A DNA stretch of 64,000 nt from an uncultured Litoreibacter sp. (GTDB lineage: Bacteria; Pseudomonadota; Alphaproteobacteria; Rhodobacterales; Rhodobacteraceae), in NCBI GenBank assembly GCA_947494645.1, contig CANLVO010000001.1, positions 2,294,001 to 2,358,000 of the forward strand. Direction: 5' to 3'. Position numbers and translations under genes: made by a program. Below are positions 1 through 64,000 of this stretch, in pieces. A model generated the notes under the pieces. That model was not told the DNA's origin. It was given only the letters and a program-made list of their open reading frames with translations, and did not search any database. The first letter of the stretch is position 1, and each line of letters opens with the position of its first letter.

Positions 1-441
1 TGCCTGTTTGGGGCGGATATCCCGGTGTTGGTGGTCCCCGACAGCGGTCGGAAGGATGCCGCGACAAGCCGGGTCATGATCGCTTGGGATGACGGCGCAG
101 AGGCGCTGGCCGCTGCGAAAGCCGCCGCACCACTGGTCGCTCAGGCGGAGGTTACGGATATCTGCCTGATCAACCCGCCGCAGCACGGCGTGGACCGCTC
201 GGACCCCGGCGGGCGGATGGCGCAGATGCTGACGCGCAAGGGGGCGAAAGTGCAGGTCACGGTGGCCGCGCAACGCCAGTCCGATATTGCCTCGCAGCTG
301 CTTGCCCGCGCCAAGGAGACCGGCGTGGACGTGCTTGTGATGGGAGGATACGGCCATTCAAGGCTGCGCGAAGCGGTGTTGGGCGGGGTCACACGGTCGA
401 TCCTGCGCAAAGCGCATCTGCCGGTGTTGATGGCGCATTGA
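1..441 (+). CDS. Universal stress protein (UspA family), 5' end outside window
   Basis: The reading frame is open from the first base, so this is the last 146 residues of a protein whose start lies upstream. The C-terminal part shows the UspA nucleotide-binding pattern GGYGHSRLREAVLGG followed by a serine in TRSIL (G-x2-G-x9-G-[ST] type), then the family ending PVLMAH. The visible part is about the size of one Usp domain; the residues before it (CLFGADIPVLVVPD) look like the end of a preceding Usp domain, so a tandem-domain protein is likely. Such proteins are cytoplasmic and stress-linked. It converges on fnrL with a gap of only 3 bases. The family is clear; the specific role is not. Confidence 0.85.
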   Translation, partial: CLFGADIPVLVVPDSGRKDAATSRVMIAWDDGAEALAAAKAAAPLVAQAEVTDICLINPPQHGVDRSDPGGRMAQMLTRKGAKVQVTVAAQRQSDIASQLLARAKETGVDVLVMGGYGHSRLREAVLGGVTRSILRKAHLPVLMAH

Positions 442-444
442 GCC

Positions 445-1167
445 TTAGGCGTCAGCGTCGCCCGCCTCGCGTTTCAACCGGTCGATGTCGGGCAGGATCA
501 CCCGGCGCTTGCCATCGAGGCGGATCACACCGTCGGTTTTCAGCTTGGAGAACTGGCGGCTGACGGTCTCAAGTGTCAGGCCAAGGTAGTCCGACATCGC
601 CTCGCGGGTGAGCGGCAGCTCGATCACGCGGCTATCGGTCAGGGGGGCGATGCCCGGCGCTTCCGTGCGGCGCAGGATCAACAAGAGCAGGCTTGCGATT
701 TTCTCACGCGCGGTCTTGCGACCCAGAAGGAACATCCAGTCACGGGCGGCATCGAGCTCGTCCAATGCCATTTCCAGCATGCGCTGTGCGATATGTGGCG
801 TGTCGCGGACCAGATCCTCGAACTGCTTGCGGCGAAAACAGCAAAGCGTCACCTCGGTGACGGCGGTCACGTCATAAATGGCGGTGTCGCGACCCGGTCG
901 GCCGATAAAGTCAGAGGCCAGAAGCAGCCCCAACGTCTGTTTCCGCCCATCATCGGTGAGATGCTCAATCGTGGCCGTGCCCGAGACCACGGAGGCCACA
1001 AATTCCAAACGGTCACCGGCCCAGACGATGGTCTGGCCTGCCTGATAGGTGCGGTAATATTTGATACTTTCGAGCGTCAGAAGCTCGTCCGCGTCGCAGC
1101 TGGCGCAGACGGCGCGGTGCCTGATGGGACAGCTGTCACATGACTTAGTCGCCAACATCTCGCTCAT
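445..1167 (-). CDS. fnrL: FnrL, oxygen-responsive Crp/Fnr-family regulator
   Basis: A 240-residue cytoplasmic transcription factor. Cysteines at 10, 13, 21 and 24 (CDSCPIRHRAVCASC) form the N-terminal cluster typical of Rhodobacter/Roseobacter FnrL, and C109/C110 provide the distal ligand, as expected for an oxygen-labile 4Fe-4S cluster. A cyclic-nucleotide-like beta-barrel follows, then a long dimer helix and the Crp-type helix-turn-helix near residues 190-215 (LGLTLETVSRQFSKLK, with the E-x3-SR recognition helix). ATG is preceded by AAGGTGG. A candidate FNR half-site lies upstream at 1196-1209, suggesting autoregulation. FnrL controls the switch to microaerobic or anaerobic metabolism. Confidence 0.93.
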   Translation of the reverse strand: MSEMLATKSCDSCPIRHRAVCASCDADELLTLESIKYYRTYQAGQTIVWAGDRLEFVASVVSGTATIEHLTDDGRKQTLGLLLASDFIGRPGRDTAIYDVTAVTEVTLCCFRRKQFEDLVRDTPHIAQRMLEMALDELDAARDWMFLLGRKTAREKIASLLLLILRRTEAPGIAPLTDSRVIELPLTREAMSDYLGLTLETVSRQFSKLKTDGVIRLDGKRRVILPDIDRLKREAGDADA

Positions 1168-1195
1168 GATACCACCTTGGGAAGCTCTCGACTGC

Positions 1196-1209
1196 TTGAT
1201 CTCAACATA
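1196..1209 (-). promoter_or_regulatory. Possible FNR box upstream of fnrL
   Basis: On the minus strand the sequence is TATGT-TGAG-ATCAA, compared with the FNR consensus TTGAT-N4-ATCAA. One half is perfect and the other is poor. It lies about 30 bases before the fnrL start, which fits autoregulation, but one half-site alone is weak evidence. Confidence 0.35.
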
Positions 1210-1273
1210 TGCGTTGCCGCGTGCTTTCGGAACCCTTAGAGGCGGAAATCCCTAGGGTGGGAGCCCAGAATGG

Positions 1274-1350
1274 CCGCCTTTGGGCGGTGTCCAGCGGTTC
1301 TGAGCCTGAAGGGCTTGATCCATCGGGCGATCCCACTTATACCGCCCAAA
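1274..1350 (+). promoter_or_regulatory. Structured leader upstream of rplS with alternative hairpins
   Basis: The 396-base gap between fnrL and rplS (1168-1563) holds no convincing gene. It contains two mutually exclusive pairings: a local hairpin CCGCC (1274-1278) with GGCGG (1283-1287), and a perfect 10-base long-range pairing TTTGGGCGGT (1279-1288) with ACCGCCCAAA (1341-1350). A small AGCC/GGCT hairpin lies inside the long loop. This could be a regulatory leader for the ribosomal-protein transcript; it matches no named family that I recognise. Confidence 0.4.
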
Positions 1351-1563
1351 TCTGGAATCAGAATACTGACCGGAGCCGTTATTTTATTGAGCTTCCGACG
1401 CGTTTTCTTCGACGCAGCAAACGGAAGCCAAAGGACGGCGCACCAAGCAACGACGACCTGATCTGTGGCGGGCACGTAAAGTGGACCCGAAAGAAGACCG
1501 ACAGCTCTTGGGACGCGCAAACATTCACCGGGCAAACCGGGGTCATATGAAGGAGCGTTTCAG

Positions 1564-1950
1564 ATGGATCTGATCGCACAACTTGAGGCGGAACAAATCG
1601 CCGAACTGGGCAAGGATATCCCAGACTTCAAAGCGGGTGACACCATCCGCGTCGGTTACAAGGTGACCGAGGGTACACGCACCCGTGTTCAGAACTACGA
1701 AGGCGTCTGCATCGCACGCAACAACGGCAGCGGCATCGCCGGGTCGTTCTGTGTTCGCAAGATCTCCTTTGGTGAAGGCGTCGAGCGGGTCTTCCCGCTG
1801 CACTCCACCAATATCGAGAGCATCACCGTGGTGCGCCGTGGCCGTGTGCGTCGCGCCAAGCTGTACTACCTCCGCTCGCGTCGCGGCAAATCCGCACGTA
1901 TCGCCGAGCAAACAAATTACAAGCCGCTCTCCAGCGGCGCAGACGCGTAA
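1564..1950 (+). CDS. rplS: 50S ribosomal protein L19
   Basis: A 128-residue protein with the L19 core: [13 protein letters not shown] near residue 20, then [26 protein letters not shown] and [15 protein letters not shown]19 sits at the interface between the ribosomal subunits. The ATG has GAAGGAG about 10 bases upstream. rpmE follows after 11 bases, so the two are probably co-transcribed and end at the hairpin at 2210-2237. In many bacteria rplS follows rpsP-rimM-trmD; those genes are not immediately upstream here. Confidence 0.97.
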
Positions 1951-1961
1951 AGGTTGGCATC

Positions 1962-2183
1962 ATGAAAAAAGATACCCATCCCGAATACCACATGATCAAC
2001 GTCAAAATGACCGACGGCACCGTGGTACAGATGAAATCGACCTGGGGCGCCGAAGGCGACCAGATCGCTTTGGACATCGACCCGTCCGTGCACCCTGCAT
2101 GGACCGGCGGCAACCAGCGCCTGATGGACACTGGCGGCCGTGTGTCGAAGTTCAAAAACAAATACGAAGGTCTTGGCTTCTAA
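1962..2183 (+). CDS. rpmE: 50S ribosomal protein L31, zinc-free form
   Basis: A 73-residue L31 with the family features [14 protein letters not shown], the W in KSTWG, and the ending [11 protein letters not shown]. It has no cysteine at all, so it is the C-minus type that does not bind zinc and needs no zinc-responsive replacement. It lies directly after rplS and is followed by a strong intrinsic terminator. Confidence 0.95.
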
Positions 2184-2209
2184 GCCCTGCCCTTTTGGAA
2201 CGATTGAGA

Positions 2210-2237
2210 AAGCGCTCCCTGTGGGGGGCGCTTTTTT
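2210..2237 (+). terminator. Intrinsic terminator after rplS-rpmE
   Basis: AAGCGCTCCC (2210-2219), a four-base loop TGTG, GGGGGCGCTT (2224-2233) and a T run. The stem has ten pairs including one G-T wobble. Confidence 0.9.
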
Positions 2238-2424
2238 GTTGGGGGTACCGGGGGTGTCGCCAAAGCACGGGGTGGCGCGTCTGGGAGTTCGCTTTGTTGC
2301 CGTGAGGGTGCAGCGACCAAATAGTTACCGGCCATAAGGGGCTAGCGCTTCTCATCGCGGCCTGTTGCCCTTATAAGCGCGTTAACCTCGAATGAGGACA
2401 CGGGACAGGAGCAGGGGGCTAGAG

Positions 2425-3237
2425 ATGGCTGCGCATATTATCGTCTTCGGCAACGAAAAAGGCGGCTCGGGCAAATCCACCAATTGCATGCATGTCACCA
2501 CGGCGCTGGTCCGCATGGGATTTACCGTGGGCGCGTTGGATTTGGACCTACGCCAGCGCAGCTTTAGCCGATACTGCGAAAACCGGGCGGCCTATGCTGC
2601 CAAGACAGGGTTGGACCTGCCTCTGCCTGAGGTGGTTGGGCTGCCTGAGATTGCCCAAAGCAGCCTGCTGCCGGGAGAAAACATATATGACCGCCGCCTG
2701 ACGGAGGCCGTGAACAGCATGGAGGGGCGGTTCGACTTTATCGTCATCGATTGCCCCGGCTCGCATACCCGGCTGAGCCAGGTGGCCCATTCGCTGGCCG
2801 ACACGCTGGTCACCCCCCTCAATGACAGCTTTATCGACTTTGACCTGCTGGCGCGGATCGAACCGGAGACGCAGAAGGTGCTGGGCCCGTCGGTCTATTC
2901 CGAAATGGTCTGGCAGGCCCGCCAATTGCGCGCTCAAGCGGGGCTCGACCCGATTGACTGGGTGGTTGTGCGCAACCGGGTGGGTACCCAGCGGATGCAC
3001 AACAAGAAGAAGATCACCGATGCGGTGGATGCTTTGGCCAAACGGGTGGGCTTCCGCATCGGGCCGGGCTTCTCGGAAAGGGTGATTTTCCGCGAACTGT
3101 TCCCGCGTGGCCTGACCCTGCTGGATCTGGGCGATATCGGGATCAAGAACCTCAACATCTCGAACGTGGCGGCGCGCCAAGAGGTGCGCGAACTGGTCAA
3201 GGCCTTGCGCCTGCCGGGCGTTGAGATTAACTTCTAG
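2425..3237 (+). CDS. mipZ: MipZ-type ParA-family ATPase for division-plane positioning
   Basis: A 270-residue deviant-Walker-A ATPase. NEKGGSGKST at residues 10-19 carries both the signature lysine K12 and the P-loop lysine K17; IVIDCPG is the Walker B region. Several stretches match Caulobacter MipZ closely (DLDLRQRSFSRYCENR, TPLNDSFIDFD, DWVVVRNR, AKRVGFRIGPG, RELFPRGLTLLDL). MipZ binds ParB near the origin and inhibits FtsZ polymerisation away from midcell. No parB lies nearby, as is usual for mipZ. The start at 2425 is chosen for the AGGGGG six bases upstream and because homologues begin just before the P-loop; an in-frame ATG at 2392 would add 11 unconserved residues. Confidence 0.95.
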   Translation: MAAHIIVFGNEKGGSGKSTNCMHVTTALVRMGFTVGALDLDLRQRSFSRYCENRAAYAAKTGLDLPLPEVVGLPEIAQSSLLPGENIYDRRLTEAVNSMEGRFDFIVIDCPGSHTRLSQVAHSLADTLVTPLNDSFIDFDLLARIEPETQKVLGPSVYSEMVWQARQLRAQAGLDPIDWVVVRNRVGTQRMHNKKKITDAVDALAKRVGFRIGPGFSERVIFRELFPRGLTLLDLGDIGIKNLNISNVAARQEVRELVKALRLPGVEINF

Positions 3238-3404
3238 TCAGAACTGACAAAATGCCTTGGCTCGGCGGCCTCTTCGCCCGCCAGATTTGGCGAGGGGTCG
3301 TCTACCATGGTCGACATCATGCCCGCCGCGACCAGCCCGGCAGCAGAGATGGCAAATCCGAAAAAGAACAGCTGTAACCGGTAAAAGATCGCAAGAACAA
3401 ACAT
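3234..3404 (-). CDS. Small single-pass membrane protein, unknown function
   Basis: A 56-residue reading frame whose N-terminal half is one hydrophobic segment (about residues 2-28, ending LVAAGMM) followed by an acidic tail. The ATG has GGGGGA seven bases upstream. The stop codon overlaps the mipZ stop region on the other strand. It runs in the same direction as the upstream envelope/glycan operon and could be its last gene. Third-position composition looks coding, but no family is recognised, so it remains a prediction. Confidence 0.5.
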   Translation of the reverse strand: MFVLAIFYRLQLFFFGFAISAAGLVAAGMMSTMVDDPSPNLAGEEAAEPRHFVSSD

Positions 3405-3445
3405 CAACACATCCCCCGTGATGACGCCCCCGGGTTAGTTTTGCC

Positions 3446-4360
3446 TTAAGATTGTGGCGAAGACTTGACGCTTGCTGGCAGAGCCTTGCGTGGAATGGCC
3501 AGCGCCCCTGTCGCGAAGCAGGCAAATTCGCCCAATGTTGTGATCAGCCGGAAGACCAGCGCCACGAGGATCGCCGTCTCGGGCGCTGCGACCGTGGACA
3601 GCATCAGCGTGATTACCGCCTCGCGAGAGCCGAGGCCCCCGGGCGCGCCGGGGGTGGCGTATCCAATGAGCCAGCCCAGAAGGCCAGCCGCCATACCCAG
3701 CGCAAAACCGGTGCCGGCAATGGTGCCGGAGATCAGCGCGAAGACCGCGCCGAGCACGGCCATGAACAGCGTGGACAGAAGCAGCGGTGCCAGCACGGGC
3801 CGCCACGCACCGCGCAGCTGGCGAAAGAGCAAGTGGCGCACCGCTGCCGCTGCGGCCAGCGCGAGGGCGAGCGCGCCCGCGATCGGGGCGGCGACGGGCA
3901 GCCCGATCTGGGCGGCAATGGCGGTGACAGGCAGGAATGGCAGCAATGCCAAGAGCGCGAGGGCCGCGCCGGAGGGGACAAGGATCAGCTCGATGGCGCT
4001 GGCGCGTGCCAGATCAGGCGTGCTGACGGTGCCGTTGCGCAGCCACGCCGCGCGGGCAAAGATATGCGCGACATTGCCCGGCAAGTACCGGGCGACCAGC
4101 GTGGTGGTATAGGACGGCCATGTGCGGCTGCGGGGCTCTGCGCCATACAGCCCGATGATCCGGTGCCAGCATTCCGCCAAGACAAACAGCGCCGCGCCAT
4201 AGACAACGGCGAGGCCTGCAAGCATCGCCAGCATGGAGGGACCGGGCCGCCAGCCGAGCAGCGCGTCGCGGTGGTTGAGCACCTCGCGCGCCATGAACAG
4301 CACCGCCACCGCGAGGCACAGGACCCCGACGATTTTCAGGAGGCGGGCGTAGCGTTTCAC
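3446..4360 (-). CDS. Flippase-like integral membrane protein (lysylphosphatidylglycerol synthase TM-region family)
   Basis: A 304-residue protein with about eight hydrophobic segments. The motif ATPGAPGGLGSREAVI near residue 240 and ARYLPGNVAHIFARA near residue 90 are typical of the UPF0104/LPG-synthase transmembrane domain family, which includes putative lipid or glycolipid flippases. The soluble aminoacyltransferase domain of true MprF proteins is absent. The start codon overlaps the methyltransferase stop by four bases (ATGA). The operon also encodes a GT2 enzyme and a large membrane protein, so a role in moving a lipid-linked glycan across the inner membrane is inferred. Confidence 0.75.
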   Translation of the reverse strand: MKRYARLLKIVGVLCLAVAVLFMAREVLNHRDALLGWRPGPSMLAMLAGLAVVYGAALFVLAECWHRIIGLYGAEPRSRTWPSYTTTLVARYLPGNVAHIFARAAWLRNGTVSTPDLARASAIELILVPSGAALALLALLPFLPVTAIAAQIGLPVAAPIAGALALALAAAAAVRHLLFRQLRGAWRPVLAPLLLSTLFMAVLGAVFALISGTIAGTGFALGMAAGLLGWLIGYATPGAPGGLGSREAVITLMLSTVAAPETAILVALVFRLITTLGEFACFATGALAIPRKALPASVKSSPQS

Positions 4361-5100
4361 GCCGCCGCGTCTGCCTTGCGCAGTAGGGTTGTCTTGTCGG
4401 GATAGGGTAGCGCCGGGGTCAGGCCACGCAGATGCTGGGCGCTGAGATCGGAGGCTTTGATGGCCTGCATGTACCGGTCACGGCCCGTGTTGTCGAAAAC
4501 GATCATGCCGTCCGGGGCCAGATGCCGCGCGGCGTGGGCGAGGCAGGCATTGCGAGCACGCCCGTCGATGACGATGACATCATAAAGCGCGTCCGGCTCA
4601 GCGCCGATGGCGCTGGCATAGGCCTCGAAGCTTTGGCCCTTCTCACCGGCTTTCTGGGAAATATAGAGATCATCTGCCGCAGGAGACGTGTCAGGCGCAA
4701 CAAGGCGCAGTTCCACCGGGCAGAGGTCTTTGGTATCCGCCAGCGTCTGCTCCATGCGTTGGAACCAGCCTGCGTGATGCTCCACGCTGGTGATGTGGCC
4801 TGCGCGTTTGGCCAGCCAGATGGTGCTGGCGCCGGAGCCATATTCGAACACCCGTGCGCCGGGGCGGGTCTCAAGGAATTTGGTGACTTCGTCGATGGCA
4901 TTATAGGTCCACCAAGGAACATCCAGCGCCACCAGCCCGTCAAGGTCATGGATCGCGCCAAGGGAGCGGGCCCAATGGGCCAGCCGCGAGCCGTCGCGGC
5001 GGGCGTCCAGCCACCGGTTCAACCCGACGCTGCGTGACAGGGCGTTCAGCCCGCGCATCGTGGTGATATATCCGCTCTTCAGGCTCATTGTCTGTGCCAT
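4357..5100 (-). CDS. Class I SAM-dependent methyltransferase-like protein
   Basis: A 247-residue soluble protein. FEYGSGASTIWLAKRAG near residue 90 is a SAM-binding motif I, and DVIVIDGRARNACLAHAARHL matches the post-I/motif II region of small-molecule or glycan methyltransferases. The start at 5100 is favoured by GAGGAG seven bases upstream; a longer frame back to 5178 has an Arg-rich, unlikely N-terminus. It lies between the large membrane protein (17-base gap) and the flippase-like gene (4-base overlap). It may modify the glycan made by this operon, which is inference. Confidence 0.75.
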   Translation of the reverse strand: MAQTMSLKSGYITTMRGLNALSRSVGLNRWLDARRDGSRLAHWARSLGAIHDLDGLVALDVPWWTYNAIDEVTKFLETRPGARVFEYGSGASTIWLAKRAGHITSVEHHAGWFQRMEQTLADTKDLCPVELRLVAPDTSPAADDLYISQKAGEKGQSFEAYASAIGAEPDALYDVIVIDGRARNACLAHAARHLAPDGMIVFDNTGRDRYMQAIKASDLSAQHLRGLTPALPYPDKTTLLRKADAAA

Positions 5101-5116
5101 TTTCTTGCTCCTCGTT

Positions 5117-6613
5117 CTACGTCTCGACCCGCGGCGCACGACATAGGGCCGTAACCCTGTCTGCGGGCAGGTTTGCATTCAATACATGGGCGCGACAGGT
5201 CTCTGTGTCCCATGCTTCAAAGAAAGTTCCGGTCTCTTCGCGGAATTCAAAGCGATACGCCCCGGCTGTTTGCAGGCTCATGATGACGCCCATCGTCACG
5301 GCAGCACCCAACGCGCCGATGCGGACAGGCGCGAGGCCCCCCAACGCCTGAGCAGCGCGGGGCAGCCCGATCAGGCTGAGGACCGCGACCAGCGGCCAGA
5401 GCGCCAGCATATAGCGCAGCGTGATGGCTGCGTAAGACAACATCAAGACGGCGGAGGCCCCGGTGGTCGCAACCAAGGCCAGCTGCGCCCATGTGGCGTG
5501 GCGCAGTCGGGCAATGCCAAAGGCCGCCAGTATGATCCAGCCGGTCCACAGGAAGAGGAGGCCGCTGGTGGGCGTCTCGATCCGGGTGAAGCCGCTTTGC
5601 GACGCGGTGGCCTTGAAGTGCAGGTTGCGGGCCGTGCCATGGGCCTTGGCGCTCCATTGTTCCGGCGGCAGGGCCAGATAGGCCAATGCGCTGGGCAGCA
5701 CGCGGCCCAGATTAAAGCGGCCATGCTCCATGAAGGCGCGGGCCCGCAGGCTGTCCTTGTTTTCCTTGCCCCAGAACATCATGCCGTAGCGGATCGGGCT
5801 TTCCTCGAATGTTCCATGGGTCATGCCCTTGTCGCCAAAGCGTGCCTCGTTCAGGGCCAAATAGCTGTACCCGCCACCGCCCAGCACAAGAGCCGCCAAC
5901 AGCACCGGGGCGGCCATACGCAGACGGGCACTCCAAAGTGCCCAGAGCGCTGCTAATCCAACGCCAATATAGAGAGCTGCGGCAAGGTTGGGGCGGGCAT
6001 GCACGCAGAGCGCGGCAAGAAGCGCCAGGCCCAGAAGGGTACGGACGGACATCCGCCCGGCTTGGACCGCGCGGACCCAAAGCAGCACGAAGCCACCGCC
6101 AAGCGCATAGCCCAAGGAAATAGGCTCGTGATAAAACGCGTGGTTCCCGGCGAGGATCACCCCCGGACCGCCAAACCACAAAAGCGCGGATAACGCCGCG
6201 CGAAGACCTGTGCGGGCCTCGGGGATCACGCGCAGAAAGGCCGTGTGATAAAGCGCGGTGCCGAGCACCGTCCAGAGCCAGATAGAGAGCGGAGACAGGC
6301 TGACCTGCCCGATCTGGATCAACGGATCGAGCAGCGCGCGGATCACCAGCGGGGCCAGCCCGTGATAGAAATACGCCGTGCCGTCAGCCGTGTAATGCCC
6401 CTCGATCCGCAGCACGCGGATGGGCAGATCGAGCCGCCCCTCGCGCAGCGCCAGCCAGACCTGATCGTAGAAATCATAGCCAAAGGCCTGCAGGTTCATC
6501 TGCACGGAGACCCACAGCAAGACGCCATAAAACACCGCCCCCGTGGCCGCGATGGCCATGGGCAAGCTGATGGCCGCAGGGGCCGTTGCGCGTGGAGCCA
6601 GCGTCAGGGACAT
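5117..6613 (-). CDS. Polytopic membrane protein, possible GT-C-type glycosyltransferase
   Basis: A 498-residue protein with about ten to twelve hydrophobic segments and a large loop after the first (YDFYDQVWLALREGRLDLPIRV). An acidic pair soon after TM1 followed by repeated hydrophobic helices resembles GT-C enzymes that use polyprenyl-phosphate sugars, but no diagnostic motif is certain. The start at 6613 lies one base after the GT2 stop codon, indicating translational coupling. A GT2 enzyme of the dolichol-phosphate-mannose synthase type directly upstream would supply the lipid-linked sugar. Confidence 0.6.
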   Translation of the reverse strand: MSLTLAPRATAPAAISLPMAIAATGAVFYGVLLWVSVQMNLQAFGYDFYDQVWLALREGRLDLPIRVLRIEGHYTADGTAYFYHGLAPLVIRALLDPLIQIGQVSLSPLSIWLWTVLGTALYHTAFLRVIPEARTGLRAALSALLWFGGPGVILAGNHAFYHEPISLGYALGGGFVLLWVRAVQAGRMSVRTLLGLALLAALCVHARPNLAAALYIGVGLAALWALWSARLRMAAPVLLAALVLGGGGYSYLALNEARFGDKGMTHGTFEESPIRYGMMFWGKENKDSLRARAFMEHGRFNLGRVLPSALAYLALPPEQWSAKAHGTARNLHFKATASQSGFTRIETPTSGLLFLWTGWIILAAFGIARLRHATWAQLALVATTGASAVLMLSYAAITLRYMLALWPLVAVLSLIGLPRAAQALGGLAPVRIGALGAAVTMGVIMSLQTAGAYRFEFREETGTFFEAWDTETCRAHVLNANLPADRVTALCRAPRVET

Positions 6614-6614
6614 G

Positions 6615-7676
6615 TTACTCGGCCGCGATATTTGTGGGAGCGGGCGCCGGGCCCTGCCTACCATTGTCATGCGGCTGGCGATCCGCCTCAAGACGGCGCA
6701 GGCGCGTCAGGGCCTCTTCGGCCAAGCGGCGGTTGGTGGCGATGGTGTCGCTGAGAAACGCAATGACGATGGTCATGTAGCCCGCCAGCAGGAACACCCC
6801 GCCCAGCACCAGTGACTGGATGTGGCCGTCGCCATCGCCGATGGCGAAGAAATAGAGGAACCTCAGGATCGGCAGCGCGCCGATGATGGTCATGATGATC
6901 CCGGCGGTCATGAAGGTTTGCAGCGGGCGGTACATGACGCAGCTGCGCACCATGGTCACTGCTTGACGGCCCAAAAACTGGCCGATGGATTTGAACAGCC
7001 GCGAGGGGCGGGTGGCGGAGTTGGTCCGCACCGGGACGGACGTTACCGTGAGGCCGCTTTGGCCTGCATGGATCAATGTCTCGATTGTGTAGCTGAAACG
7101 GGTCATGACGCTGATGCTCATGGCCGCGTCGCGGTTATAGGCGCGGAAGCCGGTGACGGCGTCCGGCACCTCGATGCCCGCGAGACGGCGCACGACGCGG
7201 CTGCCGACGCGTTGCATCAGACGTTTGCTGATGGAAAATTCGCTGTTCTCGCCGGGGCGGCGGTCGCCCAACACGATATCAGCCCGCCCCTCGAGAATGG
7301 GGCGCACCAGATCGGGGATCGAGCTGCCGCAATACTGGTTGTCGCCATCGGTGTTGACGATGATATCCGCGCCTTGCGCCAGCGCGTTGTCGATACCGGC
7401 CTGAAAACTGCTGGCCAGCCCCTTGTTGCTTTTCTGGCGAACGATGTGATCGGCATTGGCTTTTTGGGCCACCTCTATGGTCGCGTCCGTAGAGCCATCA
7501 TCGATGACCTGTACCTCGACCTGCGATATCCCCTCGATTGTGCGCGGGATCTCTGCCAGCACATCTGCAAGGGTTTCGGCCTCGTTGAAACACGGAACCT
7601 GAACGATCAGCTTGACCGCCCCGTTGCGACCATCCGCCCGGGTCGCAGACCGCTGCGCTCCAAATTCATACGACAT
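6615..7676 (-). CDS. Family 2 glycosyltransferase with C-terminal membrane anchor (DPM1/GtrB-like)
   Basis: A 353-residue protein. The GT-A fold starts with VQVPCFNEAETL and DDGSTD (about residues 26-64), followed by the NTDGDNQY metal/nucleotide-sugar site and GDRRPGENSEFS. Two hydrophobic segments near residues 250-320 anchor it in the inner membrane. This architecture is typical of polyprenyl-phosphate glycosyltransferases. It is the first gene of a leftward four-gene operon. The start at 7676 is chosen because the conserved domain starts soon after it; an in-frame ATG at 7730 would add 18 residues. Confidence 0.85.
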   Translation of the reverse strand: MSYEFGAQRSATRADGRNGAVKLIVQVPCFNEAETLADVLAEIPRTIEGISQVEVQVIDDGSTDATIEVAQKANADHIVRQKSNKGLASSFQAGIDNALAQGADIIVNTDGDNQYCGSSIPDLVRPILEGRADIVLGDRRPGENSEFSISKRLMQRVGSRVVRRLAGIEVPDAVTGFRAYNRDAAMSISVMTRFSYTIETLIHAGQSGLTVTSVPVRTNSATRPSRLFKSIGQFLGRQAVTMVRSCVMYRPLQTFMTAGIIMTIIGALPILRFLYFFAIGDGDGHIQSLVLGGVFLLAGYMTIVIAFLSDTIATNRRLAEEALTRLRRLEADRQPHDNGRQGPAPAPTNIAAE

Positions 7677-7918
7677 CTGTTTTTCCCAACCACGGCGGAT
7701 AAACCGCCAATCCGAGGGAAGTTTCGCCAACCAATACGGCCAAAACGTGACGATTTTAGTCTCATTTCAGGTTCAAATGAGTGGTTTTGGCCGGGCGATT
7801 GGGCCGCTTTTTCACCCGTGCCCCACCTGTTCAAAACGTGAAGAGCACCCGGTCTTTGTGGCGCTATACTGCATATCAGCGCGGCAGTTTCGTGATGTGT
7901 CAGAAGGTTAAATCAAGT

Positions 7919-9280
7919 ATGAAAAACAGCGTCTTGGCGGTGGTTTTGGGGCTTCTTCTGACCGGCATCGCAAGCCAGCCCAGCCGCGCCGAGGCGCTGC
8001 CGGATTACGTGATTGAACAGTTCGGAACGCCACCTGCCACCCCGACAGGGGCTTTGCCGGATGATCTGCAAGCAGCAATGAACAAGGTCGTGCAGTTCAG
8101 CACGGCGCAATCAGGCTGGAATTCGGAAGACATGCGGGTTTTTGACGCCATCGCAGCCGCCCGCGACCCGAGGGTGGTCTGGGCGTTGAGCGACATAATG
8201 CGGTTCACATGGCGGCCTGCCTTTGAGGCGGCGTTGAAGCGGACGGCGACGGACATTCTGGGGATCGAGGTGACCTCCTTCCGCCACCGTAGCGAGATCA
8301 TCGACCATATGATGGCGTGGGACATTCCCGCCTACCCCGGATATCTGGACCACAAGCGCGCGGTCTTTACCAATTACGTGCCCGGTTGGGAGCGTATTTT
8401 GGTGGCGGGCGAGATTGACTGGCATCTGGTCTCGTGGGGCGGCGTCAACATCGATGCCCGGCCCTATGACACGACCGACGAGATTTGCGACTGTATCCCC
8501 GCCGCCGACAACCCTGCCCTCAGCACCGCGACTGAGGCGACCTGGCTGAAGGACGAGGACATTGTGTTTGGGATCGAGGTGAACGGGGTCACCCGGGCCT
8601 ATCCGCGCCGGATCATGGAGATCCGCGAGATGGTCAATGACACGCTGGGCGGGCGGGACCTCGCGATCCCCTACTGCACGCTGTGCGGCGCGGCGCAGGC
8701 CTACTTTACGGACGATCTGCCGGACGGGGTGGAGCGCCCCATCCTGCGCACCTCGGGGCTGCTGATCAGGTCGAACAAGGTGATGTATGACATCGAGACC
8801 TATTCTGTCTTCGATACGTTTCTGGGCAAGGCCGTCACCGGGCCGTTGGCCGAGAAAGGCGTACAGCTGGATCAGGCCAGCGTGGTGACGACAAGCTGGG
8901 GCGCATGGAAGGCCGCACACCCGGACACGACGGTGCTGATTGAAGCCCTGGCGCTGGGGCGCGACTACGACTTGCGCAACACGCGAGACGCCAAGGGGCC
9001 GATCTTTCCGGTGGGGGACGTGGACCCGAGATTGCCGGTGCATGAGGATGTAATCGGGGTGACCACGGCCTCGGGCAAACCCATCGCGTTTCCGCGCAAC
9101 AAGGCGTTCGCGGCCCTGAGCAAAGGCGAGGACATTGCGGTGGAAAACGTTCGGCTTGTGCTGGATGCGGGCGGCATTCGCGCGGTTGACGCAGATGGTG
9201 CGGATCTGGGCAGCCATCAGGCCTTCTGGTTCGCGTGGTCACAGTTCCACCCGCAAACTGCCCTTTGGCCCGAGCTGTAA
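7919..9280 (+). CDS. Secreted DUF3179 domain protein
   Basis: A 453-residue protein with a signal peptide (hydrophobic LAVVLGLLLTGIA, probable cleavage after SRA) and the DUF3179 signature IPYCTLCGAAQAY in the middle, with FGIEVNGVTRAYPRR before it. The Cys pair in CTLC is a hallmark of the family, whose function is not known. The start at 7919 places the signal peptide at the N-terminus with AGAAGG upstream; an open frame back to 7781 lacks coding character. It is monocistronic, divergent from the glycan operon and converging on the OsmC gene with a 9-base gap. Confidence 0.85.
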   Translation: MKNSVLAVVLGLLLTGIASQPSRAEALPDYVIEQFGTPPATPTGALPDDLQAAMNKVVQFSTAQSGWNSEDMRVFDAIAAARDPRVVWALSDIMRFTWRPAFEAALKRTATDILGIEVTSFRHRSEIIDHMMAWDIPAYPGYLDHKRAVFTNYVPGWERILVAGEIDWHLVSWGGVNIDARPYDTTDEICDCIPAADNPALSTATEATWLKDEDIVFGIEVNGVTRAYPRRIMEIREMVNDTLGGRDLAIPYCTLCGAAQAYFTDDLPDGVERPILRTSGLLIRSNKVMYDIETYSVFDTFLGKAVTGPLAEKGVQLDQASVVTTSWGAWKAAHPDTTVLIEALALGRDYDLRNTRDAKGPIFPVGDVDPRLPVHEDVIGVTTASGKPIAFPRNKAFAALSKGEDIAVENVRLVLDAGGIRAVDADGADLGSHQAFWFAWSQFHPQTALWPEL

Positions 9281-9289
9281 GCCGCCCGT

Positions 9290-9745
9290 CTAGACCCGGA
9301 CCCAGTTCTCGACAATTTCGCACCCGGCGCGGCGCAGCAGCACTGAGACGGGGCATTTTTCGGCGACGATGGTTTTCAGCTTCTCGATTTGCTCGTCTGT
9401 GGCGTCGGTCTTGATGCGCACGGTCAGCTCGATGGTGGGGAACGGCGTGCCGATCTCGGCCTTGCCGAAAACACCACGGGTATCGAAATGGCCGCAGACG
9501 TCGAACTCCATGCTTTCCACGTTCATCTTCAGCAACCCGGCGACGTAGTTGCCGATGACGTTGGTGCAGCCAAGGAATGAAGACAGCATGGTTTCCAGCG
9601 GCGACGCATAGAGGTCGGTGCCGCCACGCTCCGGCGGCTCGTCGGTGGCAATGACTTTGCCACGGGCCACCATTTCGGTGCGGGCGTCCGTGATCGAGTG
9701 GCCTTTGACGTCGATCTTGAACAGGTCGGGCATTGTATGGGCCAT
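9290..9745 (-). CDS. OsmC/Ohr-family thiol peroxidase
   Basis: A 151-residue protein with the two family cysteines, C60 (SSFLGCTN) and C131 (AEKCPVS). These act as peroxidatic and resolving residues in OsmC/Ohr enzymes that reduce organic hydroperoxides. GTDLYASPLE matches the region before the first cysteine. AAGGAG precedes the ATG. It starts 12 bases after the livF stop on the same strand and may be read through from the liv operon, an association with no evident metabolic reason. Confidence 0.85.
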   Translation of the reverse strand: MAHTMPDLFKIDVKGHSITDARTEMVARGKVIATDEPPERGGTDLYASPLETMLSSFLGCTNVIGNYVAGLLKMNVESMEFDVCGHFDTRGVFGKAEIGTPFPTIELTVRIKTDATDEQIEKLKTIVAEKCPVSVLLRRAGCEIVENWVRV

Positions 9746-9757
9746 GGGGAGGCTCCT

Positions 9758-10462
9758 TCAGACAGTCAGGTATCGTTTGATAAGCTCGGGATCCTCGCGG
9801 ATTTGCGCGGGCGTGCCTTCGAACTTCACTTCGCCCTTTTCGAGCACATAGACGCGGTCGGAGAGCTCAAGCACGAAGTTCAGGTTCTGCTCGGCCAGCA
9901 CGATGGACAGGCCTTGTGCTTTCAGGGACGCGATCTGGTCGCGCAGCTTGTCGACCACCAACGGCGCGAGGCCCTCGGACGGCTCGTCCAGCAGCAAGAT
10001 GTCGGGGTTGCCCATGAGCGAGCGGGCGATGGTGAGCATTTGCTGTTGCCCGCCGGACAGGAAGCCGCCTTTGCGTTCCTTGAAGGTCTCCAGCTCGGGG
10101 AAGAGCGCGTAGACTTTTTGCTCGTCCCATTCATCAGCTTTGCCTCGGGAGCGGCGGGCGATGTCGAGGTTTTCCCACACGGTCAGCTCAGGGAAGACGC
10201 GGCGGTCCTCGGGCACGAACCCGATGCCGAGGCGGGCGATGTCATAGGTGGGCTGGCCGCTGATCTCGGACCCGCGCCATGTGACGGAGCCCTTATGCGG
10301 CGGGGTCAGGCCGTTGATCGACCGCATGGTCGTGCTTTTGCCCACCCCGTTGCGACCCAGCAAGCCCACGCATTCGCCGTCTTCAACACGGATCGAGACC
10401 CCGAACAGCACCTCGGAGATGCCATAGGCGGTGTGAATGTCGGATACATCAAGCAGCGTCAT
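9758..10462 (-). CDS. livF: Branched-chain amino-acid-type ABC importer ATPase LivF
   Basis: A 234-residue ATPase with Walker A GRNGVGKST (36-44), signature LSGGQQQML and Walker B ILLLDEPSEGLAP, the SEGLAP form being typical of LivF. The ATG at 10462 is preferred because GGGGGAG lies eight bases upstream; an ATG two codons earlier is too close to that site. Its start overlaps the livG end by 14 bases. Works with LivG on the cytoplasmic face of the LivHM channel. Confidence 0.92.
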   Translation of the reverse strand: MTLLDVSDIHTAYGISEVLFGVSIRVEDGECVGLLGRNGVGKSTTMRSINGLTPPHKGSVTWRGSEISGQPTYDIARLGIGFVPEDRRVFPELTVWENLDIARRSRGKADEWDEQKVYALFPELETFKERKGGFLSGGQQQMLTIARSLMGNPDILLLDEPSEGLAPLVVDKLRDQIASLKAQGLSIVLAEQNLNFVLELSDRVYVLEKGEVKFEGTPAQIREDPELIKRYLTV

Positions 10463-11198
10463 CGGCATGCTCCCCCAGATAGATGCGGCGCACCTCTTCG
10501 TTGTTGCGCACCTCGTCGGGGCTACCGGTCGCAATCAGCTCGCCGTGGTGCAGGACGGACATGCGGTCGGCGATGGCAAAGACCACCTCCATGTCATGTT
10601 CGGTGAAGAGGAGAGTCAGTTTGCGCTTGGAGGCGATCTCCCCGATCAGGGCGATGGAATCCATGGTTTCCTGCGGAGACATGCCGGCGGTGGGTTCATC
10701 GAGAAGGAGCAGGTCGGGTTCTGACGACAAAGCAATCGCCAGCTCCAGCTGCTTTTGCTTGCCGTAGGACATCAGGCCTGCGGTCTCGTCCGCCTCATCG
10801 GTCAGATTGACCAGCTCCAGCATCCGCGCGGTTTCATCGCGAAAGAGCGCGGCACCAGGGCGGAAGAGGTTGAACATCATCTTCTTGTCCGCGATCAGCG
10901 CGACCTGCACGTTCTCAAACACGCTGAGTTTGGGATAGATGTTGATCCGCTGAAATGACCGCGCGATGCCGCGGTTCACGATGCGGCTGGGGGTCAGCCC
11001 GGTGATCTTCTTACCCTTGTAATGGGTCACCCCGTCCGTGGGATAAAGCTGGCCGGTCAGGCAATTGAAGAAGGTGGTCTTCCCTGCCCCGTTTGGCCCG
11101 AGGATGGCGTGTTTTTCACCTTCCTGCAGCTCCAGATTGATGCCGTTCAGCGCCTGAAAGCCAGAGAAGTTCATGCCGAGGTTTTCTATTTTCAACAT
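10449..11198 (-). CDS. livG: Branched-chain amino-acid-type ABC importer ATPase LivG
   Basis: A 249-residue ATPase with Walker A GPNGAGKTT (34-42), the LivG-style signature MSYGKQKQLELA and Walker B LLLLDEPTAGMSP, followed by LLFTEHDM with the switch histidine. ARSFQRINIYPKLSVFENV is the Q-loop region typical of LivG. It starts four bases after the livM stop. Confidence 0.92.
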   Translation of the reverse strand: MLKIENLGMNFSGFQALNGINLELQEGEKHAILGPNGAGKTTFFNCLTGQLYPTDGVTHYKGKKITGLTPSRIVNRGIARSFQRINIYPKLSVFENVQVALIADKKMMFNLFRPGAALFRDETARMLELVNLTDEADETAGLMSYGKQKQLELAIALSSEPDLLLLDEPTAGMSPQETMDSIALIGEIASKRKLTLLFTEHDMEVVFAIADRMSVLHHGELIATGSPDEVRNNEEVRRIYLGEHADDAA

Positions 11199-11202
11199 CG
11201 GA

Positions 11203-12126
11203 TCACTCCCCCTTCTTTTTGCGTTTGGAGGCGAAGCCCATCAGGCCTTCCGGGAAGAAGAACAGGACGGCGAGCAGGATGATGGCCAAGAATGTCGGCC
11301 AATAGACGGTCCATTCGGTGATGAAGCGGTCGAGGATCAGCAGCGTCGCCGCGCCCAAGGCCGGGCCGAGGAAGGTGCCGACACCGCCCAAGATGGACAT
11401 GATCATCACCTCAGCCGACTGGGTCCACCACGCGCTTTCGACAAAGACGGAGTGGTTGAACAGTGTGAACAGCGACCCCGCGACGCCAGCAAATGTGCCT
11501 GCGAGGATGAACGCCACCAGCTGGATGCGTTTCACATCGACGCCGATGAACTCCGCACGGTTGCGGTTCTCGCGGGTGGCGACAAGCGTGAAGCCATAGG
11601 CCGAGTTGACGATCCGCCACATGATCCAGGCGCAGAGCGCGACCACCACAATGGTGAAGTAGTAGAACCTCACCGGCACATCGAGCCAGTCGGGCACGGC
11701 CACGCCGATAAAGCCCGTGTCGCCGCCTGTGACCGCAATCCATTTGAAGGCGACGGCCCAGACCAGTTGGGCAAAGGCGAGCGTGAGCATGGAGAAATAG
11801 ATCTCGGTCAGCTTCACGCAGAAATAGCCGATCACCGCCGCGCAGACCGCCGAGATAACCGCCGCCGCGCCGAAAGCTAGGAAGAACGGCCAGCCGAAGG
11901 TGGTGAGCAAAACGGCGCAGGCATAGGCGCCGATGGCGAAGTAGGCCGCATGGCCGAATGAGATCAGCCCGCCATAGCCCAAGAGCAGATTGAAGCTGAG
12001 CGCGAAGAGCGCGAAGATCAGGATCTCGTTGACCAAGTAGATGGCGAAGAGGCTGCCGATCAGCGGCAAGGCGAGCAGAGCCGCCCCCACGATGCCAAGC
12101 AGAATGAGGTTGCGTTGCGTGATCAT
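11203..12126 (-). CDS. livM: Branched-chain amino-acid-type ABC importer permease LivM
   Basis: A 307-residue inner-membrane protein with many hydrophobic segments. LSFNLLLGYGGLISFGHAAYFAIGAYA is split across residues about 43-70 and is the LivM hallmark, and the C-terminus ends FFFPEGLMGF as in the family. It starts one base after the livH stop, so the two subunits are translationally coupled. Confidence 0.92.
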   Translation of the reverse strand: MITQRNLILLGIVGAALLALPLIGSLFAIYLVNEILIFALFALSFNLLLGYGGLISFGHAAYFAIGAYACAVLLTTFGWPFFLAFGAAAVISAVCAAVIGYFCVKLTEIYFSMLTLAFAQLVWAVAFKWIAVTGGDTGFIGVAVPDWLDVPVRFYYFTIVVVALCAWIMWRIVNSAYGFTLVATRENRNRAEFIGVDVKRIQLVAFILAGTFAGVAGSLFTLFNHSVFVESAWWTQSAEVMIMSILGGVGTFLGPALGAATLLILDRFITEWTVYWPTFLAIILLAVLFFFPEGLMGFASKRKKKGE

Positions 12127-12127
12127 G

Positions 12128-13018
12128 TCACTGCGCCTCCGGCTTGCCCAAGAGACCCCATGGACGGATCATCAGCACGACGACCATCATCAGGTAAATG
12201 AGCACAATTTCGAAATTGGGGACCAGCATCACCCCGAAGGAGTTGAGCAGTCCAAGAATAAGCGCCCCAAGGAACGCGCCACCGAGGCTGCCCAACCCGC
12301 CAATGATGACGATGATGAAGCATTGCACGATGATTTCCGCGTCCATGCCCTGGCTGAGCGCCACAGCCGGGGCCGCAAGGGCGCCTCCAAAGCCCGCAAG
12401 GGCGGAGCCGCCGACAAAGGTCAACATGTAGATGCGGCCGACATTGATCCCGAGGGATTCGAGCATTTCGCGGTCTTGGCGCGCGGCGCGCACGAAGCGG
12501 CCAGCGCGGGTGCGGTTGACGAAGTACCACATCCCGACGGCGACGATCACGCCCATCAAGCAGAGAAACAGCCGGTAAGACGGGTAGTAGGCAATGCCCA
12601 GATTGACCGCGCCTTTGAAGCCGGGCGGCAGCGAGACGGACAGGACCTGCGTGCCCCATGTGAAGCGCACCAAATCGCCGATGATCATCACCAGCGCAAA
12701 GGTAAAGAGCAGCTGGTAAAGGTGATCGCGCTCGTAGAGATGGCGCAGCATGGTGCGTTCGATCAGATAGGCCATCCCGGCAAGCGCGATGGCCGACCCG
12801 ATGGCCGCCAGCCAGAACCCACCGGGCACCCCCGACAGCAGTTTGACCAGCGAGAAGCAGACATAGCCGCCCAACATGTAGAACGCCCCATGGGCAAAGT
12901 TCAGCACGCGCAGCACGCCGAGGATGAGCGTCAGCCCGGCGGCAATGACAAACAGGCTCATCCCAAGGGACAGGCCGTTCAGCAGCTGGATGAAGGTGAG
13001 CATCGGATTGTCGAACAT
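12128..13018 (-). CDS. livH: Branched-chain amino-acid-type ABC importer permease LivH
   Basis: A 296-residue inner-membrane protein. GLTLILGVLRVLNFAHG near residue 28 and RTRAGRFVRAARQDREMLESLGIN near residue 165 are characteristic of LivH. It pairs with LivM to form the channel. It is separated from livK by 95 bases that include a large stem-loop (13050-13096). Confidence 0.92.
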   Translation of the reverse strand: MFDNPMLTFIQLLNGLSLGMSLFVIAAGLTLILGVLRVLNFAHGAFYMLGGYVCFSLVKLLSGVPGGFWLAAIGSAIALAGMAYLIERTMLRHLYERDHLYQLLFTFALVMIIGDLVRFTWGTQVLSVSLPPGFKGAVNLGIAYYPSYRLFLCLMGVIVAVGMWYFVNRTRAGRFVRAARQDREMLESLGINVGRIYMLTFVGGSALAGFGGALAAPAVALSQGMDAEIIVQCFIIVIIGGLGSLGGAFLGALILGLLNSFGVMLVPNFEIVLIYLMMVVVLMIRPWGLLGKPEAQ

Positions 13019-13049
13019 TGTCTCGCTTCCAATAGGGACTCGTTAAGAA

Positions 13050-13096
13050 CCGGTCGGGCGTAGTGATCCAAGAAGACTTCGGATCAGCCCGACCGG
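13050..13096 (-). other. Intercistronic stem-loop between livK and livH
   Basis: CCGGTCGGGC (13050-13059) pairs perfectly with GCCCGACCGG (13087-13096), with a second inner stem TGATCC/GGATCA. There is no T run on the minus strand, so it is more likely an RNA-stabilising or partial-termination hairpin that raises livK expression relative to the membrane genes. Confidence 0.65.
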
Positions 13097-13113
13097 CGCC
13101 AGGGAGGCCTTTG

Positions 13114-14304
13114 TTAGTCCATCAACTCGTCAGCAACGACGTAGGAGACGGGCTCCATCCGGCGGTACGGATAGCTATCATCAGCGGACTGTACCATCTT
13201 GCCCCAGAATTGGCCGCGATTGGCCTGGTGATCTTCGGCACGCATGGTTTGCGGCCCGATGGGGGTGTCGATCGACAGACCTTCAAGGGCTGCGATCACC
13301 GCGTCCGTTTCGCTGGACCCGGCTTTGGCAATGGCTTCCGTCAGCCACTGCGCCGCAACATAGCCCACAACGGGCCAGCTTGGCGTGTTCTCAACACCCA
13401 GCTTTTCCTGCAGCTTGGCCGTGAATTCGCCATGCGCATCAGCGGCGGAGTGGTAGAACACCTCGTAGGAGTTGGCCCAGATGCCTTCGGGCATGTCTGC
13501 GCCCATCTGCTCGGCCACCTCGGGGGAGCCGACCTCGCCAGCGGTGACGTATTTCACCTGATTGAAGAACCCAAATGGTGCGGCCTGTTTGGCAAAGGCC
13601 GGGAACAGCCCTGCCCAAACCCCGGAGAACACGCCGTCACAGCCTGCGGCCATGATGTTGGTGATATGCGCGGTGTAGTCGGTCGTACCGTTCTTGGGCC
13701 ATTCCTGCTGCACGATCTCGGCCTCGGGCCGGATCTTGGCAATATGCGCGGTGAACGCCTCGTTCAGGGAGTGACCGTAGGAGTAATCCATCAAGATCGT
13801 GCAGATCTTGTTCATCTCCAGCTGGTCGGCGATGACGGCGGCAGATTTGCCTTCGGTGTTGGTGTTGGCCGCCGCGCGGAAGACGAATTTGTGGAAGTTC
13901 TCAGGCGAGGTCATCTGCGTCGATTTCGGGATCGCGGCGATGTAGATCGTCTCTTCCTGACGCGACACCTCGGAGATCGCCTGACCCACGGAGGAGCTGA
14001 CGCCGCCCACGAGGAAGTCGACCTCTTCACGTGCAATCAGGTCGCGCGCCATGGCTGTCGCTTCAGCCGGGTCGCATTTGGAATCGCGGTGAATGACCTC
14101 GATCTGTTTGCCGTTCAGCCCGCCAGCTGCGTTGATCTCTTCAGCCAGAATTTCGGTACCAAGTAGCGAGTATTCCCCGATCAGCTGGCACGGGCCGGAC
14201 GTCGGATAGAGCGCTCCGATCTTGATAATGTCGCCTTCAGCAAATGCCGCTGTTGCAGACAGGCTGAGTACGGTGCCCGTCAAAAGCAGTGATTTCTTAT
14301 CCAT
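13114..14304 (-). CDS. livK: Periplasmic binding protein LivK-like (amino-acid or amide ABC importer)
   Basis: A 396-residue type I periplasmic-binding protein with a signal peptide (SLLLTGTVLSLSATAAFA). The mature start GDIIKIGALYPTSGPCQLIGEYSLLG and the later GVSSSVGQAISEVS are typical of the LivK/AmiC/UrtA group. The exact ligand (branched-chain amino acid, urea, short amide) cannot be told. The start at 14304 has GGGAGG eight bases upstream. First gene of the livKHMGF operon. Confidence 0.85.
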   Translation of the reverse strand: MDKKSLLLTGTVLSLSATAAFAEGDIIKIGALYPTSGPCQLIGEYSLLGTEILAEEINAAGGLNGKQIEVIHRDSKCDPAEATAMARDLIAREEVDFLVGGVSSSVGQAISEVSRQEETIYIAAIPKSTQMTSPENFHKFVFRAAANTNTEGKSAAVIADQLEMNKICTILMDYSYGHSLNEAFTAHIAKIRPEAEIVQQEWPKNGTTDYTAHITNIMAAGCDGVFSGVWAGLFPAFAKQAAPFGFFNQVKYVTAGEVGSPEVAEQMGADMPEGIWANSYEVFYHSAADAHGEFTAKLQEKLGVENTPSWPVVGYVAAQWLTEAIAKAGSSETDAVIAALEGLSIDTPIGPQTMRAEDHQANRGQFWGKMVQSADDSYPYRRMEPVSYVVADELMD

Positions 14305-14372
14305 GGTATTTCCTCCCATTTGGATCGTTGTATTGCGGTTCCCGCGGGTCTCGTCTCCCTCGGGTTGCGCAG

Positions 14373-15260
14373 TTAGAACAACGCCAGCCCCCGTGTCTTA
14401 ACACGCGTGCGATACAGCGTCGTGGATGATGCGAAATAGAGATCGCAAAGATCGTCCCCGCCCCATGTGAAGTTGGCGGTAAATTCTCTCATGCGGATCA
14501 CGCCAAGTGTGACCCCATCGGGCGCGATGACATGAACGCCGCCCGGTCCGGTGCAATAGACATTGCCCTTGCTGTCGATCTTCATGCCATCGGGATGACC
14601 TTCGCCTTCGCCGACGGTGACCTCGACCCACACCTCGCCACCGCTGGCAGTGCCGTCGGGCGCAATGTCGAAGGTGCGGATGTGTTTGTGCTCCGTGTCA
14701 TTCACATAAAGCACCGAATGATCCAGCGAGAAGCAAAGCCCGTTCGGTTGCCCGAAATCATCCGCAATCCGGGTGATGGAGCCGCCGTCCTTGGTCACGC
14801 AATAGACGCCCTGACATCCCATTTCGGTGTCGCGCTCGACGCCGTAATAGCCCATCCGGCCATAGGTTGGATCGGTGAAATAGATCAAACCGTCCTTGCG
14901 CACGACGATGTCGTTGGGACTGTTCAGCTCCTTGCCGTCATAGTGAGACGCCAAGGTCGTGAGAGAGCCGTCAATTTCAGCCCGGGTTACAGTGCTGGTT
15001 GCATGTTCACAGCTCAGGAGCCGCCCTTGCAGATCATAAGCATTGCCGTTGGCCATGTTGCTAGGCAAGCGGTAGGCCTCTGCCCGACCGTCACGCAAAA
15101 TGTTGAGCTGATTACCCGGGATGTCTGAGAAGATCAGGTGCCGCTCGCCGGGGTGCCAGACGGGCCCCTCAAGGAAACCGTAGCCACCTGCCACCGCCTC
15201 AAGCTGTGCATCTTGGTCGATGATCTCTGCAAACCGGGGGTCGCGGTTCTCGACAATCAT
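14373..15260 (-). CDS. SMP-30/gluconolactonase family sugar lactonase
   Basis: A 295-residue beta-propeller lactonase. EGPVWHP near residue 32 supplies the metal-binding glutamate, ELNSPNDIVV the metal-binding asparagine, and GQPNGLCFSLD and GHPDGMKIDSKGNVY the other two; all are hallmarks of SMP-30/gluconolactonase enzymes, which open sugar lactones. Its ATG shares one base with the tautomerase stop (TGATG), so the two are translationally coupled. It belongs to a leftward run starting at dgoK, suggesting sugar-acid catabolism. No signal peptide is present, so it is cytoplasmic. Confidence 0.88.
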   Translation of the reverse strand: MIVENRDPRFAEIIDQDAQLEAVAGGYGFLEGPVWHPGERHLIFSDIPGNQLNILRDGRAEAYRLPSNMANGNAYDLQGRLLSCEHATSTVTRAEIDGSLTTLASHYDGKELNSPNDIVVRKDGLIYFTDPTYGRMGYYGVERDTEMGCQGVYCVTKDGGSITRIADDFGQPNGLCFSLDHSVLYVNDTEHKHIRTFDIAPDGTASGGEVWVEVTVGEGEGHPDGMKIDSKGNVYCTGPGGVHVIAPDGVTLGVIRMREFTANFTWGGDDLCDLYFASSTTLYRTRVKTRGLALF

Positions 15261-15466
15261 CAGCTTTGCCGCTGTTCTTTGACGCGAACGCCGCCGGAGA
15301 ACCAATCCGTCTCGTCAATCTCTTCGAACACGACCCAGACATTTTCGCGCGGGATCCCCGCGGCCTCGTTGATCGAAGCGGTCACAGCATCATTGATCTT
15401 CGCCTTAACCCCCTCGGGGTCATGCGCGATGACTTGTTTGACCAGCCGAATATTGACGAATGGCAT
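15260..15466 (-). CDS. 4-oxalocrotonate tautomerase family protein
   Basis: A 68-residue protein. After removal of Met the N-terminal residue is proline (MPFVNIRLV), the catalytic base of this family, and the short beta-alpha-beta length fits one subunit of a hexamer. It is the upstream partner of the lactonase gene. The likely role is enol-keto tautomerisation of an unsaturated sugar acid or similar intermediate; the substrate is not evident. Confidence 0.8.
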   Translation of the reverse strand: MPFVNIRLVKQVIAHDPEGVKAKINDAVTASINEAAGIPRENVWVVFEEIDETDWFSGGVRVKEQRQS

Positions 15467-15589
15467 TTGTTCTCCTCCCAAGACCAGATTGCGGTCATTA
15501 ACGAGAGGTTAACGGAGCGCTGTTGGGAGAACTGCGTGGGGCTGCGCATTTCTGCTGCGGGAACCCGCAGAAGTTTCCCGAATATCCGG

Positions 15590-16321
15590 TCAGGATTGCG
15601 TCTTGCGGAGCCAATCCTGCAACTTGGCCTCTTCCTGCTTCAGCGCATCGGCATTGAGCAGCCCGCGCGCCATCGCAACGGAGATCACCCGTGTGCGGGA
15701 ATTGAAACTTGGCCCCCAGCTGCCGCAGGGCACATCGGATTTATCAAGTCCGAGCTTCTGGTAAAGAAATTGCAACCGACTTTGCGCCCCGCGCAGCGAC
15801 ACGTGGCGGCGGGCCGCGATGGCCTTGTCGGTTAGTCCAAGACTGACATCGACGAGCGCTTCGAACTCCGTATCGGTCAGGGCCGAGACCTTGTTGGCCG
15901 ATCTTTGCTGGACGCCGCGCACTTCGCGGTCGATCACGCATTGCTCGCCGATGAACACCCCTTGCAGCGCCAGCTTTAACCGTTCCTCGGGGGCGGATTT
16001 CAGGACGTAGCCGTAGACGGCTTCTTCCGGCACGATCCGGGTGATGCCGCGGATATAGGCCTCTTCGGAATAGTTCGACCAGAATACGATGCGGGTCTGC
16101 GGATGACGCGACCAGATGGATTTGGCCACGTCGACCCCGGTGACCTCGGGCATCTGCAAATCGAGAATGACGGAGTCGAAGGGTTCTGCCTGAAATGCCT
16201 CCAACGCGGCCTGGCCATTGCCCGTCTCGATCACCTCATCAACATCCGGCATGACGGACTTGGCGACGCCCGCGATAAAGGCGCGGTGCAGTTGGTCGTC
16301 TTCTGAGATCAGCAAGCGCAC
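15590..16321 (-). CDS. Response regulator, NarL/FixJ type
   Basis: A 243-residue regulator. The receiver domain has the acidic pair E7-D8-D9, phospho-acceptor D54 (VILDLQMPE) and the conserved lysine in YVLKS. The C-terminal LuxR-type helix-turn-helix runs LTDTEFEALVDVSLGLTDKAIAARRHVS. GTG at 16321 is chosen because AAGGAA lies eight bases upstream and the receiver begins at once; an ATG at 16384 overlaps the kinase gene and adds an unconserved stretch. It is the partner of the adjacent kinase. Confidence 0.85.
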   Translation of the reverse strand: MRLLISEDDQLHRAFIAGVAKSVMPDVDEVIETGNGQAALEAFQAEPFDSVILDLQMPEVTGVDVAKSIWSRHPQTRIVFWSNYSEEAYIRGITRIVPEEAVYGYVLKSAPEERLKLALQGVFIGEQCVIDREVRGVQQRSANKVSALTDTEFEALVDVSLGLTDKAIAARRHVSLRGAQSRLQFLYQKLGLDKSDVPCGSWGPSFNSRTRVISVAMARGLLNADALKQEEAKLQDWLRKTQS

Positions 16322-16355
16322 AGGGCCATTCCTTTGTGATTCCCGAGGATGCAGT

Positions 16356-17564
16356 TTACGGGCATGCGAGCGAAAGTTCGACACGTGCCCCGCCGAGCGC
16401 TGGCGCGCGCCCGATTTCCACGGTGGCCGAGATTAGCTCGGCCCGCGTGCAAATGTTAGCGAGACCGCTGGGCTGCGCCGATTGGTCAAGATGTATGCCG
16501 GGGCCGTCATCTTCGACACTGACAAAAAGCCGCCCGCCCGTCTGCGATATTTCCACCGCGATCTTGTCGGCATCGCCATGTTTCAACGCGTTGTTTATGG
16601 CCTCCTGCACGATGCGGTAAAGCGCTGTGCGGATCGTGTCGGACAACGTGTCGACCGCGCCGTCGGATCTGTCCGCGACAGTGGTTTCGATCTCGCGGCG
16701 GTAATGGGTGAGGCAGCGCTGAAAATGAGCCTCTACCGCCTCCGAGAAGCCAAAGAGCTGCAACACCCCGGGCTTCATATCCTCTACAATACCGCGCACA
16801 TCGCTGAGGCAATTGTCGAGCGCCTGCTCGAGATCGTCGATCTCGGTGTTGGGAACGCTGTCTTGTTCCGACAAGCGGGATACCCGGCGCTTGATCCGTG
16901 CAAGATCAGCCAAGGTCTGGTCATGCAGATCCATGCCCAGACGCTGGCGTTCGCGCTCCATCCCCTCGGTCAGCCTAAGCGCGCCGACCCGCAGCGCGTT
17001 TTCGCGCCCGCGCGCCTCGCTTTCGGCAACGGCAGCGACGCGAGCCTCCTTGCCGCGCTCCAACGCAAAGAGATAAGCGGAGACCAGATCGGCTGCGCCT
17101 TGCGCGATGACCACCAGCGGCTCGGTATAAGCACCAATGCGGTGCGACGATATCGCCAGCGAACCGGTGATCTCCCCCTGAACGCGCAAAGGCACGATGA
17201 TGCGGCTGTGCAGATTGGCGTCAAAGATTGGCTTGCTGTCTGACCCTTCGAAATGAAACACCGGATCGACCCAAGCATCTTGGGTCAGGATATGGGGCAC
17301 CTCGCCACGCAGCAGCGCACGGATTGGGCTGCGATCAGTGGAGATGTAGGGGTTATGGGTCTTCGACCACGCGGTGCGCAGCCCGGCCTCGTAGCAAATC
17401 TGAATACCGGACGGGTGCAGCAGCACGATGTCCAGATGATCATGCGGAATAAGCGAACGCAGGCCCTCGGCAAAGTTGGCCAGCACCTGCTCGTACTCTG
17501 TCGGGCCCGCAATTGAGCGGGCAATCGACAGGTAGCATTCAAGAGCTTCGTCTGGATTTGGCAT
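16356..17564 (-). CDS. GAF-domain sensor histidine kinase (HisKA_3/NarX-like), cytoplasmic
   Basis: A 402-residue kinase without membrane segments. The N-terminal ~170 residues look like a GAF sensor (HDHLDIVLLHPSGIQI, HSRIIVPLRVQGEITGSL). The phospho-acceptor motif RQRLGMDLHDQTLADL carries the histidine of the HisKA_3 family, and the ATPase shows an N box (IVQEAINNALKHGDA) and DDGPGI. The start at 17564 avoids 31 residues with rare codons that would follow an ATG at 17657, immediately after the dgoK stop. A GGGCCC/GGGCCC hairpin lies in that gap. Its signal may be a soluble sugar-acid metabolite, given dgoK upstream and the lactonase downstream (inference). Confidence 0.85.
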   Translation of the reverse strand: MPNPDEALECYLSIARSIAGPTEYEQVLANFAEGLRSLIPHDHLDIVLLHPSGIQICYEAGLRTAWSKTHNPYISTDRSPIRALLRGEVPHILTQDAWVDPVFHFEGSDSKPIFDANLHSRIIVPLRVQGEITGSLAISSHRIGAYTEPLVVIAQGAADLVSAYLFALERGKEARVAAVAESEARGRENALRVGALRLTEGMERERQRLGMDLHDQTLADLARIKRRVSRLSEQDSVPNTEIDDLEQALDNCLSDVRGIVEDMKPGVLQLFGFSEAVEAHFQRCLTHYRREIETTVADRSDGAVDTLSDTIRTALYRIVQEAINNALKHGDADKIAVEISQTGGRLFVSVEDDGPGIHLDQSAQPSGLANICTRAELISATVEIGRAPALGGARVELSLACP

Positions 17565-17657
17565 GGTGCATTCAGCCTGTATGGCGGCGGCGTCCACTTC
17601 ACCATATTGCGCGGGGCCCTTCAATGTGGGCCCTCTTTGGCGCCGAGAACACTGCAT

Positions 17658-18578
17658 CTAAGCATGGGCCACCTCGCCGCCAACGAACCGCTGGGCCACC
17701 CGCGCCAAACCAGCCACGCAGGCTTTTTCTGCGTCCATGACCATGGGCGTACAGCCGAGATGCTCCAACGCTTCGGTATAGAGCCGCGACAGCCCGCCTG
17801 CCCCGATGATGGCGACGGGTTTGTCCGCCCAAAGGGTCTGGTTCGCCGCCAGTTCATTGCCGATCAACATGCCCGACAGCGCCGCCTTTGAGGCGGCCTT
17901 GTTGGCCCCTGACAAGATCGACGATGCCCGCAGCGCGAAGAGCGACCGACCCAGAGCGACCTCTTCGCTTGTGGCCCGATCAATTTCCGTCAGGAAGGCC
18001 ACATCATCCCAGCCACGGTCTTGTACATCAAAGCGCAGGATCGAGTATTGCGACAACACGGCGAACATCTCGCCGGTCATGTAGGTGTCAAATCCGGCGA
18101 CCCTGCCGCCCTGAATTCTCACCCATTTCGAATGGGTGCCGGGCAGGCAGATGACCCCTTCAAACCTTGGGTTCTTGATCAAGAACCCCGCGATCTGAGT
18201 TTCCTCGCCGCGCATCACATCATCAGGCAGGCGTTGGCAAAGGCCCGGCAGTATATGAAGACGGAACCGGCTGCTGAGCATCGGGGCCTCTACGGTCGTG
18301 CCAAAGGAGACCGGGTCGCAGGGCACCTGAAGGTATCCCGCATCGACCCAGCCCTGTGCTGCGCCAACCATGCCGCTGGCGATGATGTCGCAGCTTTGGA
18401 CGCGGTCAGCCCAGCTGTCGATGACCTCAAGGAGCGTGCTTTTAAACGCGGAGCGCTCCAGCTGTGCCATGCCTTTGGACACGAGCCGTCTGTCCAGAAC
18501 TTGCCCCGCCGTGCCAATGGCGTAGGCCCGCAGATTGGTCGTGCCCCAGTCGACGGCAATCCAGGCAATGTCTTTCAT
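17658..18578 (-). CDS. dgoK: 2-dehydro-3-deoxygalactonokinase
   Basis: A 306-residue sugar-acid kinase with the DgoK pattern: IAVDWGTTNLRAY at the N-terminus (phosphate-1 motif), ASGMVGAAQGW, LPGTHSKWVR, FDTYMTGEMFAVL and GAGGLSRLYTEAL. It phosphorylates 2-keto-3-deoxygalactonate in galactonate breakdown. The matching aldolase DgoA and dehydratase DgoD are not in the window. It heads a leftward run with the two-component system, tautomerase and lactonase, and is divergent from tctCBA. Confidence 0.9.
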   Translation of the reverse strand: MKDIAWIAVDWGTTNLRAYAIGTAGQVLDRRLVSKGMAQLERSAFKSTLLEVIDSWADRVQSCDIIASGMVGAAQGWVDAGYLQVPCDPVSFGTTVEAPMLSSRFRLHILPGLCQRLPDDVMRGEETQIAGFLIKNPRFEGVICLPGTHSKWVRIQGGRVAGFDTYMTGEMFAVLSQYSILRFDVQDRGWDDVAFLTEIDRATSEEVALGRSLFALRASSILSGANKAASKAALSGMLIGNELAANQTLWADKPVAIIGAGGLSRLYTEALEHLGCTPMVMDAEKACVAGLARVAQRFVGGEVAHA

Positions 18579-18791
18579 GGGCGCCCTATCTTGGCTTGAG
18601 GAATGAAAACGGCAGCGGGGTTTTGTGCGCCGTCAGATCTGCGTCGGCATAAGGTCTGCGCAGTTGCACGCGCCTGCCATGTCCAGATCCGTAAATTCCT
18701 TGCGGGTTCCCGCAAAACGCATCCCCTCACCGCAGGGAACGCAAATTTACCGTTCTAATTTAAATGGTTACGCCGCCGATCAGGTCCTCAC

Positions 18792-18830
18792 TTGACAAGT
18801 ATTCTTTAAATATACTGTAATATATCAATT
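18792..18830 (+). promoter_or_regulatory. tctC promoter with operator shared with the 26.6-kb promoter
   Basis: TTGACA (18792-18797), an 18-base spacer and TGTAAT (18816-18821) form a good sigma-70-type promoter 30 bases before the tctC ATG. The stretch TATACTGTAATATATCAATT over and after the -10 is nearly identical to the promoter at 26633-26670, indicating control by one regulator, most simply the GntR protein at 21825-22526. Confidence 0.75.
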
Positions 18831-18850
18831 GATTTCTGGAGGAGAAACCG

Positions 18851-19804
18851 ATGAAACTTTCATCCCTAATTGCGGCTGCCATGGTGGTAGCCTTGCCAAG
18901 CGCCGCCTTCGCCGACTGGCCCGAGCGGCCCGTCACCATCGTTGTTCCAGCGGGTGCTGGCGGCGGCACGGACTCGACGGCGCGCATGCTGTCTGAGCGC
19001 CTGCAAGCCAAGTTTGACGTGCCCTTTAACGTTGTGAACCAGGGTCAGGGTGGCGGTGTCGTTGGCATCAGCACCATCAAGGAGGCAGACCCCGACGGCT
19101 ACACGATTGGCGTGATCTACAACTTCGCTCATTACCAACCGATGGGTCAGGCCGACTTCAATGTCGACGACTTTACCCCGATCGCGCAGTACAACTTTGA
19201 CCCGGCTGGCTTCCATGTCAGCGCCGACAATGAGTGGGGCACCATTTCAGAGGCGCTGGACGCCATCAAAGCCGCGCCCGGCGATTATTCGATCTCTTGT
19301 GGGGGCGGCTGCGGCGGCTCGTGGCCCATTGCGGCTGCGACGCTTCTCAACGAGTGGGGCGTGGACATGTCGCAAGTGCGCATGATTGCAGGCCAAGGCG
19401 CGGCAGGCGCGTTGCAAGACATGGTTGCGGGTGGGTTCGACGTGGTGCCCTCCTCCGTTCCTGAGGCGGGCCCGCTGATTGAGGCTGGCCGTGTCAAAGG
19501 CCTTGCGGTCTTCGGCTCAGAGCGGCTTGAAGCCTTCCCTGACATCCCAACGTTGAAAGAGGAAACCGGGATGGAGAACGCCCTTGGCGCGTGGCGCGGC
19601 GTTGTGGGGGCCAAAGGGCTTGATGCCGACGTTGCCAACCAGCTTGAAGCGGCGTTGAAAGAGATCGTCGAAAGCGAGGACTGGCGGGCGCAGATGACCG
19701 GGCGCGGTTTCGGGATCGAGTGGAAGAACTCCGCTGATTTTGAAACCTTCATGCGCGGCGAGGAGACCTCCGTCCGTGAGATCGTCGGCATTCTCGGGCT
19801 ATAA
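18851..19804 (+). CDS. tctC: Tripartite tricarboxylate transporter binding protein (TctC family)
   Basis: A 317-residue periplasmic protein with a signal peptide (LIAAAMVVALPSAAFA) and the TctC-family opening WPERPVTIVVPAGAGGGTDSTARML, followed by VVNQGQGGGVVG and the ligand-loop region. These proteins bind carboxylates. GGAGGAG lies just before the ATG. It is the first gene of tctCBA-gntR-redoxin and has its own promoter. The true ligand is not known; the neighbouring sugar-acid genes make an aldonate or uronate plausible. Confidence 0.9.
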   Translation: MKLSSLIAAAMVVALPSAAFADWPERPVTIVVPAGAGGGTDSTARMLSERLQAKFDVPFNVVNQGQGGGVVGISTIKEADPDGYTIGVIYNFAHYQPMGQADFNVDDFTPIAQYNFDPAGFHVSADNEWGTISEALDAIKAAPGDYSISCGGGCGGSWPIAAATLLNEWGVDMSQVRMIAGQGAAGALQDMVAGGFDVVPSSVPEAGPLIEAGRVKGLAVFGSERLEAFPDIPTLKEETGMENALGAWRGVVGAKGLDADVANQLEAALKEIVESEDWRAQMTGRGFGIEWKNSADFETFMRGEETSVREIVGILGL

Positions 19805-19861
19805 GTGAAATGGGCGGGCGCTGCTACGGCGCTTGCCCCCACTGGTCGCGGAGGAAACAGC

Positions 19862-20347
19862 ATGAAATTCGATGATGGCCTGAACGGTTTGTTCGCCGTG
19901 TTGATGGGTCTTGGGATGGTTCTGTACAGCGCGGGCCTGCCGGATATGCCCCATATCGATTACGGCCCCGGCTTTTTCCCGACCCTTGTGGGTTACGGCT
20001 TCATTCTTGCCGGATCGACGCTGATTGTCAGGCGCATTGTTGCAGGCGGTGGCGCGGTCGACGGCTGGGTCCGACTGAGAGAGACCGGGCGGGCCGGGAT
20101 CATGGGCTTTGGCGTGATCCTGTGCGCAATCCTCGCCTATGTGCTGCTTGTGGAGCTGCTTGGCTTCTTGCTTCTGGCCCCGGTTCTGCTGTTCACGATG
20201 ATCTACTGGTTTGAGCGCCGCGCCTTGCGGGCCGCCGTGATTGCCATCGTGGGGACGGTCGTGTTCCACACGTTCTTCTACCAGCTGATGTCCGCGCCCT
20301 TGCCGTGGGGGCCGCTTGAGCCATGGGCGGGTGTTCTGACATGGTAG
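19862..20347 (+). CDS. tctB: Tripartite tricarboxylate transporter small membrane subunit TctB
   Basis: A 161-residue protein with four hydrophobic segments and the TctB opening GLFAVLMGLGMVLYSAGLPDMP, followed by GPGFFPTLVGYG. The start at 19862 has GCGGAGGAAA upstream. It overlaps tctA by seven bases. Confidence 0.88.
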   Translation: MKFDDGLNGLFAVLMGLGMVLYSAGLPDMPHIDYGPGFFPTLVGYGFILAGSTLIVRRIVAGGGAVDGWVRLRETGRAGIMGFGVILCAILAYVLLVELLGFLLLAPVLLFTMIYWFERRALRAAVIAIVGTVVFHTFFYQLMSAPLPWGPLEPWAGVLTW

Positions 20348-21828
20348 CGTTTGACGCTTTGAAGTTGGTGTTCGAGCCGCAGACCCTGATCGTGATGATC
20401 TGCTGTGCCATCTACGGCCTGACAGTGGGGGCAATCCCCGGCTTTACCGCGACCATGGCGGTGGCCTTGTTGGTGCCTGTTACCTACTTCATGGACCCCG
20501 TCCCGGCATTGGCTGGCGTGGTCACGCTGGCCGCAATGGCCATCTTCGCGGGCGACATCCCCGGTGCGCTACTGCGGATGCCGGGCACGCCCGCTTCCGC
20601 CGCCTATGCCGACGAGTCCTACCAGATGTCGCAGCGCGGAGAGGCCGAGACGGCGTTGGGCATGGGGCTTGTGGCCTCTGCCATGGGTGGGATTTTCGGG
20701 GCGCTGGTTTTGATCCTTGCGGCCCCTGCCCTGGCCGAGATTGCGTTGAAATTCTCCAGCTTTGAATATTTCTGGCTCGCCTGTCTGGGCCTCGTCGCTG
20801 CGATTGCAGCCACCGACGCACACCCCGCCAAAGGCGCCATCGCGCTGTTTATCGGGCTGTCGATTGGCATGGTCGGGCTGGACCCGGTGATGGGCCAGCA
20901 GCGCTTCACCTTTGACAACACCTACCTGATCGGCGGGCTGGGGTTCATACCTGTCCTGATTGGCCTTTTTGCCGTCTCCGAGGCGCTGAGATACGGGCTG
21001 AGCCCGATCAAACGTCCCGACATCCTGCCGATGAAGGCCTCGACCATGTTTCGCGGCATCTGGGGCCACCTGCGCCGCCTGAAATGGTCGATTGGCCGGG
21101 GCGCAGGTATTGGGACGATTGTCGGAGCTATCCCTGGCGCAGGCGCGGATATCGCGGCTTATATCTCATATGCGGTCGCCCGGAAGTTCTCCCCGAACCG
21201 CAAGGAATTTGGCACTGGCACGGTGGACGGCATCGCGCCTGCGACCTCTGCCAATAACGCGGCTGTGGGCGGCGCGTTGATCCCTGCCACTGTTTTCGGC
21301 ATCCCCGGAGACAGCCTGACGGCGGTGATCATTGGCGTCTTGTACATGAAAGGCCTGAACCCGGGGCCCACAGTGTTCATCATGCAGCCAACGCTGCTTT
21401 ACGCGATCTTCATGGCGTTTCTGATCGCCAATATCATCATGATCCCCTTCGGTTTTGGCGCGATTGCTCTTTTTCGCAAGATCCTCGCGGCCCCTCCCGG
21501 CGTGGTCATGTCGCTGGTTGTCTTGGCCTGTATTGTGGGGGCTTTCGCGGTCGAAAACACCACTTTCGCCGTGCTGGTGATGCTGGGCGCAGGGCTGCTG
21601 GGCTTCTACATGGAGGAGAACAACCTGCCTCTTGCACCCGCGATCCTTGGCGTCGTGCTGGGGCCTATTCTCGAGTCCACCTTTTTGACCTCGCTCGCCA
21701 AGGCGCAGGGGAATTATCTTGAATTCTTCTCGCGTCCGCTGGCAGGAAGTCTCGGAGCGATCACGATTTCACTGATCATCCTTCCGCTAATCTGGAAGGC
21801 GGTCAGTGCCAAGAGGATGACAACATGA
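20341..21828 (+). CDS. tctA: Tripartite tricarboxylate transporter large membrane subunit TctA
   Basis: A 495-residue polytopic protein with the TctA signatures GLTVGAIPGFTATMAVALLVP, GDIPGALLRMPGTPASAAYA and GAIPGAGADIAAYISYAVAR plus TVFGIPGDSLTAVIIG. It forms the ion-driven channel with TctB. The ATG overlaps the tctB stop, and its own stop overlaps the gntR start by four bases. Confidence 0.93.
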   Translation: MVAFDALKLVFEPQTLIVMICCAIYGLTVGAIPGFTATMAVALLVPVTYFMDPVPALAGVVTLAAMAIFAGDIPGALLRMPGTPASAAYADESYQMSQRGEAETALGMGLVASAMGGIFGALVLILAAPALAEIALKFSSFEYFWLACLGLVAAIAATDAHPAKGAIALFIGLSIGMVGLDPVMGQQRFTFDNTYLIGGLGFIPVLIGLFAVSEALRYGLSPIKRPDILPMKASTMFRGIWGHLRRLKWSIGRGAGIGTIVGAIPGAGADIAAYISYAVARKFSPNRKEFGTGTVDGIAPATSANNAAVGGALIPATVFGIPGDSLTAVIIGVLYMKGLNPGPTVFIMQPTLLYAIFMAFLIANIIMIPFGFGAIALFRKILAAPPGVVMSLVVLACIVGAFAVENTTFAVLVMLGAGLLGFYMEENNLPLAPAILGVVLGPILESTFLTSLAKAQGNYLEFFSRPLAGSLGAITISLIILPLIWKAVSAKRMTT

Positions 21829-22526
21829 AAACGGACGGAAAAAGCAACAGGTCGGTGGCGGTCTACAAGGACCTCGAAGAGAGGATTGTGACGCTTCAAA
21901 TAGACCCCGGACGGCTGGTTACAGAGCAGGAGCTTTGCGACATTTGCGGCTATGGCCGCACGCCCGTGCGCGAGGCCATCCAGAAACTGGAGCGCGACAT
22001 GCTGGTCTCCGTGCTGCCGCGCCGGGGCGTCCTGATCGAGCCGATTGATGCGCAGCAAGCCCTGAAGACCATGGATATCCGTACCCGCCTTGAGCCGTTT
22101 CTTACCAAGCGCGCCGTTCGCCTCGCCGAAGATGTGCAGAAATGGCGGTTCAAGGATCTGGCCTCCCGGATGGAGGAAACGCAAGACACCGACAGCGTGC
22201 ATGATTTCATGCGGCTCGACCGGGAACTGAACGAACAGGTGGCGCAAGCCGCACGACACGACATTGCGTGCAAGATTGTCTTCCCGCTTCACGCGATCTC
22301 CCGCCGGATCGGCTATCTCTATGCAACCAAAACGGGCTCTGGCCCCGGCGCGGCTGTCACCACCCACGCAAACCTTGCCCGTGCCATCGCGTCAGGCGAC
22401 GAGGCCGCGGCCATGGAGGCGCTGGAGACCACATTCGAGACCGCGAGCAACACCGCGCTCAAGGTCGAGGCGATGATCAATCGGGGCGAGATCGTCACCG
22501 ACACCGCGCTGGAGAAGTCCGGCTAG
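21825..22526 (+). CDS. GntR-family (FCD-type) regulator of the tct operon
   Basis: A 233-residue regulator with an N-terminal winged helix (YGRTPVREAIQKLERDMLVSVLPRRGVLIEPI) and an all-helical FCD-like domain whose metal-ligand region includes DFMRLDRELNEQV. FCD proteins sense small carboxylates or sugar acids. The ATG overlaps the tctA stop (ATGA), so transporter and regulator are co-produced. The shared operator sequences at 18.8 and 26.6 kb flank this gene on both sides and are its most likely targets (inference). Confidence 0.87.
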   Translation: MKTDGKSNRSVAVYKDLEERIVTLQIDPGRLVTEQELCDICGYGRTPVREAIQKLERDMLVSVLPRRGVLIEPIDAQQALKTMDIRTRLEPFLTKRAVRLAEDVQKWRFKDLASRMEETQDTDSVHDFMRLDRELNEQVAQAARHDIACKIVFPLHAISRRIGYLYATKTGSGPGAAVTTHANLARAIASGDEAAAMEALETTFETASNTALKVEAMINRGEIVTDTALEKSG

Positions 22527-22564
22527 CCCCGCGCATTCCACGAACCGAAGGAGACCTTTGCCCC

Positions 22565-23098
22565 ATGCTGATGCCGCGTAAGAAAACCCCCGACCTGACC
22601 CTACCCATGGTGACTGGTGGACAGTTCAAACTGTCCGAGGAAAGCAACGAGCGCGGCACGCTTGTGTGTTTCTACCGTGGCCTGCACTGCCCGATCTGCG
22701 CGACCTATCTCAAGGAGCTTGAAAAGCTGACCCCTGAGTTTGCGGAGCGAGGCATTGGCACCTTCGCGGCCTCGACCGATGTCGAAGAACGCGCCCAAGC
22801 CATGGCAGAGAAAGCCGACCTGAAGGCGCTGCGGCTGGGCTACGGGTTGTCCATCGCGGAGGCCACGGATTGGGGGCTCTATATCTCCACCTCCCGCGGG
22901 AAGTCATCGCTGGGGATCGAAGAGCCGGACTTGTTCTCGGAGCCGGGCGTGTTTCTCGTCCAACCGAACCAGGCGCTCTATTACATGTCTGTCCAGACGA
23001 TGCCCTTCGTGCGGCCCAATTTCAAAGAGCTGCTGACGGCGGTGGACGGCGCAATGGCTGCGAATTACCCCGCGCGGGGCGAGCACAAGGTCGCCTGA
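22565..23098 (+). CDS. Peroxiredoxin-like redoxin (AhpC/TSA type)
   Basis: A 177-residue thioredoxin-fold protein with the motif CFYRGLHCPICATYLKEL, giving a C42-x-x-C45 pair, then ASTDVEERAQAMAEKADL and FLVQPNQALYYMSVQTMPFVRP. The spacing fits the peroxiredoxin-like family rather than 2-Cys AhpC. AAGGAGA precedes the start by eleven bases. It follows gntR by 38 bases. A paralogue lies next to another GntR gene at 62509-63027, and the two share the R-G-x-H-C-P-x-C core. Confidence 0.8.
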   Translation: MLMPRKKTPDLTLPMVTGGQFKLSEESNERGTLVCFYRGLHCPICATYLKELEKLTPEFAERGIGTFAASTDVEERAQAMAEKADLKALRLGYGLSIAEATDWGLYISTSRGKSSLGIEEPDLFSEPGVFLVQPNQALYYMSVQTMPFVRPNFKELLTAVDGAMAANYPARGEHKVA

Positions 23099-23152
23099 TC
23101 TCAGATCGCTCAACGCAGCCAGTTGCTGACTTGGCCGACACGCCTAGGGTGA

Positions 23153-23539
23153 CTATTGCGCGGGCACTGAGTTGTGGCACATCGCCATTTGCCAACCCGC
23201 CCCTGCCCGCTTCCAAACCTGACTGGTCAGCAGCGTGACGTCGCGCGTCGTGCCGGTCTGAACAGCTTTGACGGTTTGAACCAACGCGCCAATCATGACC
23301 GCCGCATCCCCGGTGACACGGATATCGAGCGGGCCGCGTGCGACCGACACGAAGCGGAACTTGTCACGCACACCAACAAGATAAGCGTCCTTGCCATCGA
23401 CGCCGCCGTGGATGTGAATATGCGCGACATCCTTGGCCAACAGCGCCCCGAGCGCGTCAACATCCCCGTCCATTAAGGCCTTGCAGCGGGCGTCTTCGGC
23501 TTGCGTCAGCGCAGCGATATCGTTTTCTAAATCAGTCAT
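23153..23539 (-). CDS. SnoaL/DUF4440-like small protein (NTF2 fold)
   Basis: A 128-residue protein with the NTF2-like pattern: a helical start AALTQAEDARCKALMDGDVDALGALLAKDVAHIH, then strands ending VWKRAGAGWQMAMCHNS. Such proteins include ketosteroid-isomerase-like enzymes and many of unknown function. The ATG at 23539 has GGAGA nine bases upstream. It is the last gene of the leftward amino-acid-type ABC operon, 23 bases after the ATPase. Confidence 0.7.
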   Translation of the reverse strand: MTDLENDIAALTQAEDARCKALMDGDVDALGALLAKDVAHIHIHGGVDGKDAYLVGVRDKFRFVSVARGPLDIRVTGDAAVMIGALVQTVKAVQTGTTRDVTLLTSQVWKRAGAGWQMAMCHNSVPAQ

Positions 23540-23562
23540 TTCCAAATTCTCCAAGAAGGCCG

Positions 23563-24354
23563 TCAGGCAATCTGCCCGAGGAAGGTCCGGGTACGTGCAT
23601 GTTTGGGCGCCTCGAAGAAAGCGTCAGGGGCGTTTTCCTCGATGATCTCGCCGTGATCCATGAAGATGACACGATCAGCGACGCTGCGGGCAAAACCCAT
23701 CTCATGCGTCACGCAAATCATCGTCATGCCGTCAGAGGCCAGATCAATCATCGTATCGAGCACCTCGTTGACCATCTCGGGATCCAACGCGGAGGTCGGC
23801 TCGTCAAAGAGCATGATCTTGGGCTGCATGCAGAGCGCGCGGGCAATGGCCACGCGCTGTTGCTGACCGCCGGACAGCTGCGCGGGATACTTATCCGCCT
23901 GCTCTGGGATGCGCACGCGTTCGAGATAACTGCGCCCGATACGTTCTGCCTCTTCGCGGGATTTTCCGGCGACTTTGACAGGGCCGAGCATACAGTTTTC
24001 CAGGATGGTAAGATGCGGAAAGAGATTGAACTGCTGGAAGACCATGCCGATATCGCGACGCGCGGCACGAATGCTTGCCGCATCCGACGCCAACGCTTTG
24101 CCATCGATCCGGATCTCACCGCTCTGGATGGTTTCCAGCTGATTGATGCAGCGGATCAGGGTGGATTTGCCTGAGCCCGATGGTCCGCAGATTACGATCT
24201 TCTCGCTGGGCTGGACCGACAGGTTCACATTCTTCAGCGCCTGAAAGCCGCCGAACCATTTATCGATCCCGATCATCTCGATGGCCGGAGCAGTGGCCCC
24301 CTGCGCCATCTGCGCAGGGGGGTGGCTTTTTCCATTGGCGTTCATATTGGCCAT
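23563..24354 (-). CDS. Polar amino-acid-type ABC importer ATPase (GlnQ/HisP-like)
   Basis: A 263-residue ATPase with Walker [11 protein letters not shown]-loop [17 protein letters not shown], signature [15 protein letters not shown] and Walker [17 protein letters not shown], all in the exact form of the polar amino-acid group. The start at 24354 lies one base after the binding-protein stop. The first ~25 residues are a low-complexity extension not seen in most members. Confidence 0.92.
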
Positions 24355-24355
24355 G

Positions 24356-25152
24356 CTATTGAACCGCAAATTCCGGGAATGGCTCGGCAAACCATTTCTC
24401 ATAGATCTCCGGCAATTGGCCGGAGGCCTCGATCTCGGCGAGGAATGTGTTGGCGTAGTCCATCATTTCAGGCTGATCGGGATGAATGCCAAGCGCGAGG
24501 ATGAAGCGGTTCATTTCGAACTTCTCCTCATACTGCCCGGGGCGCATTTCGTGGATTTGCTTCATCCCGATATTGGAGACGCCGATCAGCTCCACCTGAC
24601 CCGACAGGAGGGCCTGCACCGCGCTGACGTCATCATCGAAGCGGCGAATTTCGACGGCATCGGACGCAATGGCCGTCAACGAGACGTCTTGCCCGCTGGC
24701 ACGGGTCACCCCAACAGCGCGGCCATCGAGGTCCTCAACCTTGGTGACCGGCACGTCGACACCGCCAAAGATCCCAACGCGCACCGCGGCGTAGGGGGTT
24801 GTGAAATCGACTTTCTCAGCCCGCTCAGGCGTGATTGCGAGCGACGAGATCAAAATGTCGGCCTGTCCGCTGAGCGATACGGAATGCGGTTTGGCCCGGT
24901 TACAGGCACGATATTGATATCGACGCCTAGCTTTTCGGCAAAAAGCTTGCCGATATCGGGATCGTACCCGTCTGGCTCATTTTCGGCATTGATAAAGCCC
25001 AGGGGCGGGAAGTCGACCAACATGCCAATGTTGATCACACCCTTGCCTTGAATATCGGATATTGCATCTGCCTGCGCAGGTTGAACGATCGCAAGGCTTG
25101 CGGAAAACAACGCGACCCCCGCCAGCATGCTTTTGAGAATATTGAACGTCAT
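24356..25152 (-). pseudogene. Polar amino-acid-type ABC binding protein, broken by a one-base frameshift
   Basis: The first part (25152 to about 24876) encodes a signal peptide (LAGVALFSASLAIVQPAQA) and a family-3 solute-binding domain up to PVTGPNRIPY, then shifts frame. The remainder is in another frame from SGQADILISSLAITPERAEKVDFTTPYA onward to the end [11 protein letters not shown]. The family expects P-Y-L-L-S-G-Q-A-D here, so one base is missing near 24873-24877 (GTATC/GCTCAGC). The whole interval is 797 bases, one short of a multiple of three. It could be a real inactivating deletion or a sequencing error. The rest of the gene is intact. Confidence 0.82.
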
Positions 25153-25188
25153 AGGACTCCTCCAGGTTTGGTGGCAGATGCCACCGGG

Positions 25189-25845
25189 TCAGCGTGCGGT
25201 TGCACGCGCAAAGCGTCGCTCCATCCGGCGGGCCAGCAGCGACAGGGGCCAGCACAGAATGAAGTAAAGAACCGCCACCGTGCTGATCACGAGAAACGGC
25301 TGGAACGTGGCGTTTGAGATGATTTGTCCGGCGCGGGTCAGTTCGGTGAAGCCGATGATCGAGGCCAAGGACGTGCCTTTGATCAACTGCACCAGAAACC
25401 CGGTGGTGGGTGCCACCGCGATACGTGCGGCCTGTGGCAAGATCACGTTGCGCATGCGCACGCCGTAGCTATAGGCCAGCGCATTGGCAGCCTCAGTCTG
25501 GCCGGGCGGCACCGCTTCGATGCAACCTCGCCAAATCTCGCCGAGAAACGCGCTTGCATGCAGGGTCAAAGCGACGCCTGCGGCAATCCACGGGCTGGTA
25601 GGCAGGCCGACAATGTTCAACCCAAAATAGACGATGAACAGCTGCATCAAGAGCGGCGTGCCTTGAAACAACCGGATGAAACCCAGCGCGAGCGCGCGAA
25701 GCACCGGCCGGTCAGAGACCCGCATCAACGCGATGATCAGCCCGCCGATTCCCCCGCCTACAAATGCGATTGCGGACAGGGCGATAGTCCAACGGATCGC
25801 CATCGCGATGAAGATAATTTCGTTGGGGCCAAATTCTCTGATCAT
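25189..25845 (-). CDS. Polar amino-acid-type ABC importer permease
   Basis: A 218-residue inner-membrane protein. FIRLFQGTPLLMQLFIVYFGL near residue 60 and the EAA-type loop EAANALAYSYGVRMRNVILPQAARIAVAP identify the HisM/GlnP family. It pairs with the next upstream permease. The ATG at 25845 lies eight bases after that gene's stop; the longer open frame further upstream on this strand is a shadow of the other permease. Confidence 0.9.
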   Translation of the reverse strand: MIREFGPNEIIFIAMAIRWTIALSAIAFVGGGIGGLIIALMRVSDRPVLRALALGFIRLFQGTPLLMQLFIVYFGLNIVGLPTSPWIAAGVALTLHASAFLGEIWRGCIEAVPPGQTEAANALAYSYGVRMRNVILPQAARIAVAPTTGFLVQLIKGTSLASIIGFTELTRAGQIISNATFQPFLVISTVAVLYFILCWPLSLLARRMERRFARATAR

Positions 25846-25853
25846 GGTGCGAC

Positions 25854-26522
25854 CTACCTGCCGACCGGATAGGCAAAGGCGCTCCGCCCGATGGCCGCAA
25901 AGAGCGCCGAGAAAGCCAGCGACAAAACGAGATAGATCGCGGTCACCACCAGATAGACTTCGAAGCTCGCAAATGTGACCGAGTTCAGATCGTTGCCTGC
26001 AGCCGTCAAATCGGTTGCAGAGATGACTGAAACCACGCTTGAGCCCAGCATCAGGTAGATGAACTGGCTGGTCAGCGCCGGGTAAATCGTGCGCATCGCG
26101 GGCTTGAGAATGACGTAGCGCAGCACCTGCAAGCGGGACAATCCGATGGCCAATGCCGCCTCGATCTGACCACGACTGATCGCCTCGATCCCGGCACGGA
26201 GGATTTCTGTGCCGTACGCTCCGAAATTGACGACCAGCGCCAGCAGAGCAGCCTCGTTGGCCGAAAACCGGACCCCAAGCGCGGGCAACCCAAAGAAAAT
26301 GAAATAGAGCTGAACGAGGAACGGTGTGTTGCGGATGATCTCGATATAGGTGTCGACGATCCAGCGCAGCGGTCGGATACCCGACGTCTTGGCGACTGCC
26401 CCGAACAGGGAGACCACAAGACCGATCACCATCGCCATTGCTGACATCTGAATTGTAAACCATGCGCCCAAGAGCAGCTGGTCGAATGCCGCAAATACCG
26501 GATCGAACTTGAAATCGTACAA
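25854..26522 (-). CDS. Polar amino-acid-type ABC importer permease, first gene of the unit
   Basis: A 222-residue inner-membrane protein with YIEIIRNTPFLVQLYFIFFGLP and the EAA-type loop EAALAIGLSRLQVLRYVILKPAMRTIYPAL. The start is taken as TTG at 26522 because AGGGAGG lies five bases upstream and family members start just before FDPVFA; GTG at 26567 would add 15 residues. Transcription probably starts from the promoter at 26633-26670. Confidence 0.87.
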   Translation of the reverse strand: MYDFKFDPVFAAFDQLLLGAWFTIQMSAMAMVIGLVVSLFGAVAKTSGIRPLRWIVDTYIEIIRNTPFLVQLYFIFFGLPALGVRFSANEAALLALVVNFGAYGTEILRAGIEAISRGQIEAALAIGLSRLQVLRYVILKPAMRTIYPALTSQFIYLMLGSSVVSVISATDLTAAGNDLNSVTFASFEVYLVVTAIYLVLSLAFSALFAAIGRSAFAYPVGR

Positions 26523-26632
26523 CGCACCCTCCCTGGCTTCCGCACGGATCGTGAACCGAGGCTGCACGATCTGGTCGGCTGCGCTTCCTCCGTTACGCAG
26601 CCGTTCGGTCTGGCTCGGGGCCAGTATCTCGT

Positions 26633-26670
26633 AATTGATATATCACAGTATACTTATAGATATTTGTCAA
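26633..26670 (-). promoter_or_regulatory. Promoter/operator of the amino-acid ABC unit, near copy of the tctC promoter
   Basis: Read on the minus strand: TTGACA, a 17-base spacer, TGTGAT as -10, inside TATACTGTGATATATCAATT. It contains the perfect palindrome TGATATATCA. Aligned with 18792-18830 it differs by one single-base gap and a few substitutions, which is far more than two unrelated promoters would share. Confidence 0.75.
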
Positions 26671-27029
26671 CAGATTCCTGTTGAGCCGCGTATACGAGCG
26701 GGTTCAGGAGGAGCTGACAGACCATAAGTAAGGGGGGCGAATTGCCTTTAGGTACACGATCAGCAGGGCCGGTTGCCGAACTTGGAGGGACGGAGGGTGC
26801 TTAGGGCACAGCAAAGGCCGGCGGCAATTCAGGTCGCGATGAAAGAGAAAATTACTTCGACGAATTGGCAACACCTCGGCGACCACAAAGGTGGCGCCTG
26901 AGCCGCTAGATTGGTTGGCCGAAGAGTTGCGTATCAATGCGGTATGGCGTTCCGTCCCCGGATTCGCATCACCATATGGCTCTCTTGGTCTTCCCGTGCG
27001 CTGGGTTTGCGCCCACAAAGCTGCCGCAG
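26671..27029. other. Intergenic stretch with no recognised gene
   Basis: About 360 bases between the ABC promoter and the end of the subtilase gene. Short open frames exist on both strands but none has a ribosome site, coding bias or known motif. No hairpin terminator was recognised after the subtilase gene. Confidence 0.5.
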
Positions 27030-28808
27030 TTAATCAGACGCGCCGTACGATCTACTGATATCTGCCGCGACCATCGGGGCTGCAAAGCTAGTACCCGACA
27101 GACGTGCGATGGAGCCAGTGGTCGTTCCATCCACGCGCATACCGGGGTTATTGTAGGACTCGTCAACTGCTCTGACCTGATCCCCATCTGGCGGGCGAGC
27201 CCCTTGGGGAAAGGCCTTCGCCGAGTAGGATGACAGATCACCACTCCGCTCCAATTCGGCCCCGACCCGTACGATAGATGTGCCATTGGCAAAAGCGGTG
27301 ACAGTGCCTCGTCGTGTCACAGGACAGCGCAGCGAGGGATCATCCTCCATGATCCAACGACCCTCCGCGCTAAACCGTCTATATTTGCGATGGCTCAATC
27401 GCGATTGTCGTCCACCAGAGTCCAACCCGAACAGGCCCTCATCCCGCTGTACAAAGACATCAATTGGCTGAGGGACTTCGGAAATCGTGTTCAGCGACCA
27501 GTCTCCGGCTCTGGCCAATTCCGCAGGCGGCAATCCAACCGTCGGAGGGAACGCGAGCAGCAGCAAGTTGCGCCTTTTGCCGTCGTGCAACCGCTGGTCT
27601 GCATACACCCTGACTTGCGTTCCACATTCAAACGACAGGACCTCATAAGTTCCAAACCGAATGCTTGGGACAATCACATCTTCATTGGTGTGGGGGGACG
27701 TAACAGTCATCAGCTCAGGACAAGTCTTCGTATCCGCGGTATCTGACGCATCCGTCCATATTTCAACAAAGCTAGGCGTTTTGTCGTCCGGGACCAAACG
27801 GAGGGTCACCGAGGACAGGTCCCCTTCTAGCCTGCCCGCAGTTTGCGACTGTCGACCGTTCCCCATGGGAAGCACGAACCTAATCGCTTTGATCCCTGGT
27901 AAGTCGCCCGGGGAAATGTTGGACAGCTTCTCCATCACCGCTTCAAGGATGCCGGAGCCGTCTTTGGGTCCGGCCAACACGCCATAGCTAAGATTGAAGA
28001 CTAGCGGAATTTCTACGTCGCAGAACCGATCTGGAGCAGCAGCTTCCAACTGCCGCGCGAGGCGCTGGGTCTGTTCGAGGCAATAGCATATCCCAAGCAG
28101 CACGAAGAAGGGCAGCAAAGTGCCGGAGGTGTCTTTGACAGCGGCGGGCGGAAAATTGACGCCCATCAGCAGATGTTTGTCACTGACCTTTCCGACGGCA
28201 AGTCCAAGCACGGCGGAGCCATGCGTGGATCGCTGCAGCAGTCTTTGCTGCGTGGGCAACGTGTGGTCAATTGCACCGCACGCGCGATATGCTGTGATCT
28301 CATGCATTTGCTGATCCAGCAAATTCTGGATCTCCGCATGATCCAGTCCGCGACCAATCGGCAGATGAGCCGTATCACCGGGGCCCGGACGCGCATCTTG
28401 CATCCAAATAGAAGCAAATCGGGACAGTCCTTCATTCACCGTTTTTTGGTGCAAGAAGGGCAAACCTTCATCCAGAACGCTCAATACGACTGGCTTGTCT
28501 GGAAGCTGCTCTACAAAAGTGGAAGGCAGGCTGGGATCAGGAGTTTCGCCCTCGGGCAGAGACGCAATCGTGGCATCCGGAAAGAGACCGCCGTATATCT
28601 CCGCTAACTGTTTGTAGTAAGAGAGCGCGTCCAGCATCGACTTGCCCAAAGCCGATCCAGCGGCAGGACCAAGTGCCCGCTTTACGAACGCCGTGAGGTT
28701 AGCAAGGGGGATTGGCGTGGGAGCGTCGGCCTTAAGCCGCAAATTCAGCTCGTGCAAATAGGGAGAGCCGGTGAAGGCCCTGCCCTTCTTGTCCTGTGCG
28801 GCAGTCAT
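27030..28808 (-). CDS. Subtilase-type (S8) serine peptidase, cytoplasmic, divergent
   Basis: A 592-residue protein with a dispersed subtilisin triad: D113 in VVLSVLDEGLPF, H196 in RSTHGSAVLGLAVG and S574 in LSGTSFAAPMVAADISR at the extreme C-terminus. The ~380 residues between H and S are longer than in a plain subtilase and show no recognised inserted domain. There is no signal peptide. The ATG overlaps the upstream PAP2 stop by four bases (ATGA), so the two products are probably made together. Base composition looks less GC-rich than the flanking operons. The peptidase assignment rests on the three motifs; the substrate is unknown. Confidence 0.82.
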   Translation of the reverse strand: MTAAQDKKGRAFTGSPYLHELNLRLKADAPTPIPLANLTAFVKRALGPAAGSALGKSMLDALSYYKQLAEIYGGLFPDATIASLPEGETPDPSLPSTFVEQLPDKPVVLSVLDEGLPFLHQKTVNEGLSRFASIWMQDARPGPGDTAHLPIGRGLDHAEIQNLLDQQMHEITAYRACGAIDHTLPTQQRLLQRSTHGSAVLGLAVGKVSDKHLLMGVNFPPAAVKDTSGTLLPFFVLLGICYCLEQTQRLARQLEAAAPDRFCDVEIPLVFNLSYGVLAGPKDGSGILEAVMEKLSNISPGDLPGIKAIRFVLPMGNGRQSQTAGRLEGDLSSVTLRLVPDDKTPSFVEIWTDASDTADTKTCPELMTVTSPHTNEDVIVPSIRFGTYEVLSFECGTQVRVYADQRLHDGKRRNLLLLAFPPTVGLPPAELARAGDWSLNTISEVPQPIDVFVQRDEGLFGLDSGGRQSRLSHRKYRRFSAEGRWIMEDDPSLRCPVTRRGTVTAFANGTSIVRVGAELERSGDLSSYSAKAFPQGARPPDGDQVRAVDESYNNPGMRVDGTTTGSIARLSGTSFAAPMVAADISRSYGASD

Positions 28809-29932
28809 CCCCAGACGCCTTTCCACTCCGCTTGTGCTTTCCTCCAAAGAGCCGAGAAGTTCTGGGCCGGTTTGGCCTCGAAACTCGCAAGCTTGGAGAG
28901 GGATGGGTCCGAACCGCTAAACATTTTTTCCAGCTCATCGATATGGAAATCGCGTGGCAACCGGTCCCCATCTTTGGTCTCATCATGGTATTTATGGCCA
29001 TTGAACTTGTAGCCAAAGGAGGTGCTGTTGACGTCGACTAACCTGTTGAGGATGTAACGCGCCATGCTTACGCCCAAAGCAGCTCCAGCCGCACTATCAG
29101 ACGGATAATGCACACCCGCCACCGTGCGGTTCACGGCAATTCGGGTTGCAATACGATAGAGCTGGGAATCCTTGTCAGGCACTCTTGTCTGAGTTCCGCC
29201 ATTGCGCAAAGCATCCAACATCGCCGCCACAAGAAATGCCTGTGTGGCGTGCCCGCTTGGAAAAGACCCGTGACTGGGTGTTTGAATGATAGGCTGCAGC
29301 AACGGAGTGAACAGCTCTGGTCGCGGCGCACCAAGGGTTAGCTTCACACGTTGGGCAATGGCTGTCGCGAATTCTACCGCGCCCTCAAGCATCTCTAGAG
29401 TCCAAGTATATGTGCCAGGATGCAGAGGGGTCGCTACCCCGAAGAATGTCAGGATGTCCTCGATCTGAAGATGAATTTCCTCAAGCCGGTCACTACGCAA
29501 ATCAGCATAGGCTGCAACGAGGCTCACATCCTGCTGGAACTCAGACGTTGAGGGGCGTTTGATCTTGAACACGGAACAGGGTTCGGCCTTTTTGTTGAGC
29601 GCATTGACGGTCGCCGTGCCTGATTTGCTTTCCAGAGTTATCCCTTCAGACAGCTCGGACTGGATAACAACTGAGCGCTCCAACGCGCTGAGACGTAAGA
29701 ACCTGTCGGCCTCGCTGAGTGAATTGTCCTTGCCCGGACCACCGGTGACAGAATGCGCGTCCACGACCCCGTCACGCATCGAAATCAGTGCTGAACTTAG
29801 AGTCAGTGAGCTTCCGCCGCCGGCGTGATCTGCATCACCGGCCAAGTCGTAATCGGAACGACCACTTCTGCCGCTCCGTCCGCTGCGCCCGCTTCTACCA
29901 CTCCGTCCACTACGTCCGCTTTCAATCGACAT
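28805..29932 (-). CDS. PAP2/vanadium-haloperoxidase-type phosphatase with N-terminal Ser-Gly-Arg repeat
   Basis: A 375-residue soluble protein. Residues 5-25 are seven SGR triplets, followed by a ~170-residue region of unknown fold. The catalytic domain has all three PAP2 motifs: K197-x6-R204-P205 (KLTLGAPRP), P225-SGH (SHGSFPSGHA) and R269-x5-H275-x3-D279. With no membrane segments it resembles bacterial acid phosphatases and vanadium haloperoxidases rather than lipid phosphatases. No signal peptide is seen. AAGGAA lies upstream of the ATG. It is divergent from a SARP-like regulator and translationally coupled to a subtilase. Confidence 0.82.
   Translation of the reverse strand: MSIESGRSGRSGRSGRSGRSGRSGRSDYDLAGDADHAGGGSSLTLSSALISMRDGVVDAHSVTGGPGKDNSLSEADRFLRLSALERSVVIQSELSEGITLESKSGTATVNALNKKAEPCSVFKIKRPSTSEFQQDVSLVAAYADLRSDRLEEIHLQIEDILTFFGVATPLHPGTYTWTLEMLEGAVEFATAIAQRVKLTLGAPRPELFTPLLQPIIQTPSHGSFPSGHATQAFLVAAMLDALRNGGTQTRVPDKDSQLYRIATRIAVNRTVAGVHYPSDSAAGAALGVSMARYILNRLVDVNSTSFGYKFNGHKYHDETKDGDRLPRDFHIDELEKMFSGSDPSLSKLASFEAKPAQNFSALWRKAQAEWKGVWG
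29858..29920 (-). repeat. Seven Ser-Gly-Arg codon repeats
   Basis: Sixty-three bases encode seven successive SGR triplets. The codons vary (AGC/AGT; GGA/GGT/GGG/GGC; CGT/CGG/AGA/CGC), so the repeat looks conserved at protein level rather than being a fresh DNA slippage product. Confidence 0.9.
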
Positions 29933-30018
29933 TTCTAAAATTCCTTGAAATAGTTAAGCTTTGACGTGGCAACAATTCACCACTTTAATGAGTTATTATT
30001 GACCGAGGTCTGCAGCTT

Positions 30019-31656
30019 GTGAAGAATAAACTTCTCAAAGAGGGCGAAGCTCCGGGACCGATTCTCAATATCGATCTCGTAGGACCCATGCGCGTGACCG
30101 ATGCGAAAGGGCGCGATCTCACTCCCACAGGCAAGAAAAACAGGGGCCTTTTGGCGATTCTTTGTGTTTCGCCGAACCTGAGCTGCTCGCGTGCCAAACT
30201 TCAGGACAAACTCTGGAGCGACCGCAAACATGCGCAAGGTTCCAATAGCCTGAGACAAGCGCTCTCGCACTTACGCCGCCTCCTGAATGAAAACGTTGAA
30301 GTTCTACGCACCAACGAGGACTGGGTTGAGTTGGATGCCGACCGCGTCAAAATCAATCTGGAGCCGCGCGGGATTTATCCCATCAGCCTGCTCCCAGAAT
30401 TTGCCGAAGGCCTCCAGGTCAATGACGCGGAATTCGAAGACTGGATCAGAGATCAAAGAAGCCATTTCGAGCGCCTTTGGCTCGAGAGCATTTCCCAGAA
30501 GAACCGCGTCTCGCCCTACCCTTATCAACGCGACGCGCACCATGTCAGGGCCACGCCGACCCTATTGCTGATCAGCGCACCTGTCTCCGATGACCCGGAT
30601 TTCAAATTCGGTGCCGAGATCATCCTGCGTGACGCGGCGAAACGCGCCAGTTCTTACGGCGACTTCGTCGTGGTGGAAGATGATGAACAATATACGAAGG
30701 CCGAAAATGCGTTGCGGCTGACCTGCTTGTATTCGCGCAGTGCAGAGACAATCGCTGTCCACCTGATGTTGCTTGTCGAAAAATCGAAACGGACGATCTG
30801 GAATCAGACCTTCGAGGTCGATGCGCTAAACCCGTTTGGCACTTCAAGTGATCTATCCGACGCATTGACACTGGGCATCCTGAAATCCGGCAACGCGCTT
30901 CTTGCAGATGAAAGCCTGGCGGCCGACCTGCCTCTGGGTGACATATTCGGGTATTCGCAGGTCGGTCTGTATTCCGCAGATAACTTTCTCAGAAATGCCG
31001 ATAGCGAACGAGAGGTCCCCGCTTTCCTGTCGCTGCGGGCCTATATCCGCCACACGATGATTATGGAGCGTGTCACGGATCACGCGCAAACGGCCCTTGA
31101 AGAGGCGGAGGAAATGGTCAGCAAAGCGCTTGAACGCGCGCCGTATGACCCATTCACCTTGGCAGTCCGCTCGCTCATAAGCGGACTCAACGGCCAGGAC
31201 GAGCTTGCATTGGACTACGCGCGGCGGGCGGTGCAAAGTGACCAAAAGAACGCTTTTGCGCAACACTGCCTATCCGTCGCTCTTTCGTTTTCTGACTTTC
31301 ATCAGGAGGCTGACCATGCTGCTATGTCAGCCCAATCCAGCCGTTTGGCAATCATCAGCCCTGCGATTTACTACCAAAGATGCGCCTACACTGCCTTAGG
31401 CATTGGAAACGAGCGGGAAGCCCTTCGATATGCCAAGATGGCCCACGGTGCCGCCCCCAACTTCCGCCCCGCGCTGAGAATGATCGCAGCGCTCTCATTT
31501 AAAGAACATAAGGAAGACGTTGCACTCAAACATCTTGAGCTGTTGCGATCCGCCGAACCTGACTTCACCTTGGAGTTGATGGGACAGGATGACTATCCAG
31601 TCGACTCTCTCAGAAAAGCCGGCGCGTTGAGCATTGTGACATCGAAGCTGATCTAG
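30019..31656 (+). CDS. SARP/BTAD-like transcriptional regulator with TPR-type C-terminus
   Basis: A 545-residue cytoplasmic protein. Residues ~15-110 form an OmpR/SARP-type winged helix (LTPTGKKNRGLLAILCVSPN, SRAKLQDKLW, NSLRQALSHLRRLL, WVELDADRVKINL). The C-terminal ~200 residues are helical pairs of TPR type (ALEEAEEMVSKALERAPYDP, ALDYARRAVQSDQKNAFAQ, EREALRYAKMAHGAAPNFRPAL). The layout is that of SARP or HilA-like activators. It starts with GTG. It is divergent from the PAP2-subtilase pair with only 86 bases between the starts, making it their likely regulator. The middle region (about 170-330) is unassigned. Confidence 0.8.
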   Translation: MKNKLLKEGEAPGPILNIDLVGPMRVTDAKGRDLTPTGKKNRGLLAILCVSPNLSCSRAKLQDKLWSDRKHAQGSNSLRQALSHLRRLLNENVEVLRTNEDWVELDADRVKINLEPRGIYPISLLPEFAEGLQVNDAEFEDWIRDQRSHFERLWLESISQKNRVSPYPYQRDAHHVRATPTLLLISAPVSDDPDFKFGAEIILRDAAKRASSYGDFVVVEDDEQYTKAENALRLTCLYSRSAETIAVHLMLLVEKSKRTIWNQTFEVDALNPFGTSSDLSDALTLGILKSGNALLADESLAADLPLGDIFGYSQVGLYSADNFLRNADSEREVPAFLSLRAYIRHTMIMERVTDHAQTALEEAEEMVSKALERAPYDPFTLAVRSLISGLNGQDELALDYARRAVQSDQKNAFAQHCLSVALSFSDFHQEADHAAMSAQSSRLAIISPAIYYQRCAYTALGIGNEREALRYAKMAHGAAPNFRPALRMIAALSFKEHKEDVALKHLELLRSAEPDFTLELMGQDDYPVDSLRKAGALSIVTSKLI

Positions 31657-31677
31657 ACTGCTCGGCTTGGACCCTGC

Positions 31678-32904
31678 TCAATAGTTCCATAAGGTACCAT
31701 CCTCAAGGCGCACGATGGGGTGGCTTCCGGGTTTGTATTCGTATCTCTCGGCTTCTGCTTCATCGAAATCGACGCCGAGACCCGGGGCCTCGCTGACATG
31801 TTGCATACCGTTTGCCACGTAATGGTCTGAGGGAAACAGCGTGTCGCATGCGGGAGTGCCAAGCACGAGGTATTCCTGAATACCAAAATTTGGCGCCCAG
31901 AGGTTGAGATGCGCCTGCGCGGCCATCGAGATGGGGGAATGGCTGGGCGCGCCGTGAAAGCCGGTGCGCACATGGTGCTGCCCAGCCAGATCGACGATCC
32001 GGCGGACATGGGTGATCCCGCCTGCATAGGTGACAGCCACCCGAATGAAATCGATCAGCTCTTTTTCGATCAGCTTGTTGCAGTCCCAGATTGAGTTGAA
32101 CACCTCGCCGATGGCGATGGGCGTGGTCGAATGCTGGCGCACCAGTGCGAGCGCGTCCTGATCTTCCGCCGGGGTTGGGTCTTCGAGCCAGAACAGGCCA
32201 ACTTGCTCCACCTCTTTGGCGAAGGCTGCGGCTTCGCGCGGCAAGAGGCGGTGATGGACGTCGTGCAGAATTTTCAGCTCTGGCCCGAACCGGTCACGGA
32301 TCGCGGCCAAGGCCCCCGGCATGAAGCGCATGTATTTCTCGCTGTCCCAGATCTCCGTCTTGGGTCTGATGCCGCTGAAATCGGTAATGAAGGGCTCCGT
32401 GCCGCCTTTTGCATCCGGCGTCGCGTAGCTGGCGGTTGGCATGTCGGGGATGCCGCATTGCACGCGGACCGCTTTGTAACCCTGCTCGATATAGGCGGCG
32501 ACGGAGTCCATCAGATCCTCCAGATCTGCGCCCGTGGCATGGGCGTAGACCAGCGCGCTGTCGCGGCTCTTACCACCTAGCAATTGATAAAGCGGCATGT
32601 TCGCGAGCTTGGCCTTGATGTCCCACAGCGCCATGTCAATCGCCCCGATGGCCGCCATCGCGATGGGACCGCGCCGGAAATAGGCGCCGCGATAGAAGAG
32701 CTGCCAGATGTCTTCACTACGGCGCGGGTCGAGGCCGATCAGGTTGGGGATCAGATAGTCGGTTAGGTATTTGGCAGGCAGCGTTTCGCGGTTGTTCAAC
32801 GTGGCATCACCCAAGCCGTAGACGCCCTGATCTGTCGTGACTTTCAGCGTAACGTAGTTCTTCCCCGGCCCGCCCACAAAGACCTTTGCATCGGTGATTT
32901 TCAT
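31678..32904 (-). CDS. manD: D-mannonate dehydratase-type enolase-superfamily enzyme (ManD/RspA)
   Basis: A 408-residue enzyme of the mandelate racemase subgroup. The opening KITDAKVFVGGPGKNYVTLKV, the RRGPIAMAAIGAIDMALWDIKAK stretch and the metal-ligand motifs HDVHH, LEDPTP and IGEVFN fit the mannonate dehydratase/RspA family, which converts D-mannonate (and sometimes D-gluconate) to 2-keto-3-deoxygluconate. Members differ greatly in efficiency, so the substrate is a prediction. It is in the leftward unit gntR-MATE-manD, next to the alginate operon whose end product is the same 2-keto-3-deoxygluconate. Confidence 0.85.
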   Translation of the reverse strand: MKITDAKVFVGGPGKNYVTLKVTTDQGVYGLGDATLNNRETLPAKYLTDYLIPNLIGLDPRRSEDIWQLFYRGAYFRRGPIAMAAIGAIDMALWDIKAKLANMPLYQLLGGKSRDSALVYAHATGADLEDLMDSVAAYIEQGYKAVRVQCGIPDMPTASYATPDAKGGTEPFITDFSGIRPKTEIWDSEKYMRFMPGALAAIRDRFGPELKILHDVHHRLLPREAAAFAKEVEQVGLFWLEDPTPAEDQDALALVRQHSTTPIAIGEVFNSIWDCNKLIEKELIDFIRVAVTYAGGITHVRRIVDLAGQHHVRTGFHGAPSHSPISMAAQAHLNLWAPNFGIQEYLVLGTPACDTLFPSDHYVANGMQHVSEAPGLGVDFDEAEAERYEYKPGSHPIVRLEDGTLWNY

Positions 32905-32913
32905 CTGTTGCTC

Positions 32914-34287
32914 CTACCCGCTGACATCAGCACGTTTCCAGTTTCCGGTCCACAAACGGCTATGAAACGGCCAGAATTTGAGAATTTCCTCGACCAGAAT
33001 AATCGACAGAACCCAAAACGCCGAGAGATCAAACACGATCACCGCCAGCACGGTGGCCGGGACCCGGAAGAGCCATTGCGACCATAAGAACAGCTTCATC
33101 ACATAGACCGTGTCGCCGCTTGCCCGCAGGGTGTTGCCGCAGATTGCGTTTGTGGCGCGGGGGATCGTGGTCAAGAGCAGGATCGGCAGAAAGGTGAACA
33201 GGGTCGCGCGGGTCTCGGCGGTCAGGTTGGCGTAGAGCGTATCTACCGAGAGGCTCAGCGCGACAAAGACCGCAGCTACGATTGCGGCGGTCACAAACGC
33301 GCCGCGCCAGGCCGCGGAGAGAAAGCGGTCGAGCACCGGCTCGCTTGCACGTTGGCCAAGGAGCTGCGCCACGATGATGCCCGTGGCTTGAGTCCATTGC
33401 ATGGCGATCTGGCCCGCCACCATGTTCCATGGCGTGATCAGTGTCATCGCGGCGAAGTCGTTCAACGCCATGCGGGCGTAGATCATGGTGCAGACATGCG
33501 TCGATAAATTGGCGCTCACAAAGGTCGTGGCGATGGGCAGCGCAAAGCTCAGATGCCGCCGGACCGTGGGGGCCAAGCTGCCCTGCCGCCAGCCCGGAAC
33601 CTGTGCAAGGCCGCGGTCGCCTTGCCAGAGCCGAAAGACGAAATAGGCGACCTGAACGCCGACGCCCAAGGCGCTTCCCATCGCGGCCCCGGCCACGCCG
33701 AAGGCCGGCAGCCCCCAGAGCCCATGGATCAGCACCACACTTGCGCCAATATTGACCGGCACCGACAGGCAGTAGCCATAAAGCGGGATGCGGGTGCGGC
33801 CCGTGCCGTTGAAATAGCTCGACAGACACTGTCCAACCGACTCGAACAGAATGACCAATGTGAAGATCGACAGGTAAGACCACGATTGCGCGGCCACCTC
33901 CGGGCCCGAGGCCAAGGCGTCGATCAACGGGCGCGCGGCGACGAACAAGGTAACGATGCCAAGAAGGCCGATGGCCAGGCTGATGATCAGCCCGGAGGCG
34001 AGCGTGGATTTCAGGTAGACCGGATCATCCGTCCCCGAAGCCTGCGCCGTGCGGATTTGCATCGCGTTTGAAAACGCGAAGATGACGCCGAGGACGATCC
34101 CACCGATGGCTGCGGCCAGTCCCATGGCGGCCAATGAGGCCTCCCCCAAGGACGACACGAGCCAGCCGTCGATGACGATGGTGCCATGCAGAAAGATCGC
34201 CTTGATCGTCATGGGCCATGCCAACCCGAAAACCTGCCGCGCGCCGGGGGACGTCATGGGGGCTGTAGGGGCTGATGATGCGTTCAT
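32914..34287 (-). CDS. MATE-family membrane transporter
   Basis: A 457-residue polytopic inner-membrane protein with about twelve hydrophobic segments in two related halves, as in MATE exporters: QVFGLAWPMTIKAIF near the start, GLAAAIGGIVLGVIFAFSNAMQIRTAQASG, and in the second half TPWNMVAGQIAMQWTQATGIIVAQLLG. MATE proteins export drugs or metabolites by H+ or Na+ antiport. Its place between gntR and manD suggests export or overflow of a sugar-acid compound, but that is inference. The start is uncertain (34287 or 34257). Confidence 0.82.
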   Translation of the reverse strand: MNASSAPTAPMTSPGARQVFGLAWPMTIKAIFLHGTIVIDGWLVSSLGEASLAAMGLAAAIGGIVLGVIFAFSNAMQIRTAQASGTDDPVYLKSTLASGLIISLAIGLLGIVTLFVAARPLIDALASGPEVAAQSWSYLSIFTLVILFESVGQCLSSYFNGTGRTRIPLYGYCLSVPVNIGASVVLIHGLWGLPAFGVAGAAMGSALGVGVQVAYFVFRLWQGDRGLAQVPGWRQGSLAPTVRRHLSFALPIATTFVSANLSTHVCTMIYARMALNDFAAMTLITPWNMVAGQIAMQWTQATGIIVAQLLGQRASEPVLDRFLSAAWRGAFVTAAIVAAVFVALSLSVDTLYANLTAETRATLFTFLPILLLTTIPRATNAICGNTLRASGDTVYVMKLFLWSQWLFRVPATVLAVIVFDLSAFWVLSIILVEEILKFWPFHSRLWTGNWKRADVSG

Positions 34288-34347
34288 GTACCGGCCAGTG
34301 CTTGCAATATGCACCCCCTAGCCGGTCAAGCCGTTGAGCGGGCGGGG

Positions 34348-35034
34348 CTATGTTTCTTCGAAGAAGTTGGCGTTGCTGGCCAGTATCCGTTCGATGGTCT
34401 GATCGAGCCGGGACAGGTGAACCACGCTGGCGGCAATCGCGGTCTCGGCATTATGGGCCTTGATCGCCTCTGCGATCTTGCGGTGGTCATCCAGCAGATC
34501 GGGCAGGCGTTGTTCTTTGTCGCGACCCAAGAGGCAGAGGCGGTCGATCTTGGCTTTCTCTTGCTGGATCACCTCGAACGCGTAGTCGGTCTTGGCGATC
34601 GTGCAGATGGTCTTGTGGAACTCGAAGTCCAACTTTCCAAAGGCCACAACGTCGCCGCTGCTTACAGCCGCCTCCTGCAGCAGCAGCGCCGCGTCAAGCT
34701 GGGCCGCGCCCGTGGTGTCACAATGGGCTGCCGCACAACGCACGACTTCCTTTTCGACACTGGCGCGGACGAACCGCGCCTTTTCGATCTGGCGGAAGGA
34801 AAACCTGCGCACCTCAGTCGCGCGTTGCGGACGGATCAGAAGCAAATCGAGATTTGCAAGCCGGCTGAACGCGTCACGTACAGGCTGCCGTGACACGCCG
34901 AACTGGGCCGCGACCTCGGCCTCAGAAAGGCGGTCTCCGGGCTTGAGTTTCAGCGTGACGATCTGCTCATGCAGATGATCAAACACATCGTCGACGCTGG
35001 TGCGCCGCGTGGTCGTCAATGTCACCTCTGCCAT
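34348..35034 (-). CDS. GntR-family (FCD-type) regulator of the uronate/alginate locus
   Basis: A 228-residue regulator. Winged helix: AEVAAQFGVSRQPVRDAFSRLANLDLLLIRPQRATEVRRFS; then an FCD domain with DFEFHKTICTIAKT. It resembles the regulator at 61818-62486 over its whole length (SRQPVR-x-AF-x-RL-x-N-x-DLLLIRPQ-x-ATEVR; LSRLDQTI), so the two are paralogues. The ATG at 35034 is chosen because the domain starts immediately; an open frame continuing upstream would run into the operator. It probably controls both the leftward gntR-MATE-manD unit and the rightward alg operon from the sites at 35087-35132. Confidence 0.88.
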   Translation of the reverse strand: MAEVTLTTTRRTSVDDVFDHLHEQIVTLKLKPGDRLSEAEVAAQFGVSRQPVRDAFSRLANLDLLLIRPQRATEVRRFSFRQIEKARFVRASVEKEVVRCAAAHCDTTGAAQLDAALLLQEAAVSSGDVVAFGKLDFEFHKTICTIAKTDYAFEVIQQEKAKIDRLCLLGRDKEQRLPDLLDDHRKIAEAIKAHNAETAIAASVVHLSRLDQTIERILASNANFFEET

Positions 35035-35086
35035 AAGAAAGCCCCTCGTTTGAGCCGTAAGTCGCATGTTTCCTAACAGAATACAA

Positions 35087-35132
35087 ACTAGTATACCAGA
35101 CTGGTATTCTAGTAGAACACCTAGTATACCAG
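35087..35132. promoter_or_regulatory. Operator with three GTATACCAG-type half-sites between gntR and algS
   Basis: ACTAGTATACCAG (35087-35099) and CTGGTATTCTAGT (35101-35113) form an inverted repeat of 13-base arms with one mismatch. A third copy CTAGTATACCAG lies at 35121-35132. The core GGTATACC resembles the known ExuR/UxuR operator of enterobacteria. The arrangement suggests two dimers or a dimer plus a half-site controlling divergent transcription. Confidence 0.8.
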
Positions 35133-35202
35133 TTCGTGACGGCTGAGAATCAGTCGGGGACGAGCGGAGGCACCGCGTCGAACGGTGCACGTGGGAGGGA
35201 CA

Positions 35203-36279
35203 ATGGCTGGCGTAAATCTGTCTGGCATTACCAAGCGTTATGGCGCTGTTCAGGTTGTTCATGGGATTGACCTGGACGTTGACGAAAAAGAGTTTGTCGT
35301 CCTTGTCGGGCCATCGGGCTGCGGGAAGTCCACCACGTTACGCATGATCGCGGGCCTTGAGGAAATATCCGAAGGCGATCTGGAAATTGATGGCCGCCGC
35401 ATGAACCGGGTCGCGCCAAAAGATCGCGATGTGGCGATGGTGTTTCAGAACTATGCGCTCTACCCGCATCTCAATGTCGCCGACAACATGGCCTTTGGGC
35501 TGCGCATCCGCCGGATGCCCAAAGACGAGATCGCGACGACCATCGCCGAGACCGCCGCAATTCTTGGATTGACTGATTATCTTGAGCGCCGCCCCGCTGA
35601 TCTGTCCGGCGGCCAACGTCAGCGCGTCGCCATGGGGCGCGCTATTGTGCGTCACCCGAAAGTCTTCTTGTTCGACGAGCCCCTTTCGAACCTTGATGCC
35701 AAACTGCGCACCCAGATGCGGGCGGAGATCAAACGTCTGCACAACCGCCTTGGTGTGACTTCGGTTTATGTGACCCATGATCAGGTCGAGGCGATGACAC
35801 TGGCGGACCGTATTGTCGTTATGAATGACGGGCGGATCGAACAGGTCGGAACCCCGATGGAGCTGTTCAACAACCCCGCCAATACCTTTGTCGCGGGCTT
35901 CCTTGGGTCGCCGCCGATGAACCAGATGAAGGCGCGACTGACAGAAACGGGTGCTCAGGTGGGCGGCTCGGAGATCCAGCTTGGGCGGCCCATGAACGGC
36001 CATGCCGGGCGGGACGTGATCATCGGCATACGGCCCGAGCATGTCACGCTGCAACCCGGTGACCAGACGACTGCCTTGCCGATCAGCTTGGACCTTGTTG
36101 AACCGCTGGGCTCTGAGGCGCTGCTGCACGCCCGGTTCGGCGAAAGCGAGGTTGTCTTCAAGGCAGAGACCCACGGCAATATCGCACATCTGCAAGGCGT
36201 GACCGAAGTCCATGTCCCTGCCCCGCTGGTCAAGGTTTTCGATGCGGAAACCGGCCTCGCGTTGAGCCTGGAGCGCTAA
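35203..36279 (+). CDS. algS: ABC importer ATPase, AlgS/MsmK/UgpC type
   Basis: A 358-residue ATPase with Walker A GPSGCGKST, Q-loop MVFQNYALYPHLNVADN, signature LSGGQRQRVAMGRAIV and Walker B VFLFDEPLSNLDAKLR. A C-terminal TOBE-type domain follows (IGIRPEHVTLQPGD). This is the sugar-importer ATPase type. GGGAGG precedes the ATG at 35203. It is the first gene of algS-M1-M2-Q-PL15-SDR-kdgF, three bases before algM1. The symbol follows the Sphingomonas alginate importer, by context. Confidence 0.88.
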   Translation: MAGVNLSGITKRYGAVQVVHGIDLDVDEKEFVVLVGPSGCGKSTTLRMIAGLEEISEGDLEIDGRRMNRVAPKDRDVAMVFQNYALYPHLNVADNMAFGLRIRRMPKDEIATTIAETAAILGLTDYLERRPADLSGGQRQRVAMGRAIVRHPKVFLFDEPLSNLDAKLRTQMRAEIKRLHNRLGVTSVYVTHDQVEAMTLADRIVVMNDGRIEQVGTPMELFNNPANTFVAGFLGSPPMNQMKARLTETGAQVGGSEIQLGRPMNGHAGRDVIIGIRPEHVTLQPGDQTTALPISLDLVEPLGSEALLHARFGESEVVFKAETHGNIAHLQGVTEVHVPAPLVKVFDAETGLALSLER

Positions 36280-36282
36280 GCC

Positions 36283-37296
36283 ATGGTGGACCGCAACACT
36301 GGCATCGGAGGCACCCCTGTAGAAGAGGTTGTGGTCGAGGCCAGTGAGGCGCTCCGCGACCGTGCCAAATCCTACACGCCTGATTCAAGCTGGGCCCGGA
36401 CGGTCGACCACTTCAAGCGCGAATGGCAGCTTTATGTGATGCTCGCGCCGACAATCATCTGGTTTCTGGTCTTCCTCTATAAACCCATGTACGGGCTGCA
36501 GATTGCCTTCAAGGATTACTCGATTTTCCGAGGTGTTGCGAACAGCCCTTGGGTCGGGCTGGAGCATTTTCAGGTGCTGTTCTCAAATGACCAGTTCATC
36601 CGCGCCGTCTGGAACACGATCAAGATCAGCGCGCTTAACCTGATCTTCGGCTTCCCCGCGCCCATCATTCTTGCACTGATGTTCAACGAGATCTTGCACG
36701 CGACCTTCAAGAAAACCGCGCAAACCATTGTGTACCTGCCGCATTTCATCTCGTCGGTGATCATTGCAGGTATCGTCATTACCGCCTTTGCCCCGACCGG
36801 CGGCATCGTGAACATTATCCTTGGCTGGTTCGGCGTGGACTCGATCTACTTCCTGACGCGCCCCGAATGGTTCCGGCCGATCTTTGTGGGCACCGGCATC
36901 TGGCAGGAGGCGGGTTTCGGCTCCATCGTGTTCCTGGCCGCCATCGCGGGTGTGAACCCGTCGCTTTATGAAAGCGCCGTGGTCGATGGCGCAAACCGAT
37001 GGCAGATGATGTGGAAGATCACCATACCGTCGATCCTGCCGACCATCCTGATCATGCTGATCATCCGCATCGGCAACATCATGGAAGTGTCGTTCGAGCT
37101 GGTCATCCTGCTGTACCAGCCTGCGACCTACGAGACCGCGGATGTGGTGAATACGTGGATTTACCGTCAGGGGCTGCAATCGGGTCAGTACGATCTCGCC
37201 GCCGCTGCCGGGCTGTTCAACGCCCTTGTTGCCTTCGTTCTGGTGATGACCGCGAACACGCTGTCGCGCCGCTATTCTCAAACGTCGCTGTGGTAA
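36283..37296 (+). CDS. algM1: ABC importer permease, AlgM1/LplB type
   Basis: A 337-residue inner-membrane protein with a cytoplasmic N-terminal extension of about 50 residues and six or so hydrophobic segments. GPAPIILALMFNEI-like (FPAPIILALMFNEIL) and the EAA loop YESAVVDGANRWQMMWKITIPSILPTILIM match the LplB/AlgM1 group, which imports large oligosaccharides. It starts three bases after algS. Confidence 0.88.
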   Translation: MVDRNTGIGGTPVEEVVVEASEALRDRAKSYTPDSSWARTVDHFKREWQLYVMLAPTIIWFLVFLYKPMYGLQIAFKDYSIFRGVANSPWVGLEHFQVLFSNDQFIRAVWNTIKISALNLIFGFPAPIILALMFNEILHATFKKTAQTIVYLPHFISSVIIAGIVITAFAPTGGIVNIILGWFGVDSIYFLTRPEWFRPIFVGTGIWQEAGFGSIVFLAAIAGVNPSLYESAVVDGANRWQMMWKITIPSILPTILIMLIIRIGNIMEVSFELVILLYQPATYETADVVNTWIYRQGLQSGQYDLAAAAGLFNALVAFVLVMTANTLSRRYSQTSLW

Positions 37297-37310
37297 GGGA
37301 GGGCTAGCCG

Positions 37311-38192
37311 ATGATGAACTGGAACCTCTATTCCCGCGGCGACAAGTTCTTCGCCATCGTGGTGTCCATCCTCGTCGGCATGTTCACCGTCGCGACGCTC
37401 TATCCGTTTATCTACATCGCGGCGGTTTCGTTCAGCTCGGGCTTTGCAGCGCAGGCGGGCAAAGTGGTGCTGACCCCAATCGACGCGACCATCGAGGCCT
37501 ACGGCTACATCCTTTGGGACAAGCAATTCTGGATATCGTACCGCAACACGTTCATCTACACGATTGGCGGCACGATCATGAGCCTCGCGTTCATCATCCC
37601 CGGGGCCTATGCGCTGTCGCGCAGGCAACTCAAAGGCCGGCGGTTCTTCAATCTCTTCATCGCCTTTACCATGTGGTTCAACGCCGGGTTGATCCCGTTC
37701 TTTCTGAACATGCGCGACCTGAACATGCTCGACAGCATGTTTGGCATTATCCTGGCTTTCGCGGTCAACGCCTTCAACATCATCTTGCTGCGCAACTTCT
37801 TTGAATCGATCCCGCAAAGCTTCGAAGAAGCTGCCCGCATGGACGGCGCGAATGACTTCGAGGTGCTCTGGAAGGTTTTCGTTCCGCTCTCCAAACCCGC
37901 CATCGCGACGATCACCCTGTTCTGCATCGTGTCGCGCTGGAACGGGTTCTTCTGGGCCATGGTGCTGCTGCAAAGCGAAGAGAAAATCCCGCTGCAGGTT
38001 TTCCTGCGCCACACCATCGCAAAACTGAGTGACGACGACGAGTTTGCCATCGTGCAGACCGCCGCCGGGTTCAGCGCCGAGACCGTGACCGCCGCAATCA
38101 TCGTTTGTTCGATCATCCCTGTGCTGATCGTCTACCCGTTCATTCAGAAATACTTCGAGAAGGGCATCCTGCTCGGAGGTGTGAAGGAATAA
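37311..38192 (+). CDS. algM2: ABC importer permease, AlgM2/LplC type
   Basis: A 293-residue inner-membrane protein with the LplC-group motifs GAYALSRRQLKGRRFFN, NAFNIILLRNFFESIPQSFEEAARMDGANDFEVLWKVFVPLSKPA (split here across about residues 150-200) and the C-terminal ending FEKGILLGGVKE. The family length is about 290-300. It forms a heterodimer with AlgM1. Starts with ATG-ATG at 37311/37314. Confidence 0.88.
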   Translation: MMNWNLYSRGDKFFAIVVSILVGMFTVATLYPFIYIAAVSFSSGFAAQAGKVVLTPIDATIEAYGYILWDKQFWISYRNTFIYTIGGTIMSLAFIIPGAYALSRRQLKGRRFFNLFIAFTMWFNAGLIPFFLNMRDLNMLDSMFGIILAFAVNAFNIILLRNFFESIPQSFEEAARMDGANDFEVLWKVFVPLSKPAIATITLFCIVSRWNGFFWAMVLLQSEEKIPLQVFLRHTIAKLSDDDEFAIVQTAAGFSAETVTAAIIVCSIIPVLIVYPFIQKYFEKGILLGGVKE

Positions 38193-38219
38193 TTTCAAGG
38201 CTTTCAAAGGGAGGACACC

Positions 38220-39779
38220 ATGAAAAAACTGAGCCTTACTGCGGCCATTCTGGCCACCACCGCGATGGCGACGCCATCGTTTGCCGATGGGCATCTGCGT
38301 ATTGTGGATGAGCCATTGGAGCTGACAATCCAAATGAACCACGCCCGCTACCCGATCTATGAGGAAGATTGGCCGGTCGAGCAGGTTGCCCGCGAATTGA
38401 CGGGTATTCACCTGAAGAACGACACTGTCGGTGCCAACATGCGGACCGACGAGAACACCGGTCGGACCGAGGCGCTGAACCTGATGCTTGCTGGCGGGGC
38501 CATTCCCGACATCGTGGGTTCCAGCCGGATCCGCGACTTCGTCAACCAATATGGTCCTGAAGGCGCGTTCATTCCCTTGAATGACCTGATTGCCGAGCAT
38601 GCGCCCAACATTGCGGCGTATTACGCGACACGTCCCGACATTGAGGCGGCTGTGAAGGCGTCCGATGGTCAGATGTATTACATCCCTTATCTGCCCGACG
38701 GCAAATATGGTCGGGCATACTGGATCCGCACTGACTGGCTGGATGCGCTTGGTCTGGAGATGCCTGAGACAGTCGACGAGTACGAAGCCGTTCTGCGCGC
38801 GTTCAAAACCCAAGACCCCAACGGCAATGGCCTTGACGACGAAGTGCCATTTTTCGCCCGCCAGTGGCCAGAGCTTATCCGCCTCGTCACCTTGTGGGAC
38901 GGTCGCGCGCATGGATCTGACACCTATCACGACTTCCTCGTTGAGGATGGCAAGATCGGCCATGGCTATCTGGGCGAAGGCTACCGCGATGGGATCGCAA
39001 ACCTTGCGCGTTGGTATTCTGATGGTCTGATCGACGCGGAGATCTTCACCCGCGGGTCTTCCGCACGTGACTTCCTGCTGTCGGAAAACCTTGGCGGCTC
39101 GACCCATGACTGGTTCGCGTCCACCTCGGGCTACAACCGCCTGTCATCGGAAATCGACGGGTTCGAGTTCAAGGCCTTTGCACCGCCAGCTTCCCCATCC
39201 GGGCGCCGTATCGAAGAGCATCGCCGCATTCTGGTGAAGCCTGACGGTTGGGCCATCGGCCACACCAACGAGCATGTTGTCGAGACGATCAAGTATTTCG
39301 ACTTCTGGTTTACCGAGGAAGGCCGCCGCTTGGCCAACTTTGGGGTAGAAGGTCAGCACTATGACATGGTCGACGGCAAACCGATCTTCAAGCAGGAGTT
39401 CCTTGATGCGGGGCCGGTCAACCGGTCGCTCTATCAGGTCGGCTCGCAGCTTCAGGGCCGTGGCTACTTCCAGGATTACAACTATGAAATCCAGTGGAGC
39501 AATGAATTCGCTCTGGAAGGGATCGCGCTCTATGACGAGGGCGATTACCTGATCCCTGACTTCCTGGGCGTGGCTTTCACGGCTGATGAGCAGAAGGTCT
39601 ATGACCGGACATGGGGCACCATTCGTGACTTCATGCTGGAGCGTCAGCAGTCCTGGATCCTTGGCAGCGGCGACGTCATGGCTGACTGGGACGGCTATAT
39701 TGCCCAGCTCGATTCCATGGGCATGCAGGAGCTGCTTGAAGTGATGCAGTCTGCCTATGACCGCCAATACGGCGGCTAA
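38220..39779 (+). CDS. algQ: Oligosaccharide-binding protein, AlgQ type with calcium site
   Basis: A 519-residue periplasmic protein with a signal peptide (LTAAILATTAMATPSFA). D199-x-N201-x-N203-x-L205-x-D207-E208 (DPNGNGLDDEVP) has the exact spacing of the EF-hand-like calcium site of Sphingomonas AlgQ1/AlgQ2, which bind alginate oligosaccharides, and the length matches theirs. Tryptophan-rich stretches such as AYWIRTDWLDALG are typical of the ligand cleft. The calcium site also occurs in related binding proteins for other glycans, so the ligand is inferred from the PL15 and KdgF genes downstream. A hairpin follows the stop codon. Confidence 0.87.
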   Translation: MKKLSLTAAILATTAMATPSFADGHLRIVDEPLELTIQMNHARYPIYEEDWPVEQVARELTGIHLKNDTVGANMRTDENTGRTEALNLMLAGGAIPDIVGSSRIRDFVNQYGPEGAFIPLNDLIAEHAPNIAAYYATRPDIEAAVKASDGQMYYIPYLPDGKYGRAYWIRTDWLDALGLEMPETVDEYEAVLRAFKTQDPNGNGLDDEVPFFARQWPELIRLVTLWDGRAHGSDTYHDFLVEDGKIGHGYLGEGYRDGIANLARWYSDGLIDAEIFTRGSSARDFLLSENLGGSTHDWFASTSGYNRLSSEIDGFEFKAFAPPASPSGRRIEEHRRILVKPDGWAIGHTNEHVVETIKYFDFWFTEEGRRLANFGVEGQHYDMVDGKPIFKQEFLDAGPVNRSLYQVGSQLQGRGYFQDYNYEIQWSNEFALEGIALYDEGDYLIPDFLGVAFTADEQKVYDRTWGTIRDFMLERQQSWILGSGDVMADWDGYIAQLDSMGMQELLEVMQSAYDRQYGG

Positions 39780-39790
39780 ACAAACTCCCG

Positions 39791-39822
39791 AAAGTGGGCG
39801 GCATATCTGTGTCGCCCACTTT
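39791..39822 (+). terminator. Terminator-like hairpin inside the alg operon
   Basis: AAAGTGGGCG (39791-39800), a 12-base loop, CGCCCACTTT (39813-39822), then a short pyrimidine run. The perfect 10-bp stem lies just after the binding-protein gene and probably acts as a partial terminator or 3' stabiliser, keeping the binding protein more abundant than the enzymes downstream. Confidence 0.75.
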
Positions 39823-39854
39823 TCTATCTACTGACTTACAGGACGATTTCACCG

Positions 39855-42176
39855 ATGCCAGGCGACGCACTCACTTTGCTTGACGAACCAAGAGCCGGAA
39901 AACTGACGATCCAGTATGCGCCCGACGCGGAAACCGATATTGTCGAGAACCCACCGCGCTTCACATGGCTGCCTGTCATCGACGAAGGCGCGTCATATGT
40001 GCTGCGCATCTCGACCGACGCGTCTTTCCCCGCCAAGGCCACGCAGGTCTTTGAAAACGTCCCCTTGAACTTCTTTACCCCTGACGCGCCGCTTTCCGCT
40101 GGAGCGCATCACTGGGCATACGCGACGTGGGATCCCAAAGCGGGCAAGCCCACCAGCGGCTGGAGCGCCACACGCAGCTTTACCGTACCCGAGAACTTGC
40201 CCGAAACGCCCCTGCCCCGCCGCGACGTGCGGCTCGCGAAGGTCGAAATGGGACACCCGCGCTTGTGGCTCACACCTGACCGGCTTGCTGACTTCAAGAA
40301 GGCAGTTAAAAAGGACGCCGATTATTGCTCTTGGTCGACCTTCTACGAGAAATCCGTGCGTCCTTGGATGGAGCGGGAAGTTTACAAGGAACCGGCAGGC
40401 TACCCCAACCACACCCGCACTGCGCCTGTTTGGCGGCAAACCTACATTGACCTGCAAGAGGTCTGGTACGCTATCCGGCACCTCGCCATTGGCGGCAAGG
40501 TCACAGACGACGCCAAAATGACCGCGCAGGCCAAAGAGTGGCTCTTGGAGACCGCGTCATGGGACCCGATGGGGGTCACCTCGCGCTCTTACACCGACGA
40601 ATGGGCCTACCGGGTCTGCAACGCGCTGGCCTGGGGGTACGACTGGCTTTACAACGATCTGTCCGTGGACGAGCGGGCCATGGTCCGCGCAGCCCTTCTG
40701 GAACGCACCCGCGACATTGCCGAACATGCGATCCTGAACGCCAAGATACATCTGTTCCCTTATGACAGCCATGCCGTCCGCTCTGTGTCGCTGACACTGA
40801 TCCCGGCCTGCATCGCGTTGTTGGAAGACGGCGAGGAGGACGAAGTCCGCGACTGGCTCAACTACTGCATCGAATTTCTCTACACCGTCTATTCCCCTTG
40901 GGGAGACAGCGACGGCGGTTGGGCCGAGGGCGCGCAATACTGGATGATGGGCATGGCCTATCTCATTGACGCAGCCAACCGGCTGAAAAGCTATACCGGT
41001 CTTAATCTTTACCAGCGGCCTTTCCTGCAAAACACCGGCGACTTCCCTCTGTTTTGCAACGCCCCCAACACGCGTCGGGCTTGCTTTGGCGATGACAGCG
41101 CGCTGGGCGATTTGCCCGCCATCAAAACCGGGCTCAACATGCGCCAACTGGCGGGTGTTACAGGCAAGGGCGCATACCAGTGGTATTGCGATGAAAACCT
41201 GCGCACCAACCCCGGCACCGAAGGCGCGTTCTACAATTGGGGCTGGTGGGACACTCATTTTGACGAGCTGGTCTTTCAAACCGACTTCCCTGTGGTCGAC
41301 GCCACCCCGCCCGAAGGTGGCCTGCGCCACTTCAAGGGAATCGGTTGGGTCGGCGTGCAGCACGCGATGGCGGACCCGGACCGCCATATCCAGTTTGTTT
41401 TCAAATCTTCGCCCTTCGGGTCCATCAGCCACAGCCATGGCGACCAGAATGCCTTCTGCATGTCGGCCTACGGCGAGGACCTTGCGATCCAATCGGGCTA
41501 TTACGTCGCTTTCAATTCTTCGATGCACCGCAACTGGCGGCGGCAAACCAAGTCGAAAAACGCCATTTTGATCAATGGCAAAGGCCAATATGCCGAGAAA
41601 GACAAGACCAAGGCGATGGCGGCAACGGGCAAGATTTTGGCCGCCGAGGAACGCGAAGACCATGTCTTCATACACGGCGACGCCACCGCCGCCTATCAAA
41701 GCCTGTCCCCAGAAGTCACACGGGTCGAGCGCGAGATCTACTTTGTCCGAAATGACTATTTCGTTGTGGTTGATAGCGTTGATGCGAGCGAACCGGTGAC
41801 GTTGGAATGGTTGCTGCACGCCAATGCTCCGTTCGAGCTGGGCAAGACCTCCTTCCGCAACAGTGGCGAGCGGGCAGGTTTTTACGGTCAGGTCGTTTGG
41901 TCAGAGGCGGGCAAGCCGACACTCGAGCAGGAAACCGGTTTTCCTGACGTTGATCCGGCAGATTATGAAGGGCTGCATGTCAGCAGCTTTTTGACCGCAA
42001 AATACCCGGCGGCAACCCGTCATCGCATCGCGACCTTGCTGGTGCCTTACAAGCTGGACGCGCCCAAACGTATTTTCAACTTCATCGACGATCAGGGCTA
42101 CGACGCTGACCTCTATTTCACTGATGCAGATGAGAACACGTTCAAGGTCGTACTCAAGAAATTCGCCAAGACATGA
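39855..42176 (+). CDS. Exolytic oligouronate lyase, polysaccharide lyase family 15 type
   Basis: A 773-residue soluble protein without signal peptide, so it acts in the cytoplasm on imported oligomers. The N-terminal ~115 residues form a beta-sandwich domain, then an alpha-barrel and a heparinase II/III-like beta domain. Residues R194, H306 (YDSHAVRS), Y362 (GAQYWMM) and H528 (SHSHGDQNAF) sit at nearly the same numbers as the catalytic residues I recall for the Agrobacterium PL15 alginate exolyase Atu3025 (R199, H311, Y365, H531), and the length is close to its 776. It would release unsaturated monouronate. Related family members act on heparin-like substrates, so alginate is likely, not proven. 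Confidence 0.85.
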   Translation: MPGDALTLLDEPRAGKLTIQYAPDAETDIVENPPRFTWLPVIDEGASYVLRISTDASFPAKATQVFENVPLNFFTPDAPLSAGAHHWAYATWDPKAGKPTSGWSATRSFTVPENLPETPLPRRDVRLAKVEMGHPRLWLTPDRLADFKKAVKKDADYCSWSTFYEKSVRPWMEREVYKEPAGYPNHTRTAPVWRQTYIDLQEVWYAIRHLAIGGKVTDDAKMTAQAKEWLLETASWDPMGVTSRSYTDEWAYRVCNALAWGYDWLYNDLSVDERAMVRAALLERTRDIAEHAILNAKIHLFPYDSHAVRSVSLTLIPACIALLEDGEEDEVRDWLNYCIEFLYTVYSPWGDSDGGWAEGAQYWMMGMAYLIDAANRLKSYTGLNLYQRPFLQNTGDFPLFCNAPNTRRACFGDDSALGDLPAIKTGLNMRQLAGVTGKGAYQWYCDENLRTNPGTEGAFYNWGWWDTHFDELVFQTDFPVVDATPPEGGLRHFKGIGWVGVQHAMADPDRHIQFVFKSSPFGSISHSHGDQNAFCMSAYGEDLAIQSGYYVAFNSSMHRNWRRQTKSKNAILINGKGQYAEKDKTKAMAATGKILAAEEREDHVFIHGDATAAYQSLSPEVTRVEREIYFVRNDYFVVVDSVDASEPVTLEWLLHANAPFELGKTSFRNSGERAGFYGQVVWSEAGKPTLEQETGFPDVDPADYEGLHVSSFLTAKYPAATRHRIATLLVPYKLDAPKRIFNFIDDQGYDADLYFTDADENTFKVVLKKFAKT

Positions 42177-42218
42177 CACCCGGGCGCTGATCCGGGCAGA
42201 TAATAGGGAAGGAAGACT

Positions 42219-42962
42219 ATGAAACTCGCAGGACAAAGCGCCATCGTCACCGGCGGTGGCCGCGACATCGGGCTGGCCGTTGCCAAGACGCTGGCAGCTG
42301 AAGGGGCTTCGGTTGCCATCAACTATTTCTCCAGCGGTGACGGGGCTGACGCAGCCGTGGCCGAGATCACCGGAAATGGCGGCAAAGCATTCGCGATGCA
42401 GGGCGATCTGACCAAACAGGCCGACGTCGATGCCTTGGTGGCAAAGACGGTCGCAGATTTTGGCGGCATCAACGTGCTGGTCAACAATGCCGGCGGTCTG
42501 GTGGAGCGCAAGAAGATCGGCGAAATGTCCGACGATCTGTGGCACACGGTGATGGAGCTGAACCTCACCAGCACCTTCCGTATGACGCGGGCCTGCTTGG
42601 CCCATATGACGTCCGGCGCAATCGTCAATCTAGCCAGCCAAGCGGGCCGTGACGGCGGCGGGCCGGGTGCGGTGGCGTATGCGACGTCAAAGGGCGCAGT
42701 TATGACAATGACACGTGGCCTTGCGAAGGAGCTTGGCCCCGACATTCGCGTCAACGCCCTGTGCCCTGGCATGATCGACACCGACTTTCACAATGTCCAC
42801 ACGCCTGATGCCGGTCGGCGCGGGTTCGAGGCGAACGCGCCCTTGAAACGCCAGGGCCACACCGATGACACCGCCAATCTGGTGCTGTTTCTGGCAACAA
42901 ATGATAGCGCCTTCATGACCGGCACGAATATCGACATAAATGGCGGCATGCTGTTTTCCTGA
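42219..42962 (+). CDS. SDR oxidoreductase, probable DEH (unsaturated uronate) reductase
   Basis: A 247-residue short-chain dehydrogenase: cofactor motif TGGGRDIG near residue 11, NNAGG, catalytic S-Y-K (NLASQ, AYATSK) and the C-terminal NINGGMLFS-type ending DINGGMLFS. In Agrobacterium the gene beside the PL15 lyase encodes an NADPH-dependent reductase turning 4-deoxy-L-erythro-5-hexoseulose uronate into 2-keto-3-deoxygluconate; the same order lyase-SDR here supports that role. It lies 42 bases after the lyase. Confidence 0.82.
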   Translation: MKLAGQSAIVTGGGRDIGLAVAKTLAAEGASVAINYFSSGDGADAAVAEITGNGGKAFAMQGDLTKQADVDALVAKTVADFGGINVLVNNAGGLVERKKIGEMSDDLWHTVMELNLTSTFRMTRACLAHMTSGAIVNLASQAGRDGGGPGAVAYATSKGAVMTMTRGLAKELGPDIRVNALCPGMIDTDFHNVHTPDAGRRGFEANAPLKRQGHTDDTANLVLFLATNDSAFMTGTNIDINGGMLFS

Positions 42963-42981
42963 TCAAACGCGAGGTATTGAT

Positions 42982-43293
42982 ATGACCGAGTTTCCAGTCA
43001 TCGCATCTGGTGAGAACGTCACCCGTCAGGTTCTGGCCGATCACCCGGACCTGATGGTGGTCGCTTTCAATTTCGAGCAAGCAGGTGCCGAGGGTGCGTT
43101 GCACAACCATCCGCATGTTCAATCCACCTTTGTTTCTAGCGGTCGCTTTCTCTTCACGCTGGGAGACGAAAAACGCGAGGTCGGTCCGGGGGACAGTTTT
43201 GTCATCAACTCCGGCCTAACTCACGGTTGCGTATGCCTTGAGCCCGGAACCCTCATCGACAGCTTTGCCCCTCGGCGGGACGACTTTCTTTAG
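42982..43293 (+). CDS. kdgF: KdgF-type cupin (unsaturated uronate ring opening)
   Basis: A 103-residue cupin with metal-ligand pattern LHNHPHVQSTFVSSG (H41, H43, H45 or Q47) and the second motif with H81 (GLTHGC). The ending DSFAPRRDDF matches KdgF proteins, which convert 4,5-unsaturated monouronates from pectin or alginate into linear ketonised forms. GAGGT precedes the ATG at 42982. It is the last gene of the alginate operon, completing lyase-KdgF-reductase. Confidence 0.88.
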   Translation: MTEFPVIASGENVTRQVLADHPDLMVVAFNFEQAGAEGALHNHPHVQSTFVSSGRFLFTLGDEKREVGPGDSFVINSGLTHGCVCLEPGTLIDSFAPRRDDFL

Positions 43294-43370
43294 GGCAAAA
43301 GAAGGCGAGACCAGCGCGCCGCGCAATTGCCGCACGCTTGAGGTCAGAATCTCCTGAATTTAGGATGCTG

Positions 43371-43387
43371 TGACCAGTTGCTGGTCA
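43371..43387. promoter_or_regulatory. Perfect palindrome upstream of the molybdoenzyme gene
   Basis: TGACCAG-TTG-CTGGTCA lies in the 346-base gap between kdgF and the molybdoenzyme gene (43294-43639). The rest of that gap shows no gene. It could be an operator, perhaps for the IclR regulator, or a weak hairpin after kdgF; it has no T run. Confidence 0.45.
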
Positions 43388-43639
43388 TGGCAAACTAGCA
43401 TGATGATGACGCTTTGACGTCGACGATTTAGTGCCGCCTCGATTTACAAATCTCTTCCCCGTTTGAACGGTTCGCCGTGAATTGGTTTGGCCGACAGGTT
43501 GATTGAACCGCCAAATTATCTCTCGTCTCCAAGTCAAGATGGTCTTGTTTGAGCCCCCTCTACTGGTTTTGTTTTCCGTCGCCTGTAATGTGGTTGCTAA
43601 TGCACAGGTCATGATTGGTGCAATCAAAGGGAGGCGGTA

Positions 43640-45991
43640 ATGGCGAACCACAAGGGTCTCACGACAAACCATTGGGGAACGTATCGAACGGTAGTGCGAG
43701 ACGGCAAACTTGTCGAAATGCGGGCCTTTGAGGAAGACAAAGACCCGTCTCCAATCGGTGAAGGAATTGTGGATGCCTTGGATGCGCCCAGCCGCATTAC
43801 GCAGCCGATGGTGCGGGAAAGCTGGCTGCGGGACGGTCCCGGCGCGCGCACCGACTTGCGAGGGAAGGACCGTTTTGTCGCTGTTTCTTGGGACAAGGTC
43901 GAAGGGTTGGTTGCCGGGGAATTGACGCGCATTCGGCGCGATCACGGGGACAATGCGATCTATGCCGGATCCTATGGTTGGGCGAGTGCGGGGCGTTTTC
44001 ACCATGCACAAAGCCAGCTGAAACGATTTCTGAACTGTTCCGGCGGGTTCACCTCTTCAAAGTTCACTTACTCCTTTGCGGCGGCTGAGGCGATGATCCC
44101 GCATGTGTTGGGCTCGTACCGTGAATTTCTGAACACCACGACGGGCTGGTCTTCGATAGCTGAGCATGGGGAGCTGGTCGTGGCCTTCGGTGGCATTCCG
44201 ATCAAGAACGCCCAGATTGAGGCCGGAGGATCCGGGACACACCAACAGCGCGAAGGGCTTGCAAAGGCAATTGCGGCGGGGGTCAATTTCGTCAATATCT
44301 CTCCCCTGCGCGATGATGTGATTGATGAAACACAAGCTGCGTGGCTGCCTGCACGTCCCGGCAGTGATGTGGCCTTAATGTTGGGTCTCGCCCACACAAT
44401 TTACACCGAAGACCTGCATGCGCCAGATTTCCTGAGCCGGTATTGCGTGGGGTTCGAGCGGTTCGCAGAATACCTGACAGGTGCGTCCGACGGGGTTGCC
44501 AAATCGGCTGATTGGGCTGCGCCACTGACTGAGATTTCCGCCGACACTATCCGTGAACTGGCGTGCCGCATGGCGCGCAGCAAGACGATAATTTCAGTGT
44601 CTTGGTCCCTGACGCGGCAGGATCACGGGGAGCAGCCCTTTTGGATGGCGATCACACTGGCGGCGATGCTGGGACAAATCGGAACGCCGGGCGGAGGTTT
44701 TGCCTTTGGCTTTTCCGCAGTCAACAGCGTCGGAGCGGATTATCCGCTTCTGAAGGGCGGTTCGCTGCCACAGGGTCAAAACCCTGTCTCCGATTACATT
44801 CCCGTCGCACGGATTGCTGAGCTACTCTCGGGGCCGGGCGCACGGGCTCCGTTTGACGGGACCGATCTGACCTTTCCCGACATCCGGCTGGTCTGGTGGG
44901 CGGGCGGCAATCCGTATCATCACCATCAGGACCTGAACCGGCTGGCAAAGGCCTGGGAAAAACCCGACACAATCATTTGCAACGACTGGTGCTGGACCCC
45001 AACCGCCAAACGCGCGGATATTGTCTTGCCCTGCACCACACATGTTGAACGAAACGACATCAGCATGTCCCAGCGCGATCCCTATATCATCCGCACAACC
45101 AAGGCGGTCGAGCCGCCCGAAGGCGCACGCGATGACTACGACATTTTTCGCGGCATCGCCCGTTGCATGGGGCTTGAGGACGCCTTCACCGAAGGCAAAA
45201 GCGCGGACGACTGGATCAAGGAGATCTATGCTAAGACTGCCTACTCCGAAGGCAAAGTCGGCGATCTTGCTTCAACGCAAGTCGAGCAAGACCAACCTGA
45301 TCAGCCGAGCCTCACCCTCCCTGATTGGGAGAGCTTTTGTGAGAAGGGGTGGTTCAAGGCGGACATGCCAAAGACGCCACGCATCATGCTGAAGACGTTC
45401 GTGGAAGACCCCGACGCAAATCCGCTGGCGACGCCAAGCGGCAAGATCGAGATTCTTTCGCAGACAGTTCATGACTTCGGCTATGAGACTTGCCCGGGCC
45501 ATCCGACATGGTTTGCGCCCTATGAATGGCTGGGCAACGCCGAAGCGGGGGAGCTTCACTTGATCTCCAACCAGCCGACCACCAAGCTGCATTCGCAATT
45601 GGACCAAGGTGCGATCAGTCGCGCGGGCAAAATCGAGGGTCGCGAACCGGTGCGGCTTCATCCTGATGATGCAGCTGCGCGCGGCATTTCTGACGGTGAT
45701 CTGGTGCGGCTCTATAACGACCGCGGGGCCTGTCTTGCGGTAGCGAAACTGTCGGATAATTTGCGTACTGGCGTTCTGCAAATGGCCACTGGCGCGTGGT
45801 GGGACCCGGATAAACATGGCATGTGCCGTCATGGCAATCCAAATGCGCTGACACGCGACAAGGGAACGTCAGAGCTTGGGCAAGGACCCACGGCGCATAC
45901 CTGTCTCGTACAAATTGAACGGTTTGAGGGAGAAGCTCCGGCGGTTCAGGCTTTCGAACCGCCGGAGATAATTACACCTGACCAGCTTTAA
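43640..45991 (+). CDS. Molybdopterin oxidoreductase of the DMSO/TMAO/biotin-sulfoxide reductase family, cytoplasmic
   Basis: A 783-residue molybdoenzyme. S111 in YAGSYGWASAG corresponds to the serine Mo ligand of DorA/TorA/BisC, and there is no N-terminal 4Fe-4S cysteine motif, as in those enzymes. MGD-binding stretches include VWWAGGNPYHHHQDLNRL and ADIVLPCTTHVERND, with a C-terminal domain (LHLISNQPTTKLHSQLD). There is no Tat signal peptide, so it is a cytoplasmic BisC-like protein, probably reducing an S-oxide or N-oxide. GGGAGG precedes the ATG. Its 3' end overlaps the convergent iclR gene by 20 bases. Confidence 0.88.
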   Translation: MANHKGLTTNHWGTYRTVVRDGKLVEMRAFEEDKDPSPIGEGIVDALDAPSRITQPMVRESWLRDGPGARTDLRGKDRFVAVSWDKVEGLVAGELTRIRRDHGDNAIYAGSYGWASAGRFHHAQSQLKRFLNCSGGFTSSKFTYSFAAAEAMIPHVLGSYREFLNTTTGWSSIAEHGELVVAFGGIPIKNAQIEAGGSGTHQQREGLAKAIAAGVNFVNISPLRDDVIDETQAAWLPARPGSDVALMLGLAHTIYTEDLHAPDFLSRYCVGFERFAEYLTGASDGVAKSADWAAPLTEISADTIRELACRMARSKTIISVSWSLTRQDHGEQPFWMAITLAAMLGQIGTPGGGFAFGFSAVNSVGADYPLLKGGSLPQGQNPVSDYIPVARIAELLSGPGARAPFDGTDLTFPDIRLVWWAGGNPYHHHQDLNRLAKAWEKPDTIICNDWCWTPTAKRADIVLPCTTHVERNDISMSQRDPYIIRTTKAVEPPEGARDDYDIFRGIARCMGLEDAFTEGKSADDWIKEIYAKTAYSEGKVGDLASTQVEQDQPDQPSLTLPDWESFCEKGWFKADMPKTPRIMLKTFVEDPDANPLATPSGKIEILSQTVHDFGYETCPGHPTWFAPYEWLGNAEAGELHLISNQPTTKLHSQLDQGAISRAGKIEGREPVRLHPDDAAARGISDGDLVRLYNDRGACLAVAKLSDNLRTGVLQMATGAWWDPDKHGMCRHGNPNALTRDKGTSELGQGPTAHTCLVQIERFEGEAPAVQAFEPPEIITPDQL

Positions 45992-46751
45992 CCGACGAGG
46001 CATCCCCGGGTGCCCCATCCATCATCGACGCGAGTTCGCGGCACAGCTCTGACGAAACCTGACCCATGCGTTCGCGCATGCTTTCCGAAAAAACACGCGT
46101 GGTGGCCGTTGCACCAAGACTGTACGCGATTTGATTTCGGTCTGTCACGACGGGTGCCGCAACTGAACAAACGCCATTCTCAAGTTCCTCCACGCATTCG
46201 GCAAAGCCGTGTTCACGGATAATCTGGAACTCCCGCTCTAGGTCACCCAATTCAGTTTTCGTGTGGGTGGTGTAGGATCTCAAACGGCGCTTCATTGCAT
46301 TGAGCAGCGCATCACTGTTGCTGAAAGCAGCGATAACCTTTGCGCAGGAACACGCATGCAGCGGGCGAGCGCCGATACCGGGATGAAGAAAAGACACGCC
46401 AGTATCTGGCACCTCGGCATGAATGATTTCCACGGTGTCACCCGTCAGATGCGAGATAAAGAAAGTGGCCCCATGTTGTTGAACCGCCTTCTTCAGCAAG
46501 GGCGTCGCCATGCGCAGCACAGTTTGGTCGAAAGGCTCCCTGCCCGCGAGCCGCTTTGTGCGCAGGCCAATGGCGTAGCGTCCACGGTCGCCGGGCTCCA
46601 GCAACCCGGCCTCCACCAGATCGTGCACCTGACGGTAAATGCTGGCTTTTGGGAACTTTGTCGCCTCCGCAATCTCGGCAACGCTCAATCCGGCGTCAGC
46701 GGAAGCGACGGAAACAGTTTCAACAATAGTGAGCAGGCGTTCGAGATACAT
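45972..46751 (-). CDS. IclR-family transcriptional regulator
   Basis: A 259-residue regulator: N-terminal winged helix (SVAEIAEATKFPKASIYRQVHDLVEAGLLEP) and a C-terminal effector domain with IclR features (RPLHACSCAKVIAAF; ENGVCSVAAPVVTDRNQIAYSLGATA). It is divergent from the methanethiol-oxidase-type gene with 65 bases between the starts and convergent with the molybdoenzyme gene. It is the likely regulator of the SBP56-ferredoxin unit and perhaps the molybdoenzyme. Confidence 0.9.
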   Translation of the reverse strand: MYLERLLTIVETVSVASADAGLSVAEIAEATKFPKASIYRQVHDLVEAGLLEPGDRGRYAIGLRTKRLAGREPFDQTVLRMATPLLKKAVQQHGATFFISHLTGDTVEIIHAEVPDTGVSFLHPGIGARPLHACSCAKVIAAFSNSDALLNAMKRRLRSYTTHTKTELGDLEREFQIIREHGFAECVEELENGVCSVAAPVVTDRNQIAYSLGATATTRVFSESMRERMGQVSSELCRELASMMDGAPGDASSVKAGQV

Positions 46752-46757
46752 TTTCTC

Positions 46758-46791
46758 TTCTCATGATACATCTTTTATCGTTAAATGAGAA
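46758..46791. promoter_or_regulatory. Inverted repeat between iclR and the SBP56 gene
   Basis: TTCTCAT (46758-46764) and ATGAGAA (46785-46791) are perfect inverted arms 20 bases apart in a 65-base divergent promoter region. Candidate IclR operator; a 7-base repeat of this kind can also occur by chance. Confidence 0.45.
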
Positions 46792-46816
46792 ATAGATTCC
46801 GGGAGGTCAAGAAAAA

Positions 46817-48172
46817 ATGGCTAAAGCATGTTGTGGACCGGGCTATGCGTCGCCCCAAGAAGCGATGCAAGCTCCGCGCGAGACTTTGCTTTACACGATC
46901 GCAATTTACACAGGCACAGGAATTCAGAAGCCGGACTATTTGGCCACAGTCGATGCTGACCCCGACAGTCCAACCTACAGCCAAGTGATCCACCGATTGG
47001 AAATGCCAGGGATCGGCGATGAGTTACATCATATGGGCTGGAACGCCTGTTCGTCCTGCCATGACGACGATTCGATGGCCCGCAAGTATCTGCTGGTGCC
47101 CGGCGTGCGTTCAAACAATATCCACGTGGTCGACACGGCGACTGATCCGCGTGCGCCACGCCTGCACAAGGTCATTGAGGGGGCAGAGATCAAGGCCAAG
47201 GCAGATTTGTCCGGGCCACACACGGTTCATTGTCTGGGCTCAGAGATCATCATTTCCTTCCTTGGCAACGCGAAGGGCGAAGCCCCCGGTGGCTATCTGC
47301 ATCTTAACAAGGATTTTGAGATTGTCGGCCGCTGGGAAGAGACGATGGGCGATATCCCGTTCAGCTACGACTTCTGGTATCAGCCACGCCACAACATCAT
47401 GGTCAGTTCTGAATGGGCGGCGCCGAATACGTTCATGCCGGGGTTCGATCTCGAGGAGGTCGGACATCTGAAATACGGTCGTCGCCTGCATCTATGGGAC
47501 TTCGAGGCGCGCAAACCGATTGAGACCATGTATCTGGGTGAAGACGGTCTGATCCCACTGGAAGTAAAGTTCCACCATGACCCTGACAGCACGCATGGTT
47601 TCTGCGGAGCCGCTTTGTCGGCAAATGTGATCCATTTCTGGAAATCTGACGCGGGGAAGTGGGAATGGGAGAAGATCATCGATGTCGACAATGAGCCGCA
47701 TCCTGAATGGCCAATCCCCATTCCGGGCGTCATGTCGGCGATCCTTGTGTCGATGGATGACAAGTATCTTTATCTCAATAACTGGTTGCACGGAGATATG
47801 CGCCAATACGACATCTCCGACCCACATCATCCCAAGCTCACGGGACAGGTCTGGATGGGCGGGCTGTTGGGCAAGGCGCCAGTGATCAATGGTGTCGATG
47901 TGGCCGGTGGTCCGCAAATGTATCAGCTGAGCCTTGATGGCAAACGGCTCTACGTAACGACCTCGCTCTTTTCCACATGGGACAATCAGTTCTATCCAGA
48001 GATCCGGGAAAAAGGTGGTGTGATGATCATGATCGACTGCGATCCGGTGAATGGCGGGATGAAGATCAATGAAGACTTCATGGTCGATTTCGGAAAAGAA
48101 CCCAATGGTCCCTCCCGATGTCACGAAACCCGCTATCCGGGCGGCGATTGCACAAGCGATATCTGGCTGTGA
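46817..48172 (+). CDS. Selenium-binding protein/methanethiol oxidase (SBP56/SELENBP1 family)
   Basis: A 451-residue beta-propeller protein extremely similar to human SELENBP1: CCGPGYASPQEAM at the start, the C78-x-x-C81 motif in WNACSSCHDD, SYDFWYQPRHNIM, STEWAAPN-like SSEWAAPNTF, GDMRQYDISDP, and the ending RYPGGDCTSDIWL. This family includes methanethiol oxidase, which makes formaldehyde, hydrogen sulfide and peroxide. Unlike the Hyphomicrobium enzyme it has no signal peptide, and no SCO1 or MauG genes are near. It overlaps the ferredoxin gene by four bases (GTGA). Methanethiol is the best-known substrate, but it is not shown here. Confidence 0.88.
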   Translation: MAKACCGPGYASPQEAMQAPRETLLYTIAIYTGTGIQKPDYLATVDADPDSPTYSQVIHRLEMPGIGDELHHMGWNACSSCHDDDSMARKYLLVPGVRSNNIHVVDTATDPRAPRLHKVIEGAEIKAKADLSGPHTVHCLGSEIIISFLGNAKGEAPGGYLHLNKDFEIVGRWEETMGDIPFSYDFWYQPRHNIMVSSEWAAPNTFMPGFDLEEVGHLKYGRRLHLWDFEARKPIETMYLGEDGLIPLEVKFHHDPDSTHGFCGAALSANVIHFWKSDAGKWEWEKIIDVDNEPHPEWPIPIPGVMSAILVSMDDKYLYLNNWLHGDMRQYDISDPHHPKLTGQVWMGGLLGKAPVINGVDVAGGPQMYQLSLDGKRLYVTTSLFSTWDNQFYPEIREKGGVMIMIDCDPVNGGMKINEDFMVDFGKEPNGPSRCHETRYPGGDCTSDIWL

Positions 48173-48534
48173 CGAGCCATAGCGTTACCATATCCAACCG
48201 CGCGGGTTCGCAATATCAGGTGAACCCGCGCCGGCCACTTCTTGAACAATTGCGCGATCAGGGCGTTGATCTGCCTTATGGCTGCGAATATGGCGGCTGT
48301 ATCACATGTGCGGCCAAGCTGACCCGTGGCGCAGTCGATCAACGCCGTCAGGTTGCGCTCAACAACCGACAAATCAACGACGGCTACGTCATCCTGTGTG
48401 TGGCGAGAGCAACCTCGGATATCACGCTGGAGATTGGCGTTGAGAGCCATGACAAGCTGTATCGCAACCCGTTTCTTGACCCGCTAGCGCCCCATGAACT
48501 CAAGGCCGACATCGCCACCCCGAAGGAGGGTTGA
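48169..48534 (+). CDS. Plant-type 2Fe-2S ferredoxin
   Basis: A 121-residue protein with cysteines C39, C44, C47 and C77 in the pattern C-x4-C-x2-C...C (YGCEYGGCITCAAKL, VILCVA) of plant-type 2Fe-2S ferredoxins and Rieske-oxygenase electron donors. The GTG start overlaps the SBP56 stop, so the two proteins are made together. It may carry electrons for the SBP56 product, the nearby molybdoenzyme or a reductase elsewhere. The C-terminal ~25 residues are an extension. Confidence 0.88.
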   Translation: MTSHSVTISNRAGSQYQVNPRRPLLEQLRDQGVDLPYGCEYGGCITCAAKLTRGAVDQRRQVALNNRQINDGYVILCVARATSDITLEIGVESHDKLYRNPFLDPLAPHELKADIATPKEG

Positions 48535-48537
48535 TCC

Positions 48538-49002
48538 ATGCCAGACGCGAATGTTGATCACATCTACGATTATGATCCGAAATTCCTGGCCGACATCCTG
48601 AAGTCGGTCAAAACGATCGCAATGGTGGGGGCGAGCGCGGACAAAACCAAGTTCAGCTACGGCGTGCTGCGGGTTTTGCATGAAACTGGGTACGACATGA
48701 TCCCCGTCAATCCGAACCCTGCGCTGAACGATATTCGAGGGCTCAAAGTCTATCCTTCGCTTGCCGCTATCGACCGGCCTGTCGACATGGTCGAGGTGTT
48801 TCGCCGCAAGGAAGAGCTTTACAGTATCACCGAAGAGGCCATCGCTATCGGCGCCAAAGTCCTTTGGGGCCAGATCGGCGTCTATGACGATGCCGCCGCG
48901 AAACTGGCCGAAGACGCAGGGTTGAAGGTCGTCATGAACCGGTGCCCCAAGATCGAACTGTTCCGACCTTTCTGGAAGCCCCGATTGGATCTGGCGATCT
49001 GA
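48538..49002 (+). CDS. CoA-binding domain protein (YccU type)
   Basis: A 154-residue Rossmann-like protein. TIAMVGASADKTKFSYGVLRVLHETGYDMIPVNPN and MNRCPKIELFRP match the small stand-alone CoA-binding domain family (YccU). Function of the family is poorly known; it resembles the CoA-binding half of succinyl-CoA synthetase. It lies three bases after the ferredoxin gene and is the third gene of this unit, which converges on the FMO gene. Confidence 0.85.
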   Translation: MPDANVDHIYDYDPKFLADILKSVKTIAMVGASADKTKFSYGVLRVLHETGYDMIPVNPNPALNDIRGLKVYPSLAAIDRPVDMVEVFRRKEELYSITEEAIAIGAKVLWGQIGVYDDAAAKLAEDAGLKVVMNRCPKIELFRPFWKPRLDLAI

Positions 49003-49021
49003 CCTGAGGAGGCGCTTTCAG

Positions 49022-50416
49022 TCAGTCCTTTATACTCAATCGGTCTGGGCCGACCCGCCGATAGAGCAGACCAGTGGTCATGCTCGACCGTATTCGCTGG
49101 GCGGTTTCATCGTCAGTACCCGGCAGCGGATCCGTGCCGCAAAGGCGCGCTAAGCGCAATGTCATTTCAGCCTGTGTATGCGGTTGACGATGGTGGCCCT
49201 CAGCCGCGCAAGCGTTCAGGCCAGCGCGCATATCGTTCTCTGACCGGGATATCTCTCCAGACCACGTATAGGCAAGAAATCGAGCCTGTTGCTCCAGCGG
49301 CGTGGGATAGCTTCCCGCTTGGCTCCAAAGCCCAAGGAAGGCAAGGCCGGGTAGATCGGGGTGGAGAGTGAAAGAATCCAGATCGATGGTCGTATTGGTC
49401 AGGTTCAGTGGCTCGGCAACGTCAGGTGCAAGAAAGGGAAGAGCCAGCTTGAAGCCTGTGCCCGCGATGACGCCGTCGATCTCCAGACCGCGCCCATCTG
49501 AGAAGCGTATTTGTCGACCGTCTATCCTTTCGGGCCAAGGCATGGGGGTCACGCGACCTTCCGCCACGAGACTGAGGTAATGCTGCGATCCGGTCGCACC
49601 AGCTTGCGCGAAATCCGGATGTGGCTTTGGCGTACCATAGCGACTGGGGTCGCCAGCATGTTCCATAATCTTGGTTTCCGTGTCGCGCAGGTAATCGCTG
49701 GGCGCGTCCAACGCCAGCCGTCCGCGCTCATAGGTGAACAAGCGGGTTTCTATCGGCATGCCGAGGAACATTTTCGGGTTCACGTAGCGTTGGCGACGTT
49801 GGCAAAGATAGACGGATGCGGCCCCCAGCATCGATAGATCCGAGGCGATCTCCAGCGAGGAGATTGATCCTCCCAAAACAGCGACGCGTTTGCCCTGATA
49901 GGCCAGCGGATCCTTGTAATTGAATGAATGGATCATCCCCAATGGCCCGTCAAACGTGTTCGCGCCGGGGATGTCGGGGATGACCGGATCATTGAAGCGG
50001 CCAGTGGCGATTACGACGTGTTCAGCACTGTCTGAAATCGGTTGGCCATGATGGTCAAGTGTCAGGACCCAACTTGCGCCATCCCGTTCAAGTCCGGTGA
50101 GGCGCGTGTGAAACCGGATCAGATCAAGAAGATCATACTGCCGCGCGAAATCCTCGAAATATTGCCGAACAGTTGCATTATGCGGAAAGAGCGGCGTGCC
50201 ATCCGGGAAGGAGCGATCCGAAAAGCAGGTTACTTCGCGCACTGTGTTGGTGACCATCTGCGGCCAAACACCGCTCAGAGGGTTGGTCCAGGACCATTGA
50301 CCACCAACTTCGCTATGCGCTTCGTATATGCGCGGCTTGAAACCACGTGACATGAGCCAGCGCGCTGCGGCTAATCCCGCGGGGCCAGCCCCGATGATGA
50401 TGACCTCGCGGGTCAA
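49022..50416 (-). CDS. FMO-type flavin-containing monooxygenase
   Basis: A 464-residue protein with an N-terminal FAD motif GAGPAGLAAARWL, the FMO fingerprint F-x-G-x3-H-S-x2-Y in FDGPLGMIHSFNY and an NADPH motif VLGGSISSLEIA. FMOs oxygenate soft heteroatoms such as S or N; microbial relatives include trimethylamine monooxygenase. The TTG start at 50416 overlaps the SDR stop (CATTGA region), with a G-rich stretch upstream. It is the last gene of the sulfatase operon, which suggests an S- or N-containing intermediate. Confidence 0.82.
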   Translation of the reverse strand: MTREVIIIGAGPAGLAAARWLMSRGFKPRIYEAHSEVGGQWSWTNPLSGVWPQMVTNTVREVTCFSDRSFPDGTPLFPHNATVRQYFEDFARQYDLLDLIRFHTRLTGLERDGASWVLTLDHHGQPISDSAEHVVIATGRFNDPVIPDIPGANTFDGPLGMIHSFNYKDPLAYQGKRVAVLGGSISSLEIASDLSMLGAASVYLCQRRQRYVNPKMFLGMPIETRLFTYERGRLALDAPSDYLRDTETKIMEHAGDPSRYGTPKPHPDFAQAGATGSQHYLSLVAEGRVTPMPWPERIDGRQIRFSDGRGLEIDGVIAGTGFKLALPFLAPDVAEPLNLTNTTIDLDSFTLHPDLPGLAFLGLWSQAGSYPTPLEQQARFLAYTWSGEISRSENDMRAGLNACAAEGHHRQPHTQAEMTLRLARLCGTDPLPGTDDETAQRIRSSMTTGLLYRRVGPDRLSIKD

Positions 50417-51168
50417 TGAAAGTAGAGCCCCCCGCAAACATTAATGGCCTGTCCTGTGACAAAACCCGAGAGATCAGAGGACAGGAAGACAGCGGGACCC
50501 ACGATGTCTTCTGGTTCCCCCAACCTGCGCAACGCAGTGGCCCCTGCCCAGTACTCCCGGTCTTCTTGTTTCTGAAGGTTGTTCTGACCCATCTCGGTCA
50601 TGATGATCCCGGGACAGAGCGCATTCACATAGATGCCCTCACGGCCCAGCTCTTGAGCATAGACACGGGTTAGCGTGATAGCGGTTGCCTTGGTCGCGGC
50701 ATAGTGGCCCTGCTGTTCAATGCCCTGCCGACCGGCAAGCGATGCGATGTTGACGATACGCCCCGCGCCCCGTTCTTTCATCTGCGGCAAGACGGCATTT
50801 GTGCACAGCATGATGCCTTTCGCATTCACATCGAAGTGCAGATCCCAGGTTTTTTCGTCCAACTCGTCAAGTCGACTGAGCGCAAGTACTCCTGCATTGT
50901 TCACAAGAACGTCGATCTGGCCCATGGCTGCGGTTGCTTCTTCCATGACCGCTTCGACACGGGCCTTGTTGGTCACGTCTATTGGAATGCAAACTGCCCG
51001 TTGGCCTGTGGCCTCAACTTTGTTTGCCACAACAGTCATGGCGTCAGCCTCGCGCTCGAGGTCCGTCAGTACGATATCGGCCCCCGCCGCGGCCATACCT
51101 TCGGCCAGAGCAGCGCCGATGCCTCGTGACGCGCCGGTGATCATCACGGTTTTTCCTTTGAGGATCAT
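50413..51168 (-). CDS. SDR-family dehydrogenase
   Basis: A 251-residue short-chain dehydrogenase: cofactor motif TGASRGIG near residue 10, NNAG, active-site S-Y-K (NIASLAG, HYAATKA) and ending VCGGLYFH. The acidic D in VLTDLE after the glycine motif points to NAD rather than NADP. AAGGAG lies upstream of the ATG, which overlaps the PfkB stop (ATGA). It would oxidise or reduce a hydroxyl of the imported compound before or after phosphorylation (inference). Confidence 0.88.
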   Translation of the reverse strand: MILKGKTVMITGASRGIGAALAEGMAAAGADIVLTDLEREADAMTVVANKVEATGQRAVCIPIDVTNKARVEAVMEEATAAMGQIDVLVNNAGVLALSRLDELDEKTWDLHFDVNAKGIMLCTNAVLPQMKERGAGRIVNIASLAGRQGIEQQGHYAATKATAITLTRVYAQELGREGIYVNALCPGIIMTEMGQNNLQKQEDREYWAGATALRRLGEPEDIVGPAVFLSSDLSGFVTGQAINVCGGLYFH

Positions 51169-52121
51169 GGGTTCAACTCCTTTAGGGGCCAAGTTTCCAT
51201 CGCAGCATGTGTCTGTTCAAAATCCTTAAGAATACCCTGAGAGCCCAGTCCTTGCGCCACATGCGCCGCGACGGTGTTGGCAAAGCGAGCGGTCTTGGCA
51301 ATGTCCCACCCTTTGACGATCCCGATGATTACTCCGGCGGTAAAACTGTCTCCGCAGCCGGTCGTGTCGACCACGTCAATTTGATGGGCGGGCAGTTGGA
51401 ATGCCTCGCCTTCAGCCGGGTCCACCCAGACGCCGTCGGCTTCCAGCGTGATCAGCGCGTTCTTGACGCCGCGCGTCTTAAACCAAGCTGCGACCTCAGC
51501 AGGTGTGCCACCACCGGCCATTGCGCGCGCCTCTTCGATAGAGGGCACGAAGTAGTCAATGTAGGGAAGTAGCGGCTCGACCAGCGAAATGGTCGCATCA
51601 TTAGCAAGGATCAAGTCAAACACCGTTGTGCGACCCAGAGCTTTGGCGCGTTTCAACAGGGCCAGAGACGGCGCACCGTCAAACGCCGCCAGCAGCCCTG
51701 TGCCGCCAAGATGAACAATTCGCGCATTACAGGCGGCCTCGATACCCGCCGCATCAAGAGTGAACGTGTTGGAGGTTCCCGGAACAAAGAACGCGGCACG
51801 TGCGCCATCAGGCGCAATCGGCAGCATCGACATTGGCGATTGGACTTTGGCGTTGCGGCTAACCGAACCGGTATTGACCCCAGCTTTTTCCATTGCCGAA
51901 ACCAGCCAATCACCCATCGGGTCACAGCCAAGCTCAGTCGTAACTTGCACATTCAATCCAAGCGTCGCGCAGTCAAGCGCGGTTGCGCCAGCTGTGCCTG
52001 CAACTGTCATCGTCATTTGGTCGACAAAAGTCGCGCCACCGCGGGGAGGCATCGCATCGGCATGGGCGCAAAGTGTGTCGAGAACGACGAAGCCAACAGC
52101 GCTGAGGTCAAACTGTGTCAT
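51165..52121 (-). CDS. PfkB-family carbohydrate kinase
   Basis: A 318-residue kinase with PfkB signature 2, DTTGCGDSFTAGVIIG, carrying the catalytic aspartate, and an N-terminal lid region typical of ribokinases. It phosphorylates a sugar or sugar-like alcohol. It shares four-base ATGA overlaps with the aldolase upstream and the SDR downstream. With a class II aldolase beside it, kinase then aldolase is a natural two-step sequence giving DHAP and an aldehyde. Confidence 0.85.
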   Translation of the reverse strand: MTQFDLSAVGFVVLDTLCAHADAMPPRGGATFVDQMTMTVAGTAGATALDCATLGLNVQVTTELGCDPMGDWLVSAMEKAGVNTGSVSRNAKVQSPMSMLPIAPDGARAAFFVPGTSNTFTLDAAGIEAACNARIVHLGGTGLLAAFDGAPSLALLKRAKALGRTTVFDLILANDATISLVEPLLPYIDYFVPSIEEARAMAGGGTPAEVAAWFKTRGVKNALITLEADGVWVDPAEGEAFQLPAHQIDVVDTTGCGDSFTAGVIIGIVKGWDIAKTARFANTVAAHVAQGLGSQGILKDFEQTHAAMETWPLKELNP

Positions 52122-52771
52122 GCATCGACCTCCGTCAGCCCGTAACCGGCGAACTTGTCCAGCACGTCTTGTACCTGCTGGTCCGTCAGGAGGGGCGGGT
52201 CTCCCAACAACAAGGCACCATGATATTGCCTCGCCAGTGTTTCCAACTCTTCAGCGCGCCAGAAGGCTTGCTCGATGCTCGTTCCCGTTGCGATGGATCC
52301 GTGATGATCCAGAAGACAGGCGTGACGGTCCTCGAGTGCTTTAACCGCGTGATCTGACAGCTCCTGGCTGCCGTAGATTGCATAAGGCGCAACGCGGATA
52401 TTCGTCCCGCCAAAGATCGCGATCAGGTAGTGGATTGCCGGGATCTCGCGTCCGTGAATGGCAAGTATCGTGCAATAGGTTGGGTGTGCGTGAACAATGG
52501 CGTTCACGTCAGGCCGGGCTGCCAGAATATCCCGATGAAACCGCCATTCCGAGGACGGCGCGATCGGCCCTTCAGCGCGACCGTCCATATGGACATACGC
52601 TATTTTATCGGGTGTGAGATCGGCGTAAGGCGTGGAGGTCGGTGATATTAGCATCCCATCGCCGTGCCTGATCGAGACGTTGCCAGATGTTCCTTGATTA
52701 AGCCCGGAACTATTCAGTTTCAGGCAGAAATCTATGATCGCTTTGCGTTTTGTGCGTTCGTTTTCGTGCAT
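52118..52771 (-). CDS. Class II aldolase (FucA/AraD family)
   Basis: A 217-residue aldolase. GTSGNVSIR near residue 27 is the phosphate-binding region, SSEWRFH supplies the catalytic glutamate (E in SEW), HAHPTYCT the zinc histidines, and LLDHHGSIA the third histidine region. L-fuculose-1-phosphate aldolase is the prototype, giving DHAP plus lactaldehyde; related enzymes cleave 5-methylthioribulose-1-phosphate. The start follows the sulfatase stop codon directly (TAA-ATG). The substrate cannot be assigned from sequence. Confidence 0.85.
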   Translation of the reverse strand: MHENERTKRKAIIDFCLKLNSSGLNQGTSGNVSIRHGDGMLISPTSTPYADLTPDKIAYVHMDGRAEGPIAPSSEWRFHRDILAARPDVNAIVHAHPTYCTILAIHGREIPAIHYLIAIFGGTNIRVAPYAIYGSQELSDHAVKALEDRHACLLDHHGSIATGTSIEQAFWRAEELETLARQYHGALLLGDPPLLTDQQVQDVLDKFAGYGLTEVDA

Positions 52772-54310
52772 TTACTCAGCTGCCACTGCGGAGGACGCCA
52801 ATCCTAAACGGATGAGTTGTTCAGGGGGGCATCCTTCTTCTTCCAAGCGCTGTTTCAGCAACGCCAGCATACGGTCCCGCTGCACTGGGTTACTGTCCCA
52901 GAGGTTTTGGGTTTGCTCCGGGTCCAGAGCGCGGTGGAACAGAAAATTCTCATAGGTTCGCGGGTCTATTTTGATCGGCATTTTCCACATGGGGTATGGC
53001 ACGCTAGGATCGAATTGCGCTTGATCCACAGGTTGCGCGGGAGCGCTGCCGACCCGGCCATCGACAGGGTTATCAACCAAGAGCGGCCGAGCTATCATGG
53101 TGGAATAGCTGAAGAGATCATGCCCTTTGATAGGGGATTTAAATAGCGTCCACTCCCCATCTGTGATGCAAACCCCCTGACCAAACGTACCATAAGTGAT
53201 GTCAGCATGCGGTTTGGCCCCGCCTGTAATCAAAGGCAACAAACTGGCGGAATGACGTGTGTCTTCGGGAGGCGTTCCGCCGGATGCTTCGATAATCGTT
53301 GAGAACAGATCGACGGTCTGCGTCAGAGCCGATACACGAGCGCCTGCATCACGATTGTCAGGATGCCACACGATCATCGGGATGTTGGCGTGGCTGTCAT
53401 AGTGTGGGTATTGCTTGCCAAATACGCCACGCTCACCCAGATCGTGACCGTGATCGGTGGTAAACACGATCATGGTATCATCCCACAGATTGAGGTCGCC
53501 GATCGTATCCAAGAACTGGCCCAACCACTTATCCACCATGGTCGTCTTGCCGTAATATTGCGCCTTCAGATAGGCGAGCTCTTCCGGCGTTGTCTGTGCC
53601 ATGAAGGCATCAAGGTCGGCATAGATCTGATAAGGTGGCCAAATGTTGTAATCGCTCGCATCGCCTTTCAAATCGCCGGCGTACATTGTGTCATAGGGGG
53701 CCGGAACGTGGAACGGCTCATGCACGTCAAAGCTCTCGACTTGCAGGAAAAACGGGCCTCGTTCGGCGTTCTTTCGTAGCCAGTTTGATGCAGCGGTGAA
53801 GGTTTTTGCAGGGAAGTAGTCTTCCTCCCCGCCAAACCCCCTCACGTTCTCCCAGTATTGGCGCATGTGATAGGGTGAACGGAACTCGCTCATCTTATCC
53901 ACCCACTTCGGCACTTCACCATCATGTGGCAGTTGGTGGTAATCCGTCTCATGGCCGCGGATCATTTCCAGCGTCATGAAGCCCTGCATGTAACCATTCG
54001 AGGTCTCTTCCCAATAGTGGTAGTGATCGGTCACCATGCCGGTGTTGAAGCCTTGCTTTTGCACCTCTCGCGGTAGCTTGGGATCAAAGACTTCCAAGGG
54101 GCCCCACGGGCGCCACATGAACTCTTTTCGACCAGCGAAAATCTCGCGCCGGGCTGGCATGCAAGGCAGGCTCGAAATGAAATGGTTCTCGAAAATCAAT
54201 GACTTCGCGGCCAACGCCTCAATGTTTGGCGTCTCGCACACTGTATCAGGATTGTAGGTACGCAGGGCCTCTTTGTTGAGACTGTCCACCAGGATCAAAA
54301 TAATATTCAT
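52772..54310 (-). CDS. Type I sulfatase, cytoplasmic
   Basis: A 512-residue formylglycine sulfatase: the signature C50-M-P52-A-R54 (SSLPCMPARREIFAGR) marks C50 as the residue converted to formylglycine, D9 (LILVDS) and the TTDHGHDLGERG region provide calcium ligands. There is no signal peptide, so substrate must be imported. It is the first gene of the five-gene leftward operon and divergent from the TauABC-like importer. An anaerobic or aerobic formylglycine-generating enzyme is not nearby. Sulfate esters are the expected substrates. Confidence 0.9.
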   Translation of the reverse strand: MNIILILVDSLNKEALRTYNPDTVCETPNIEALAAKSLIFENHFISSLPCMPARREIFAGRKEFMWRPWGPLEVFDPKLPREVQKQGFNTGMVTDHYHYWEETSNGYMQGFMTLEMIRGHETDYHQLPHDGEVPKWVDKMSEFRSPYHMRQYWENVRGFGGEEDYFPAKTFTAASNWLRKNAERGPFFLQVESFDVHEPFHVPAPYDTMYAGDLKGDASDYNIWPPYQIYADLDAFMAQTTPEELAYLKAQYYGKTTMVDKWLGQFLDTIGDLNLWDDTMIVFTTDHGHDLGERGVFGKQYPHYDSHANIPMIVWHPDNRDAGARVSALTQTVDLFSTIIEASGGTPPEDTRHSASLLPLITGGAKPHADITYGTFGQGVCITDGEWTLFKSPIKGHDLFSYSTMIARPLLVDNPVDGRVGSAPAQPVDQAQFDPSVPYPMWKMPIKIDPRTYENFLFHRALDPEQTQNLWDSNPVQRDRMLALLKQRLEEEGCPPEQLIRLGLASSAVAAE

Positions 54311-54364
54311 TGCGTCCTCCCTGCAGGCCTCGGGTTAATCGAGTGTCATGCCACTTCCTTTATT

Positions 54365-54443
54365 TGATTATAATCAGAAATCTGTCAATCAGATCGATGA
54401 TAATATCGTATTTGTTGACGTTTGCTGATTCTGATCATAATCA
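54365..54443. promoter_or_regulatory. Two palindromic operators between the sulfatase and TauA-like genes
   Basis: TGATTATAATCA (54365-54376) is a perfect 12-base palindrome, and TGATCATAATCA (54432-54443) is a copy with one change. The second overlaps a possible -10 (TAATCA, with TTGACG at 54415-54420 and a 17-base spacer) for the rightward importer operon. The probable ligand is the GntR-UTRA protein at 57097-57927. Confidence 0.7.
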
Positions 54444-54507
54444 TAAGTAAGAAATTCGATCCGATAGCCGCAGACAGGCTCAGGGTTTTTTTTGGGAGGA
54501 AAGATCG

Positions 54508-55542
54508 ATGGCAAATTCAAAGACCAGCTATACCAGCCGGCGCGCGGTTCTGCGGGGGGGCATCGCAGCAGGCGCAGCAATAGCAGCACCCTCATTTTTC
54601 GTTGGCAAAGCGCATGCCGCGAATGAAAAACTTAAGGTTGGAATTATTCCGGCCTATTCGTTCGGGCTGTACTGGCTTATTCAGGATCAAGGTTTTGCGC
54701 CTGGCGTCGAGATGGAATTCAGCGTGTTCCCGTCCGGGCCACCTGCGATTGAAGCAATGGTTGGCGGCTCAGTCGATACCATCACTGTGGGTTCCGTACC
54801 CCCCTTGGCGGCGATGTACCGCAAGGTCGCAAACTTCCGGGAAATCTCGATCTGTGGCGACGCCTCAGGCCTTTTCCAGATTGTCGGCAAGCCGGGCATG
54901 AGCTCTCTGGCCGATCTGGAAGGCAAGAAAATCGCCGTGACATCTGGCTCCAATTTCGACTTCTTCCTTGGTGTGGCTCTCGCGAATGAAGGGCTTAGCG
55001 ATATGCCACTTACGCGGGTCAATATGGAGCCAATTGACGGGCAATCTGCATTCATTGCCGGAGCAGTTGATGCAACCGTGCCTTTGGCGACCTCACGCAA
55101 ACTGATCTACGATGCCCTGCCGGACGCGTCTCTCCTTGCAGATGGGTCTGCAATGCCAATCGACGCACGCCCGTCCATCATGGACGTCTTCATGTCAACG
55201 CAAGAGAGTGTTGATGCAAAAGAAGACGCATATGTAGAAATCGTACGGGCTTTCCACGAGAAAGCAGTGCCGATGCTGCGCAATGACAATGCAGCAGTGG
55301 TCGAGCGGATGATCGAGTGGCAGTCGGGAATGGGCCGTGCGGGTGTGACCGCCGCTGATGTTGAGCCGTTGTTGAACGGATACTTCTACTTCGATTCAGC
55401 CGAGATCAAAGACGTTTACAACCGTGGACTTCTGAAAAGCGCCTTGCAGGTGCAGTCAGATTTCCTCGTTGCTAACGAGCGCATAGGCGGAGTTCCTGAT
55501 CTGGATGCACTGGTGTCGGATCAAATTGTCGCTAAAATCTAG
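54508..55542 (+). CDS. Tat-exported substrate-binding protein, TauA/SsuA (NMT1) type
   Basis: A 344-residue protein with a Tat signal (SRRAVLRGG, then a hydrophobic stretch ending AHA). The mature part fits the NMT1/THI5-like group that includes TauA and SsuA: KVGIIPAYSFGLYWLIQDQG, SVDTITVGSVPPLAAM, LEGKKIAVTSGSNFDFFL. This family commonly binds sulfonates, taurine and sulfate esters. GGGAGGA precedes the ATG. First gene of the importer operon, opposite the sulfatase. Confidence 0.85.
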   Translation: MANSKTSYTSRRAVLRGGIAAGAAIAAPSFFVGKAHAANEKLKVGIIPAYSFGLYWLIQDQGFAPGVEMEFSVFPSGPPAIEAMVGGSVDTITVGSVPPLAAMYRKVANFREISICGDASGLFQIVGKPGMSSLADLEGKKIAVTSGSNFDFFLGVALANEGLSDMPLTRVNMEPIDGQSAFIAGAVDATVPLATSRKLIYDALPDASLLADGSAMPIDARPSIMDVFMSTQESVDAKEDAYVEIVRAFHEKAVPMLRNDNAAVVERMIEWQSGMGRAGVTAADVEPLLNGYFYFDSAEIKDVYNRGLLKSALQVQSDFLVANERIGGVPDLDALVSDQIVAKI

Positions 55543-55548
55543 TTTGTG

Positions 55549-56325
55549 ATGAACAGTCTCAAACGCATTTTGTCAGGGCGCCTTGTTTTGGGCGCCCTTT
55601 CAATCGCGCTGGTCCTGGGAGCGTATCAATTCGCCACCGTGCAGCCGGATAACAACCCGGCGCTTTTGCCTCCGATTCCTGATATTATCGCCAGCTTCTT
55701 TACCAATGTTGAGGCTGGGTCGCTCCAGCAGGCGCTTTGGGCCAGCCTATACCGGATTTTTCTTGGCTTCTTCATTGGGACGTCATGCGCGTTGATCATT
55801 GGCTGTCTGGTTGGGTGGTATAAGACCATTGAATTCCTGATCGACCCGCTGATCGAAGCGATCCGCCCGATCCCGCCTCTGGCTTATATTCCAATCATCA
55901 TCATCTGGTTCGGGATTGAGGAATTCAGCCGTGTCCTCTTGATATCCATCGCATGCTTTATGGTGTGTGTGGTCAATGTGATCGCCGGGATGAAAAATGT
56001 GCCGCAGGTTTACGTCGACGCTGCATCGACCATGGGGGCGTCGCGGTTTCAAGTCTTCCGTACAATAGCGGTTCCGGCAGCAACACCATTTATCATCACG
56101 GGCTACCGCATCGCACTTGCTGCAGCCTGGACGACGTTGGTGGCCGCCGAACTGATCGCTGCGCCGAGCGGCCTTGGATTTATGTTGCAGGAAGGCCGCC
56201 GCTATTTCCTTACGGATCAAGTGATGATGATTATTGTCATAATTGGCGCATGTGCATTCATCATGGACCGCACATTCCGCGCAATTCAGAAACGATTGAT
56301 GGTTTGGTCGGAGGCGCGTGATTGA
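55549..56325 (+). CDS. ABC importer permease, TauC/SsuC type
   Basis: A 258-residue inner-membrane protein with about six hydrophobic segments and the family stretch IEAIRPIPPLAYIPIIIIWFGIEEFSRVLLI split at residues ~105-135. The EAA loop is VDAASTMGASRFQVFRTIAVPAATPFI. It follows the binding-protein gene after six bases (a GTG three bases earlier is an alternative start) and overlaps the ATPase gene by one base (TGATG). Confidence 0.88.
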   Translation: MNSLKRILSGRLVLGALSIALVLGAYQFATVQPDNNPALLPPIPDIIASFFTNVEAGSLQQALWASLYRIFLGFFIGTSCALIIGCLVGWYKTIEFLIDPLIEAIRPIPPLAYIPIIIIWFGIEEFSRVLLISIACFMVCVVNVIAGMKNVPQVYVDAASTMGASRFQVFRTIAVPAATPFIITGYRIALAAAWTTLVAAELIAAPSGLGFMLQEGRRYFLTDQVMMIIVIIGACAFIMDRTFRAIQKRLMVWSEARD

Positions 56326-57080
56326 TGTCTGAGATACGAGTCAATGACCTGACCCACACATTTGGCAAAGGAACGCCAGAGGCGCTCACTGTTCTCGAAG
56401 GGATCAATCTGGAGTTCTCTTCAGGTAGCTTCACATCAATCGTCGGCACCTCTGGATGCGGTAAGTCCACATTGCTCAAGATGATGGCGGGGCTTTTCGA
56501 TCCATCCGATGGCGAGATGACTTTGGACGGGCAGGTCATCAAAGGCACCGATCGCAAGCGTGGCATGGTTTTCCAACAGGACGCCGTCTTCCCGTGGATG
56601 ACGGTTGCCAAGAATATCTCTTATGGCCCGCGCATTCATGGTGAACCGAAAGCGGCTCAAATGGCCGCCGAAACCAAATGGGTTGAGGCGGTCGGGCTGA
56701 AAGGATTCGAAGACAGATGGCCACGCGAGCTGTCGGGCGGCATGCGGAAACGGGTCGATATCGGGCGCGTCTATGCCAATGACCCTGACGTGCTTCTGAT
56801 GGATGAGCCTTTCGGTGCCCTCGACGCTCAAACGAAAGAGCGCCTCCAGTCCGATCTGCTGACCACGTGGAAAGAAACCCAGAAAACTGTCATCTTCGTT
56901 ACGCATGATCTTGAGGAGGCGATTTTTCTCTCTGATCAGGTTATCGTCATGTCAGCGCGTCCTGGGCGGATCAGGCATATCGAAGACATAAGCTTGCCCC
57001 GACCGCGAAATGATGAAATGCGCCTGACACCGGAGTTTCTGGACATTAAACGAAAGCTCTGGAAGATGCTGGATCATTAG
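56325..57080 (+). CDS. ABC importer ATPase, TauB/SsuB type
   Basis: A 251-residue ATPase with Walker A GTSGCGKST, Q-loop MVFQQDAVFPWMTVAKN, signature LSGGMRKRVDIGRVY and Walker B LLMDEPFGALDAQTKE, the FGALDAQT form being typical of the nitrate/sulfonate/taurine group. The start overlaps the permease stop. Confidence 0.9.
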   Translation: MSEIRVNDLTHTFGKGTPEALTVLEGINLEFSSGSFTSIVGTSGCGKSTLLKMMAGLFDPSDGEMTLDGQVIKGTDRKRGMVFQQDAVFPWMTVAKNISYGPRIHGEPKAAQMAAETKWVEAVGLKGFEDRWPRELSGGMRKRVDIGRVYANDPDVLLMDEPFGALDAQTKERLQSDLLTTWKETQKTVIFVTHDLEEAIFLSDQVIVMSARPGRIRHIEDISLPRPRNDEMRLTPEFLDIKRKLWKMLDH

Positions 57081-57096
57081 AGTTGAGTGCGCATTT

Positions 57097-57927
57097 GTGA
57101 ATGAGATCATCCCAAAGCGGAAACAAGCCGGTCGTCCCAGATTTCAGGAAGCCGAAGGCGCGGCCTACGATAACTTTCGCAAGGAATGCCAGCATGTCTT
57201 CTTATCACGTGATGCGCCATTGCCGCTGTGGGAACAGCTGTATCAACATTTGGAGAATCTAATTCTTAGCGGAAAGCTAGCCGTCGATAGCCGTATCCCG
57301 CCCGAACCATTGTTGTGTGATCTCTTCCATGTTTCCAAAGCCGTCGTTAGGCATGCGATCTCGGCGCTTGCTGCAAAGGGATTGGTTGTAAAAATCCCGC
57401 GCAAGGGCATGTTTGTGTGTGAACGGCCACGGGAAAGTGGGTTTGTAACGTCGAATATCTCGCTGTTCGACGACATGATCGCACGTGGCGCATCAATCGA
57501 CACCCGCACATTTGAATTCGTCAAAGACAAAGCTGATCTGTCAGAACAGCAGGGTCTACTGCTTGATGACCGCGACGAAGTTATCCGCATCACACGTGTG
57601 TTTTGGGTTGATGATATGCCGCTCACCCACTCTGTCATGAGCTTCCCTTCTGCAAAGTTGCCCGGTTTCGAGCGTAGTGACTTCGCCAAAAGCTCCATCC
57701 TGAAGGCCATTCACACACGCTTTGGGCTAAAGGTTGTAAGAGCAAATCGTTGGCTTGATGCGAAACTTCCAAGTGACCTTATCTGTGATCGAATGGGCCT
57801 AAGCACACCACGGCCACTCATCCACATCGAGTCTGTCGGCTACGATCAAAAAGCCGAACGCCTTGAGTACTACCAGGCGTATTACAACACAGAAGCTGCG
57901 CGTATTCGGTTGTCCGTGTCTGACTAA
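57097..57927 (+). CDS. GntR-family regulator with UTRA domain (HutC subfamily)
   Basis: A 276-residue regulator. After ~35 variable residues comes the winged helix (PLWEQLYQHLENLILSGKL, FHVSKAVVRHAISALAAKGLV) and a UTRA-type effector domain (VIRITRVFWVDDMPLTHSVMSFP, ending YYQAYYNTEAARIRLSV). It starts with GTG 16 bases after the ATPase, probably as the fourth gene of the importer operon. Its operators are probably the TGATTATAATCA palindromes upstream. The natural effector would report the imported compound. Confidence 0.87.
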   Translation: MNEIIPKRKQAGRPRFQEAEGAAYDNFRKECQHVFLSRDAPLPLWEQLYQHLENLILSGKLAVDSRIPPEPLLCDLFHVSKAVVRHAISALAAKGLVVKIPRKGMFVCERPRESGFVTSNISLFDDMIARGASIDTRTFEFVKDKADLSEQQGLLLDDRDEVIRITRVFWVDDMPLTHSVMSFPSAKLPGFERSDFAKSSILKAIHTRFGLKVVRANRWLDAKLPSDLICDRMGLSTPRPLIHIESVGYDQKAERLEYYQAYYNTEAARIRLSVSD

Positions 57928-58178
57928 TCATGGCGCTGGAAGAATTGCGTCTATCGGATCCGACGGTTGCTTATTCGGGTCGCAGCGAAATTCCCAAACA
58001 GTTTGAGAAGTTAAGAATTGGTCGTATCGCCGAGTGTCTTTTCTTCTTCTGCAAGGTCATAGAACAGGGAAAAACAGACGAAGCTTTACCGAGCCTATGC
58101 ACTCAGCGCTATTGCCCCGTGAGAGCAAGGCCAATGCACTTTGTGACGGGTTTGGTCAATTCTGTGTGCCAATGGCGC

Positions 58179-58604
58179 TCATGCGGAAAATGTCGGCACT
58201 GCGTCGATCCCAGCTTGCGCGACCTCCTGATCTTGCGCAGGTGAGCCAGAACTGACGCCAATGGCGCCGACCACTTCGCCGTTGCAATGCACAGGCAGCC
58301 CGCCGCCGACCACGACCATGCGACCTCCAAGCGTTGCCTGCAGACCATGAGCTGGCATGCCGGGTTGGCTGACTTCGCCTAAAGCATGGGTGCTTTTCTT
58401 GACGCCCGCCGCCGCAAAGGCTTTGTCGATGGCAAGCCCAATACTTGTGATCTTGCCGCCGTTCATCCGCTCGAACGCAATCAGGTTGCCGCTTTCATCC
58501 GTGACGGCAATACACATCGGGACTCCGATCTCAGTTGCCTTGGCGCGTGCGCCTGCAATGAGCGCGTGAGCCTCATCGATGTCCAGCCGAACTATCGTCA
58601 GCAT
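58179..58604 (-). CDS. HbpS/GlcG-like small protein (heme-degrading/PduO-C domain)
   Basis: A 141-residue protein of the GlcG/HbpS family: AHALIAGARAKATEIGVPMCIAVTDESGNLIAFERMNG at the start, then IGLAIDKAFAAAG and the C-terminal IGAIGVSSGSPAQDQEVAQAGID. Function in the family is varied and uncertain. It lies 18 bases after dctM and is probably the last gene of the TRAP operon. The 250 bases between it and the GntR gene (57928-58178) hold no convincing gene. Confidence 0.82.
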   Translation of the reverse strand: MLTIVRLDIDEAHALIAGARAKATEIGVPMCIAVTDESGNLIAFERMNGGKITSIGLAIDKAFAAAGVKKSTHALGEVSQPGMPAHGLQATLGGRMVVVGGGLPVHCNGEVVGAIGVSSGSPAQDQEVAQAGIDAVPTFSA

Positions 58605-58622
58605 AGCGTCATCCTTCTAGTG

Positions 58623-59909
58623 CTAAGTCCCGATGATCAGATTTGGCAGCGTCAATGAGATCGCAGGGACGAAGGTTATCAACATTAGGGCCGCGAATAT
58701 GGCCAGATAGAAGGGCCAGATCGTTCTGACTGCTTTTTCCATCGGTAATTTGCCCACAGCACACCCCACGAACAGACAGGTTCCTACAGGCGGTGTACAC
58801 AGGCCAAGCCCAAGGTTGACCAAGAGGATCATGCCGAACTGAAGAGGATCAATGCCCAGCATGTTCATCACGGGCAGGAAGATTGGAGTGCAGATCAGGA
58901 TCAGCGCCGCCATGTCCATGATCATGCCCAGCAGCAACAGCACCGCATTGATCATCAGCAGGATAAGGATCGGGTTTTCGGTAATGCCCAGCAGGAATTC
59001 GACGGTCTTGGTGGGCACCCGGTTGAAGGTCAGCATGTAGGCGAACGCGCCTGCGCAGGCGATCAAGATCATCACCATCGAGGTGGTCCGCACCGATGAG
59101 ATCACGGCGGTCTTAAACGCGTCCCATGACAGGCTGCGATAGACGACCAGCGTCACGATGAAGGCATACATTGCGCCAAACGCGCCGGACTCGGTCACTG
59201 TGAAGACGCCCGAGAGCACGCCGCCAACGATGATCACGGCCGTGAGCAAACCTGGGATGGACCCAACGAAGGCAATGGCAAGTGCGGTCCAGCCCGGAAA
59301 CTGCTCGGCCTGGTAGCCGCGTTTGACCGCAACGACATAGGCGGCGATCGCAAGGCAGCAGCACATCAGAATGCCGGGCACGACGCCCGCGAGGAACAGC
59401 TTGGAGATCGACACCGCCCCCCCTGTTGCGAGCGCGAAGATGATCATGTTGTGACTGGGCGGGATGATGATCCCTGCAATCGAGGAGGTCACGGTCACGT
59501 TGACCGCATAATCGGCATCATAGCCCTTGTCTTTCATCACCGGGATCAGGATCGAGCCCAAAGCCGAGATATCGGCAATGGCCGAGCCGGAAATGCCGCC
59601 AAACAGCATAGAAGAAAAGACGTTGACGATGCCCAGACCGCCACGCACGGCGCCAACGGCGGCTTGCGCGAACCGGACCAGCCGGATGGCAATACCGCCA
59701 TGGAACATTAGTTCCCCCGCAAAGATGAAAAACGGGATCGCCATGAGCGAGAAGACATTGATGCCCGAAACGATGCGCTGAAAGCCAACGAAGAGCGGCA
59801 GCCCTTCGAACCAGAAGGCAGACAAGGCCGCAATGCCGAGCGCGTAGGCCACTGGTGTGCCGATGAAAACGCAAAGGGCAAAGACGCCCAGAAGAACCAT
59901 GAGACCCAT
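58623..59909 (-). CDS. dctM: TRAP transporter large membrane subunit DctM
   Basis: A 428-residue polytopic protein with DctM hallmarks: SMAIPFFIFAGELMFHGGIAIRLVRFAQA near residue 60, IIPPSHNMIIFALATGG and the C-terminal LLLVNLGLGLCTPPVGTCLFVGCAVG-like stretch (split at residues 370-395). The ATG at 59909 follows the dctQ stop by two bases; a longer open frame upstream is dctQ in another frame. It uses a sodium or proton gradient for uptake. Confidence 0.92.
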   Translation of the reverse strand: MGLMVLLGVFALCVFIGTPVAYALGIAALSAFWFEGLPLFVGFQRIVSGINVFSLMAIPFFIFAGELMFHGGIAIRLVRFAQAAVGAVRGGLGIVNVFSSMLFGGISGSAIADISALGSILIPVMKDKGYDADYAVNVTVTSSIAGIIIPPSHNMIIFALATGGAVSISKLFLAGVVPGILMCCCLAIAAYVVAVKRGYQAEQFPGWTALAIAFVGSIPGLLTAVIIVGGVLSGVFTVTESGAFGAMYAFIVTLVVYRSLSWDAFKTAVISSVRTTSMVMILIACAGAFAYMLTFNRVPTKTVEFLLGITENPILILLMINAVLLLLGMIMDMAALILICTPIFLPVMNMLGIDPLQFGMILLVNLGLGLCTPPVGTCLFVGCAVGKLPMEKAVRTIWPFYLAIFAALMLITFVPAISLTLPNLIIGT

Positions 59910-59911
59910 GT

Positions 59912-60445
59912 TTAGCCTTGATCTATGTTGTCTTGGCGCTCGTCCCGACCCAAAGCGAGGCGGATCAGATGGCCGGTTGAAAAGAGGAACAGCAACGCCC
60001 CGCTGATTGTCAGAGGCAAGGAGCGCAACCCTTCTGACCACTGGATGAGCGGGATCAGAGTGTTCCATTTGAATTGGGTCAGCTCGATGCCGTACCAGAA
60101 CATCATGCCACCAAACCCTGCCATCAGGATGTCAGAGATCACGACGAAAACGGTCCGTACCGAAGAAGGGACCAGATTGCGGAAGACCACGACAGAGAGG
60201 TGTGTGTGATTGTGGACGCCAGCTGCGGCACCCAGAAAGGCGATGACCATGACCAGCAGCAAAGAGACCTGCTCTACCCACGTTGGTGTGTCGTTCAGGA
60301 CGTAGCGGCCAAACACCAACCAGGCAAAAATCGCGGTCATTGCGACAATCGCAACGCCTGCAATTAAGACGCAAGTGCGGGCCAGCAGGTCAAGGACCCG
60401 GTCCATGGCCCTTAGCAGCGCAGGCGACTTGTTAGGCTCAGCCAT
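59912..60445 (-). CDS. dctQ: TRAP transporter small membrane subunit DctQ
   Basis: A 177-residue protein with four hydrophobic segments and the DctQ features FAWLVFGRYVLNDTPTWVEQVSLLLVM (split at residues 40-70) and GAAAGVHNHTHLSV. It is between the binding protein and dctM. A hairpin of 10 bp precedes it at 60465-60497. Confidence 0.88.
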   Translation of the reverse strand: MAEPNKSPALLRAMDRVLDLLARTCVLIAGVAIVAMTAIFAWLVFGRYVLNDTPTWVEQVSLLLVMVIAFLGAAAGVHNHTHLSVVVFRNLVPSSVRTVFVVISDILMAGFGGMMFWYGIELTQFKWNTLIPLIQWSEGLRSLPLTISGALLFLFSTGHLIRLALGRDERQDNIDQG

Positions 60446-60464
60446 AGGTGTTTCCCTGAAACAA

Positions 60465-60497
60465 AGCGCCCGGCATCCATAGGTGGAGCCGGGCGCT
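60465..60497 (-). other. Intercistronic hairpin between dctP and dctQ
   Basis: AGCGCCCGGC and GCCGGGCGCT form a perfect 10-bp stem with a 13-base loop, followed on the minus strand by TTGTTTC. A partial terminator or 3' stabiliser that lets the binding protein be made in excess, as in many transport operons. Confidence 0.75.
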
Positions 60498-60520
60498 CAT
60501 TGGATAGATCTCTTAGAAGC

Positions 60521-61495
60521 TTACTCGGTTGCTTGCGCCATTTCGACCAGCGCTTTCATGTCCGGGTTGGCCGCCAGATAGTCTGTATAGACAGCGTCCA
60601 TTGCAGCTTGGAACGGTCCTTTGTCAGCAATCTCGTTGACCTTGATACCCGCAGCTTCCACGTCCTTGCGAGCCTGCTCAGAACCGATGGTCCAGAGTTC
60701 ACGCTGGATGATCGCAGCTTCCTCTGCGGCACCACGCACAGCCGCCTGCATGTCAGCAGACAGTGCGTTGAACTTCGCAGTGTTCACACAGATGCACTCA
60801 GGGATGATCAGGTGCTCAGACAGGGAATAGTGGGTGGTCACTTCAAAGTGGCCGACATTCTTGAACGATGGGAAGTTGTTCTCCGCACCATCCACAACGC
60901 CAGTCTTCAACGCCTGCTGAACTTCAGAGAACGCCATCGGGGAAGGGTTCCCGCCCATCTCGGAGATCATTGCTGTGTAGAGATCGTTGTTCATAACCCG
61001 AATTTTCAGACCCTCGACGTCAGCCGGGGTGTTGATCGGCTTCTGAGCATAGAACGAGCGCGCGCCGGCATCGAACCATGCAAGGGGCAGAACACCTGCT
61101 TCGCCCATGGCGGTTGCAACGACTTCGCCTGCCTCACCTTCCAGAACCCGGAACATGTGCGGGACGCTCTTGAAGATGAAAGGCAGCGACACAAGGTTGG
61201 CTTCCTTTACCATCGGGCCAATGGGACCAAGGTTGAAATTGCCGATCTCGATCGCGCCAATGCGGACCTGCTCAAGCGCATCAGGTTGCGAACCAAGCAC
61301 ACCACCGTGGAACACATCGACTGTGATCTCACCGCCCGTTGCTTCATTGACCAGCTCGGAAAACTTGTCCATCGCCGCGGTGTTTGGGTGGCCGTCGTTG
61401 TGAATGTTCCAAGCACGCCAGTTCTCGGCATAAGCCGATGTCGCGACGAGAGCTAACGCCGTAGCCGCTGCAAAAAGAGTTTTATTCGATGTCAT
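60521..61495 (-). CDS. dctP: TRAP transporter solute-binding protein DctP
   Basis: A 324-residue periplasmic protein with signal peptide (LFAAATALALVATSAYA). Family features: FSELVNEATGGEITVDVFHGGVLG, GLKIRVMNN with the carboxylate-binding arginine, FSEVQQALKTGVVDGAENN. The conserved arginine means the ligand carries a carboxylate. An FCD-type GntR paralogue of the alginate-locus regulator is divergent to it, so a uronate or sugar acid is a plausible ligand. Confidence 0.9.
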   Translation of the reverse strand: MTSNKTLFAAATALALVATSAYAENWRAWNIHNDGHPNTAAMDKFSELVNEATGGEITVDVFHGGVLGSQPDALEQVRIGAIEIGNFNLGPIGPMVKEANLVSLPFIFKSVPHMFRVLEGEAGEVVATAMGEAGVLPLAWFDAGARSFYAQKPINTPADVEGLKIRVMNNDLYTAMISEMGGNPSPMAFSEVQQALKTGVVDGAENNFPSFKNVGHFEVTTHYSLSEHLIIPECICVNTAKFNALSADMQAAVRGAAEEAAIIQRELWTIGSEQARKDVEAAGIKVNEIADKGPFQAAMDAVYTDYLAANPDMKALVEMAQATE

Positions 61496-61612
61496 GGGGT
61501 CTCCTCCCTAAATTTTTCTGACGAGATTTCGTGAAGGAGAGCGCGCAGAAAACAGGGAATTGAACACCCTACCCCCTCCCAGAACCGGAATCACTGTCAA
61601 GGAGATGGTAAA

Positions 61613-61658
61613 ACTGGTATCCAAGTTTTGTCAATTGTGGTATCCAAGTATACCACAA
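61613..61658. promoter_or_regulatory. TRAP promoter/operator: palindrome plus extra half-site
   Basis: TTGTGGTAT-CCAAGT-ATACCACAA (61635-61658) is a palindrome with perfect 9-base arms, and ACTGGTATCCAAG (61613-61625) is an extra half-site close to ACTGGTATTCTAG at 35100-35112. On the minus strand TTGACA lies between them, 17 bases from TTACCA, so the extra site falls within the dctP promoter. Confidence 0.75.
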
Positions 61659-61817
61659 CTAAATTTGGAGAGCCGACCGGACTTGACTTGTCAGGTGAGC
61701 CAATCTTTATCTCTCGACAAGGTCGCTCGCCTCTGACCGCCTGCAACGCGCGGTTAGAAATGGTTTTCAAACGTGCCGTTGGTGAGTGATACGATGATAG
61801 AATTAGGGTAATTTGTC

Positions 61818-62486
61818 TTGGAAGACACGATACGACGAACAACAACGGATGCGGTTTATGAAACCCTGCTAGATGAGATCGTATCTCTGAAGATTCTTCC
61901 CGGCACGAAGGTCTCCGAGACCGAAATCGCGCGCAGGTTTGGCGTCTCTCGCCAACCGGTCCGCAACGCATTCACGAGATTGGGGAACAAGGATTTACTG
62001 CTGATCCGTCCACAAAAGGCGACCGAGGTAAGGGGTTTTTCGATGGACCGAATTGCGCTTGCAAGGCTGGTCCGCCTGTCCGTCGAGGTCGAGATCACTC
62101 GCCATGCGGTGATGCGCTGGAACTCTGATTGCAATGCAGAGCTGGAAGACAACATCGCACTCCAAGAACAAGCGATCCAAGCAGGTGATTTGGCGAAGTT
62201 CCACGCGCTTGATTATGACTTCCACCGCTCGATTTGCACGCTCAGCGATAACCCGATGGCCTTCGAAGTCATCCTCGACTGCAAGCAAAAGGTTGATCGG
62301 CTTTGCATGCTAAGCCTGACCAATGATATTGAGGCCAAGTCCGTCCTGAAGGATCATCGCGGTATTGCCGAAGGGCTCGCCTCAGGTGATCTCGAGAAAG
62401 CGCTCAACACAACGAGGAAGCACCTCTCGCGGTTGGATCAGACCATCAACTTCATCCATGACACTCATCCGGGCTATTTCGAGTAG
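61818..62486 (+). CDS. GntR-family (FCD-type) regulator of the TRAP locus
   Basis: A 222-residue regulator with winged helix (SETEIARRFGVSRQPVRNAFTRLGNKDLLLIRP) and an FCD domain with DYDFHRSICTLSDN. It is a paralogue of the alginate-locus regulator (34348-35034). The start is taken as TTG at 61818. It lies divergent to dctP, with the palindromic operator at 61635-61658 in between, and close to a redoxin gene on the other strand. Confidence 0.87.
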   Translation: MEDTIRRTTTDAVYETLLDEIVSLKILPGTKVSETEIARRFGVSRQPVRNAFTRLGNKDLLLIRPQKATEVRGFSMDRIALARLVRLSVEVEITRHAVMRWNSDCNAELEDNIALQEQAIQAGDLAKFHALDYDFHRSICTLSDNPMAFEVILDCKQKVDRLCMLSLTNDIEAKSVLKDHRGIAEGLASGDLEKALNTTRKHLSRLDQTINFIHDTHPGYFE

Positions 62487-62508
62487 TACCGGAAAACGGA
62501 CCCTCCCC

Positions 62509-63027
62509 TTAAGCCGTACCGCGTTCAGGTCGGTCGTTTTCGATATTGAACTTCATTCCGTCCAAAAGCTCGTCTAGGTCCGGACGCGCAGCTGGGCCGT
62601 TTGATATGTCGACAAGCATCAGCGACCCATTCGGGCGAATGCCGAATGCCCCTGGCTCAGCAAACAGGCCGGTTGTCTCCGCCTCTGAGAGTGGTGAAGA
62701 GACGTAGAGACCAAGCGCGCGCATTTCTGCCTCTGTCATCCCGTAACAAAGATCAAAATCCCAACCAAATTCTTCCTGATCAGCTGCGGCTTTCTCTTTC
62801 GTATCGGCCGAAACGACAACGACGTCCAACACTGCTTTCCAATCCGCCAGATTGGCGTTCAGCTTGTTCAGGAACCGCTTGCACCGCGGGCAATGCTTGC
62901 CTCGGTAAACAAACAGCATAGTCCAGCGATCCTTCGGCTTGCCGATTGTGACCGACTGGCCGGCGCCGAGGCTCGGAAAACTCATTTCTTCAGTTTGGGC
63001 ACCGGGGATGGGTTTGGAGAAGGCCAT
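62509..63027 (-). CDS. Peroxiredoxin-like redoxin (paralogue of 22565-23098)
   Basis: A 172-residue thioredoxin-fold protein with LFVYRGKHCPRCKRFLNKL, giving a C46-x-x-C49 pair, then VVVSADTKEKAAADQEEFGW and FGIRPNGSLMLVDISNGP. AAGGAAG lies upstream of the ATG at 63027 (a TTG three bases earlier is possible). It converges on the gntR gene with a 22-base gap. The paralogue at 22.6 kb is also next to an FCD-type gntR. Confidence 0.8.
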   Translation of the reverse strand: MAFSKPIPGAQTEEMSFPSLGAGQSVTIGKPKDRWTMLFVYRGKHCPRCKRFLNKLNANLADWKAVLDVVVVSADTKEKAAADQEEFGWDFDLCYGMTEAEMRALGLYVSSPLSEAETTGLFAEPGAFGIRPNGSLMLVDISNGPAARPDLDELLDGMKFNIENDRPERGTA

Positions 63028-63457
63028 CAAGTCTTCCTTTGCTAAGTTAGGTTAATGCGCTGGTAAGATACGTCGCGCCATAAGCCTCGCATGGAAGCGT
63101 CAAAGATCAAATCGCCGATCTCGCAACGCAGGCAAAAAGACACCCGACTTCGTGCAGTCGGCAACCGCCTGCGTTCGCCTTTGATCCGTTTCCGGCACCG
63201 CACCCATACTACCTTTTGATCGCGCTTCTATAGCAATCCTATTACGCCTCAGGCTAAGCGAAGAGCACCGACATTTCACCACCACGCACTTCCTTGAACT
63301 CAGTGTTCTCGAAGAAAATTACCTTATTCGCTAGACCACTTTACTGAACGGATTGGAACCTCACCACAAACCGCATTAGAAAATGCTATGGTTCAACAAG
63401 AGGAGCGGTTCTGCCTCAAAAAGGCAGAGCTATGTGTCGTCCAGCAAAATGAGATAG
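63028..63457. other. Intergenic stretch with no recognised gene
   Basis: About 430 bases between the redoxin gene and the tRNA. Short open frames lack ribosome sites and motifs. Nothing else was recognised. Confidence 0.5.
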
Positions 63458-63534
63458 TGGCGGACTGGGGAGGATTCGAACCCCCGACCCCTTGATTCGT
63501 AGTCAAGTACTCTATCCAACTGAGCTACCAATCC
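63458..63534 (-). tRNA. tRNA-Arg (anticodon ACG)
   Basis: A 77-base cloverleaf with CCA encoded. Acceptor GGATTGG pairs with CCAGTCC (one G-T pair). The anticodon arm is CTTGA-CTACGAA-TCAAG with anticodon ACG (A34 is normally deaminated to inosine), and the T arm contains GTTCGAATC. Confidence 0.96.
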
Positions 63535-63596
63535 GCGTGACGGTGGACTTAAACCTCACCCAATCGCTTTGCAAGAGCAAAGCGCCTTGGAGCGCT

Positions 63597-64000
63597 CTAT
63601 TCGGCGGCTTGGTCGATTTGCAGCGGATGTTTCGGGAGCGTAAGCGCAAACTCAGTTCCCGTCTCATCGGTTTTGACTAAGGTGAGCGAGCCGCCGTGGC
63701 CTTGCACAAGCTCTGAGGCGATGACCAGTCCGAGACCGGTGCCACCTTTGCGTACCCCGCCCTCAAATGGAGTGAACAGATGTTCCTGCGCCTTGGGCGG
63801 CAAGCCGGGACCGGTATCGCAAACGGCAATATGCCAGTGCTGTTCGGTTTCATGCGCTTTGACTTTGACGGTGCCGGGGTTGCCGGTTGCTTCAATAGCC
63901 TGCCTTGCATTGCGCACCAGATTGCCGAGGACCCGGAACAATTGCTCCTCGTCAATCCTTACCGTCATGCCCGGTTCTACCTCGTCAAGGAGCGTCACGG
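63597..64000 (-). CDS. Sensor histidine kinase, C-terminal ATPase domain, 5' end outside window
   Basis: The visible C-terminal ~134 residues hold the HATPase domain: N box EEQLFRVLGNLVRNARQAIEA, G1 box CDTGPGLPP, F box FTPFEGGVRKGGTGLGL with the G2 box. This is the form of large-family HisKA kinases of the NtrB/PleC type. The phospho-acceptor and sensor parts lie beyond the window edge. Confidence 0.88.
   Translation of the reverse strand, partial: VTLLDEVEPGMTVRIDEEQLFRVLGNLVRNARQAIEATGNPGTVKVKAHETEQHWHIAVCDTGPGLPPKAQEHLFTPFEGGVRKGGTGLGLVIASELVQGHGGSLTLVKTDETGTEFALTLPKHPLQIDQAAE

Follow-up and report, generated by a model that had tools for sequence, protein, structure and literature searches.

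A conserved importer-sulfatase-aldolase gene unit in an uncultured Litoreibacter and its possible role in the catabolism of a small sulfate ester

Gene content of the locus

The locus lies in a 64,000-nucleotide stretch of contig CANLVO010000001.1 from an uncultured Litoreibacter sp., which is referred to here as the window. All nine genes claimed for it were present as open reading frames at the expected positions, with Pfam families above the curated cut-offs. Five enzyme genes form a tight operon on the reverse strand, consisting of a cytoplasmic formylglycine-type S1 sulfatase (52772..54310; PF00884, 128 bits), a class II, FucA-type Zn aldolase (52118..52771; PF00596, Aldolase_II, 178 bits), a PfkB/ribokinase-family sugar kinase (51165..52121; PF00294, 130 bits), a short-chain dehydrogenase or SDR (50413..51192; PF13561, 212 bits) and, as the final gene, a class B flavin monooxygenase or FMO (49022..50437; PF00743, 129 bits). 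The forward strand carries a TauA/SsuA-like periplasmic binding protein (54508..55542; NMT1, PF09084), a TauC-like permease (55546..56325; BPD_transp_1, PF00528), a TauB-like ATPase (56322..57080; ABC_tran, PF00005) and a GntR-UTRA regulator (57097..57927; PF00392 and PF07702). The sulfatase and aldolase genes abut, and 4-base overlaps join the aldolase to the kinase gene and the TauC to the TauB gene; the kinase and SDR genes also overlap by 4 bases, provided that the SDR starts at the internal ATG at 51168. The original prediction of a TauABC-like importer and GntR-UTRA regulator diverging from an overlapping five-enzyme operon is confirmed by the reading frames, the Pfam matches and the coordinates. 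No equivalog cut-off was reached among the models listed (the best 25 each for FMO, SDR, aldolase and TauB), so that every activity is assigned here at the level of the family only.

The TauA-like protein is 59-90% identical to 17 aligned relatives and has, by eye, a twin-arginine-like (Tat-like) leader, SRRAVLR. Its solved relatives are mostly named as sulfonate or taurine binders, and its scores lie below the cut-offs of the SsuA family model TIGR01728 (86.6 of 163.5 bits) and the taurine model TIGR01729 (52.5 of 304.25), as does that of TauC for its permease model (187.6 of 342 bits). The GntR-UTRA gene adjoins TauB in L019, L020, L021, L022, L023, L025 and L059, and its product is the probable regulator of the unit. 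Within the 197-base divergent region, two exact copies of a palindrome, TTTGATTATAATCAGA (54363..54378) and TCTGATCATAATC (54430..54442), neither assigned to a strand, form a candidate operator that occurs nowhere else in the window; it was picked by inspection, which makes its chance estimate too favourable. The palindrome pair recurs in L019 with nearly the same spacing, and L059 has one palindrome at the same place and another before its ligase gene. No exact copy was found in L020, L023 or L025, and different palindromes occupy the divergent region in L023, L031, L034, L040, L048 and L057. The divergent operons are probably co-regulated as one gene set.

The sulfatase is placed in the formylglycine S1 superfamily by its PF00884 score and by a Cys-x-Pro-x-Arg motif, CMPAR, that contains Cys50. 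Asp9, Cys50, Arg54, Asp286, His287 and Lys299 are invariant across 19 aligned sequences, the window's included. By eye, the protein opens at once (MNIILILVDS) with an apparent first beta strand, and hence no signal peptide was recognised. Its score for the choline sulfatase model TIGR03417 is 113.8 bits, compared to a cut-off of 433.45. Neither PF03781 nor TIGR03942, the models for the maturases FGE and anSME, found a match in its own genome (99.4% complete), a point against the route proposed below; FGE-domain proteins are present in 30 of the 35 sulfatase genomes, and FGE lies inside the stretch at 17 of the 42 near-sulfatase loci. Such a nearby FGE would be compatible with a sulfatase and a phosphonate or phosphodiester hydrolase alike. 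Another sulfatase of the same genome (L002) carries CAPGR, a motif from which choline sulfatase may be guessed.

The aldolase aligns with solved L-fuculose-phosphate aldolases at about 220 bits and scores 231 bits with the fucA equivalog TIGR01086 (cut-off 400.25). In the alignment to 7x78, its Glu75, His94, His96, His157 and Tyr115 occupy the catalytic places of FucA, which we take to be Glu73, His92, His94, His155 and Tyr113. The best solved match of the kinase is 3h49, YdjH, at 79 bits. The GCGD motif of the kinase and the YxxxK motif of the SDR were found by inspection of the translations; these motifs, like the sulfatase CMPAR and the aldolase residues, are presumed to be the family signatures. 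The SDR passes only a broad subfamily model, "glucose 1-dehydrogenase" (224.3 bits against 215, among the best 25 of 237 models), and likely oxidizes an alcohol to a ketone. Its orthologues occur at 60-84% identity in six importer loci, and relatives of 49-57% adjoin the sulfatase in L028, L029, L032 and L073. FMO orthologues (57-74%) follow the SDR in five loci; the best NCBIfam models of the FMO, ArsO (96.7 of 425 bits) and trimethylamine monooxygenase (88.9 of 675), are below cut-off.

Conservation of the unit and a second enzyme set

Linkage was examined by tblastn of the window genes against 79 loci, namely 42 near loci (sulfatase about 57% identical or more), 16 intermediate loci and 21 with a sulfatase below 40%; L058 and the truncated L074 were assigned to the intermediate group by hand. 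With thresholds of at least 55% for TauA and at least 60% for the FucA-type aldolase plus PfkB, TauA was found at 19 of the 42 near loci compared to 0 of the 37 loci with more distant sulfatases. The aldolase and kinase were found together at eight near loci, all of which also have TauA, and none of the three proteins reached its threshold at the 16 intermediate or the 21 most distant loci. The FMO was found at 5/42 near loci. All five enzymes occur in the window order at five near loci (L019, L020, L023, L025 and L059), with inserted genes in three, and the other near loci retain fewer of the enzymes: within the stretches examined, L022 and L040 are without the SDR and FMO, L027 is without the FMO, and L021 has the importer and sulfatase only, all four downstream enzymes being absent. 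An aldehyde dehydrogenase lies close to the operon end in L023, L025 and L027. TauA was absent from the stretch examined at 23 near loci, for several of which it lies just beyond, and at the whole-genome level 26 of the 35 sulfatase genomes have it. Of 390 genomes of the order, four were positive in a search that started from TauA (three already in the sulfatase-based sample, G647 new), and all four carry the sulfatase on the contig that bears TauA; in the family sample, both TauA-bearing genomes (2/198) have the sulfatase. Conservation of the neighbourhood, on which the original prediction had been made to depend, was observed.

A second enzyme set accompanies nearly the same importer. The window TauA is 85-87% identical to the TauA of L040, L048 and L057, whose clusters contain a Zn-dependent alcohol dehydrogenase (Zn-ADH), an FGGY kinase, a class II aldolase only 30-31% identical to that of the window, and a BisC-type enzyme. 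Relatives of the BisC-type enzyme (44-47%) were found in 18 of the 19 second-set loci, and one of 56% adjoins TauB in L031. Annotated plasmid examples are among the second-set clusters.

Proposed route, alternatives and known systems

The genes, their motifs, the conserved linkage, the shared candidate operator and the second enzyme set of the same type were read from the DNA, and on this basis the locus probably forms a self-contained unit for the breakdown of a small, polyol-like compound esterified with sulfate. The imported nutrient appears, as judged from the sequence, to be a small sulfated, sugar-alcohol-like molecule. Each reaction, its place in the order, its regiochemistry and the substrate class are what we infer, as follows. 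The intact ester would be imported by TauABC, with the GntR-UTRA protein controlling both divergent operons via the paired palindromes, and sulfate would be released inside the cell by the formylglycine sulfatase. The SDR would then convert a secondary alcohol to a 2-ketose, the PfkB kinase would phosphorylate C1, and the FucA-type Zn aldolase would split the resulting ketose 1-phosphate into DHAP plus an aldehyde. The product may be processed further by the aldehyde dehydrogenase in some relatives, and in some by an acetoacetyl-CoA-synthetase-like ligase and a thiolase. The FMO may oxygenate a sulfur, a nitrogen or a comparable centre, either of the substrate or of the aldehyde. Desulfation, oxidation, phosphorylation and aldol cleavage, as originally predicted, is the best reading because near-identical importers are paired with a different dehydrogenase, kinase and aldolase that cover the same types of reaction, a like-for-like exchange that supports this core route.

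An extension of this reading, which we consider distinctly unlikely, would be one mobile, largely marine pathway for a heteroatom-bearing polyol sulfate ester, served by either of two sets of enzymes that can replace each other. One would consist of the SDR, the PfkB kinase, the FucA-type aldolase and the FMO, the other of Zn-ADH, FGGY kinase, an AraD-type aldolase and a Mo enzyme of the BisC type, and the FMO and Mo enzyme would be alternative oxygen-transfer steps on the heteroatom. Under the same doubtful reading, the heteroatom could be that of a methylthio group, a sulfonium, a tertiary amine or even the dimethylarsinoyl of arsenosugar sulfates; the arsenosugar idea is speculation, and apart from the FMO with its weak ArsO score, no arsenic-named gene was found among the proteins profiled by Pfam or NCBIfam. 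Strict substitution between the FMO and the Mo enzyme was considered and is not established; a Mo relative was absent from two of the five FMO-bearing genomes (L025 and L059).

A different order of steps, resembling sulfoglycolysis, is possible but unlikely. Oxidation, phosphorylation and cleavage would come first, and the sulfatase would take the final step, on a short aldehyde or acid that still carries sulfate; such a shared small product would explain how one sulfatase serves different upstream sugars. Sulfatases 64-71% identical to the window's in L024, L028, L029, L032 and L073 do accompany an SftI-like isomerase, DhaK and a LacD-type aldolase, with an epimerase in four of the five, a set that overall resembles sulfoglycolysis, and the window kinase matches the sulfofructose kinase 7ag6 at 63 bits. 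However, the window sulfatase is the first gene of its operon and adjoins the importer, as expected of a first step, and on a Rhizobium plasmid a 50% relative lies downstream of a sugar ABC importer, in a stretch without an annotated aldolase.

It is improbable that the sulfatase-family enzyme hydrolyses phosphonate monoesters or phosphodiesters and that the unit imports a phosphorus compound. The nine genes include no match to any known enzyme of phosphonate degradation (Pfam; NCBIfam models listed), and the names of the solved binding-protein relatives point mostly to sulfonate or taurine, although phosphonate monoester hydrolases are among the solved relatives of the sulfatase and the second- and third-best models of the regulator are PhnF and PhnR (72 and 71 bits, below cut-off). 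Given the catalytically mixed superfamily, and the L-ribulose-5-phosphate 4-epimerases that are the best models of the second-set aldolase, the window aldolase could be an epimerase of that kind or a 3-oxo-tetronate 4-phosphate decarboxylase rather than a DHAP-forming enzyme; with 243 bits to the FucA subfamily model (cut-off 264) against 109 to the decarboxylase model, and with the FucA residues kept, this is quite improbable. That the transporter and sugar operon are unrelated units and neighbours by chance is extremely improbable given the 19/42 versus 0/37 linkage, the shared contig in 4/4 genomes and the shared candidate operators, even though 9 of the 35 sulfatase genomes lack this importer and the stretch of L021 has the importer and sulfatase alone.

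Import of a sulfate ester followed by intracellular desulfation and aldol cleavage has partial parallels in known systems. The sulfoglycolytic EMP pathway (YihS/YihV/YihT/YihU) also uses a PfkB-family kinase and then an aldolase to yield DHAP and a sulfur-bearing C3 piece; its substrate is a C-sulfonate, it has no sulfatase, and its aldolase is of the LacD/DeoC type, in contrast to the PF00596 aldolase of the window. A LacD-type aldolase is found in L024 and in SAR116-like relatives. The L-fucose pathway (FucI-FucK-FucA) has the FucA-type aldolase in common with the window, whereas the nine genes include no isomerase, their kinase belongs to a different superfamily, and a sulfatase and TauABC are added. 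The importer has the subunit families of the TauABC/SsuABC sulfonate importers, with neither of the desulfonating enzymes TauD and SsuD among the nine genes. Choline is not known to require a kinase or aldolase. In PMC5870055, choline-O-sulfate use depends on a formylglycine choline sulfatase that acts on an alkyl sulfate; that enzyme and the window sulfatase share a superfamily but are separated by the choline sulfatase cut-off given above. As outlined in PMC6079011 and PMC10986504, the DHAP shunt or 5-deoxyribose salvage (MtnK-MtnA-Ald2, DrdA) yields DHAP and an aldehyde that can bear a methylthio group, and it shares with the window a kinase and a fuculose-phosphate-type class II aldolase. 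It relies on a kinase of the methylthioribose type, or on a phosphorylase, together with an aldose-1-phosphate isomerase, while the window has a PfkB kinase, dehydrogenase, sulfatase and TauABC importer instead, and Pfam detected no MtnA isomerase among the nine genes. The claim that no described pathway has this gene set agrees with a literature search of titles and abstract openings, which returned none. Apiose and tetritol were also considered for split transketolase and Dak genes; no relevant literature was found, and the supposed RpiB of that idea is DhaL by NCBIfam.

Sulfate esters make up a large share of marine dissolved organic sulfur, and one that is poorly resolved. The conserved, partly plasmid-borne unit of roseobacters and their relatives would provide a gene marker for a sulfated metabolite, together with a route that can be tested. 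The exchange between two enzyme sets would also constrain that metabolite, which should be an alcohol that can be turned into a ketose open to phosphorylation and aldol cleavage.

Neighbouring methanethiol-oxidase and BisC-type genes

Between the unit and the BisC-type gene lies a separate module (45972..49002) of an IclR gene on the reverse strand and, on the forward strand, a methanethiol-oxidase-like (MTO) SBP56 gene followed by ferredoxin-like and CoA-binding-like genes, the last two named by eye. The MTO-ferredoxin-CoA-binding group, often with IclR, is self-standing. The sulfatase is present in 0 of 20 other MTO loci (7 to 19 kb), and the methanethiol link was for this reason rejected as part of the core. 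Moreover, 25 of 27 family genomes with an MTO of at least 66% have no sulfatase of at least 60%, and the MTO of the window scores 160 bits with MtoX NF052453 (cut-off 650), all of which weakens the proposed tie of these neighbours to the unit. Speaking against the rejection, such MTO genes are somewhat enriched in sulfatase genomes (12/35 versus 27/198, Fisher p 0.006), in counts that include split and broken copies, that have the own genome and G014/G200 in both samples, and that compare samples of different make-up uncorrected for relatedness. The module is mostly independent of the sulfatase unit. What stands of the earlier reading, without the methanethiol link and with the support of the conserved linkage, is a single unit that takes up and breaks down a compound, probably a sulfated one.

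The BisC-type molybdoenzyme gene (43640..45991, forward strand), a possible accessory, scores 925 bits with the S/N-oxide reductase subfamily model TIGR00509 (cut-off 1017.55). As a clue it was half right: this type of enzyme is part of the second set and lies next to the importer in L031, but the window copy lies outside the operon. The family is common, given that relatives of the Mo enzyme (E <= 1e-100) occur in 30 of the 35 sulfatase genomes. By tblastn and by eye, a Mo enzyme lies near a FucA-like aldolase and an apparent ribose-type ABC set in L105, whereas in L104 its immediate neighbours are two dehydrogenases and a GcvT-like protein.

Linkage of the importer and the sulfatase

The nine genes of the unit (window 49022-57927) have the positions and families that the original prediction gave them, as borne out by open reading frames and Pfam families. 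The enzyme operon on the minus strand runs in the order sulfatase, aldolase, PfkB kinase, SDR and FMO, with genes that abut or overlap, and the TauA, TauC, TauB and GntR-UTRA genes diverge from it across a promoter region of 197 bases (54311-54507). When the window aldolase is aligned to 7x78, a solved L-fuculose-phosphate aldolase, the metal and catalytic residues needed for activity (FucA numbering) are all in place. None of the nine proteins reached an equivalog cut-off among the NCBIfam models listed (the best 25 for FMO, SDR, aldolase and TauB), and among those models only the SDR scored above a cut-off (224.3 of 215); the model in question describes a broad subfamily and is called glucose 1-dehydrogenase. 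Beyond the unit on the minus strand (58179-61495), a GlcG-like open reading frame and a TRAP transporter (DctM, DctQ, DctP) were named by eye from their translations, as was a second GntR-type gene at 61818.

A scan with one genome per species, from which the 80 best-scoring stretches out of 126 confirmed ones were retained, yielded 79 loci with related sulfatases, and each was compared with the window genes by tblastn. In the 42 near loci, where the sulfatase is about 57% identical or more, TauA was found within the stretch in 19, and TauB and TauC in 16 each; the FucA-type aldolase and an SDR of at least 49% identity were each present in 9, the aldolase together with PfkB in 8, and FMO in 5. 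At the same thresholds, none of these genes was found in the 16 intermediate loci, which include L058 and L074 by hand (the L074 contig stops inside the gene), or in the 21 loci with a sulfatase below 40% identity.

TauA was also sought across the whole of the own genome and the genomes of 34 of the 42 near loci (all except L028, L043, L047, L049, L050, L052, L060 and L073). It was present in 26 of these 35 sulfatase genomes. Coordinates place it inside or just past the sulfatase locus in 24 of them, provided that the 143 kb contig of L044 is circular, as pMaD5 of its relative is. Of the two exceptions, genome G212 has TauA 32 kb from the sulfatase on a 44 kb contig, which looks like an opened circle because its near relative G647 has the whole cluster, and genome G228 has the two genes on different contigs. 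Seven of the nine genomes without TauA (those of L024, L026, L030, L045, L051, L053 and L055) gave weak tblastn matches to another ABC ATPase or a TRAP component near the sulfatase; the other two are those of L029 and L032.

A TauA search unbiased by the sulfatase (E <= 1e-90; own genome counted in each sample, and five candidates scored where a genome gave more than five) detected TauA in 4/390 genomes of the order and 1/385 of the class. The four positive genomes of the order are the own genome, G902 (by coordinates that of L048), G644 (by coordinates that of L036) and G647, which this search newly added, and the sulfatase is on the same contig as TauA in all four. In the family sample of 198 genomes, TauA occurs in two and a sulfatase of at least 60% identity in three, among which are both TauA genomes.

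Two enzyme sets and the proposed route

The window-type aldolase and PfkB occur in eight loci (L019, L020, L022, L023, L025, L027, L040 and L059), with SDR in six of them and FMO in five. A second set was found in 19 loci and consists of an FGGY kinase, a Zn-dependent threonine-dehydrogenase-like enzyme and a class II aldolase whose closest models are L-ribulose-5-phosphate 4-epimerase. Most of these loci also have a regulator of the SorC type, along with a BisC-type Mo enzyme (18/19), a split transketolase and FGE (families tested on L038); TauA lies within the locus in 7 of the 19, and L040 has parts of both sets. The window TauA is 85-87% identical to those of L040, L048 and L057, compared with 61-77% for its own-type loci L019, L022, L023, L025, L027 and L059, and 90% for L020. 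Therefore, similarity among importers does not track the type of enzyme set. If near-identical importers carry one and the same substrate, the pathway can be outlined from the functions that the two sets share: an alcohol dehydrogenase, a sugar kinase, a class II aldolase and perhaps a redox enzyme of the oxygen-transfer type. This outline is drawn from gene content, presumes one substrate and leaves the order of the steps free.

In the best-supported mechanism for the window unit, as read from sequence, the substrate would be imported and then desulfated in the cytoplasm. The alcohol would be oxidized to a ketose, the ketose phosphorylated at C1, and the product split by aldol cleavage into DHAP and an aldehyde, which would be oxidized further; the FMO would act on a heteroatom. 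Phosphorylation at C1 is suggested because of the aldolase type and because the matches include two solved kinases with C1 specificity, YdjH and sulfofructose kinase. An aldehyde dehydrogenase (ALDH) gene is close to the operon end in L023, L025 and L027. An acetoacetyl-CoA-synthetase-type ligase and a thiolase are added in L019, L025, L040 and L059; the ligase of L019 scores over the acetoacetyl-CoA-synthetase cut-off and is accompanied, with the thiolase, by a DUF35-type protein, and L059 adds an esterase-like protein. These additional genes hint at an acid or acyl part, which the proposed route does not explain.

In terms of known systems, the unit would resemble the DHAP shunt or some other pathway built on a sugar-phosphate aldolase, with a sulfate ester as its input. 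It falls outside the DHAP shunt as defined by MtnK-MtnA-Ald2, since its kinase is different and none of its nine genes codes for an isomerase. It also falls outside the sulfoglycolytic EMP route, given its aldolase type and the presence of a sulfatase, and outside choline-sulfate use, for which the score was far below the cut-off. The gene set was not found described in the literature searched, a search beyond whose reach most subscription papers lay.

Sulfatase identity and neighbouring genes

The window sulfatase contains CMPAR, which is expected for activity. The own genome (G000, 99.4% complete) has three Cys-type formylglycine sulfatases, with CGPSR (L001), CAPGR (L002) and CMPAR (L003), and neither FGE (PF03781) nor anSME (TIGR03942) was detected in it. 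An FGE-domain protein is present in 30 of the 35 sulfatase genomes, those of L023 and L038 among them, the five others being the own genome and those of L024, L029, L031 and L032. That neither maturation enzyme was detected in the own genome counts against the proposed reading of the unit, and the sulfatase may instead be a phosphonate or phosphodiester hydrolase.

Relatives of the sulfatase at 64-71% identity occur in a third setting (L024, L028, L029, L032 and L073; families tested on L029), beside an SftI-like isomerase (118 bits, cut-off 700), DhaK, a tagatose-bisphosphate-aldolase-like (LacD-type) protein and a nucleoside-hydrolase-like protein. Every one of these loci except L028 also has a ketose epimerase, a psicose-epimerase-like protein. 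Three of these loci are labeled SAR116, one Paracoccaceae and one Flavobacteriales, the last nearly identical to L029. This setting is perhaps a separate sulfated-sugar pathway. A Rhizobium plasmid carries a 50% identical sulfatase with a sugar ABC importer, and on the strength of both cases the sulfatase family may serve sugar-like sulfates more broadly than in this unit.

The neighbouring MTO-like SBP56 gene, with a ferredoxin, a CoA-binding protein and often an IclR gene, makes up a self-standing module (window 45972-49002) that is conserved across many of the family's genomes. The window protein scored far below the MtoX cut-off. MTO is somewhat enriched in sulfatase genomes (12/35). Among the 198 family genomes, 27 have MTO at 66% identity or more, complete or in pieces, and 25 of the 27 have no sulfatase of at least 60%; the sulfatase was within the stretch at the window and L031, and in 0/20 other MTO loci. 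The methanethiol clue was not upheld, as the module occurs mostly without the sulfatase. The S-oxide clue stood in part: relatives of the BisC-type Mo enzyme (window 43640..45991, plus strand) belong to the second set at 44-47% identity, and in L031 a 56% relative lies directly after TauB.

Other arrangements of the Mo enzyme were also observed. In L105:2811-11771, a stretch in which no sulfatase was found, a BisC-type Mo enzyme follows an apparent ribose-type ABC importer (by eye) and precedes a FucA-like aldolase (51%); a GntR regulator that resembles the window's at 43% is also there. In L104:7-6893, a 58-60% relative lies next to a ProW-like permease, a GcvT-like protein and an iron-type alcohol dehydrogenase (all by eye), and an aldehyde dehydrogenase (tblastn). 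The genome of L022 (G201) has a second TauA relative (60%), located less than 1 kb from a 44-45% Mo enzyme; the contig of this pair (C41, L109) is not the one with the sulfatase locus.

Candidate operator and spread of the unit

The palindrome TCTGATNATAATC has two mismatch-free copies in the window (54366-54378 and 54430-54442), and the divergent promoter region contains both. Allowing one mismatch gives four matches, one of them outside this region, against 0.19 expected in shuffles, a figure that flatters the palindrome because it was chosen after being seen in the window and L019. Exact copies were sought among 139 loci, of which three further matching loci are copies of the window. L019 has an exact pair in the same place (spacing 63 bases versus 64 in the window), and L059 has one copy in the same place and one before the ligase gene. 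L028 and L029 each have one copy inside a gene, and none was found in L020, L023 or L025.

TauA is absent from the five other listed genomes of the window's genus; therefore, the sulfatase-importer unit is accessory and was probably acquired. The second-type unit is found on plasmids pMaD5 of Marinovum algicola DG 898 and p420573 of Paracoccus seriniphilus, and relatives with the first set include Pseudoruegeria sp. SK021 and Phaeobacter sp. J2-8. The second enzyme set was also observed on two contigs of near-equal length, G644:C15 (44,392 bases) and G647:C4 (44,315 bases), which have the appearance of a single circular plasmid broken open in different places.
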